Origin: a virus
Virus record (IMG/VR): IMGVR_UViG_3300049825_000626
Location: 1-26,973 of that record
Length of the DNA: 26,973 bases
Reading direction: 5' to 3' (one strand)
Part shown: piece after piece, positions 1-26,973 of the stretch
How positions within the stretch are numbered: the stretch's first letter is position 1
Layout: the number at the start of each line of letters is the position of its first letter
Program-made: the position numbers and the translations under genes
The notes under the pieces: generated by a model
Told to the model about the DNA's origin: nothing
Seen by the model: only the letters and a program-made list of their open reading frames with translations
The model's database searches: none

Positions 1-205
1 GGAACGCAGGGTGTCCGCCGGCTTGGCCGCCCTCCTGCCCCCACGGCATGCGCCGGGGCGGGGGGAACGCTCCACCCTGTGCGGGAGCGCCCATCGTCTG
101 CATCGTAGGCTGACCGCCGCCCGCAGCTGCGGTGCGATCTGTTGGTCGGGTGCCACGTGCCCGCGGCTCTTTCGTCTGATCGTCTGCGTCGTCGTCCTCG
201 AACAC
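1..205 (-). CDS. Partial acidic/Pro-Gly-rich phage protein, cut by left edge
   Basis: An open frame starts with GTG at 205 and runs without a stop off the left edge (about 68 codons). A strong GGAGG Shine-Dalgarno lies at 210-214, four bases before the GTG, which is the main reason to accept this start. The N-terminus is acidic (MFEDDDADDQ), followed by a low-complexity stretch rich in Gly, Pro, Gln and Ala. It follows the major capsid gene on the same strand, beyond a large stem-loop at 233-292, so it is probably another virion gene. No family is recognised. The C-terminal part lies outside the window. Confidence 0.5.
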   Translation of the reverse strand, partial: MFEDDDADDQTKEPRARGTRPTDRTAAAGGGQPTMQTMGAPAQGGAFPPPRRMPWGQEGGQAGGHPAF

Positions 206-232
206 GTGGCCTCCAGTTTCGTTTGGGTCCGA

Positions 233-292
233 GTGCCGCCGTCAGAAGAGATAAGCCCTGTTTCAGGCAGGGTTCGCCGCTGACGGCGGCAC
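233..292 (-). terminator. Large stem-loop after the capsid gene
   Basis: A perfect 13-bp inverted repeat (233-245 GTGCCGCCGTCAG and 280-292) encloses 34 nt that contain a second small stem (CCCTG 256-260, CAGGG 268-272). It begins five bases after the capsid stop codon. There is no T-run, so it may be a transcript-stabilising or attenuating hairpin rather than a classical intrinsic terminator. Confidence 0.55.
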
Positions 293-296
293 CAAG

Positions 297-1625
297 TTAG
301 ATGAGCGCGGCCGGCGTGAAGCCGGTGATCACCGCGGTCTTGTTGGGCTGGTAGAAGAACGGCGAGAAGTTCGACATGCAGCGGATTTCAGAGCCGGCGT
401 TGCCCTGGAGCTCCAGGAAGAACCACTCGTCGCCCTTGCCGCGGAACGTCAGCGGCGAGGAACCAACGCGGATGCCCTTCGCTTCGTTGCCCCAGAAGAC
501 GGCAGTGCCGTACTTCATCATCGGGTCGAGCATGATCGAGAGCGGGCCGCACGGGCTCTTGAACACGATTTCGTTCGTGCCCACCTGGTCCATCTCGCCC
601 TTGGGCCAGTAGTGATTCTGGCTCGTCATCTCCTCTTCGATGTCGGCGAACACCGGAGCCGCGACCCACAGCTTGCCGCCTTTGCGGATGCCGGTCGGAT
701 ACATGCGGGCCATCAGCGACTTGAGCTTCAAGCGCGTCAGCGTGCCGGTCGTGGTGATCTGCACCGGCTTCCAGACCTGAAAGAGCGCCGCGTTGATGCC
801 GTCCTGAATGCCCGTGTTCTTCACGCGGGACACCACGCCGACGCAGCTGTTCTGCGCCCAACCAGCAGGCAGCAAACGCCGGCTGTACATGTTCGCGAGC
901 GTGGTCGCGGGACCAGTCGTGGTCTGTTGGTTGCCCGTGGTCGTCGCGACAAGCGTGACGTTCGGAGCAGTGCCGCCCGAGGCGTAGTCCGGGTTGATCG
1001 CCGCGACCGTGACGTTGTTCGCGATGAGCGTCGTGCCCGCGGAGTCGTACACGTCCACGAGCGCGTTGAGCATACGAGCCCAAACGCCCGGTGCCCACGT
1101 CGCGATCGTGATCGGCACGGTCACGCCCGGTGAACCGAGGTTGGTGCCGGAGCCGTTGGCTGCAGCGGTGACGCCGATATCGTCGGCGATCGTCGCGCCG
1201 GTGCCCGGGCCGTAGTGAACGGCAACTTCGCCGTAGAACTCGCCCTGCTCCATCAGGTCCTTCGTCTTGAGCTCGAAGGCGTCCTTGAAGGCGTTGCCGT
1301 TGCGCTTGTCTCCCGTGCCGTTGCGCGAACGCAGCATGGCGTCGTACGGGATGCGGCCGTTGTAGAGCAGCGATGCTCCATCCAACGACGCTTCCTTCAT
1401 GACGCTGTTACGCGCGTCGCGGATGGCGAACGCGGTGCCGCTGACGTCTGCAGTCTGGCCTTGCTCGGGCGAAACCTTGACCGGGACGTTGAACGTGCGG
1501 CCGTTGCGCGACTCTTTCGAGACGAACGGCAGCGCCGCCGTCATCGAGTCGGAGGTCGGATGCGGGTCCGTGTAGTCGCCGTAGACGACCTTATAGTTTG
1601 GTAGCCACTCAGAGAGATTCGACAT
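297..1625 (-). CDS. Major capsid protein (by context)
   Basis: This 442-aa protein lies downstream of portal and scaffold-like genes and two small putative head proteins, the usual position and size of a tailed-phage major capsid protein. Its N-terminal part (about 1-130) is polar with few prolines and is compatible with an N-arm plus E-loop. A Thr/Gly/Ala-rich central section (about 140-245) looks like a surface insertion. The C-terminal half contains the hydrophobic, Met-rich segments expected for the A and P domains (for example LKSLMARMYPTGIRKGGKLW). It might belong to the N4-gp56-like coat group, but I cannot confirm this from sequence alone. ATG 1625 is used; the SD is weak (GCTGGTG). 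No signs of truncation. Confidence 0.75.
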   Translation of the reverse strand: MSNLSEWLPNYKVVYGDYTDPHPTSDSMTAALPFVSKESRNGRTFNVPVKVSPEQGQTADVSGTAFAIRDARNSVMKEASLDGASLLYNGRIPYDAMLRSRNGTGDKRNGNAFKDAFELKTKDLMEQGEFYGEVAVHYGPGTGATIADDIGVTAAANGSGTNLGSPGVTVPITIATWAPGVWARMLNALVDVYDSAGTTLIANNVTVAAINPDYASGGTAPNVTLVATTTGNQQTTTGPATTLANMYSRRLLPAGWAQNSCVGVVSRVKNTGIQDGINAALFQVWKPVQITTTGTLTRLKLKSLMARMYPTGIRKGGKLWVAAPVFADIEEEMTSQNHYWPKGEMDQVGTNEIVFKSPCGPLSIMLDPMMKYGTAVFWGNEAKGIRVGSSPLTFRGKGDEWFFLELQGNAGSEIRCMSNFSPFFYQPNKTAVITGFTPAALI

Positions 1626-1789
1626 TGAAACACCAGCAATCGGTTAGGGGGTTGCCCTGGCCTCGATTTGCCGGTGTCTGACTGTCGCTCTCGTTCGCGT
1701 GGCCTAGTCCGTGCGTTGCACGGGGGCTGCTTTGGAGCCGTCAGGCGGTTCTTCGCCTAGGTATCGTGACTCAACAATGATGGAAGACT

Positions 1790-1806
1790 GTTGACCTCAG
1801 GTCAAC
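1790..1806. promoter_or_regulatory. 17-bp dyad upstream of the capsid gene
   Basis: GTTGACCT-C-AGGTCAAC is a perfect dyad with 8-bp arms in the 190-bp gap between the capsid start and the preceding gene. On the minus strand it contains TTGACC, a possible -35 element, but no convincing -10 box follows. It could be an operator or small hairpin for capsid-specific expression. Confidence 0.35.
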
Positions 1807-1815
1807 GATGCGCGT

Positions 1816-2073
1816 TCAACGAACTGCGCCGTAAAGGTGGACTTTCAGAGTCCCCGTCTGCGAGTACCCTGAGAATGGCGCCGACACCTGGATGAGCAGG
1901 TATCGCGGCAAATCCGCAAGGCGGCATAGTCTTGAACTGACGCTGCCTGCGTCCGCGTACGGGTCTCCGGTCAGAGTGCCGCCGCCCATAACAAATGACG
2001 ACGCGGCGTTCGGATCGTTGGATTCACGTTCCGTGAAGCAGCCGTAAGTTCCGCTTCCGGACCCGTTGACCAA
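1816..2073 (-). CDS. Small putative head/decoration protein
   Basis: An 85-aa frame with a TTG start at 2073. There is no clear SD, so the start is uncertain and ATG 1989 (internal) is an alternative. It is Gly/Ser-rich at the N-terminus and ends with a beta-rich tail (LPRYLLIQVSAPFSGY...LKVHLYGAVR). That tail resembles the C-terminus of the gene just upstream (PPRYVVPRF...VSVVVYAYGFNVKK), so the two may share a beta-sandwich fold. The position between scaffold and capsid genes fits head decoration or stabilisation. Function is inferred from context only. Confidence 0.5.
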   Translation of the reverse strand: MVNGSGSGTYGCFTERESNDPNAASSFVMGGGTLTGDPYADAGSVSSRLCRLADLPRYLLIQVSAPFSGYSQTGTLKVHLYGAVR

Positions 2074-2090
2074 GGCTGGGTCATTTTTGA

Positions 2091-2519
2091 TTATTTCTTC
2101 ACGTTGAAGCCGTAGGCATACACCACCACACTCACCGTCCCGCCGCCCGACGTGAAGACGAAGCGCGGCACAACGTACCGCGGCGGGTTGGTGATGCGGA
2201 TGCAGACCAGATAGGTGCCAGCCGGTGTGGTCGCGAATAGGATTTGAGCCCCGCCTGCCGCCAGGGTGATGCTCGCGTCAGGGGACACCGTTTCGAGCAC
2301 AACGTTTCCAGATGTGGCGATCAATGGCGCGTTTGCGGGGAGCAGGAGGTTTCCCGCACCGTCCGGTGTAGAGCCAAATTCCACACTGCCGATCAGCGAA
2401 CCCGCCGAAGCAGTCACTTTCGCGAAGAGGTGCAGGTGCGCGACGCCGTCGCACTCGAGCACGTCGCCGACCGCGCTTGCTGCACCAGCCACAAGTGCCG
2501 TTTTATCAATGGAACTCAT
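2091..2519 (-). CDS. Putative head-associated beta-rich protein
   Basis: A 142-aa, Ala/Gly/Val-rich protein of low charge, predicted to be mostly beta strand. It starts at ATG 2519, overlapping the stop of the scaffold-like gene by 4 nt (ATGA). The C-terminal sequence ends in a PPRY...TVSVVVYAYG pattern, typical of short phage beta-sandwich proteins that decorate heads. Its neighbours are scaffold upstream and capsid downstream, so a decoration or head-stabilising role is the best guess. No family was identified with certainty. Confidence 0.6.
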   Translation of the reverse strand: MSSIDKTALVAGAASAVGDVLECDGVAHLHLFAKVTASAGSLIGSVEFGSTPDGAGNLLLPANAPLIATSGNVVLETVSPDASITLAAGGAQILFATTPAGTYLVCIRITNPPRYVVPRFVFTSGGGTVSVVVYAYGFNVKK

Positions 2520-3676
2520 ACGCCGAACCTCCGTCCGAACTCTTCTGCTGTGCCCGCTGACTTACTGCGCTGCTTGCCGTTGCTTGAGCGCGCTGGCTGG
2601 AACTGCCCCGAACTGTCGCGCTTGGGCGGCGCTCCGCCTGCCGGCGCACGGCGGCCGCTGACCTCGGGATTCGCCTTGGCCTGCTTGTCGTGCTGCCCTT
2701 GGGCGACGCGCTGCATCTTCCGCTCTCGCTCGGCGACCGTGCGCGCAGCCTCAGCCATCGCCTGCGCGAGCGGGTAGCCCTCCTGCGCGAGCTCGGTCAT
2801 CTCGTTGACCATGCCCAGACGTAGTTCGTCGCTGATGCGGCCTGCGCCGGCAGCCTTGAGCGCGGTGCCCAGAACACGATCCATGTTCTGGTTGATGTAC
2901 TCGCCGGCCTGCCGCGTAGGCTCGTCGATCTGCGGCGCGGCCTGCTGGCGTACCTGCTGCAGTTCGTGCTCGAGCTGCGCGACTCGAATCCGCTCGCGCT
3001 CGCGCTCAGCGTTGACCTGCCGCTCGAACTGGATGCGCTGCTGCTCATGCGGCGGCAGATTCAGAAAGTGATAGGTCTCCTGCGCCCACTTCTTGTGCAG
3101 TGCATCCAGAGCTGGGCCGCAACCCATGATCGTCAGGCCGTGTTCGAGCTCTTGCGGATTCTGGCGCCACGCGTTGGTGCGCGCTTGCTCGATCTGCACG
3201 ATGCGCTGAGAGCTCGCCTGTACCTCCTTGGTTTTGGCCATCTCGCGGGAGAAACGGGCCTCGCGCATGACGTGGCCGCCCATCTCCTGCAAGCGCATCT
3301 TGACGGGCCCGTTGACGGTTTCGACCTCCATCTCGAGATCGCCCAACGCCTGCAGCAGCTCGGGAGTGATGCGCTTCTCTTTGAGCGCAGCGCGGAACGC
3401 CTTGAACGGGGCCTTCAGCGCCTCTTCTACGGGCCGGACGGTCGGGTCGGTCTTGTCCTCGGCCTCGTCGTCTTCGTCGTCGGCTGCGTCATCCTCGTCG
3501 GAGGATTCGGGCTCGGCTTCGTCCTCGACTTCTTCGAGCTCCGATTCGTCGACATCTCGAACGTCGTCGTTCTCGGTGGTGTCGGGCGCCTCGGCTTTGG
3601 ACTCGAGCGCCGCTGTGTTGGCCGCGACAACGGCGTCGAAGTTCGCGGCGGTTGGTGCCAGTGCTGCTTCACTCAT
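2516..3676 (-). CDS. Scaffolding-like protein
   Basis: A 386-aa protein with a strongly acidic N-terminal third: residues about 30-80 are almost all Asp/Glu/Ala/Ser. A long charged helical and coiled-coil middle (about 110-300) is rich in Gln, Glu and Arg, and a basic Gly/Ser/Lys tail ends in GRRFGV. This composition (acidic, helical, basic C-terminal helix that contacts coat) is typical of phage scaffolds such as P22 gp8, and the gene sits exactly between portal and capsid genes. It starts at ATG 3676, overlapping the portal stop by 4 nt. A fused protease domain is not evident. Confidence 0.75.
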   Translation of the reverse strand: MSEAALAPTAANFDAVVAANTAALESKAEAPDTTENDDVRDVDESELEEVEDEAEPESSDEDDAADDEDDEAEDKTDPTVRPVEEALKAPFKAFRAALKEKRITPELLQALGDLEMEVETVNGPVKMRLQEMGGHVMREARFSREMAKTKEVQASSQRIVQIEQARTNAWRQNPQELEHGLTIMGCGPALDALHKKWAQETYHFLNLPPHEQQRIQFERQVNAERERERIRVAQLEHELQQVRQQAAPQIDEPTRQAGEYINQNMDRVLGTALKAAGAGRISDELRLGMVNEMTELAQEGYPLAQAMAEAARTVAERERKMQRVAQGQHDKQAKANPEVSGRRAPAGGAPPKRDSSGQFQPARSSNGKQRSKSAGTAEEFGRRFGV

Positions 3677-5967
3677 TGCGGGGCCTCTGCAGGTTGCGCG
3701 GGTTGCGGTTGCTTGGGCTGTCCGCCCGCTTGATTCTCATTGCCGCCCATGGCGTCAGGGGGCGCTTGCTGTGGCGCGCCTCCGCCTTGCTGCTCGGCAC
3801 CTGGCGTCATGCCCATGCCTGGCGCGCCGCCCATCATCCTCGCGAGGTCGCCCGTGGGCGTGCCTGGCATCGGGGGCGGGGACGGTAGACCAAGCAGCGC
3901 GTTCGTGCGCGGGTCGCTCATCATCTGCCAGACCTTCGTGTGCTGCAGCATGTGGTCGGTGACCGCGCGCTTCTGCTCGTCGTACTTGCCCGGGATCGGC
4001 TGACCGGGCACAGGTTCGCCCGTCATCGGGTCGACAGCTGGCTGACCTGTCATCGGGTCGGTCGGCGGTGGCCCGATGATCGTTGGGTCTGCCGCTTCGA
4101 GCTTCATGAGGTCGGCCTTGTGCTGCTTCATGTGCTTGATCGGATCGTCGATCACGCTCACCACGGTCTGCTTGCCTTGCAGCAGCAGCTCTGTCTCAGC
4201 GATCAAGCGCATGTCCTCGCTTGAGTCCTCGTCGTCGAGACCGGACCAATCACCCGTTTCGAGGCCGCGCCGCACGGCCGCCTGCTTGTCGGGCGCAACA
4301 GTCTGAATCTGCTGCCAGTATTCGAAGCGACCAGCGGGCGAGCGCATCATCGAGCTGATCGTCTCGACCTCGATGTCCTCGATGCCTTTCAGGCCCTGCG
4401 CGGCGAAGCTCTCCCAGTATGGGCGCGAGCCCGAGCCCGTCACCTTGATGAGGAACTCGCCCTTCGCACGCGCTTGCGCGAGCTTTAGCGAGATGTTCGC
4501 GATCTTGTGCTCGGCCTCGTCGAACGTCTGTTGCACGTCGGAGACGAAGTCCACCGATTGCTGATTGAACAGCGCGGCCATCGTGCCGCTTTTGATGTTC
4601 GCTTGCGGATCGCCGCGCCGCACAGCGTTCTGTTGCGACACAGACTCCATGCGGCGATGGAAGTAGTTGAGCAGGTTCTCCGCGTTGTCGAACTTCGGCG
4701 GCACCACATACGAAGGGATCTTGTCGCCGCTGTAGTCGATGGCGTTTAGGCCGCGTCGGATGCCTTCGAGGTTGACGCCAGAGCCCTTGGGGTTGGCCAG
4801 CCAAGCACGCCCAAACGCGCGCGCGTTGCTCATCCAATCGCTGGTGACGTTGTCGATGCCGCCCTGGATCGGCACGAGGTCACCTGCGTCCGAGTAGCCG
4901 ATGTTCGCGCCGATAAACGGAGCCGGCGTGCACAGCACAACGGGTAGCTCGCCGGCGAGCTCGGCAGGCAGCGGCCGGTCCCACAGCCATTCACAACCCT
5001 CGACGAAGCCGAGATAGCGGCCGTCCTCGGCATCGGCGGTGTTCGTCAGATAGAAGTGGTGCAGCAGCACTTTGTCTTCGTTGCTCGACATGTTTTGGAA
5101 CACGTTCGAGCCGAACAGCCTTTCGCGCGTCCACTGATCGACGCCGCCTTCGAGAGCGACCAAGTCGTCCGCGCGATCGGGGAACAGCTTCGCGAGCTCG
5201 TGCTTCGAGCGCCACTCGGTGGCCACGATCCACGTCAGGTCTTCTTCTTCCTGCGGGTCGTAGTAGCAATCCCACGGTCCGCCGATGTCGATCGTCGGCA
5301 TGCCCGTCTTGACGTCGACCTCTTTGGTCACGTCCTCGGTGACAGGGATGCCCATCGCGCCGACCACAGGCTCACCTGTGTCAGGGTTCGTCATCGGCTT
5401 CTGCAGCGTCTGACCGTCTTCGCCCTGCACCGGCTGCTGCTCTTTCGTGCGGTCGCCGGCCTCTTTGTCCCAACGCACGTGCGCGACAGCGCCGCCGATG
5501 ACGATCATGCGCTCAAGCAAACGGCGGCGCTTCTTTTGCGGCCATCGCTTATCCATGATGTGCTGCACACCGCGGTCGAGCGTCGGAATCGCTGCGAGCG
5601 TCTTGACGTCGGTCGTGCGCGTCGTCGATTTGAACGCAGGCTTGGGCCCGAGCGCAGTCTGAATCTGCTGACGAATGAACGACCGGAAGTCGTTGATTTT
5701 GACGCGCGTGTATTCGCGCTCGTCACCGACGCGCGAGAGCTTCTTGCTGACGAACTCGCCCGCTCGATCGGGGTCGGTGCCGTAGTAGGCCGCCCAGTTC
5801 ATTTGCCAGCCGCCGACGACTCCGCACGTGCGGAGCGCGGTGAAATACTCGCCGCGCTTCTCTAGTAGCGCAGCCGCGCACTCGTCCGCTTCGCGCAGGT
5901 ACCACGGCGCGTTGGACTCGTCGTCCGTGTCCGGCTGCACAGCAAGCGTCGTTTGGCTGCCGTCCAT
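3673..5967 (-). CDS. Portal protein
   Basis: A 764-aa protein starting at ATG 5967 (MDGSQTTLAVQPDTD). The longer open frame upstream overlaps the preceding gene in another frame and is discarded. Features consistent with large podovirus/P22-type portals include an N-terminal segment with W/Y-rich helices, a basic central segment (RWPQKKRRRLLERM), a long stem helix region with aromatic residues, and a C-terminal Pro/Gly/Met/Gln-rich low-complexity tail (about 640-764). Portals form the dodecameric ring at the packaging vertex. Position between TerL and scaffold agrees. The length is near that of P22 gp1 (725 aa). The call rests on composition, length and context. Confidence 0.8.
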   Translation of the reverse strand: MDGSQTTLAVQPDTDDESNAPWYLREADECAAALLEKRGEYFTALRTCGVVGGWQMNWAAYYGTDPDRAGEFVSKKLSRVGDEREYTRVKINDFRSFIRQQIQTALGPKPAFKSTTRTTDVKTLAAIPTLDRGVQHIMDKRWPQKKRRRLLERMIVIGGAVAHVRWDKEAGDRTKEQQPVQGEDGQTLQKPMTNPDTGEPVVGAMGIPVTEDVTKEVDVKTGMPTIDIGGPWDCYYDPQEEEDLTWIVATEWRSKHELAKLFPDRADDLVALEGGVDQWTRERLFGSNVFQNMSSNEDKVLLHHFYLTNTADAEDGRYLGFVEGCEWLWDRPLPAELAGELPVVLCTPAPFIGANIGYSDAGDLVPIQGGIDNVTSDWMSNARAFGRAWLANPKGSGVNLEGIRRGLNAIDYSGDKIPSYVVPPKFDNAENLLNYFHRRMESVSQQNAVRRGDPQANIKSGTMAALFNQQSVDFVSDVQQTFDEAEHKIANISLKLAQARAKGEFLIKVTGSGSRPYWESFAAQGLKGIEDIEVETISSMMRSPAGRFEYWQQIQTVAPDKQAAVRRGLETGDWSGLDDEDSSEDMRLIAETELLLQGKQTVVSVIDDPIKHMKQHKADLMKLEAADPTIIGPPPTDPMTGQPAVDPMTGEPVPGQPIPGKYDEQKRAVTDHMLQHTKVWQMMSDPRTNALLGLPSPPPMPGTPTGDLARMMGGAPGMGMTPGAEQQGGGAPQQAPPDAMGGNENQAGGQPKQPQPAQPAEAPQ

Positions 5968-5972
5968 CACAA

Positions 5973-6479
5973 TCACGAGCCCCACGTCAGCTTGAGGACC
6001 TTGTTGTCGTCGCCGTGGTGCGTGCGAGGGAACACGCCATACTGCGCGGTGCTCTCGTTGATCGCGTTGATGAATCCGACCATATCGAGTTTGCCCAACA
6101 GCAACTCGCTGAACGCGTCGGTGCTGTTGCGCACGCCGTTCGATCCGGCCCAGAACTCCGCCACGCGCACGGGCTTGCACTCGTGCAGCTCGTGGACGCA
6201 GGCATCGCCCGTGAGACGCTTAGTCTTCCGGCGCTGTTCCTGCGGGTCGAACTCTTCTTGGAGCATGGGCGTGCGCTCGGCCGCGTCGCGAACAACGGGC
6301 ACGATCACCATCTCGTTCGTCAGGCGTTCGAGCGGGATGAAAAACACTATTGGCTTGTCGGTTTTCTTCGCCCACGCCTTCGCGACCAACGCCTCATACA
6401 TGTCGTCCATCGCGAGGTAGAAGATGCGCTGCTGCACAGCGGATTGCGGATTGGCTCGTGCTGCTGCCGGTTGATTCAT
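5973..6479 (-). CDS. Hypothetical protein between TerL region and portal
   Basis: A 168-aa soluble protein with mixed alpha/beta composition. It includes a hydrophobic strand (KPIVFFIPLERL) and a polar middle rich in Glu, Gln, Arg and Lys. It overlaps the upstream gene by 4 nt (ATGA at 6476-6479) and ends 5 bp before the portal ATG. The location suggests a packaging or head-morphogenesis accessory protein, but no motif identifies it. Confidence 0.65.
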   Translation of the reverse strand: MNQPAAARANPQSAVQQRIFYLAMDDMYEALVAKAWAKKTDKPIVFFIPLERLTNEMVIVPVVRDAAERTPMLQEEFDPQEQRRKTKRLTGDACVHELHECKPVRVAEFWAGSNGVRNSTDAFSELLLGKLDMVGFINAINESTAQYGVFPRTHHGDDNKVLKLTWGS

Positions 6480-6742
6480 GTGCCTCGCTCCAAGAGCGCG
6501 CCTTTGATCACGCTCAGTTCTTCGGTGGTGTTGATGGTGGCGCGCTCCCAGTCATCGCGCGCCTGGCTGACTTCACGCAGCGCTTGCTCTGCACGAGCAG
6601 CGGCCGCCGTCAGCGTCACGTCTTTGCTCTCTTGCGCAGTGATGTGCGCGTACTGCTGGACCGAGCGGTAGCCGAGCCACGCGCACCAGCTCACGGCTGC
6701 GGGCCATGCGAGCGCTTGGAGCGCGAATACGAGCCAGCTCAT
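6476..6742 (-). CDS. Small membrane-anchored coiled-coil protein
   Basis: An 88-aa protein with one N-terminal membrane segment (about residues 2-24: LVFALQALAWPAAVSWCAWL) followed by an Ala/Glu/Arg-rich amphipathic helix to the C-terminus. Its layout matches inner-membrane spanin subunits or other small phage membrane proteins, but no lysis gene is adjacent. It overlaps both neighbours by 4 nt, so it is translationally coupled within the late operon. Confidence 0.6.
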   Translation of the reverse strand: MSWLVFALQALAWPAAVSWCAWLGYRSVQQYAHITAQESKDVTLTAAAARAEQALREVSQARDDWERATINTTEELSVIKGALLERGT

Positions 6743-6939
6743 TTTGCCCTCGGCTTGGCTAGAGCGTCAGAGAGCTTGTTCTGCAGTTCGGCGATCGCTT
6801 TGTGGGCACACCGTGGGCACCAGAGGTCACAGCCCGGCTCCGGCAGCTCGGCGACATAAAAGTGCCCGCACGTGTTGCATCGCGACTCTCTCACTCGGAG
6901 AGACCGCTGAATCGTTGCCTCGGTTGAGGGCGTGCTCAT
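6739..6939 (-). CDS. Small zinc-ribbon protein
   Basis: A 66-aa protein with two CxxC pairs (CNTC near residue 21, CPRC near 41), a four-cysteine zinc ribbon, then a short helix rich in Ala and Lys. ATG 6939 is preferred over a longer start at 6951 because it overlaps the TerL stop by exactly 4 nt, the spacing used throughout this operon. Role unknown; it may bind nucleic acid or a protein partner during packaging. Confidence 0.65.
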   Translation of the reverse strand: MSTPSTEATIQRSLRVRESRCNTCGHFYVAELPEPGCDLWCPRCAHKAIAELQNKLSDALAKPRAK

Positions 6940-8594
6940 GACGACAGCCAAGCCTCCAGTTCGCTGACGCCGTGCATGTTGGCAGGCTGCCAGTCTTCGG
7001 GTATGTGCATCACGTCAGGCTGATGCCTATCGAGGAACTCGTGCGGCGGACACGGGTCTACGTGCCGGATGTGCTGCACCATGCGCCACATGTAGATAAG
7101 CATCGCTACGCCGTCGAAGTGTCCGTACAGATCGGCTTCGGCACCTTCGTGGAATCGCTCCCAATCAGTGCGGCGCTCATTCCAACGGCCTGATTCAAGG
7201 TGACGAATAAGGTCCACGCACCGCGGCGCAATCTCGATCTTGTCATCTCGGAAAGCATTGCGGAGAGAGTAGAGCGCTGCTTCAGCGTCATCCTTCGCTG
7301 TCGCTGTGCACTGAATGCCCTGGTCATACGTCAGGTCTCCGATCAAGCGCGCGTCCGTGTCGCTCACTCGCAGCACAGGGTTGCGCGCGAACTCTTGCCC
7401 GCTCCACCAACACAGCGCGCTTGAGTCGTCCGGTGGCTTGAGCCCCAGTCCAGCACCTTGGTCGGGCGCTTCCTCGCCGCTCAACACACGCAGGATGCGC
7501 TGCAGTTCCTCGCGCGGGTCGAGCCCTTTGCGCCTGTCGACGTACGCGAGCTCGGCCGCGCTGCCGTACAGGTCTAGCTCGGCCGACTTGATGCGCTCTG
7601 CGACGAAGCCCGTCGTCTTGTTACGTCCACTCCAGTCACGCTCAACCACGAGCTTGGCGCGAGCAGCGTCCCAGTATCCCCATCCCACGAAGAACAGGTC
7701 GCGCATGCCGGGGTCCATAGCCGCAATCCCGCAAGCGTGAGCAGGTCGTTCAGCTGCCGTGACGTGCCGTTGAGCGTCAAACTCGGGCACCAAGACGCGA
7801 GTGCGGTCGCGGGTCTCAACGCAGTAGTACTCTCGCTCCGCGTCATCGGGATTGATTGCGCGCGCAGACTCGACAAGCTCCCGCTTAACCTCTTCGCTGA
7901 GGGTCTTGTTGTCGGCGATGGTCATGAAGACGAACGCCTTGCGCTTGATCGCGTCCGGCTCGAACACGCGCTTGAACGGGTGGTTCAGGTCCTTCGCGGC
8001 GCTGCTCTCGAAGATGGCGTCGGCTTCGGGATGGCGCGAGAACTGCGGCGCGATGATCGAGTTGTACGCGTACTCGAGCTTGTGGACGAACGCCGCTTCG
8101 GTGATGTTACAGCCGCCCTTGAGACCTGGCCCGCGCAAGCCGTCCGGATGCTCGTCGATGCCCACGAGCTTGAGCACGTAGCCGGTCTTGGGGAAGTGGT
8201 ACCCCGCGCGCATGCCCCATCGGCTCGTGAAGAAACGTGGTCGGATGTCGTCGGGAAAGCTCGCGATGATCGAGTTGATCACCGGGATGACCAGCTCTTT
8301 GAGCGATATCTCGGTGCCCGTCGCGATCAAGCACGTGCCGTCTTTGTTGAGTCCGTCCTCGACGCGCAGGCAGCTCGTGCCGTGCGTCTTGCCGACTTGG
8401 CGCCCAGCCTTGACGACGAACACGCGATGAATGCCCGAGGACAGCCCCGCGTGCAGTTCGGCCACACGTCGCGGCTGCCAGTCTCGGATCGGGTCGTAGA
8501 TGCGTAGCTGATGGTCGTCGAGCAGATGCCGGATCGAACCCGCGCGGATGAGCGCGTGCTCTTGCTCGATGCGCCTGACGTCCTCGACGATCAT
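6936..8594 (-). CDS. terL: Terminase large subunit
   Basis: A 552-aa packaging motor ATPase and nuclease. The Walker A-like loop GRQVGKT is at residues 64-70, followed by the hydrophobic core strand TCLIATGTE (87-95). A hydrophobic strand ending in acidic NITEAAF (163-169) is the probable Walker B. The C-terminal nuclease domain opens at AAMDPGMRDLFF (about 291-302), where Asp294 is the expected first metal ligand of the RNase H-like fold, with further acidic residues downstream (AYVDRRKGLD). The start overlaps the upstream gene by 4 nt. No separate small terminase is obvious next to it; the 115-aa protein at 11136-11483 is one weak candidate. Confidence 0.9.
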   Translation of the reverse strand: MIVEDVRRIEQEHALIRAGSIRHLLDDHQLRIYDPIRDWQPRRVAELHAGLSSGIHRVFVVKAGRQVGKTHGTSCLRVEDGLNKDGTCLIATGTEISLKELVIPVINSIIASFPDDIRPRFFTSRWGMRAGYHFPKTGYVLKLVGIDEHPDGLRGPGLKGGCNITEAAFVHKLEYAYNSIIAPQFSRHPEADAIFESSAAKDLNHPFKRVFEPDAIKRKAFVFMTIADNKTLSEEVKRELVESARAINPDDAEREYYCVETRDRTRVLVPEFDAQRHVTAAERPAHACGIAAMDPGMRDLFFVGWGYWDAARAKLVVERDWSGRNKTTGFVAERIKSAELDLYGSAAELAYVDRRKGLDPREELQRILRVLSGEEAPDQGAGLGLKPPDDSSALCWWSGQEFARNPVLRVSDTDARLIGDLTYDQGIQCTATAKDDAEAALYSLRNAFRDDKIEIAPRCVDLIRHLESGRWNERRTDWERFHEGAEADLYGHFDGVAMLIYMWRMVQHIRHVDPCPPHEFLDRHQPDVMHIPEDWQPANMHGVSELEAWLSS

Positions 8595-9076
8595 GCTGCG
8601 GTCGGCCCTTCGTCCAGGGCGAAGTCGTCGATCGGCACCGAGTCGACCGCATCGGTGAGCGTGACCGCGAGCTCGCCGCGCATTGCTGCGTCCTGCGCCT
8701 GCTTCGCCTCGACAAGCTGCTCATGCAGCGCGTTCTCCTCGGGTGTAAGCGCCGGCTGCTCAGGGCCAACCCACTTGAACGACAAGCTCCCCGGGTCGAA
8801 CGTCGCGCGGATGACTGCGAGGCGCGTGCTCTCGTACATCAGGTCCAGGCGATCGGTGGAGCTTGGGTACTTCTTCCACCGGAGCTTGTGGATCGGCCAG
8901 CCCGCTTGGATGGCCGCGTACATCAGCTGCGAACGGAGCGCGTCGAGCTTCTGCTCGAAGTCGAGCACAGCCTCGGGCTTCGTTCCGACGCTGCAGCCAG
9001 GGCAGCGCTCGGGGGGCTTGCCCTCGACCGTTGCCGTGTACCCGCAGCGCCTGCAGCTGATGTCAGTCGGCCTCAC
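8591..9076 (-). CDS. Zinc-ribbon protein upstream of TerL
   Basis: A 161-aa protein. GTG 9076 is chosen because GTGA overlaps the upstream stop by 4 nt; an ATG at 9112 would extend it by 12 Arg-rich residues into the neighbour. The N-terminus carries a zinc ribbon (CRRC and CPGC), followed by a helical middle with many aromatic and charged residues and an acidic C-terminal tail (DDFALDEGPTAA). It lies immediately before TerL, so a packaging-related DNA-binding role is possible but unproven. Confidence 0.6.
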   Translation of the reverse strand: MRPTDISCRRCGYTATVEGKPPERCPGCSVGTKPEAVLDFEQKLDALRSQLMYAAIQAGWPIHKLRWKKYPSSTDRLDLMYESTRLAVIRATFDPGSLSFKWVGPEQPALTPEENALHEQLVEAKQAQDAAMRGELAVTLTDAVDSVPIDDFALDEGPTAA

Positions 9077-9276
9077 GCGTCGACCTCGACCTTGCCGAGC
9101 TTGGCGAACCACTCGTCAATCTCGGCCTGCGTGGCGAACGGCGGCCCCTTACACGCGCGACACCCGGTGCACCGGACAAACGTCTGCCGCCGCATGAGCC
9201 GCTCGAACAGCGTGGGGCTGCGGCACGCGCACTGCTGCTTATGGCAGTACCAGCACACGCTCGCCAGGTAGCTCAC
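9073..9276 (-). CDS. Cysteine-rich small protein
   Basis: A 67-aa protein with seven cysteines in a CWYC...CAC...CTGCRAC arrangement, consistent with one or two bound zinc ions, then a short helical tail. The GTG start at 9276 overlaps the upstream stop by 4 nt. It resembles the many short treble-clef or zinc-ribbon proteins of phage operons. No specific function is recognised. Confidence 0.6.
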   Translation of the reverse strand: MSYLASVCWYCHKQQCACRSPTLFERLMRRQTFVRCTGCRACKGPPFATQAEIDEWFAKLGKVEVDA

Positions 9277-9617
9277 TGCTTCGTGCCCCCGTCGCGCAGC
9301 ACCTTGTCGATCTCGGCCTTGACCGAGCCGGGGTGCTCGCGCGCTACCTCGGCGATCGCCTCGGCTTCCTCAGCCGCTTGGCGCTCAGCCTCACGCCGGT
9401 CGCGCAGGCGCTGTTGCTCCTCCTCGGCGAGCGCACCCTGCGCGCACGCTGCGATCTTCAGCGCGGTCACGGTGGTCGGGCTCGCGGCAGCAGAGGTCAG
9501 CGCTTGCTGTGCCGGCGTGCAGCCGGGCAGCATCGCCAGCGCTGTCAGCGCGCCGATCGCCACTGCGACCACGATGACGATGACGACCAACCAGTTTGCG
9601 GCTCGCACTGGTGTCAT
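9273..9617 (-). CDS. Spanin-like membrane/coiled-coil protein, copy 1
   Basis: A 114-aa protein with a strongly hydrophobic N-terminus (NWLVVIVIVVAVAIGALTAL) that ends in LPGC, so it could be either a signal anchor or a lipoprotein signal. Next comes the segment ALKIAACAQGALAEEEQ, an Arg/Glu/Ala coiled coil (about 70-100) and a conserved tail EIDKVLRDGG. The same segment and tail recur in the gene at 10244-10513, so the two are paralogues. Membrane anchor plus periplasmic coiled coil is the layout of an inner-membrane spanin. It overlaps both neighbours by 4 nt. The function is inferred from layout. Confidence 0.6.
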   Translation of the reverse strand: MTPVRAANWLVVIVIVVAVAIGALTALAMLPGCTPAQQALTSAAASPTTVTALKIAACAQGALAEEEQQRLRDRREAERQAAEEAEAIAEVAREHPGSVKAEIDKVLRDGGTKQ

Positions 9618-9865
9618 GACCTTGCGATCGCTGCGTTGGCCCAGAACACGGCCGTTTCGAGATGCGTGATTGCGACGCTCAGCTCACGCGACGCCGGACA
9701 GACCGCGTGCAGATGCGTCGCCAGGTCTTTCGCGTGGCTGCGGATGTCCGTGTACAGCTCCGACTGGCCTGGCTTGGGCGCGTGGTAGCGGAAGTTGTTC
9801 TCAAGCTGCGCGGTGATAGCCGGTGTGATGTTGTTCAGTCGGTTCGGGTCGGAGTAGTCGGTCAC
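9614..9865 (-). CDS. acb2: Acb2-like cyclic-nucleotide sponge (anti-CBASS)
   Basis: An 83-aa protein. Its C-terminal half reads CPASRELSVAITHLETAVFW followed directly by ANAAIARS. This matches the hallmark of the phage Acb2/Tad1-hairpin family (Cys-Pro-x-Ser-Arg-Glu, then L-E-x-A-x-x-WANA-x-IAR). A preceding helix has the family's R/F-x-x-H-x-P and Y-x-x-IR pattern (FRYHAP, YTDIR). Acb2 proteins are small hexameric sponges that bind cyclic di- and trinucleotides and so block CBASS and, in some relatives, Thoeris immunity. The GTG start at 9865 has a good SD (GGGAG) and overlaps the tiny lipoprotein gene by 4 nt. The assignment is from remembered family motifs, not from a search. The binding activity of this copy is inferred. 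Confidence 0.82.
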   Translation of the reverse strand: MTDYSDPNRLNNITPAITAQLENNFRYHAPKPGQSELYTDIRSHAKDLATHLHAVCPASRELSVAITHLETAVFWANAAIARS

Positions 9866-9881
9866 TTGGTCTCTCCCGAGT
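9859..9881 (-). repeat. 23-bp ribosome-binding-site repeat, copy 1
   Basis: Identical to 10507-10529. On the minus strand it carries the end of one frame (SGETK then stop), the GGGAGAG Shine-Dalgarno and the GTGACCG start of the next gene. It marks one edge of the duplicated cassette. Confidence 0.8.
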
Positions 9882-10002
9882 CGGAGTCGTCCGACTCAAC
9901 AGGTGGGTGCGGGCGCAGCGGGCTCGTGTCGAGCTTGCAGCTTGAGCAGCCAGGCAGCAGCCACGGCACGAGCACGATCACAGCGAGCACACACGTCGTC
10001 AA
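9862..10002 (-). CDS. Tiny Pro-rich lipoprotein, o-spanin-like
   Basis: A 46-aa frame between the 82-aa gene and the Acb2-like gene. It encodes a hydrophobic signal with a lipobox (VPWLLPGC, Cys at 19), then a short Pro- and acid-rich mature part (PLRPHPPVESDDSDSGETK). Small Pro-rich lipoproteins are typical outer-membrane spanins (Rz1-like), and spanin-like membrane proteins flank it. The start is uncertain: TTG 10002 overlaps the upstream stop by 4 nt, while CTG 10017 would add a basic n-region (RRKG), and internal GTGs exist. Stop TGA is at 9862-9864. Confidence 0.55.
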   Translation of the reverse strand: MTTCVLAVIVLVPWLLPGCSSCKLDTSPLRPHPPVESDDSDSGETK

Positions 10003-10247
10003 TCCTTTTCGCCGCAGCGCTTCTCATCGCAGGGTCCCTTGTACGCAGCGGTGATGATCGCGACCGCCCTGCGCTGCCACTCGGGCGGCAGCATGTCGAG
10101 CGTCACGAGACACGTGGACACTGACCTTGCGAAGCCCTCGGCTTCCTTGCGGAGATCGGCCTCGTCGCCCGTCACCGCGCCGTGCCCCCATCGCGCCCGA
10201 AGCGCGCGCGATGGGATGCCGAGTGCTGCGGCCTCGTCGTCCGTCAC
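9999..10247 (-). CDS. Hypothetical 82-aa protein with HTH-like N-terminus
   Basis: GTG start at 10247 (GTGA overlap). The first 20 residues (DDEAAALGIPSRALRARW) share protein and DNA sequence with the winged-helix segment of the gene at 13620-14090 (AAALGIPARAIRRAL), as if a recognition-helix fragment had been copied. The rest is a helical segment (SVSTCLVTLDMLPPEWQRR) with a Cys-containing polar tail (CDEKRCGEKD). No function is known; it lies inside the spanin-like and Acb2 cassette. Confidence 0.5.
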   Translation of the reverse strand: MTDDEAAALGIPSRALRARWGHGAVTGDEADLRKEAEGFARSVSTCLVTLDMLPPEWQRRAVAIITAAYKGPCDEKRCGEKD

Positions 10248-10513
10248 TGCTTCGCGCCCCCATCGCGCAGCACCTTCTCGATCTCGGTCCTGACCGAATC
10301 GCTCGGCTCGCTGGCTGCACGGCGGATGCGCTCGGCTTCGAGCTCGGAGGCAGCCTCGACCAACCTACTGGCCAGTGCGCGCGCCTGCTCCTGCTCGGCC
10401 AATACGCCTTGCACGCACGCGGCGATCTTCATGCCCGTGAGCGTGGACAGTCCTGCGATCGCACCAGCAAACAGGGCACCGCACACGTCGCGTAGGAACT
10501 TGGCCTCGGTCAC
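10244..10513 (-). CDS. Spanin-like membrane/coiled-coil protein, copy 2
   Basis: An 89-aa paralogue of 9273-9617. The hydrophobic segment CGALFAGAIAGLSTLTGM is followed by KIAACVQGVLAEQEQ, an Ala/Glu/Arg coiled coil and the tail EIEKVLRDGGAKQ. The GTG start at 10513 has the SD GGGAGAG identical to that of the Acb2-like gene. It appears to be the first gene of the late minus-strand operon. The layout fits an inner-membrane spanin pairing with the tiny lipoprotein at 9862-10002. At the DNA level its last ~55 bp closely match the end of copy 1. Confidence 0.55.
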   Translation of the reverse strand: MTEAKFLRDVCGALFAGAIAGLSTLTGMKIAACVQGVLAEQEQARALASRLVEAASELEAERIRRAASEPSDSVRTEIEKVLRDGGAKQ

Positions 10514-10529
10514 TTGGTCTCTCCCGAGT
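10507..10529 (-). repeat. 23-bp ribosome-binding-site repeat, copy 2
   Basis: Identical to 9859-9881. Here the upstream SGETK-stop codons are not preceded by a lipoprotein frame, so this copy looks like the scar of an unequal duplication. Confidence 0.8.
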
Positions 10530-10622
10530 TAGGGAAGCCGGCCGGCCGCGCCTGTAGGGGGGCTAGAGGTAGCGGCAGCCGACTCCGGGGCGACGCCTGC
10601 ACATACTTGCCCCGTGGCAATA

Positions 10623-10642
10623 GTGGGGGCCACAGCCCCCAC
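10623..10642. terminator. Perfect GC hairpin without T-run
   Basis: GTGGGGGC, loop CACA, GCCCCCAC. A stable 8-bp stem in the gene-poor interval. Neither side has a U-tract, so termination is uncertain; it could also be an RNA leader element. Confidence 0.35.
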
Positions 10643-10658
10643 TGGTCAAGCTGCGAGT

Positions 10659-10668
10659 GACAAATGTC
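10659..10668. promoter_or_regulatory. Operator-like decamer GACAAATGTC
   Basis: A member of the GACAWAYGTC family that also occurs three times in the repressor control region. It lies 146 bp upstream of the first late gene. Confidence 0.45.
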
Positions 10669-10812
10669 TCGGTCAGGCCTGCCGCAGAGGCGAGAAGCGA
10701 CTGCGGATTGACGATTGTCTCGTGTCCGATTCCGTCTAGTTGAACTTAGAAGACGTGTGATCTCGTGATGTTGCGCGCCGAAGTTCACGCGTCACATCAG
10801 ATTTGACCGTGT

Positions 10813-10822
10813 GACATACGTC
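10813..10822. promoter_or_regulatory. Operator-like decamer GACATACGTC
   Basis: Second family member in this interval, about 300 bp upstream of the late operon start. TTGACC at 10803-10808 lies just beside it and could be a -35 element in the plus direction. Confidence 0.4.
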
Positions 10823-11135
10823 CGGCTATGGGTCTGGGACATCGGCGCTTGGCGAGTAAACTCCGCCCCCGCCACGTCCCACGACACTGCGGGTCCTGCT
10901 CCCGGCACGAGAGTGCGCTGAGTGTCTGCCTCCCTGGATTCAGGCCCCAGGGCGTAGCGGCGCCATACGCTGCGAGATTACTACCCGCGGATGGAGGCCG
11001 AAGAAGCCGAGGGCCGCGACCCGTTGCGAGCGGTCGGTACAGGCTGGGCAGGGGGCGCTAGGGCACGATCGAATCTAGAGCTCGAGCGCTCTCAGGTTTG
11101 GTCGGCGCATGTTCGCCGCCGGCTTCGCGGCGCGA

Positions 11136-11483
11136 CTACCGCCCGCGGCGCTCGTTCTGCTTCTGGATTCGGACGGACTCAGACAGAGCTGCGAGGTCGG
11201 TCACGCTGGCGAGCACAGTCGGCTTCTCCGGGGCGGGCTGGCTGACCTTGCCCTCGGTCAGCATCTGCATGACGTCCCGAGCGGCCGATAGTGCGGCGCC
11301 CACGTTGCGCTGCTTCGAGCCGGGCTTCATCGCTGCCTCGTACGCGTCCATGGCGAGCGGCGCCATCGCCTGCATGCGTCGAGTCAGGTAGGCGCGGGTG
11401 TCAGCAAGCGACTCGCCCCCCGACCCCCCAGGCTTCTCGGACGCATCCCCGTCCGCTGCGCCTTCGCTCAGTACGTCAGTCAT
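11136..11483 (-). CDS. Hypothetical protein, possible small terminase-like
   Basis: A 115-aa protein. An acidic Gly/Ser/Glu N-terminus (1-25) is followed by a helical middle (about 27-75) with Ala-rich repeats (APLAMDAYEAAMK, ALSAARDVMQML) and a basic, Gln-rich C-terminus (VRIQKQNERRGR). Small terminases often carry a comparable Ala-rich helical segment, but the expected N-terminal HTH is not visible, so this is only a suggestion. It is separated from TerL by about 2.5 kb. Start ATG 11483; the lipoprotein gene on the other strand begins only 8-23 bp away. Confidence 0.5.
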   Translation of the reverse strand: MTDVLSEGAADGDASEKPGGSGGESLADTRAYLTRRMQAMAPLAMDAYEAAMKPGSKQRNVGAALSAARDVMQMLTEGKVSQPAPEKPTVLASVTDLAALSESVRIQKQNERRGR

Positions 11484-11506
11484 GCGAGCCTATGATACCA
11501 CGGGCC

Positions 11507-11719
11507 ATGCTTATTCGCTCCTTCCTGCTCGCTGTAGCGCTCATGGCCGGTTGCGACGAGTCGGACCCTGCCACGTCCGAGCACTGCGTCATGGTCCGGA
11601 TGCGGGCGATCGAGCTCGCGTATGTGCGCAGGCAGAACGTTCTGGCCGGAAACGACGTCGGCGCCTTGGACATCGTGCTGGCGAAGCTCCGGAACGAGAA
11701 CTGGACCTGCTTCCGCTGA
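11507..11719 (+). CDS. Small lipoprotein, moron-like, opposite strand
   Basis: A 70-aa frame on the plus strand within an otherwise minus-strand region. The N-terminus is a clear lipoprotein signal (MLIRSFLLAVALMAGC, lipobox LMAGC, Cys16), and the mature part is polar with two more Cys. ATG 11492 (MIPRAM...) is an alternative start; neither has a strong SD. It is flanked on both sides by minus-strand genes and diverges from 11136-11483, as expected for an independently expressed moron. Phage lipoproteins of this size often block superinfection or alter the surface, but nothing here proves such a role. Confidence 0.6.
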   Translation: MLIRSFLLAVALMAGCDESDPATSEHCVMVRMRAIELAYVRRQNVLAGNDVGALDIVLAKLRNENWTCFR

Positions 11720-11770
11720 CGCTCATTCGCTCGCTTCCGAGGCCCATCCAGCTGGCGCTTTTCCCCGGAA

Positions 11771-12322
11771 TCACTCGGGCCTGGGGTGCTCGTTCTCCCT
11801 GTGCTGCCGCACCGCTGCCAGTAGTTCATCAGCTGAGATGATCGTGCCTACCCGCTGCAGCCGGCGCTCAAGCTCATCGGCCGCAGCTAGCACCGGCTCG
11901 ACGGAAGCGCGCAGCCCCGCGTTCTCCTTTTTGAGGGAGCGGTTCTCGTTCAGGACCACATTCTGATCGTTTGAGAACGCATCTGCAAGACGGTTCACCG
12001 CTGCGCGCAGCTCCGCGTTCTCAGCTTCGAGCTTCTGCATGTTGGCGAACAGGTTCCGGTAGGCGAGCCCGGCTGTCTCGACCTCCGCTTCGAGCCGCTC
12101 GACCTGGCCGCGCTCTTTACCTGCGGCCTTCGCTGTTTCCTCCACCTGACGCGTCAATGTTGCCCGCTCCAGTTCCAGCATCTCGATAGTGCCCATGCGA
12201 AGCCGCGACTCCGCACGCATGCGCTCCGCCTCGGCGGCGAGCTGCTCCACTGGCACGCTCAGCGGTGGCTGATGCAGCAGCATCCACTCATCCTCGAGAC
12301 TCTCGCGCTCGTCCTCGCTCAT
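11771..12322 (-). CDS. Coiled-coil hypothetical protein
   Basis: A 183-aa protein starting at ATG 12322 (MSEDERESLEDEW) behind the SD AGGAG, 7 nt upstream. The longer frame upstream is a shadow of the preceding gene. Almost the whole chain is an uninterrupted amphipathic helix with heptad spacing (LEAENAELRAAVNRLADAF, ERLEAEVETAG), so it should form a long coiled coil. No enzymatic motif is visible. It is the last gene of a block that begins at a start-associated sequence (12331-12340). Confidence 0.65.
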   Translation of the reverse strand: MSEDERESLEDEWMLLHQPPLSVPVEQLAAEAERMRAESRLRMGTIEMLELERATLTRQVEETAKAAGKERGQVERLEAEVETAGLAYRNLFANMQKLEAENAELRAAVNRLADAFSNDQNVVLNENRSLKKENAGLRASVEPVLAAADELERRLQRVGTIISADELLAAVRQHRENEHPRPE

Positions 12323-12330
12323 GACTCGCT

Positions 12331-12340
12331 CCTGGTTGCT
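12331..12340 (-). repeat. Start-associated sequence, AGCAACCAGG form
   Basis: Diverged copy of the AATCAACCAGG element that includes the Shine-Dalgarno of the coiled-coil gene at 12322. Confidence 0.5.
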
Positions 12341-12351
12341 AGGCCTGTGGC

Positions 12352-12582
12352 TCACGCTGAGGCCTTGGTGTGCGATGCCAGCGACCGCACGGCGTTGTCT
12401 TTGATGTGTTTCGCACAGCGGGTATAGCCCGCCTTGGCGCGCTTGCCGCAGGCGATGCACAAGCCCTCGGCGCGTCGCGACGCTCGCAGCTTGCGCCGGA
12501 CTTCTGCCCGGCGCTCTCGGCACGCTTCGCACCGGTCGGTGGTGTCGATGCAGGCCTCGCAGCGGTAGCCTTCCTGCGGCAT
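12352..12582 (-). CDS. Small multi-CxxC zinc-binding protein
   Basis: A 76-aa protein starting at ATG 12582, which shares one base with the upstream stop (TGATG). It has CEAC, CEAC and CIAC pairs plus a later single Cys (YTRCAKH), separated by an Arg/Glu-rich helix. The basic middle and the paired CxxC motifs suggest zinc-dependent nucleic-acid binding. It ends 30 bp before the coiled-coil gene. Confidence 0.6.
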   Translation of the reverse strand: MPQEGYRCEACIDTTDRCEACRERRAEVRRKLRASRRAEGLCIACGKRAKAGYTRCAKHIKDNAVRSLASHTKASA

Positions 12583-12791
12583 CAGACGGTCTCCAGTCGT
12601 TTGGCGCAGCTCGGCTCGACGCGGAGGCGCAGCGCGCCGTTGGCAGGGCATGAGCCGGCGTTCCTGGCCGCCGCGTGGCTGGCGCGTAGGTGCTCGGGCA
12701 TCCACTCGACCACGACGGTCTCCGACTTCGAGCCGCTCCACTCGCACAGCTCTCCGAATGCCTGACCGCACTCGCAGCGTACGGCGGTCAT
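12582..12791 (-). CDS. Small Cys-containing hypothetical protein
   Basis: A 69-aa protein beginning MTAVRCECGQAFGELC at ATG 12791, overlapping the upstream stop by 4 nt. CxC plus distal Cys and His residues (CEWS, HLRASH, CPAN) resemble a degenerate C2H2 or C4 zinc site. Nothing further is recognised. Confidence 0.55.
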   Translation of the reverse strand: MTAVRCECGQAFGELCEWSGSKSETVVVEWMPEHLRASHAAARNAGSCPANGALRLRVEPSCAKRLETV

Positions 12792-13039
12792 AACGCCACC
12801 TCGATCACCGCGCCGCACACAGGTTCATTGTCGTCGGTAACGTCGGTCCAACACGCGAGCTTCACATACGCGTGCATGTGGTTTCCAACTCCCAGGCTGC
12901 CAGTGTGGATAGGGCCAACGAGTTTGGTCACCTCGTACACCTCGCCGTCGTCACCAGAGACGTAGTCGCCGACGTCCGGAAGCCCGTTTCCGCGTTCGTG
13001 CACCGTCGCTTTGATCGTCGTCATGGTCGTGTTAGGCAT
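12788..13039 (-). CDS. Hypothetical beta-rich protein
   Basis: An 83-aa protein with ATG 13039 behind AGGAG (9 nt spacing), in a start-associated sequence variant. The sequence looks like a small beta-barrel (GDYVSGDDGEVYEVTKLVG, HAYVKLACWTDVTDD), of the kind seen in SH3-like phage proteins. No family was identified. It overlaps the next gene by 4 nt. Confidence 0.6.
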   Translation of the reverse strand: MPNTTMTTIKATVHERGNGLPDVGDYVSGDDGEVYEVTKLVGPIHTGSLGVGNHMHAYVKLACWTDVTDDNEPVCGAVIEVAL

Positions 13040-13050
13040 GGGTTGTTTCT

Positions 13051-13060
13051 CCTAGTTGGT
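13051..13060 (-). repeat. Start-associated sequence, ACCAACTAGG form
   Basis: Diverged element providing the AGGAG Shine-Dalgarno for the gene at 13039. Confidence 0.45.
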
Positions 13061-13085
13061 TACCGCGTCAACAAGAGAGACTATG

Positions 13086-13128
13086 AGGCGGCCCCATTGA
13101 AGAGTCAAGTGGGCCGCCTGTCTTTTTT
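13086..13128 (+). terminator. Strong intrinsic terminator, plus orientation
   Basis: A 9-bp stem (AGGCGGCCC 13086-13094, GGGCCGCCT 13111-13119) with an inner TTGA/TCAA stem is followed by GTCTTTTTT on the plus strand. This is a canonical Rho-independent signal for plus-strand transcripts, although all flanking genes are on the minus strand. In the minus direction the stem is followed only by a pyrimidine stretch. Confidence 0.7.
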
Positions 13129-13472
13129 CAGTTCGTGGGTCTGTAGCTGACGCCGCTATATCCCTTGAGCGGCTGGCAGTGCTTGCATGTCTTGACGACG
13201 TGCCCCGGCGCAGCGCGGTCGTGCACGACGAACGGCGTCTGATCCACGGGCGGGTCGCACGGTTTCCAGGCGAGCTCGGCGGCCATCCATCGGCCGTCGG
13301 GCATGCGCTGCGGCTGCGTCACTGTTTTGACCGCGTTTTCCCACGGGTCGGGCGCTACCTCGACGCGCGTAAATAGCCCGCCAATCCAGCGGAATATCGC
13401 GCGGGTTATCGCGAGGATTCCCCACGAGACGAAGAACCCTAATACGTACACAGATACGTTCTGCTCGTTCAC
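13128..13472 (-). CDS. Membrane-anchored hypothetical protein
   Basis: A 114-aa protein with GTG 13472 behind AGGAG in a start-associated sequence. It has one N-terminal membrane helix (VYVLGFFVSWGILAITRAIF, about 8-27), then a soluble domain with Trp/Pro residues and one CKHC pair near the C-terminus. The membrane anchor plus CxxC could be a metal or redox site on the cytoplasmic or periplasmic face. Function unknown. Confidence 0.6.
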   Translation of the reverse strand: MNEQNVSVYVLGFFVSWGILAITRAIFRWIGGLFTRVEVAPDPWENAVKTVTQPQRMPDGRWMAAELAWKPCDPPVDQTPFVVHDRAAPGHVVKTCKHCQPLKGYSGVSYRPTN

Positions 13473-13481
13473 GCAAATGCT

Positions 13482-13490
13482 CCTGGTTGG
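13482..13490 (-). repeat. Start-associated sequence, CCAACCAGG form
   Basis: Element that includes the AGGAG Shine-Dalgarno of the membrane protein gene at 13472. Confidence 0.5.
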
Positions 13491-13507
13491 TGGTCGCTCA
13501 CGAACCG

Positions 13508-13544
13508 GGGAAGGGAGCCCACCCCTCTCGGTGGCCCCCTTCCC
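13508..13544. terminator. GC-rich bulged hairpin
   Basis: GGGAAGGG (13508-13515) pairs with 13537-13544 and CCACC (13519-13523) with 13530-13534. It is stable but lacks a T-run. Confidence 0.4.
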
Positions 13545-13570
13545 ATTGCCGCCCTACCCCGCTCTAAGAT

Positions 13571-13605
13571 GATCCCCCGGGCGAGCGCAGCGGACGAGGG
13601 GGATC
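13571..13605 (-). terminator. Inverted repeat after the winged-helix gene
   Basis: GATCCCCC (13571-13578) and GGGGGATC (13598-13605) form a perfect 8-bp stem with a 19-nt loop, located 15 bp beyond the stop of the 13620-14090 gene and followed by ATCTT on the minus strand. It probably ends or attenuates that transcript. Confidence 0.45.
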
Positions 13606-13619
13606 GGAAACGCCTTATT

Positions 13620-14090
13620 TCAAGACGTTTCTGGGAAAGTCATCGCCCACCGCGCGAGTCGCTCTGACTCGCGGGAAGTGAACGGCCGGTGTCTGTCTTC
13701 GAGCGTCTGCTTGTTGGTCGGGTAGCGCTCGCGGCCCGCGAACAAGAGCATGTCCTGCGCCGCTTCGCCGCCTGCGATCTGCCCGCGCTTCTGCCCTGCT
13801 GAGCAGGGGCGCGCCGCCGTCAGCTGCCGTTGCTGGACGCCTACCAGCGGGATCGTGGTCACGGACTCCCAGAGGTGCTCACGGCCCCAGTACACGTTTG
13901 GCGTGTTGGTCAGCCGCGTGCGTCTGTAGTCGCACGCGGCTGTGACGGCCTTGGCTTCCAGCGCTCGCCGAATCGCGCGCGCTGGGATGCCGAGTGCTGC
14001 GGCGATCTGTGACGCGGTCAGCGGCGTCTCGCTCTTGCGCAGCAGCCTGATTACGCGGTGAGTGGTCGGTGTCAGCGAATCGTCAGTCAC
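13620..14090 (-). CDS. Winged-helix DNA-binding protein
   Basis: A 156-aa protein. GTG 14090 is chosen because AGGAG lies 6 nt upstream inside a start-associated sequence; the longer frame upstream is a shadow of the preceding zinc-ribbon frame. Residues about 8-50 form an HTH with a clear recognition segment (LTASQIAAALGIPARAIRRA), then a probable wing (RLTNTPNVYWG). The remainder is Gln/Arg-rich and unassigned. This is a likely transcription or replication regulator. The recognition segment is echoed in the 82-aa protein at 9999-10247. Confidence 0.65.
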   Translation of the reverse strand: MTDDSLTPTTHRVIRLLRKSETPLTASQIAAALGIPARAIRRALEAKAVTAACDYRRTRLTNTPNVYWGREHLWESVTTIPLVGVQQRQLTAARPCSAGQKRGQIAGGEAAQDMLLFAGRERYPTNKQTLEDRHRPFTSRESERLARWAMTFPETS

Positions 14091-14277
14091 ATCTATCTCC
14101 TGGTTGATTGGCTTCGAACAGCCGCCGATGGCGGCACGTGCGGCATAGCCACTGCGTGCCGTCATCGGCGAGCGTGGTTACTGCGTGGCACCGCTCGCAG
14201 CGTCCTCGTTCTCCGAGTCCTGGCCCGCGCCACCGTTGAGGTAAGCGGCCAGCTGGTTCTTCGCTGGCCGCCCTGGT
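14083..14277 (-). CDS. -1 frame zinc-ribbon extension of 14178-14405
   Basis: The -1 frame from 14277 to the stop at 14083 encodes 64 codons, including a complete zinc ribbon: CERC, a 13-residue loop, then CRTC and a basic RHRR. There is no ATG, GTG or TTG in this frame between the heptamer and the first CxxC; the nearest GTG (14393) would start inside the first codons of the other gene. It is best read as the C-terminus of a 107-aa frameshift product: 43 residues of the 14178-14405 protein plus this extension. Its last codons include the start-associated sequence of the next gene. Confidence 0.6.
   Translation of the reverse strand, partial: TRAASEEPAGRLPQRWRGPGLGERGRCERCHAVTTLADDGTQWLCRTCRHRRLFEANQPGDRCD
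14099..14109 (-). repeat. Start-associated sequence AATCAACCAGG
   Basis: Consensus copy preceding the winged-helix gene at 14090; it lies within the end of the zinc-ribbon extension frame. Confidence 0.6.
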
Positions 14278-14405
14278 TTTCCCGATGGTTGCGCCATCCC
14301 CATCAGCTCGGCCATGTCCTGCATGCGCTGTGCTGCTTCGGCGCGCCCTGCGGCAAGCTCCGACTTCAACTCGGCGTGCGTCATCGTTGCCCACGTCTTG
14401 CTCAT
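14178..14405 (-). CDS. Small basic protein with KPGRPAK motif; frameshift donor
   Basis: A 75-aa protein from ATG 14405 (ATGA overlap). A helical, Ala/Glu/Met-rich N-terminal part (about 8-37) is followed by SGKPGRPAKNQ, which contains an AT-hook-like GRP core, and an acidic tail (DSENEDAASGATQ). The sequence GGGAAAA lies in frame at codons 42-43 and is followed by a 9-bp stem. A fraction of ribosomes may therefore switch to -1 and replace the acidic tail with a zinc ribbon. Possible small DNA-binding or regulatory protein made in two forms. Confidence 0.6.
   Translation of the reverse strand: MSKTWATMTHAELKSELAAGRAEAAQRMQDMAELMGMAQPSGKPGRPAKNQLAAYLNGGAGQDSENEDAASGATQ
14245..14283 (-). promoter_or_regulatory. 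Predicted -1 ribosomal frameshift signal
   Basis: The minus-strand heptamer G GGA AAA (14283-14277) is in the zero frame of the 14405 gene and fits X XXY YYZ. It is followed by a 5-nt spacer (CCAGG, 14276-14272) and a perfect 9-bp stem (GCGGCCAGC 14271-14263 with GCTGGCCGC 14253-14245) with a 9-nt loop. Heptamer type, spacing and stem strength are as in known phage frameshift sites. Confidence 0.65.
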
Positions 14406-14527
14406 GACAACATCCGCCAGCGAATGAAGAAGTAGGGCGCGACGACAATGATCGCGGGCGGAAACAGCGCGCAGAGCATCCCGAGCCCCACACCGACCGC
14501 GACGTTGCACACGTCGACGAAACTCAC
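14402..14527 (-). CDS. Tiny membrane protein (41 aa)
   Basis: Starts at GTG 14527 (GTGA overlap) and ends at TGA 14402, overlapping the next ATG by 4 nt. Nearly the whole chain is hydrophobic (VAVGVGLGMLCALF, AIIVVAPYFF) with a basic RWR near the end, consistent with one or two short membrane helices. Unknown role. Confidence 0.5.
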   Translation of the reverse strand: MSFVDVCNVAVGVGLGMLCALFPPAIIVVAPYFFIRWRMLS

Positions 14528-14598
14528 GGCGTCACCGCCGCGTAGAACGCGCACGTCAGCGCGCATGCCGCCATCAGCGGCAACATAAACTTAGTCAT
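14524..14598 (-). CDS. Tiny hydrophobic peptide (24 aa)
   Basis: Starts at ATG 14598 with SD GGGAG 7 nt upstream, supplied by a start-associated sequence, and ends in GTGA overlap with the next tiny gene. The sequence is hydrophobic (MLPLMAACALTCAFYAAV). The strong start signals and 4-nt overlap argue for translation; it may be a leader peptide that couples the next genes. Confidence 0.45.
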   Translation of the reverse strand: MTKFMLPLMAACALTCAFYAAVTP

Positions 14599-14608
14599 CT
14601 AGCGTCTC

Positions 14609-14619
14609 CCTGGTTGATT
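14609..14619 (-). repeat. Start-associated sequence AATCAACCAGG
   Basis: Consensus copy preceding the 24-aa peptide gene at 14598. Confidence 0.6.
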
Positions 14620-14655
14620 TGCGTCCTGTCCATCTGCTGTCCACTAAACGAAAAC

Positions 14656-14704
14656 GTGGGCTGCGTAGCGACCGAAGATTCCCGATCCCGACCACGCAAC
14701 CCAC
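14656..14704 (-). terminator. Hairpin with T-rich tail after 14715-14918
   Basis: GTGGG-c-TGCGT (14656-14666) pairs with ACGCA-a-CCCAC (14694-14704) over ten base pairs. On the minus strand it is followed by GTTTTCGTTTAG, a plausible intrinsic terminator for the upstream gene. Confidence 0.5.
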
Positions 14705-14714
14705 AGTTGCTGTT

Positions 14715-14918
14715 TTACCCGATTTCCGCGCGAGTTAAGCCAAGCATCCGAAGCGCTTCGTCGCGCACGGTGTATTCCAGGAATCCGAACCGGTCCCACG
14801 GCGAGCGGCCCTCCGCACGGTCCGAGCGGTAGTACAGAACCGCGTTCGCTTTCTCCTCGTCGGAGAGCTTCCGGACCAACTTCGCTGCGACACTCTGAAT
14901 CTTGCTTGCGTAGGTCAT
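14715..14918 (-). CDS. Small hypothetical helical protein
   Basis: A 67-aa protein from ATG 14918 behind GGGGGG (4-5 nt spacing). The sequence is helical and charged (VAAKLVRKLSDEEKANAV, DEALRMLGLTRAEIG). It is an isolated unit: two operator-like decamers lie upstream and a terminator downstream. This suggests separate regulation by the phage repressor, as for a lysogeny or early accessory gene. Confidence 0.6.
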   Translation of the reverse strand: MTYASKIQSVAAKLVRKLSDEEKANAVLYYRSDRAEGRSPWDRFGFLEYTVRDEALRMLGLTRAEIG

Positions 14919-14940
14919 CGTTCCCCCCTGGTCTACATAT

Positions 14941-14950
14941 GACAAACGTC
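14941..14950. promoter_or_regulatory. Operator-like decamer GACAAACGTC
   Basis: Family member 23 bp upstream of the 14918 start. On the minus strand it is part of TTGACGTTTGTC, as in the control-region sites where TTGAC forms a -35-like hexamer. Confidence 0.5.
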
Positions 14951-14990
14951 AACGTCAAGGCACGAGGGCCGACATAGCAGCCCTCGCGTC

Positions 14991-15000
14991 GACATTTGTC
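14991..15000. promoter_or_regulatory. Operator-like decamer GACATTTGTC
   Basis: Second family member, 50 bp from the previous one, adjacent to the endolysin stop (14999). The minus strand reads CTGACAAATGTC. Confidence 0.45.
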
Positions 15001-15472
15001 AGCCAGGCCAACCTAGCGGCCAGCGATAGCCCAACACACGGCCGGTGTCGTAGGGCGCAATACACACGCTGTTGCGTTGATTTCCGCCCAGCACGTCAAT
15101 GTTATCGTCGGCGCGCGCGCGGACGATAAACCCGACGTGGGCTGCGTTCTTGTTCGCGTGGTCGCTGCGATCGAGCACGACGATACAGCCGAAGTGCGGC
15201 CGTTCGAGCGCCGAGCCCCATTTGAGCCAGCTCCGAGCTGCAGCGGAGCGGGTAGACCGCAGCCCTGCTTGCTCCATGCACGCGCACGCGAACGAACTGC
15301 ACCATGGAATCTCATCCGAGGTCGCTTGCAGCGTCGTGTGTCGGTGGAACGCCACGATCATCGGGTGCGCCTTCGGTCCGGACACCTCGAGGATTCCCAT
15401 GCGCTCGTACGCCTCGGCGATCTGCAGCCATGGCAACGTGTGCAGGGGCGCGTCTGTTTTTTCAGTCGGCAT
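14999..15472 (-). CDS. NlpC/P60-type endolysin (TIGR02594-like)
   Basis: A 157-aa peptidoglycan amidase or endopeptidase. Residues WCSSF with Cys58, AHVGF with His112 and GGNQ with Asn131 give the expected Cys-His-Asn triad. The upstream pattern MGILEVSGPKAHPMIVAF and the following ARSWLKWG match the TIGR02594 group of phage lysins. No signal peptide is present, so export would depend on a holin. ATG 15472 is preceded by GGAG; a longer frame upstream is a shadow. It overlaps the membrane-protein gene upstream by 11 nt, which suggests a lysis cassette. Confidence 0.8.
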   Translation of the reverse strand: MPTEKTDAPLHTLPWLQIAEAYERMGILEVSGPKAHPMIVAFHRHTTLQATSDEIPWCSSFACACMEQAGLRSTRSAAARSWLKWGSALERPHFGCIVVLDRSDHANKNAAHVGFIVRARADDNIDVLGGNQRNSVCIAPYDTGRVLGYRWPLGWPG

Positions 15473-15848
15473 AGTCACTCTCCAGTTGGTTGAGCCCATC
15501 GAACTCGATGTGGTCGCCAACGCCGAGCATCGGAAGCATCCGAGCGGGCGCGGCGATGATGCGTGTCGGCGCGCCGCCAAGCGCGTGCTCGACGATCAGC
15601 ACCATGTTTGCGACGCGCGCGAGCGCCCACAGGGCGATTGCGCCGGCTGCGACCACCACGATTACGCCAAGCAGCGCGAGCCCGAGCGCGAGGCGTCCGC
15701 CGTTGTACAGCAGCATCCCCGCGACGGCCCACAGCTGCGAACTGTTGCCGGGCGCCCGCGGCGTGGCGAACGCGTCGCCACCGCCGTGGATGTGCAGGTC
15801 ACGCCCCACGTTGATTTGCACGGGCCCATGCGAGACCCAACCTGGCAT
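15462..15848 (-). CDS. Two-helix membrane protein next to endolysin
   Basis: A 128-aa protein from ATG 15848 (SD AAGGGGG, 8 nt). GTG 15878 would add ten residues and overlap the upstream stop by 4 nt. After an unusual N-terminus (INVGRDLHIHGGGD) come two hydrophobic helices (about 45-65 and 66-95: LALLGVIVVVAAGAIALWAL), then a soluble tail. Position directly before the endolysin suggests a holin or holin partner, though the long soluble tail is atypical. Confidence 0.55.
   Translation of the reverse strand: MPGWVSHGPVQINVGRDLHIHGGGDAFATPRAPGNSSQLWAVAGMLLYNGGRLALGLALLGVIVVVAAGAIALWALARVANMVLIVEHALGGAPTRIIAAPARMLPMLGVGDHIEFDGLNQLESDYAD
15481..15494 (-). repeat. Start-associated sequence, CTCAACCAACTGGA form
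   Basis: Diverged copy carrying the GGAG Shine-Dalgarno of the endolysin gene. Confidence 0.45.
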
Positions 15849-15874
15849 GTGGTGGTCCCCCTTCGTGAGTTTGG

Positions 15875-16069
15875 TCACCACTCGATCTTCCGCCCGTTGT
15901 GCAGAGTGACCTCGTAGTGCTCGGTCGCGGCTTCGGCTGCAGCCTTCAGCTGCGCTTTCTTGCGCGGCCCGGGCTTCTTTTTCGCGCCGGCCGCCTCTTT
16001 GCGTTGCCGGTCGCGCCGTTCGTACGGCGTTTCCTTTGCGCGGCTCCAGATTGCGCCGAGGAAGCCCAT
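15875..16069 (-). CDS. Small basic hypothetical protein
   Basis: A 64-aa, Lys/Arg-rich protein from ATG 16069, sharing one base with the methyltransferase stop. It starts with a hydrophobic MGFLGAIW, then a long basic helix (KKKPGPRKKAQLKAAAEAAT) and a short beta-like tail (YEVTLHNGRKIEW). Basic composition suggests nucleic-acid binding. No family recognised. Confidence 0.55.
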   Translation of the reverse strand: MGFLGAIWSRAKETPYERRDRQRKEAAGAKKKPGPRKKAQLKAAAEAATEHYEVTLHNGRKIEW

Positions 16070-16704
16070 CAGGCCCACCACTCGACTTCCACGCCGCATG
16101 CAGCGACGCGCCCGTTGTGGGGCTTGCCTTCGGGGCGGCGCACGACGTCGATCGTGCACATGGCAGTCTGTCCACCTGTGCGGCTGCCGCTGTACTTCGG
16201 TCGTGACGAGTGAATCACGAGCCGCTTGAGGTACGCGGTCGACCACAGCCCCTCGCGGCGGTCCTTGCCTTCGAGCGTCGTCAGCGGACAGTGACACACG
16301 ACCCGCGGCGCAAATTTGAGCGCGTGCAACACGTGTGCTTCGGTCTGGCCTTTTTCAAATGGAGGGTTGAGCAGTGCTAAGTCGACGCCCGGCCAATCCT
16401 CGAACGCAGTAAAGTCAGCGCTTATGACTTCGACGCCTTCGGCGCGTGTCCACTTGGAGGCGACCCAATCGGCGTTGTCTGGGTCGATGTCGATCGCCGT
16501 AACGCGGTGTCCCGCCGCCACGAGCGGACTCACCAACGCGCCGCGCCCGGCGCTTGGCTCGAGCACGTGCAGCCGGTCATTCGCCCAGACGCGGGTTGCC
16601 CAGTTTGCGATTCGCTCCGCGAGACAGCAGTCGAGGTACCACTGCGACTTGCTCGGGTCGCATTTGTCCGGGTTCTCCGGATTCACGAGTTGAAATTCAG
16701 ACAT
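16069..16704 (-). CDS. SAM-dependent DNA methyltransferase (N6-adenine type)
   Basis: A 211-aa enzyme. Motif I LEPSAGRG is at residues 48-55, the acidic motif II in AIDIDPD (70-76) and the catalytic motif IV NPPF at 113-116, the (D/N)PPY/F signature of amino-methyltransferases acting on adenine or cytosine. A specificity domain is not obvious, as in small orphan phage methyltransferases. ATG 16704 is preceded by a consensus start-associated sequence with SD AGGGA. It could protect phage DNA from host restriction. Target sequence unknown. Confidence 0.8.
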   Translation of the reverse strand: MSEFQLVNPENPDKCDPSKSQWYLDCCLAERIANWATRVWANDRLHVLEPSAGRGALVSPLVAAGHRVTAIDIDPDNADWVASKWTRAEGVEVISADFTAFEDWPGVDLALLNPPFEKGQTEAHVLHALKFAPRVVCHCPLTTLEGKDRREGLWSTAYLKRLVIHSSRPKYSGSRTGGQTAMCTIDVVRRPEGKPHNGRVAACGVEVEWWA

Positions 16705-16873
16705 TGTTTTTCCCTGGTTGATTGGTCGCGTTGTCGTTGGCTCGTTCGAGCCGTTGCAGTGCGTTTGCCATGAGCGCGCTGAACTCACGTGCGGCGTTGA
16801 GCACTCCGGTTCCGAACGCTCGAAGGCCCACGCGGTCAAGCTCGTCCGCGAGCTCGTGGAGCGCGTTGATCAC
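16697..16873 (-). CDS. Small helical hypothetical protein
   Basis: A 58-aa protein from GTG 16873, which overlaps the RusA-like stop by 4 nt. ATG 16960 would lengthen it to 87 aa but would overlap the RusA-like gene by 91 nt. It is helical and charged (LHELADELDRVGLRAFG, FSALMANALQRLERAND). The last codons include the start-associated sequence of the methyltransferase. Confidence 0.45.
   Translation of the reverse strand: MINALHELADELDRVGLRAFGTGVLNAAREFSALMANALQRLERANDNATNQPGKNNV
16713..16723 (-). repeat. Start-associated sequence AATCAACCAGG
   Basis: Consensus copy preceding the methyltransferase gene at 16704. Confidence 0.6.
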
Positions 16874-17496
16874 TCGGACGAATGCGGTGCGCAGTGCAGC
16901 ACAATCTGAATGCCGTGAAGCCGCGGGTTCGCTGCACACTTCGCTTGTCGATAGATCCATGTCACGCCCTGTTGCTTGAGCCAGCCGTCTGCCTGTCCGA
17001 GGGTTCTCTCTACGTGCTCGCGCCACTCGTGCGGCCATCGCACATAGGCGCAAACAGCGTCGCGCACGGGCTTGAAGCACGCGCTTAGGTTGTCGTCGTC
17101 CATCTCGGTCGCCGGATTGCCTGCGCGGCTTGAGAGCCTCACGTACTCGATGCGCTTCAGTCCGGGCACACCGTTGGGCATGTAGCGCTCTATCCGTACC
17201 CCTACGCTGTCGCGTAGCTTCTCGTAATCGTTTCGCCGCGCGTAGAGCACCTTCCGCACCTGCGTTGCGCTCATCGACGGCGGCGGCACGAACTCGCGCG
17301 GCTGCGACAGGAACTCGGGCAGCTGAATCAGGTAGGAGTTGGTCCGCGGGTTGTAGCTGAAGTACTGCGAGACCAAGCACTTGACGGGCTGCGCCTTCTT
17401 CGGCTTAGCGATCGCGGGAGGCAGAGGCTTGCCCGCGATTCGGTCGCGGATTCGCTGCGCGTCCTCGGGGCTCAGCGCGTTGATGAGGCGGGTCAT
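16870..17496 (-). CDS. RusA-like Holliday-junction resolvase
   Basis: A 208-aa protein from ATG 17496 (ATGA overlap). The acidic MDDDNLSACFKPVRDAVCA at residues 132-150 matches the D-x-DN...K...DA core that binds catalytic metal in the RusA family. The region around 100-125 carries the preceding strand. It is longer than E. coli RusA (120 aa) because of an N-terminal extension of about 75 residues rich in Pro and Lys. RusA-type enzymes cut four-way junctions made during phage replication. The helicase and initiator lie upstream in the same operon. Confidence 0.7.
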   Translation of the reverse strand: MTRLINALSPEDAQRIRDRIAGKPLPPAIAKPKKAQPVKCLVSQYFSYNPRTNSYLIQLPEFLSQPREFVPPPSMSATQVRKVLYARRNDYEKLRDSVGVRIERYMPNGVPGLKRIEYVRLSSRAGNPATEMDDDNLSACFKPVRDAVCAYVRWPHEWREHVERTLGQADGWLKQQGVTWIYRQAKCAANPRLHGIQIVLHCAPHSSE

Positions 17497-17627
17497 CGGT
17501 TTACCTCGCGCGAGTCCGTGTGTTGCTTGGCCTTGCACTTCGGGCACTGCCAGAGCGTGTATTCCCAGCCCGCAGCCGTAGTTCTGCCCAGGCGTTCCAT
17601 CGGCACGCGGCACGTTTCGCAGGTCAT
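17493..17627 (-). CDS. 44-aa zinc-ribbon protein
   Basis: ATG 17627 behind GGGGG (5 nt). Two CxxC pairs (MTCETC, QCPKCKAK) separated by a beta-like stretch (GWEYTLWQ) form a textbook zinc ribbon. It overlaps both neighbours by 4 nt. It sits between the helicase block and the RusA-like gene; its role is unknown. Confidence 0.65.
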   Translation of the reverse strand: MTCETCRVPMERLGRTTAAGWEYTLWQCPKCKAKQHTDSREVNR

Positions 17628-17881
17628 CGGGTCCCCCTGCACTTGCATGGCAGCACCGACCATGTCTCAGCGCCGGTACTCGTACGGTCCACAAGCTGCT
17701 GCAGCCGCGGTTGGTCGCAGCGAACGCAGTCGACTTGCCCGCACAGGCTGTGCTCGCGCGTGTCGACGTCGCCGATCTCGACGTGCGGCGAGCGCAGCAC
17801 CGTTGTGCGTGGCAGCGCCGGGCGCAACGTCTTCGGCCGCGCGTCGTGGAGCACCTCGTGCCACTGTTCGAGCGCGCTCAT
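17624..17881 (-). CDS. Small Cys-rich hypothetical protein
   Basis: An 85-aa protein from ATG 17881 (ATGA overlap with the helicase stop). The C-terminal half has CGQVDCVRC and CKC, a likely zinc site; the N-terminus is polar with few features. Coupled to the helicase and the 44-aa zinc ribbon. Confidence 0.55.
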   Translation of the reverse strand: MSALEQWHEVLHDARPKTLRPALPRTTVLRSPHVEIGDVDTREHSLCGQVDCVRCDQPRLQQLVDRTSTGAETWSVLPCKCRGTR

Positions 17882-19158
17882 GTCCAGCCCAACTCGCTGC
17901 TAAAAGTGGTCGTCGGTGCGTCGAAGCGCATGCGCACGATGCCGGTCTGCCCCTTGCGGTTCTTCAAGAACACAGCCTCGGCTGCGTCCTTGTCGGCGTT
18001 CTGGTCGTGCACGCACTCGCGGTGCAGGCCAATGATGCGGTCGGCGTCACGCTCGATCTGCCCGCTCTGCGCGATGTCGGACATCACGGGGCGCTTGTCG
18101 CCGCGCTTGTCGCTGTCGCGGTTGGACTGCGAGAGCACGACGAACGGGATATCCAGCTCGCGGGACAGGAGCTTGAGCGCCGTCGCGATGTCGCCGATCT
18201 CTTCGAAGCGCGACTGGTAGCGCTTCCGCATGCGAATCAGCTGCAGGTAGTCCACCACGACCATGTCGAGTTGCGACTTGCGGCGCATCGCTCGGCACGC
18301 GTTGGCGAGGTCCTCGAGCACGAGCGCCGAGCAGTCGAAGATGTAGAGCGGGATGTCCGACAGCAGCCCAGCACGGTTGATCACATGCGTCGCGGTGTCG
18401 GCGCTGAGCTGGCGCGCGAACGCCTGCACCGGAACCCGTGCATCCTGGCTGAGCACGCTCACAGCCACGTCCAACGCGCTCATCTCGTAGCTGAACACCG
18501 CCGTGTGCAGCCCGGCGACCGCGTTGCTGCGTGCGACCTGCAGCGCAAACGACGTCTTGCCCATGCCGGGGCGCGCCAGGATGATCGCGAGCTCGCCGGA
18601 CGCGAACCCGCGCCAAGGCAGCGCCTTGTCGACAGGACCGATCCCGCTCGGGGCCACGATGCGTGGGGTTACCGGGCGGGCCGCCATCAGCTCGTCGATC
18701 GCCGGCTGGAGCGCCTCCCCCAGCGTCCGATGCGCCAGCTTCTGCCGCCTGCCTCCCAGGGCGGCTGTGAGCCTCTCTGAGGCGCGCTGCAAAAACTCGC
18801 CTGGGTCGGCCGACGCCGTTGCGTCCAGGCCCCAGGCGCCAACGTCGAGGCAAGCGCGGCCCAGGGTGCGAGCTTCGCCGAGCAGACGCAGCCGCTCGAG
18901 CGCGTCGCTGGCGAGGAAGGCTGCCACGAGGGTGTCACCCCGAGCAGCGCTCGCGAGCGTCGCCATGTCGAAGCTCTGCCCCGCCTGCCGGTGCAGACGC
19001 GTGACCGCCTCGAACACGCGTCGGGCGCCCTCCGCGTAGAAGTCCTCGGGCAGTAGCTCGTCGACGAGTAGCTGCCTGTGCTCGTCCATGTGCAGCGCGA
19101 GCGCGAGCACCTTGGTCTCGAGTCTGTGGTCGTGTGGCATTCCCGTTCGTTCGGTCAT
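17878..19158 (-). CDS. dnaB: DnaB-like replicative helicase
   Basis: A 426-aa protein. The N-terminal DnaB domain (about 10-130) is followed by a linker and the RecA-fold motor. Walker A is ARPGMGKT at 195-202, Walker B DMVVVDYLQLI at 298-308, and the following SQSNRDSDKRGDKRP with DIAQSGQIERDADRI corresponds to the DnaB H4/arginine-finger region. It is the phage's hexameric 5'-3' helicase. ATG 19158 lies behind a consensus start-associated sequence with SD AGGGA. The initiator gene lies immediately upstream, as in self-sufficient replication modules. Confidence 0.9.
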   Translation of the reverse strand: MTERTGMPHDHRLETKVLALALHMDEHRQLLVDELLPEDFYAEGARRVFEAVTRLHRQAGQSFDMATLASAARGDTLVAAFLASDALERLRLLGEARTLGRACLDVGAWGLDATASADPGEFLQRASERLTAALGGRRQKLAHRTLGEALQPAIDELMAARPVTPRIVAPSGIGPVDKALPWRGFASGELAIILARPGMGKTSFALQVARSNAVAGLHTAVFSYEMSALDVAVSVLSQDARVPVQAFARQLSADTATHVINRAGLLSDIPLYIFDCSALVLEDLANACRAMRRKSQLDMVVVDYLQLIRMRKRYQSRFEEIGDIATALKLLSRELDIPFVVLSQSNRDSDKRGDKRPVMSDIAQSGQIERDADRIIGLHRECVHDQNADKDAAEAVFLKNRKGQTGIVRMRFDAPTTTFSSELGWT

Positions 19159-19168
19159 TGGATTTTCC

Positions 19169-19179
19169 CTGGTTGATTG
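19169..19179 (-). repeat. Start-associated sequence AATCAACCAGG
   Basis: Consensus copy preceding the helicase gene at 19158; it fills the short gap to the initiator stop at 19181. Confidence 0.6.
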
Positions 19180-19180
19180 G

Positions 19181-20017
19181 TCAGAACTTCATGATCTGGT
19201 GAGCGAGCGGAGTCGGCGCAGCTGCTGGCTGCTGGACCGCTCGGGCGATCTGCTTGACTGGACCTGCGAGGTACTTCTGCCAACTGCGCTGCAGGTGCGG
19301 CGCGTCGACGCGTGACGGGTTCTCGCGACACCACACGTCGGCGTTCACGGCCTTGGCGACCCGCAGCCGCTCCGCCTCTGGCTTGCTGCCGATGTGCCCG
19401 TACTCGGCCGCGAACGATCCTAGGGGCGGGATGTCGAACTGGCTGCGACCGAGCAGCCCCGCCACGAAGTTGAACCCACGGAGCTGGGTGTCGAGAGCAG
19501 TCGGGGCCGCCGTGCCCGGAGAAGAAGCGGCAGCTTCTTCTCTTATCTGGTCGGGTCGGGTCGGGGGATGCGGACTCCGCAGTTTGTCCGCGCGGACAAC
19601 CGGAGCTAAGTGGTTAGAAATGATTGAGTTGTGCTCGCCAAAATCCTGCCCGTGACTTGGCGGAGTTTTGGCGGGATTCTGGCGGGATTCTGGCGGAGTT
19701 TTGGCGCGACTTTGGCGCTTCCTGTCCGCCTCCGACTCCCTTTTGGCGATCATCTCGGCAGCCGAGGGTTGGTATTTGAGCCAGTCGTGGAACTGGTAGC
19801 CCCCCTCTGCGGCGACCCAAAGTCCGCACTCGATGAGCGCTTCGGCGTCTCGTTTTCTGCCTCCAAGGGCGACGACCATCTTGCTCGGCACAAACCCGTC
19901 AGTGAGTTGCGCGGCGCACCAAGAGCCCGCGACCACCCAAAGCCCACGCGACGCCAGTGAGACGCGAATGGCTTTTGGGTGCCCGTGGAATCGGTCGTCG
20001 ACCTTGAACCAGGTCAT
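19181..20017 (-). CDS. Replication initiator/replisome organiser
   Basis: A 278-aa protein whose N-terminus (about 1-95) is the DNA-binding type domain of phage replisome organisers: WFKVDDRFHGHPK, SRGLWVVAGSWCA, FVPSKMVVALGG, YQFHDWLKYQPSA. A Lys/Arg/Gln/Pro linker (about 96-125) is encoded by an 11-bp repeat array, the probable origin. The C-terminal part (about 160-278) is helical and may contact the helicase, as with lambda O and P. It lies directly before the DnaB-like gene and one base after the stop of the preceding gene. Confidence 0.75.
   Translation of the reverse strand: MTWFKVDDRFHGHPKAIRVSLASRGLWVVAGSWCAAQLTDGFVPSKMVVALGGRKRDAEALIECGLWVAAEGGYQFHDWLKYQPSAAEMIAKRESEADRKRQSRAKTPPESRQNPAKTPPSHGQDFGEHNSIISNHLAPVVRADKLRSPHPPTRPDQIREEAAASSPGTAAPTALDTQLRGFNFVAGLLGRSQFDIPPLGSFAAEYGHIGSKPEAERLRVAKAVNADVWCRENPSRVDAPHLQRSWQKYLAGPVKQIARAVQQPAAAPTPLAHQIMKF
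19606..19650. other. AT-richer stretch beside the iterons
   Basis: The stretch from GCTAAGTGGTTAGAAATGAT onward is clearly richer in A+T than its surroundings and borders the iterons on one side. It could be the DNA-unwinding element of the predicted origin. Confidence 0.4.
19658..19723. repeat. Six 11-bp iterons, predicted replication origin
   Basis: TGGCG recurs at 19658, 19669, 19680, 19691, 19702 and 19713, exactly every 11 bp, with arms GAGTTT, GGATTC, GGATTC, GAGTTT, CGACTT, CTTCCT. Eleven is not a multiple of three, so the repeat is not a product of protein repetition. It lies inside the initiator gene, as lambda ori lies in gene O. Confidence 0.7.
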
Positions 20018-20377
20018 CTAGGAGAACATCTCCTCTTGAGCGTCCACTGCTGACAGCGGCTCGACGCGGACCGCATCCCGAGTGTCCGTCCGCCGCAGCA
20101 CCCACTCGCGCTTCTGGCCGTCGCGCTCGATCGACCACTTGCAAATGACCGAGCGGACGCCCTTCCCGGTCTCTGTCTCGAGGTTGAGTTTGGCGACGCG
20201 AGTTTTTGCGCCGTCGATCTGGTCGCCCATCGCTGACACCAGGCGCTTCTTCTCGGCCTCGAGCGCTGAGAGCTGGAACACCTCGGCGCTCAGCTCCTTG
20301 CGCAGGAGGCCAAGCTCGTGCTCTGGCAGCTCGCATGTGAGCGCAACCGTTTCGTCTGGCTTCGTTCGGTTTCCCAT
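20018..20377 (-). CDS. Phage protein with coiled coil, replication-operon leader
   Basis: A 119-aa protein from ATG 20377 behind AGGAG (8 nt). An N-terminal coiled coil (about 15-55: LRKELSAEVFQLSALEAEKK) is followed by a beta segment with VICKWSIERDGQKREWVLRR and the tail SAVDAQEEMFS. The TDTRDAVRVE...DAQEEMF ending is a pattern I have seen in conserved phage proteins of unknown function in replication operons. It is the first gene of the leftward operon that includes initiator and helicase. Confidence 0.65.
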   Translation of the reverse strand: MGNRTKPDETVALTCELPEHELGLLRKELSAEVFQLSALEAEKKRLVSAMGDQIDGAKTRVAKLNLETETGKGVRSVICKWSIERDGQKREWVLRRTDTRDAVRVEPLSAVDAQEEMFS

Positions 20378-20608
20378 TGCGTAATCTCCTGTGATTACAA
20401 ACGTATGCTTGTTGGTTTGTGGGCACGCGAACGCGGCAGAGCAGCGCGAGCGCATCAGCTGTGATGTCCTGCCGCGTTCGGTACGTGAGCCAGCACACTG
20501 ATGGCTGACCTACCCAGCGTGGCGTTTGCGCAATCGGCATCGCCGACGCGCGTTAGGCGTTGTGGGGGTAGCCCGCCTCAGCTATCCAGCTGTTCCCATG
20601 GCATGTAG
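20378..20608. other. Leader region upstream of the replication operon
   Basis: 231 bp without a convincing gene. It should contain the leader of the 20377 gene. A strong inverted repeat (20428-20480) lies in it, and a second pair (CTACCC near 20510, GGGTAG near 20566) is weaker. Confidence 0.4.
20428..20480. terminator. 12-bp inverted repeat in the replication leader
   Basis: CGAACGCGGCAG (20428-20439) and CTGCCGCGTTCG (20469-20480) pair perfectly around a 29-nt spacer. No T-run follows, so this may be an attenuator, antitermination site or structured RNA in the leader between the repressor gene and the replication operon. Confidence 0.5.
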
Positions 20609-20821
20609 TCAAACCCATGACATCGGGGGGAGCTTGAGCAGCTCGAAGAGCTTCCAGCTGTGCTCGCGGTCGGGGGACCGCTTGCCGCGCTCCCACAGGG
20701 ACACGGATGACTTGGAGCAGCCGAGCCGCTTAGCGAGCGCGGTCTGCGATAGGTTGGCGGCTTCGCGCGCGGCCGACAGCCGCGCGCCGGGGTCTCGTGG
20801 AGCAGAAGTGCGTTTCGCCAT
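20609..20821 (-). CDS. XRE-family repressor/regulator
   Basis: A 70-aa HTH_3 (lambda-repressor-like) protein from ATG 20821. The HTH is at about 14-50 (LSAAREAANLSQTALAKRLG, then SKSSVSLWERGKRSPD). It lacks a C-terminal cleavage or dimerisation domain, so it is closer to Cro or a short repressor than to full CI. There is no SD before the ATG. An operator-like TTGACATATGTC is centred about 15 bp upstream, so it probably regulates itself. It lies between the divergent leftward and rightward operons. Confidence 0.75.
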   Translation of the reverse strand: MAKRTSAPRDPGARLSAAREAANLSQTALAKRLGCSKSSVSLWERGKRSPDREHSWKLFELLKLPPMSWV

Positions 20822-20830
20822 GGGAGAGCG

Positions 20831-20843
20831 TTGACATATGTCC
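20831..20843. promoter_or_regulatory. Operator TTGACATATGTCC (O1)
   Basis: The core GACATATGTC is a perfect palindrome. It lies 10 bp upstream of the repressor ATG and is identical to the site at 20913-20925. Confidence 0.6.
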
Positions 20844-20912
20844 ACCGGCCCGTCAAGGCCTTTAGGCCCCGCGTCCATGCACCGCATGCGGGTCGGTTTT
20901 TTTGCCCGTTCG

Positions 20913-20925
20913 TTGACATATGTCC
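20913..20925. promoter_or_regulatory. Operator TTGACATATGTCC (O2), -35-like
   Basis: TTGACA at 20913-20918 is a consensus -35 in the plus direction, overlapped by the GACATATGTC palindrome. This fits repression of the rightward early promoter. Confidence 0.6.
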
Positions 20926-20939
20926 TTGCGCTCCGGATC

Positions 20940-20959
20940 GAATAGACGTACGTCTATTC
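20940..20959. promoter_or_regulatory. Perfect 20-bp palindrome GAATAGACGTACGTCTATTC
   Basis: Uninterrupted 20-bp palindrome between O2 and O3. Its centre GACGTACGTC resembles the decamer family. A dimeric regulator could bind it as the primary operator. Confidence 0.65.
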
Positions 20960-20963
20960 TCAG

Positions 20964-20975
20964 TTGACAGATGTC
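20964..20975. promoter_or_regulatory. Operator TTGACAGATGTC (O3)
   Basis: One base differs from O1 and O2 inside the core. It lies 16 bp upstream of the first early gene start (20992). Confidence 0.55.
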
Positions 20976-20991
20976 GACGACGGAGGGCGCG

Positions 20992-21237
20992 ATGATGGCA
21001 CTGGGCACGGAAACAGAGTTCACGGTTTGGGCCGGTGGCGACGCGCAGGACGGCGAGTCCATCACCGCTGACAGCGCGAGTGAGGCGGCTTGGTTCTACT
21101 GCGTCGAGCGCCTCGGCTTCGGCGACCGCTGCGTGCTGAACGTGCAGGCGTTCGGCGAGCACGTGCGCCAGTTCGACGCTGAGCGCCGCGCCGGCAAAGC
21201 GCGCGTTGAGCCGCACGACGCGTCGGGGTGGGTATGA
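20992..21237 (+). CDS. First early-operon protein, hypothetical
   Basis: An 81-aa protein. ATG 20992 is preferred because GGAGGG lies 5 nt upstream; ATG 20971 is inside operator O3. The sequence is mixed alpha/beta, acidic (TEFTVWAGGDAQDGESITAD, CVERLGFGDRC), and resembles small phage proteins of unknown function. It overlaps the next gene by 4 nt (ATGA). Confidence 0.65.
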   Translation: MMALGTETEFTVWAGGDAQDGESITADSASEAAWFYCVERLGFGDRCVLNVQAFGEHVRQFDAERRAGKARVEPHDASGWV

Positions 21238-21557
21238 GCGACCTGTTCGACTTCGAGGTCGACGCGCTCATGGGGCGGCCAGCGGTGGTCGTCGAGCACG
21301 ATCAGCGAATCGCGCTCGAAGCTGAGCGCGCGCACTTCACGTGGGCGATGAGTGCGGCGAGTCGTCGTCCACGCCGTGACGTCATCTGGCGCGCGTTCAT
21401 GGCAGCGCGCATCGGCGGCAAGAGCGCCAGCGACTACCCAGCGTTTCGAAACTCTTGGATCGCAGCGTTTCGCGCTGGCGTGACGAACGAGTCGCGCGCG
21501 CTCAACGGTCTGCCGGAGATCGACCCCGAAGCGTTTTTCGTCAAGGAGGCTGCGTGA
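21234..21557 (+). CDS. Hypothetical early protein
   Basis: A 107-aa protein from ATG 21234 (ATGA overlap; GTG 21228 is an alternative). An acidic N-terminus (SDLFDFEVDALM) is followed by a basic helical region (RRPRRDVIWRAFMAARIGG) and a tail with aromatic residues (RNSWIAAFRAG). No recognised motif. Confidence 0.6.
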   Translation: MSDLFDFEVDALMGRPAVVVEHDQRIALEAERAHFTWAMSAASRRPRRDVIWRAFMAARIGGKSASDYPAFRNSWIAAFRAGVTNESRALNGLPEIDPEAFFVKEAA

Positions 21558-21814
21558 TGGCGAGCAAACTCGAAGTGACCCTGTGCGCGAAGATGGACGA
21601 GCGCGAGCGCCGCGAGATCGCGATGCGCAACACGCTCGCGAACATCCGCGATCTGGACCTGGCGTGCAGCCGGAGGCTGCTGGTGCACCAGTGCCTGGCG
21701 TGGATGGAGGCACACGAGGAGTGCAACGAAGCAGCGCGCCAGCTGTCTGACAGCGCCGAGCTTGAGGTGGCCGCGCCCGTAGAGATGTTCCGCGGAAGGG
21801 CTGTGGCCGTATGA
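21557..21814 (+). CDS. Hypothetical helical early protein
   Basis: An 85-aa protein from ATG 21557 behind AAGGAGG. It is helical and charged with Cys residues (CAKMDERERREIAMRNTLA, CSRRLLVHQCLAWMEAHEEC), possibly a small zinc or thiol site. The start shares one base with the preceding stop. Confidence 0.6.
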   Translation: MASKLEVTLCAKMDERERREIAMRNTLANIRDLDLACSRRLLVHQCLAWMEAHEECNEAARQLSDSAELEVAAPVEMFRGRAVAV

Positions 21815-21966
21815 GCAAGCTTGTCGAGACCACAACGCGCGAGAGCCGACGGGGCGACATCGAACGCATCGTGAACAATCTAACGCCGGTCGACCTGCTG
21901 TGGCTGCGCACGACCGTTGAGCAAGAGCTGAATCGCCGAGGCTTCGGCGGGGAGAATCGAAAGTGA
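21811..21966 (+). CDS. Small hypothetical protein (51 aa)
   Basis: ATG 21811 overlaps the preceding stop by 4 nt and the next GTG overlaps its stop (21963). The protein has a charged N-terminus and a helix (LTPVDLLWLRTTVEQELNRR). It fits the tight operon spacing exactly, which supports it despite its size. Confidence 0.6.
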   Translation: MSKLVETTTRESRRGDIERIVNNLTPVDLLWLRTTVEQELNRRGFGGENRK

Positions 21967-22328
21967 GCGACGCAAAGATTCACGAACTGTTTGCGGCCTG
22001 GAACGCTGACGCGATGACGCAGCGGAGCGTGGGCGATGTGCCCGCGCCTGTGGCCCGAACATCTGTCGAGTGCGGGTGCGGCACGAAGATCGAGCGCATC
22101 GGCAAGCCCATCATGCGCGAGGGCCTGAGCTACGTCTGCGACGCCTGCATGGAGCTGAAGCACTCCGACGACCCGCACGCGCTCGTGGAGAAGCTGGCCA
22201 CGAGCGTCGAGCGCAACGCGGTCGTGAAGTTTCTGCGCGAGCTGGCGACCTACACGCGACTTGGGTCGAAGGCAGCTGCGCTGCTCAACGCCGCCGACGC
22301 CATCGAGAAGGGAGAGCACCATGGGTGA
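21963..22328 (+). CDS. Zinc-ribbon early protein
   Basis: A 121-aa protein from GTG 21963 (GTGA overlap). The middle has CGCG and CDAC, a four-cysteine zinc site (about 37-60), followed by a helical C-terminal half (HALVEKLATSVERNAVVKFL). Possibly DNA- or RNA-binding. It overlaps the HNH gene by 8 nt. Confidence 0.6.
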   Translation: MSDAKIHELFAAWNADAMTQRSVGDVPAPVARTSVECGCGTKIERIGKPIMREGLSYVCDACMELKHSDDPHALVEKLATSVERNAVVKFLRELATYTRLGSKAAALLNAADAIEKGEHHG

Positions 22329-22791
22329 TTACGACCAGCGATTCGTGACGAAGTTCTGGTCACACATCGAGAAGCCCGGGGCGGACGATTGCTGGACCTG
22401 GAAGCTCAGCTGCACGGCTGCTGGGTACGGACAGATTTGGTGCGTAGACACGATGAAGTACGCGCACCGGATCGCCTACGAGCTGATCAAGGGTCCGATT
22501 CCCACGGGGATGGAAGTGCTGCACGCGTGCGACAACCCGCCATGCGCGAACCCAGCACATCTTCGAGTCGGCACGCACGCGGACAACATGCGGGACATGG
22601 CCGTGCGTGGTCGCCAAGGCAAGACGCCGCGCGGGCCATGCCCGCGCCGGAAGCTTACGCCTGAGCAAGTTCGCGCGATTCGCGCGAACGCGCAAAACGA
22701 AACGCTAACCGCCCAGGCGCAGCGCTACGTCGTGGCGTTCAACACCATCTGGGGCGTTGCCCACCGACTCACTTACAAGGACGTGGTGTGA
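22321..22791 (+). CDS. HNH endonuclease
   Basis: A 156-aa protein from ATG 22321. The HNH core reads AHRIAYELIKGPIPTG (about 48-63) then VLHACDNPPCANPAHLRVGT (66-85) and NMRDM, with the catalytic His near 68, Asn77 and His80, and CWTW near 24-27. This is the phage HNH_3-type homing or nicking endonuclease. A C-terminal basic helix (PCPRRKLTPEQVRAIRANA) is a typical DNA-binding extension. It is embedded between early genes, as homing endonucleases often are. Confidence 0.8.
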   Translation: MGDYDQRFVTKFWSHIEKPGADDCWTWKLSCTAAGYGQIWCVDTMKYAHRIAYELIKGPIPTGMEVLHACDNPPCANPAHLRVGTHADNMRDMAVRGRQGKTPRGPCPRRKLTPEQVRAIRANAQNETLTAQAQRYVVAFNTIWGVAHRLTYKDVV

Positions 22792-23765
22792 TGGCATTCA
22801 GCACAGACGCTGATGGCTTTGTGGTTGGGTATGAGTTTGGCGCGCGTTCATACCCTGAGATGATCCACCCGGCATTGTCACAGACTCTGGCCAAGGTTGT
22901 TCGACGTTGCCCGGAAGATGCCTGGCGAATCAAACAGCAAACCGAGCGTGTTGAGAGGGAGGACTCCGACGCGATGGACGGTGGGAACATTTTGGACGCG
23001 CTGCTCACCGCGACCACGCCGTGGAACGAGACCGACTGCCCGGTTCAGAAGTGGACGGCCGAAACAAAGAAGCCGACCGACCCGATCGACTACAGCGACT
23101 GGAACGGGCTGCGCATCCTCAGCTGCGAGACACTGCAGACCAAAGCGGCGAAGGAGTGTGCGGCTGACGCGCGCCGCAACGGGCTGGTCCCAGTGCTCTC
23201 ACACAAGTTCGTCAAAGAGGTCGAGCGCGCGAACGACATGCTTGTGCGGATGGAGCTCGCTGGATTTGACAGATCCCAATACCACTACCAATGCGCGTTG
23301 GCGTGGGTTGAAACGGCAGCCAACAACACACGGGTCCAGTGCTGCGGCAGGCTCGACTTTCTCAAGAAAGACTGGACAGAGGTCGTGGATCTCAAGCGCG
23401 TTGAGAGCCTGGACCAACGCTCGCTTGAAGCGGCTACGGATCGATACGGCTGGGCCTTACAGGCGGCAGTTTATTCCCGCGCCGTGGTGCTGCTGATCGC
23501 TGCGGGACTCGCAGACATACCGCGCACCGTTGACTGGCCGCCGTCGTGGCGCTGGCTGTTCGCGCGCACCGCTCCCGTGGTCGCGTGCACGTTGCGCCCT
23601 GCTGATGCGCGGTTGCTGCAGGCCGGTGAAGCCGCTTGGAACCGCGCGGTGAACGAATGGGCCGAGGGCCTCGCAACCGGGCTGTGGCGCGGCCACGAGT
23701 CCGACCACACGCCACTCGACGCTACCTCATGGGCACTGGATCAAATGGAGGCTGACCTTGTCTGA
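22791..23765 (+). CDS. RecE-like PD-(D/E)XK exonuclease
   Basis: A 324-aa protein (ATG 22791; GTG 22788 also possible). The nuclease core lies at about 184-230: GRLDFL (Asp189), VVDLK (Asp200, Lys202) and GWALQAAVYS, the order expected for PDDEXK exonucleases of the RecE/phage exodeoxyribonuclease VIII group. Such enzymes resect dsDNA ends to give ssDNA for recombination. The RecA-fold ATPase follows with an 8-nt overlap, so together they form a recombination module. Confidence 0.75.
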   Translation: MAFSTDADGFVVGYEFGARSYPEMIHPALSQTLAKVVRRCPEDAWRIKQQTERVEREDSDAMDGGNILDALLTATTPWNETDCPVQKWTAETKKPTDPIDYSDWNGLRILSCETLQTKAAKECAADARRNGLVPVLSHKFVKEVERANDMLVRMELAGFDRSQYHYQCALAWVETAANNTRVQCCGRLDFLKKDWTEVVDLKRVESLDQRSLEAATDRYGWALQAAVYSRAVVLLIAAGLADIPRTVDWPPSWRWLFARTAPVVACTLRPADARLLQAGEAAWNRAVNEWAEGLATGLWRGHESDHTPLDATSWALDQMEADLV

Positions 23766-24819
23766 GTTCACGCACGAAGTTGCGCGGCCCGGAAACCTGC
23801 CGCTTGCGATCTCGATCGCGGGCTACGCCAAGAGCGGCAAGACCAAGAGCGCGCTTCGGCTGGCGAAGGGTATTCAGTCGGTGCGCGGCGGGGACATCTG
23901 GGGACTGGACTCCGAGAACCGCATGCACGAGTACGGCGACCAGTTCCACTTCCAGCGCGTGGCGATCAAGCCCCCGTTCTCGCCGCAGCGCTACCAGGGA
24001 GCGATCCAGTACGCCTACGACAACGGCGCGCGCATCATGGTGATCGACAGCATGAGCGACGAGCACGACGGCGAAGGCGGCCTACTCGACATGCACGAGG
24101 CTTTCCTCCGCGAGCGCACAGGCAGCGCTGAGCCGAGCGAAGGCGACCGAGGCCGCTACGGTCAGCAAGGTTGGGCGCGCGTGAAGCCAGCCCGCAAGCG
24201 CTTGGAGAACTACATCCGCCGCCTGCGCGACTTCGAGGACGTCGTCTTCATCCTCTGCTACCGCGCAACCATGAAGTACGTCCCGAAGACGAAGGACGAC
24301 AAGCTCCGCATGCAGGCCGGCGAGGTGAAGCAGGACCAGACCGACGTGCAGTGGGAGGTGTCGAGCACGAGCGACGTTCCGTTTATCTGCTCGGTCTCGC
24401 TGCTGCTGATTCCCGGTGAGAGCGGCTCGCCGATCGTGAAGGCCACGACCGAGGCGGAGAAGAAGCTGATTCTCCGCACGGACACGTACGGCCCGTTTTT
24501 GCAGACGGTGAAGCAGCTGGACGAGAACGTGGGCCGCAAGCTGTACGAGTTGGCGAAGGGCTCCGCGCGCGCGAGCTCGGCGGCGCTGGTGTTCAATAAG
24601 AACTACGTCGGCCCTCATGGGATGGCGGGTCTGCCTGTCGCAACAGCCACGCCGGGAGAGCGCGCGCAGTACGTGGAATGGCTGAACGAGCGCCACTTCG
24701 CGGCGAAGGATGAGCGGACCCGTGCAGCAATCGACGAGCACCGCGCCGCTGTCATCCAGGTCGACGTCGATCTCGACTCTGACCGCGCCGAGGCTGCGCT
24801 TGCGGGAGCCGCCGAATGA
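23758..24819 (+). CDS. Sak4-like RecA-fold ATPase
   Basis: A 353-aa protein from TTG 23758 with a good SD (GGAGG). Walker A GYAKSGKTK is at 22-30 and Walker B RIMVIDSMSDE at 92-102, then a Gly-rich and charged middle (GEGGLLDMHEAFL) and a segment resembling DNA-binding loops (YCRATMKYVPK-like, about 160-180). The arrangement suits phage single-strand annealing or recombinase ATPases of the Sak4 group. The C-terminal tail is acidic. It works with the upstream exonuclease in ssDNA recombination. The subfamily assignment is tentative. Confidence 0.65.
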   Translation: MSEFTHEVARPGNLPLAISIAGYAKSGKTKSALRLAKGIQSVRGGDIWGLDSENRMHEYGDQFHFQRVAIKPPFSPQRYQGAIQYAYDNGARIMVIDSMSDEHDGEGGLLDMHEAFLRERTGSAEPSEGDRGRYGQQGWARVKPARKRLENYIRRLRDFEDVVFILCYRATMKYVPKTKDDKLRMQAGEVKQDQTDVQWEVSSTSDVPFICSVSLLLIPGESGSPIVKATTEAEKKLILRTDTYGPFLQTVKQLDENVGRKLYELAKGSARASSAALVFNKNYVGPHGMAGLPVATATPGERAQYVEWLNERHFAAKDERTRAAIDEHRAAVIQVDVDLDSDRAEAALAGAAE

Positions 24820-25070
24820 TCGCGTGCAAGAGCTGCGGGGCCGAGATCGTTTGGTGTGTGACCGAGCAAGGGAAGCGCATGCCGATCGACGCCAAACCAA
24901 GCGACCAGGGGAACGTGTGCATGTTCGAGTGCCCCGAGACCGGCACAGACATGTGCCGAGTCATCTCGAGGGATGAGCTTGCGACGTGGTCAGCTGACGA
25001 AGACGGCCAGATGTACACGAGCCACTTCGCCACATGCCCGAACGCCAAGCGGCACCGGAAGGGCAAATGA
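24816..25070 (+). CDS. Phage zinc-ribbon protein
   Basis: An 84-aa protein from ATG 24816 (ATGA overlap). CKSCGAEIVW, then GKRMPIDAKP, GN and a distal HFATCPNA form the well-known small phage zinc protein pattern (C-x2-C, then a C/H pair). Function is not established. It overlaps the coiled-coil gene by 4 nt. Confidence 0.7.
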   Translation: MIACKSCGAEIVWCVTEQGKRMPIDAKPSDQGNVCMFECPETGTDMCRVISRDELATWSADEDGQMYTSHFATCPNAKRHRKGK

Positions 25071-25495
25071 GCCAGGCTGAGCAGATGAGCGACACGAGTC
25101 TAGAGCAGTATCTGCAGCAGATGTCGGCGCTGAAGCAAATCCTCGAAGCAGTGCGCGCGCTGAAGCCTGCGGACGGGCTGTTGCCGCATGGTCACGCCAA
25201 CGCGCTCGGCATGGCCACCAGCCGAGCCGAATCCGCCAACGCCAGATTGCGCGACGCCGAGGAAAACTTGGCATCTCGTATTGAGACATGCGTCCTGCTC
25301 AACGCCGAAGTCGAGCGCCTGCAAAAGGTGGTCGCCGAACTAAGCAACGAACTCTCGCGTTTTCGCAAACGCGAGGTGGAGGTGCAGACGCTGGTTGAGC
25401 TGGCGATCCAGCTACGCCTGCCGAACGACTCGGACTCGGACGTGCTTTACGACGCAGCGGTCGCCGTGCGCGAGTTCCAGGTGCCCAATGGCTGA
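25067..25495 (+). CDS. Coiled-coil hypothetical protein
   Basis: A 142-aa protein from ATG 25067 (ATGA overlap). Long amphipathic helices (SALKQILEAVRALK, NARLRDAEENLASRIE, NAEVERLQKVVAELSNELSR) point to a coiled coil. No catalytic motif. It resembles the minus-strand coiled-coil gene at 11771 only in type, not in recognisable sequence. Confidence 0.6.
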   Translation: MSQAEQMSDTSLEQYLQQMSALKQILEAVRALKPADGLLPHGHANALGMATSRAESANARLRDAEENLASRIETCVLLNAEVERLQKVVAELSNELSRFRKREVEVQTLVELAIQLRLPNDSDSDVLYDAAVAVREFQVPNG

Positions 25496-25682
25496 GCCGC
25501 CCGAGCGAGTAAGCGTCCGCGCCGCGCTCCAGCCAATGAAGTCAACCAACCAGGAAGACACCTTCAGCGGTGCGCAGGCGCGAACGAACCGGGGGATAAC
25601 CCGTCAACATTGCCTGTGGCAATCATTATTGATCACCCGTGCTACTTCTGACCGCGTGCCCGCTCGACGTCCTCGGGCGTGA
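25488..25682 (+). CDS. Possible last early-operon gene (64 aa), doubtful
   Basis: ATG 25488 overlaps the previous stop by 8 nt. The Arg- and Gln-rich frame crosses a hairpin (25609-25623) and overlaps the convergent gene by 41 nt. Those facts weaken it; it could be a run-on frame without function. Confidence 0.25.
   Translation: MAEPPERVSVRAALQPMKSTNQEDTFSGAQARTNRGITRQHCLWQSLLITRATSDRVPARRPRA
25543..25555 (+). repeat. Plus-strand CAACCAACCAGGA element
   Basis: Same core as the minus-strand start-associated sequences, but here no start codon follows at the usual distance. Confidence 0.4.
25609..25630 (+). terminator. Weak intrinsic terminator of the early operon
   Basis: ATTGCC (25609-25614), loop TGT, GGCAAT (25618-25623), then CATTATT. 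A 6-bp stem with a modest T-tract between convergent transcription units. Confidence 0.45.
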
Positions 25683-25938
25683 CACGTGGCAGTTCGGTCG
25701 TCTTGAGTGGATCGAACCACTTGGTCGGCCGTCGCTCCCGGGCTGCTGGCGGCGGCGGCGGCAGCTTTTCCATGGTGTGACAGCGATCCGCCACAAGTCG
25801 GATCGCTGTCTGAATCACCATGCCCATGCGGTCAGTCTCGGTCCGTGTTAGGCGATTGCCGCCGACGCTTTCGATCGCGTTGGCGGCCTGGTTCACGCAG
25901 CCCGCGACAATCATGTCCAGCTCTTCGCGGGAAATCAT
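25642..25938 (-). CDS. Small hypothetical protein after holin-like gene
   Basis: A 98-aa protein from ATG 25938 (ATGA overlap). It has a helical N-terminal half (SREELDMIVAGCVNQAANAI, ...MGMVIQTAIRLVAD) and a Pro-rich, basic C-terminus (KLPPPPPAARERR). The Pro-rich tail may bind a partner. No family found. The longer frame upstream is a shadow of the membrane-protein gene. Confidence 0.55.
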   Translation of the reverse strand: MISREELDMIVAGCVNQAANAIESVGGNRLTRTETDRMGMVIQTAIRLVADRCHTMEKLPPPPPAARERRPTKWFDPLKTTELPRVTPEDVERARGQK

Positions 25939-26174
25939 TGGCCCGGCTGCGACTTCCCCGCGTCGATGATCTCCACCTCGCTGGGCGAGAAGTCGCCCGA
26001 GCGCTGGAGCGCCTCTTTCCCGCCGAGCAGAGCCCCGACCTGCCCGAGCAAGAGCACCCAGCGCGGATCCAGCAGCCCTGGGAGGCCGATCAGCGCGTGA
26101 CTCACTAGGACCAACATCCCGCCTACGATTACGACCGCAGCCTGCAGAGTTTTGGGATTGAGAACCGGCTTCAT
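25935..26174 (-). CDS. Holin-like membrane protein
   Basis: A 79-aa protein from ATG 26174 (no strong SD). Two hydrophobic segments (AAVVIVGGMLVLVSHALIGL, about 12-31; WVLLLGQVGALLGG, 43-56) are followed by a polar C-terminal tail (GDFSPSEVEIIDAGK). Size and layout suit a class II holin. The NlpC/P60 endolysin lies at 14999-15472, so the lysis genes are scattered. The call is from layout only. Confidence 0.5.
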   Translation of the reverse strand: MKPVLNPKTLQAAVVIVGGMLVLVSHALIGLPGLLDPRWVLLLGQVGALLGGKEALQRSGDFSPSEVEIIDAGKSQPGQ

Positions 26175-26222
26175 GACGCACCACAAACAGTCACGCCGCC
26201 AACACGCTGACCATGCATGTAG

Positions 26223-26238
26223 GCGCTCGTAAGAGCGC
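26223..26238. terminator. GC-rich hairpin GCGCTC/GAGCGC
   Basis: A 6-bp stem with loop GTAA, 39 bp past the stop of the repetitive-protein gene. No T-run. It may mark the end of that transcript. Confidence 0.35.
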
Positions 26239-26276
26239 TGCGCGGGAGTACTTGGCCGCGGCGTTCTGTATTCTGC

Positions 26277-26973
26277 CTAACAGTTTATCAGTGTTAGATT
26301 CGCGCGCCAAAGCAATCGCGTATCGTCATCTCGGGCGCGGTGGCCACCGCGCCCGAGTGTCATCGGCGGCGCGGTGATGTCCTTGAAAAAAGTCATCGGC
26401 GGAGGTGGTGGACAGTCCGTCCTGCTTCCGCACACGCTGGCGACGGGCAGAAAAACAAGCGGGACGATGTTGGCCGGCGGACAGTCAGACCGGCTACCTG
26501 CGACGGATGCCACAAAGAGCAGTCGGCTGATGGCTGCGGCGGGACAGTTGGTCGCCGTGCTCGCTACGCTTGCGACGTTGGCGCCTGCCGTCACCGATGC
26601 GGATGGCGCCTCCGACCGTGCGGCCGCGACGCTGGCGACCGTAGCGGAGCTGGTGAGCGCAGCGGTGGGGGCGTTGGTTACGTTGCCCGCGGCGGATGCG
26701 ACCGGAGCGCTGGCGCCAATGGCTGCGGTGGCGTTGGTGACGCTGCTGGCGACGCTGACGATCGGCAGGCTCCGGTCGAGCGCTGCTGCCGGAATGTTCG
26801 TCACGGTGAGCGCGACGGCGCCCAGTCCGCCTGTGATGCTCGCGCTCGGGATGTCGGTGCGCGTCGATGCGATGCAGGCGACCGAAGCGGCGGCGGTGAT
26901 CGTCGCGCTCGGGCAGTCGGTGCTGACGACGCACGCGCTGACCACCGGGAGATTGCGTGCAAGGGTTGTGGTC
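26277..26973 (-). CDS. Repetitive Ala/Thr/Ser-rich protein, 5' end beyond window
   Basis: An open frame runs from the right edge to TAG at 26277 (232 codons in window). It is built of about 21-residue units of the form VASVA-x3-(T/S)(N/D)-x-P-x-A-x-(I/V) (for example VASVAAARSEAPSASVTAG, VASVASTATNCPAAAISRL, VASVAGSRSDCPPANI), with a Pro-rich, charged C-terminal tail. Regular beta-repeat proteins of this kind are found in tail fibres, tail-tip or head-fibre proteins. GTG 26945 is internal to the frame, not the true start, because repeat sequence continues upstream of it. The function is inferred only from composition and position. Confidence 0.6.
   Translation of the reverse strand, partial: TTTLARNLPVVSACVVSTDCPSATITAAASVACIASTRTDIPSASITGGLGAVALTVTNIPAAALDRSLPIVSVASSVTNATAAIGASAPVASAAGNVTNAPTAALTSSATVASVAAARSEAPSASVTAGANVASVASTATNCPAAAISRLLFVASVAGSRSDCPPANIVPLVFLPVASVCGSRTDCPPPPPMTFFKDITAPPMTLGRGGHRARDDDTRLLWRANLTLINC

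Follow-up and report, generated by a model that had tools for sequence, protein, structure and literature searches.

Gene layout and the tag at early-gene starts

The window, by which the whole stretch of DNA analysed here is meant, is a virus record of 26,973 bases (IMGVR_UViG_3300049825_000626) in which 51 genes were called with a simple purpose-built gene finder. The leftward late block includes the large terminase (6936-8594), the leftward early block includes a replication initiation protein (19181-20017) as well as a DnaB-like helicase (17878-19158, assigned with PHROGs), and an exonuclease VIII-like gene (22788-23765) belongs to a rightward block. The genes that open the late block (9073-10513) look duplicated: gene 9614-9865 resembles 10244-10513 in leader and start (gactcgggagagaccaaGTGACCGA in part), and gene 9073-9276 resembles 9999-10247 in the same two parts. 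Searches with the helicase and the initiator retrieved three relatives, i.e., G001 (45,267 bases), G002 (41,753 bases) and C25 (30,434 bases), the last being contig 25 of a proteobacterial MAG, a fragment of 30 kb. No additional close relative came from a helicase search that used the four-row alignment.

A tag, AAYCAACCAGG, precedes early-gene starts in the window and in each of the three relatives. Four exact minus-strand copies of the form AATCAACCAGG, each before a start, are present in the window. These are found at 19168-19178, before the helicase gene, which is also tagged in all three relatives; at 16713-16723, before gene 16069-16704, which is methyltransferase-like (a weak assignment, with a Pfam match under the cut-off) and whose orthologues in G002 and C25 are tagged as well; at 14609-14619, before a 24-codon ORF starting at 14598; and at 14099-14109, before gene 13620-14090, which has a GTG start. 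Variants lie on the same strand at 13482-13492 (CACCAACCAGG, before gene 13128-13472), 13051-13061 (AACCAACTAGG, before gene 12788-13039) and, in a weak form, 12331-12341 (TAGCAACCAGG, before gene 11771-12322). The first-pass annotation had counted at least eight tagged minus-strand starts, with four copies identical over 11 bp. Four exact copies and three variants lie where it had located them, and the eighth, at start 15472 (gene 14999-15472), carries a shorter form, AACCAACTGGA (15481-15491, minus strand), which was read directly from the sequence and is absent from the 2-mismatch scan; the same leader is kept in G002. At up to two mismatches the window holds 18 matches against 3.5 expected, a number reached by none of 100 shuffles.

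The motif search was extended to the four phages together and gave 30 sites with no more than one mismatch, 5-9 of them per genome against Markov means of 0.4-0.7. Twenty-five of them, including a doubtful one (C25 30150), end 5-13 nt before a start that opens at least 20 codons; the remaining five are three hairpin copies, described below, and two sites inside late genes. The stretch conserved over the 25 sites is C-AAYCAACCAGG-RR, including the Shine-Dalgarno AGG, and its pre-start spelling is AACCAACCAGG in the relatives and mostly AATCAACCAGG in the window. The late operon had been described as lacking the tag, and this holds for the 17 late genes of the window and for all 97 late genes of the four phages, versus 19 tagged among 138 other called genes (Fisher p 3e-5), a count that leaves out short tagged ORFs missed by the gene finder. 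The proposal that the tag lies where a block of coupled genes ends was only partly right, since starts 16704 and 15472 overlap the preceding gene and, in the relatives, four tagged genes share a 4-nt overlap with the gene upstream. In the 5.4-Mb MAG, which may not be the genome of the host, five of the eight exact copies of AAYCAACCAGG are in the phage contig C25.

The tag as a probable translation signal

Of the two roles that the first-pass annotation had offered, a promoter-adjacent leader and a translation signal, the results favour the second. Over the 25 sites no column from positions -40 to -3 exceeds 0.5 bits, and there is no conservation upstream that resembles a promoter or the ESAS repeat discussed below; therefore, a shared promoter is absent, and a promoter or transcription-start element was rejected as the identity of the tag. 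Extended pairing with the anti-Shine-Dalgarno was also discarded, because AAYCAAC is not on the side of AGG where it could lengthen the pairing with the 16S tail.

Tagged leaders are more unpaired than the others (0.63, n = 19, versus 0.42, n = 215; p 5e-7), as would be expected if the tag were merely a good ribosome site, i.e., an unstructured A/C-rich stretch with a Shine-Dalgarno that boosts early translation, that has no partner and to which the hairpin is unrelated. This explanation also agrees with the presence of AACCAACCAGGAGA before ATG in many unrelated phages (at least 120 stretches) and of YCAACCAGGAG before several starts in the unrelated phage record G016 (L339-L341). Nevertheless, we regard it as unlikely. 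Over the 25 sites AAYCAAC is nearly fixed, whereas the letters that follow AGG and would make Shine-Dalgarno pairing stronger vary; AACCAACC occurs in none of 916 leaders from 92 other viral loci, where shorter pieces show mild enrichment at best; and nine of 100 single-leader records hold two exact copies and none holds more, versus five to seven here. A ribosome site without a partner would also leave the invariant loop of the hairpin unexplained.

A recurrent start leader as a general habit of phages was considered and rejected, given that a scan of 126 loci revealed a comparable leader in only five of the 124 viral contigs among them; the other two loci, Anaya and Pixie, served as positive controls and were both recovered. 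Recurrent 11-nt start leaders were seen in L062, L295 and L080 (CAGGAAGGAGC six times, AAGGAGGCCAA five times and CACGACAGGAG four times), with no opposite exact copy within their loci. In a 7-kb viral contig (L186:1584-2601) the resemblance among three leaders extends to the spacer (MACCAACCAGGAGACTAGAYCATG) and seems to mark a similar start tag, and in G016 (L339-L341) YCAACCAGGAGA-like leaders precede several starts on both strands.

A conserved hairpin with the opposite copy

The first-pass annotation, although supported in part, overlooked the most informative copy, AACCAACCAGG at 25544-25554, which is the sole exact plus-strand copy in the window and lies away from gene starts. It falls within a 71-nt stretch (25515-25585) whose minus strand forms a hairpin (fold z -3.1) that is conserved in G001 and G002 and could be an anti-tag RNA. 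The loop of this hairpin is an invariant 14-nt sequence, UCCUGGUUGGUUGA (25542-25555, minus strand), which is the complement of the tag. In the three phages the opposite copy sits in the hairpin and is the one exact plus-strand copy that does not precede a start; G001 has an additional plus-strand copy before a rightward gene. That the opposite copy is part of a conserved hairpin points to an RNA partner of the tag.

The 71-nt stretch is 82-92% identical among the three phages and its 40-nt flanks are 20-57% identical; none of the 14 loop columns varies, versus 14 of the 57 other hairpin positions. Read leftward, it forms a single long hairpin of lower fold energy than the rightward read in all three phages, and 78 of 81 cells pair, versus 33-47% in slid controls. 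Stem pairs 4-68, 6-66 and 27-45 change on both sides in a compensatory manner, although this covariation comes from only three hairpin sequences and is equalled by 35 of 500 shuffles. Ten cells form G-U pairs leftward and none rightward, in a comparison biased toward the leftward strand because it was made on the leftward fold; these pairs favour the leftward strand as that of the hairpin. All three hairpins are on this strand, as are most early genes.

Read rightward, the stretch displays the tag itself in the loop; in both the window and G002 it follows the rightward genes, and in the window a weak terminator-like site lies beyond it. Such an arrangement could be accounted for by a phage RNA-binding protein that recognises the tag (cf. 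T4 RegA), with the rightward hairpin as a decoy or a self-control site. We consider this improbable, given that on the rightward strand 13 of 81 cells are unpaired and the fold is the weaker one in every phage, that four tags of the window read AATC where the hairpin retains AACC, and that no candidate protein was identified.

In the window and G002 the hairpin starts approx. 56 nt beyond the last leftward genes, whose homologues end the late run of G001; in G001 itself it precedes a 66-codon leftward gene near the opposite end of that run. Since the hairpin is conserved, its flanks have diverged and its place relative to the genes differs between G001 and the other two phages, it forms a unit of its own. 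A scan of the window revealed no convincing promoter beside it; a leftward candidate noticed by eye in G001 and G002 (TTG, 18 nt, TACAA) was likewise unconvincing. Just past the hairpin, a weak terminator-like stem of the rightward block (ATTGCC-TGT-GGCAAT with a T-rich tail, 25609-25623, plus strand) was observed, with 0.6 expected by chance.

The location of the hairpin at operon borders, and a plus-strand ATG that opens 20-48 codons through it, would also fit some other role, such as an operon-end structure, late antitermination, an attachment site or a short peptide, the likeness of the loop to the tag being due to chance. We hold this to be very improbable. A place that changes among phages is unsuited to antitermination, the G001 hairpin is approx. 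30 kb from the integrase-like gene, no Rfam family matches the hairpin, and the invariant part is the loop rather than the stem. The short peptide, starting at 25536, was rejected: it lacks a Shine-Dalgarno, its lengths are 48, 20 and 31 codons, and the changes in it mostly alter amino acids.

A covariance model of the hairpin detected a single copy per genome in the three phages; the other sources, out of 79 in total, yielded no convincing match, only a weak one in Anaya (21.5 bits, E 0.31). Among viral contigs the hairpin was found only in the two known relatives, and it was not found in phages and plasmids. A search of 299 genomes from the MAG's phylum gave no more than core matches with one or two mismatches, in 41 genomes and at a chance-like level; 399 genomes of its order gave none, in a search without a positive control that carries little weight. 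C25 has tags, and the hairpin was not found in its 30-kb fragment; likewise, no similar hairpin was obtained when its plus-strand copy (30150) was folded. In this contig a perfect 12-bp hairpin stem (C25 30186-30215, L110:15076-15105) was observed just before a tagged rightward gene.

Predicted loop-tag pairing and comparison with known systems

Since the hairpin came to light as an opposite copy of the tag, the complementarity of loop and tag is in part circular. When the loop was paired with 235 leaders, 49 reached -14 kcal/mol or lower; 300 shuffled loops gave 11.1 such leaders on average and 38 at most. No leader of the late operon is among the 23 that reach -18 or lower. The short AACCAACTGGA leader has a predicted duplex of -18.1 kcal/mol. 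Opening costs are 7.5-8.9 for the hairpin and 0.6-6.4 for the target, with which the listed duplexes of -21 to -24 remain favourable net. The T at tag position 3 in the window requires a G-U pair with the loop. No instance of loop and tag changing together is visible in the available sequences; most tag changes seen by eye (C to T, A to G) are wobble-compatible and keep the pairing, but this was discarded as evidence since a transition bias explains it equally.

What was found is a predicted structured RNA with a loop complementary to the ribosome sites of its targets, as is expected of a phage trans-acting antisense RNA. With moderate confidence, our best reading is that the phage would encode such an RNA, covering the ribosome sites of approx. 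eight early genes. The target would be C-AAYCAACCAGG-RR at the starts, largely single-stranded and including the Shine-Dalgarno AGG, and the partner would be the 71-nt hairpin RNA, running leftward from 25585 to 25515 and displaying the complementary loop UUCCUGGUUGGUUG. The loop would pair over some 12-14 nt with the ribosome sites of the helicase, the methyltransferase-like gene and small unknown genes, and the pairing would jointly block their translation, probably once late transcription takes over. The sequence-level part of this model is solid; we infer from it that the hairpin is transcribed, pairs in the cell, represses by pairing and acts late, this timing being uncertain because the G001 hairpin is not beside the last late genes. 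What is new here, a conserved hairpin with a loop complementary to the tag, suggests a small RNA that might turn off many early genes together; according to the model, one short RNA could silence the whole early-gene set.

The first-pass annotation had likened the tag to the start-associated sequences (SAS) of cluster K mycobacteriophages. As described (PMC3203893), the SAS (consensus GGGATAGGAGCCC) is an asymmetric repeat including the Shine-Dalgarno, typically 3-7 bp before starts that are mostly ATG; it is restricted to non-structural genes, rare in the host and mostly in one orientation, about half of its sites have an upstream inverted repeat (ESAS), and one opposite copy is recorded in four K1 phages (the 2011 paper, PMC3203893). 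In relation to this account the likeness is apt: the tag also is short, asymmetric, multi-copy and mostly in one orientation, includes the Shine-Dalgarno, lies a few nt before starts, mostly ATG, of non-structural genes (0/97 late versus 19/138) and has one opposite copy. Unlike the SAS as described, its consensus is C-AAYCAACCAGG-RR, it has no ESAS-like upstream repeat, coupled genes can carry it, and the phages are unrelated. The tag is a real element of the SAS kind, outside the SAS family.

In 36 kb of Anaya the SAS occurs 16 times rightward, with two mismatches allowed, and once in the opposite orientation; this opposite copy is in a gene-free gap which, read in the direction of the operon, shows CCUCCUAUCCC in a hairpin loop. 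This gap was aligned in 20 cluster K records (Anaya and 19 hand-picked from 60 listed of 162 matches), where the loop is identical in nine, C-rich but changed in five, different in four and lost in two, so that the exact loop is absent from 11. In 14 of these 20 records, leaving out the six without a recognisable loop, 96.8% of the hairpin cells pair and 12 cells are compensatory on both sides, versus 3.4 (0 of 500 shuffles). Among the nine exact-loop records the anti-SAS strand folds better in seven and the complement in two (Anaya and Murucutumbu). K1 phages have a covarying hairpin with an anti-SAS loop, an arrangement similar to that of the window lineage and independent of it. In Adephagia it occupies the gap between genes 92 and 93, in which late transcription is reported to begin (PMC11373665). 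In 21 kb of Pixie 13 SAS cores and zero anti-SAS were found, even with G-U allowed, and its hairpin loop differs. Since other cluster K phages (Pixie) keep the SAS without the anti-SAS loop, the arrangement may not be general. Besides the anti-SAS hairpin, the cluster K pre-late gap (L233:34679-35072; homologues L320-L338 and L342) contains several structured blocks that are conserved; these include an almost invariant CTTTTAGACT, a candidate -10 element, as well as a GGCCCCGG...GGGGCCG hairpin; no Rfam family reached its gathering score there. In openly licensed literature on the mycobacteriophage SAS no proposal of an anti-SAS RNA was found.

Tentatively, tag and anti-tag RNA may be a two-part switch from early to late translation that evolved separately in the window lineage and in cluster K1. 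If true, this switch would explain the purpose of the SAS, at least in K1, and the hairpin makes SAS function cheaply testable in the cultured phage Adephagia.

Phage antisense RNAs that repress phage messages have been described, such as c4 of P1 and P7, sar of P22 and OOP of lambda (PMC12197685). In common with them, the RNA predicted here would pair with phage messages and repress them; unlike them, each having one main message as described, a single loop would act on a site common to approx. eight early genes. T4 RegA, by contrast, is a protein whose sites, according to the available account, are loosely defined, A+U-rich and unstructured and include the AUG (PMC3014915). The predicted joint shut-off of many early messages at ribosome sites is shared with RegA as described; the difference is that here the site is fixed and A/C-rich, ends 5-13 nt before the start and has an RNA complement.

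Follow-up and report, generated by a model that had tools for sequence, protein, structure and literature searches.

Does a small phage gene of 75 codons direct the synthesis of a second, longer product by -1 ribosomal frameshifting, and does that product gain a zinc ribbon encoded in the overlapping frame? The question is posed by the minus strand of a viral DNA stretch of 26,973 nucleotides (IMG/VR record IMGVR_UViG_3300049825_000626), called the window below. A sequence-only reading of this DNA had proposed a programmed frameshift, and the proposal is supported by conservation in a related phage and by a switch of coding constraint at the predicted slip site. We consider it highly probable that programmed -1 ribosomal frameshifting at G GGA AAA yields a zinc-ribbon fusion, which is so far a predicted protein. 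The features by which such sites are judged are found together here, namely, an in-phase heptamer, a stable structure downstream, inside the usual spacing of about 5-9 nt, and a start-less, constrained -1 frame that stays open past the zero-frame stop.

The small gene and its predicted slip site

The frame-0 ORF occupies positions 14178..14405 of the minus strand (ATG at 14405, TAA at 14180-14178), and its 75-aa product has no PHROG or Pfam match up to E = 1. In the window, the gene is placed between terminase (6939-8594) and replicative helicase (17881-19158) and has small genes as neighbours; no tail genes were identified there to set against the usual place of a tail chaperone gene, which is between those for the major tail protein and the tape measure. 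The slippery heptamer GGGAAAA (14277..14283, minus strand) is followed by a 5-nt spacer, CCAGG (14272..14276, minus strand), and then by a putative stimulatory hairpin. Coordinates and phase were confirmed on re-examination, as were the 5-nt spacing and the perfect 9-bp stem that the sequence-only reading had described.

GGGAAAA is the sole in-phase X XXY YYZ heptamer in the 75-aa ORF, and the same is true of the homologous ORF in the related phage G001 (see below). The ten other window genes that were scanned, 4039 codons long, have four in-phase heptamers of this type, none of them GGGAAAA. Regardless of phase, there are five copies of GGGAAAA in the window, every one on the minus strand, and two of the others (16708 and 19163) overlap a recurrent ribosome-binding element. 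The slip site is built of rare codons, common to the window and G001 (share within the codon family: GGA 12%, AAA 17%, CCA 12%, GGG 14%; product 0.00035). For slips of this kind in E. coli, AAG in the A site generally works better than AAA, which counts against the site seen here. Upstream of the heptamer, both phages have TGGGGATGG (14294..14302, minus strand), which is weakly complementary to the anti-Shine-Dalgarno sequence (about -7 kcal/mol) and ends 10 nt before the heptamer in the window and 13 nt before it in G001. It is a possible 5' stimulator of the Shine-Dalgarno type, confounded with conserved coding of x-G-M.

The putative zinc ribbon in the -1 frame

Translation of the -1 frame from the heptamer gives TRAASEEPAGRLPQRWRGPGLGERGRCERCHAVTTLADDGTQWLCRTCRHRRLFEANQPGDRCD. 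The extension, TRAASEEPAGRLPQRWRGPG...CERC...WLCRTCRHRRLFEANQPGDRCD*, spans 14083..14277 of the minus strand and contains, as had been claimed from the letters alone, a complete CxxC...CxxC ribbon ahead of its stop codon at 14085..14083. The zinc-ribbon core (14134..14199, minus strand; CERC...WLCRTC) has the form CX2C-X14-CX2C; four cysteines and the WLCR.CRH signature are common to G001, with both CxxC knuckles and the X14 spacing identical. The best Pfam match of the ribbon is Zn_Ribbon_YjdM, with an E-value of 0.0014 that falls below the curated cut-off. The AlphaFold model has three short strands with pLDDT of about 70 in the core only, and a Foldseek search with this low-confidence model returned a best match with E of 1.1. 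The weak Pfam match and the low-confidence model agree with a zinc ribbon and are no proof of one. The 3' end of the -1 frame overlaps AATCAACCAGGAGA (14096..14109, minus strand), the recurrent ribosome-binding element of the next gene.

The predicted fusion is 107 amino acids long, with residues 1-43 taken from frame 0 and 64 residues from the -1 frame. The two products would be the same over residues 1-43, and the KPGRPAK segment beyond its first K belongs to the 75-aa form only. Because the shift occurs at that first K, the fusion lacks this segment; the earlier proposal, that a zinc finger is appended to a KPGRPAK-type basic protein, thus stands as to the ribbon being part of the fusion, and has to be amended in that the ribbon replaces the KPGRPAK tail. 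Reading KPGRPAK as an AT-hook was considered and dropped: G001 has KPGRKAA, the segment is not part of the fusion, and the distal portion of the frame-0 tail shows no constraint of its own.

Related phages

The most informative relative, G001 (IMGVR_UViG_3300020154_000007, 45,267 b), was reached via the helicase of the window. Gene order is common to the two phages over most of the window, and their proteins have mostly diverged (amino acid identity of 36% for terminase, 28% for capsid, 25% for portal and 78% for helicase). The G001 homologue is a 78-aa ORF, 51% identical to the 75-aa ORF over the alignment and located a few kb downstream of the helicase, across the record ends. Its GGGAAAA agrees with that of the window in phase and codon position and lies inside the common block CGGGAAAACCAGGGCG, and its -1 frame, GKTRAQGGESAGRAALTRWKGPGESGLGACERCRGIAALTDTGEHWLCRPCRHQLLF..., is 52% identical to that of the window downstream of the heptamer and keeps all four cysteines. 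When the frames are compared from stop to stop, the -1 frames match with E of 3e-18, against 2e-10 for frame 0, and the blastn similarity between the two DNAs spans 14284 to 14096, beginning at the heptamer and ending at the end of the ribbon.

Two more phages were found by terminase search: G002 (IMGVR_UViG_3300015263_000928; terminase 52%) and G003 (IMGVR_UViG_3300020154_000001; terminase 35%). At the matching place, G002 has a 62-aa ORF which shares with the small gene the N-terminus only (W..M[ST]H.EL; INWGAMSHSELVRELTRGLAERD), and neither the heptamer nor the ribbon was found in it. No match to the 75-aa gene was found in G003. The loss of the heptamer in a homologue had been named beforehand as evidence that would tell against the frameshift; since G002 is without both heptamer and ribbon, it does not refute it. 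Among the phages examined, which are few, heptamer and ribbon are present or absent together, and the frameshift site is kept in 1/1 relatives that have both protein parts (G001).

Wider searches added no relatives. A scan of 2.9 million viral contigs for the heptamer-plus-ribbon pattern retrieved the G001 contig only; scans of IMG/VR and GTDB genomes gave one independent relative with the ribbon, again G001, and none in GTDB genomes; and 50,697 phage records, searched at both the protein and the DNA level, yielded nothing useful. A looser slip-plus-ribbon pattern, used as a control, matched four further contigs, in each of which the heptamer was out of phase or the protein was no ribbon. Matches to a zinc-ribbon DNA pattern in IMG/VR were rejected, being chance occurrences or Cys4 proteins of other kinds that begin at ordinary start codons. 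The comparative support for the predicted frameshift comes, then, from one independent relative.

The downstream hairpin

The putative hairpin of the window (14245..14271, minus strand) consists of the arms GCGGCCAGC and GCTGGCCGC, which form a perfect 9-bp stem, and a 9-nt loop, GAAGAACCA. Its free energy is -20.5 kcal/mol (-20.5 to -21 kcal/mol for the minimum free energy), with z = -4.9 relative to shuffled sequences, and only 0.03% of 3781 coding segments fold as stably as the 30-nt segment that starts 5 nt past the heptamer. G001 has a different hairpin, which starts at the same 5-nt spacing and, at -15.7 kcal/mol, belongs to the lowest 0.5% of its ORF segments; relative to its own shuffles, in what is a very GC-rich region, it is no better than expected (z of +0.3 and -0.6). 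Base for base, the 9-bp stem of the window is not kept, and no compensatory pairs were seen between the two hairpins, covariation being uninformative with two sequences. The expectation that homologues would conserve the arrangement was borne out in G001 for the heptamer, the -1 frame ribbon and the position of the hairpin, and was not for the exact stem. We regard the support that the hairpin gives to the frameshift as good in the window and moderate in G001.

Does the ribbon have a start of its own?

The -1 frame of G001 has no ATG, GTG or TTG anywhere between stops, and that of the window has none over the stretch that begins 111 nt before the heptamer and ends at the stop, in line with the initial remark that the ribbon has no start nearby. 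G001 has a single CTG 114 nt before the heptamer, in a part of the -1 frame that is not conserved; the start candidates that come after it, ATA and CTG, are inside the ribbon, past the first CxxC. In the window, two other start candidates remain: an ATC that sits one codon ahead of the heptamer, and a CTG within the ribbon. The frame-0 stop sits inside the ribbon coding sequence, so that ribosomes re-initiating past it would miss the first CxxC. Entry from frame 0 is thus the only ordinary route to the ribbon in G001.

It is nonetheless conceivable that the ribbon is a separate overlapping gene that begins at an unusual start of its own, without any frameshift. The ATC of the window directly precedes GGG, and the conserved block GGGAAAACCAGGGCG includes AACCAGGG, which forms the core of the recurrent element AAYCAACCAGGRGA. 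An internal start was weighed for that reason, and no start codon follows AACCAGGG in the -1 frame of either phage. G001 does not have the ATC, and there is no NTG or ATH in frame between its heptamer and the first CxxC. An own start, moreover, needs neither an in-phase heptamer nor a hairpin exactly there, and would not need the frame-0 constraint to end at the heptamer, as it seems to do (see below). We find a separate gene very improbable and retain the frameshift as the preferred reading.

Which frame is constrained

Classical dN/dS did not resolve the frames (0.36/0.63 for the ribbon); it is too weak for stretches of 27-33 codons, and a randomisation test was therefore used, in which the substitutions that separate the window from G001 were kept in number and type, their positions were redistributed 20,000 times, and the frames were scored. 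Before the heptamer (W5-M37), frame 0 is preserved beyond chance (p=0.0002), with p=0.55 for the -1 frame and 0.78 for the remaining one. After the heptamer (RWRGPG to NQ), none of the 20,000 randomisations equals the -1 frame, with p=0.42 for frame 0 and p=0.56 for the +1 frame. In the second block of the overlap that precedes the frame-0 stop, the result favours the -1 frame only (0/20,000 versus 0.53). Judging from these substitutions, protein-level constraint acts on frame 0 up to the heptamer and on frame -1 beyond it. Past this point, the frame-0 tail by itself shows little constraint, and this suggests the 107-aa fusion as the selected product.

The same result bears on the possibility that ribosomes do shift, and that shifting has a regulatory purpose, either as a ribosome sink or by setting the amount of the 75-aa protein, with the ribbon being incidental. 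Frameshifts can indeed serve regulation (PMC5009743), and the G002 homologue is only 62 aa long and has no ribbon; but past the heptamer the constraint falls on the -1 frame and not on the frame-0 tail, so that we hold an incidental ribbon to be very improbable. An assembly or sequencing indel, the true genes being plain in-frame fusions (with, e.g., five A in both), would look identical if one base were missing from the A run, and is hardly credible: two diverged contigs agree in the length and the place of the run, which would take two independent errors, and both contigs contain A/T runs of 5-7. A frameshift that would yield the fusion remains our favoured explanation.

Proposed mechanism

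In the mechanism that we propose, ribosomes would make residues 1-43 of a small accessory protein of the phage and would be paused by the hairpin 5 nt downstream, GGA then occupying the P site and AAA the A site. In a fraction of them, the Gly and Lys tRNAs would slip in tandem and re-pair on GGG AAA; these ribosomes would continue in the -1 frame and produce the 107-aa protein with a C-terminal zinc ribbon. Those that do not slip would finish the 75-aa protein with its short KPGRPAK-containing tail. Slippage, its efficiency, and the binding of zinc by the four cysteines are all inferred from sequence, and the ribbon protein may play its role by binding nucleic acid or a (host) protein. A broader scheme can be imagined, in which a phage regulator has its C-terminus, basic tail or zinc ribbon, chosen by -1 frameshifting, with the frameshifted form as the chief functional protein and possible feedback of the ribbon protein or of zinc on the shift; this scheme we consider improbable.

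Other features of the window

The recurrent element AAYCAACCAGGRGA occurs nine times when up to 2 mismatches are allowed (0.3 expected), at 13048, 13479, 14096, 14606, 16710 and 19165 on the minus strand and at 24899, 25544 and 25583 on the plus strand. Several copies sit just before start codons, and the element is probably a common extended ribosome-binding or regulatory signal. A copy also precedes a conserved 24-aa hydrophobic ORF, MTKFMLPLMAACALTCAFYAAVTP (MTRYMLPLMAACALVCAFYAGAVP in G001), at window positions 14524-14598 (minus strand) and L023 positions 6436-6510 (minus strand), with 85% nucleotide identity.

Positions 10797-11133 of the window are 85% identical in nucleotides to G001 positions 39313-39651, far above the neighbouring genes. 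The indels there are not multiples of three, and no common ORF with a start is open in both phages; the segment has no match in Rfam and none in the phage records, and is possibly a non-coding or packaging element. It adjoins a gene at 11136-11483 (minus strand), whose product may, at a guess, be a small terminase subunit. The gene at 17639-17881 seems to be present twice in G001, matching 679-918 and 45060-45266, near both record ends, at about 74% each. The genes at 9273-9617 and 10244-10513 (minus strand) encode similar small proteins, ending in VLRDGGTKQ and VLRDGGAKQ, and match the same G001 region; the pair is apparently a duplication.

Comparison with known recoding systems

The closest parallels to the slip site are found in phage tail genes. 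In Microbacterium phage Bush, GGGAAAA is annotated as the slip site of the tail-chaperone gene (PMC11749239), and G_GGA_AAG, the lambda gpG/gpGT site, is highly shift-prone in E. coli (PMC5009743). Like the gene discussed here, lambda gpG/gpGT and the Bush gene have a -1 shift at G_GGA_AAR in a small phage ORF, and an overlapping -1 frame that gives a longer protein with a different C-terminus (PMC5009743; PMC11749239). Unlike the tail chaperones, our gene is not recognisable as one, lies between terminase and helicase, and would gain a zinc ribbon. Frameshifting in phages has been described for tail chaperones, for Ig-like extensions of capsid proteins and for T7 gene 10 (PMC5009743), and in a survey of annotated phage frameshift genes, 2397/2476 were tail chaperones and 79/2476 hypotheticals (PMC10885494). 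No paper on a phage frameshift that supplies a zinc ribbon was found in the open-access literature.

In the coat-protein Ig-like extensions of T3 and A2 and in T7 gene 10A/10B, as is predicted here, frameshifting adds a whole domain to a fraction of the protein (PMC5009743). The proteins of T3, A2 and T7 are structural, with surface domains, whereas here a Cys4 domain would be placed on a small protein. The shift in E. coli copA gives a shortened product; the one proposed here would instead supply a metal-binding domain. What the two have in common is a metal-related product of frameshifting, in copA a putative copper chaperone from a transporter gene (PMC5009743). Phage Mu Com and the YjdM/PhnA-type zinc ribbons resemble the -1 frame product in being small Cys4 domains, and the -1 frame product has no significant membership in either group. 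Com and the YjdM/PhnA-type ribbons are expressed from ordinary start codons. Com is described as a zinc-finger protein of the phage that activates translation (PMC6483171).

Of the phage frameshifts that have been annotated, nearly all belong to genes for tail chaperones or capsid proteins, partly since annotators look there. A standard mechanism would here be used to supply a zinc ribbon in a small gene that is not recognisable as one for tail or capsid, and this use is, as far as we could find, new. A comparatively supported case of a small accessory gene in which the shift would decide on the ribbon suggests that recoding shapes other phage proteins too, and that domains such as this one escape ordinary gene calling; the ribbon of G001 would be listed by no caller that requires a start codon.
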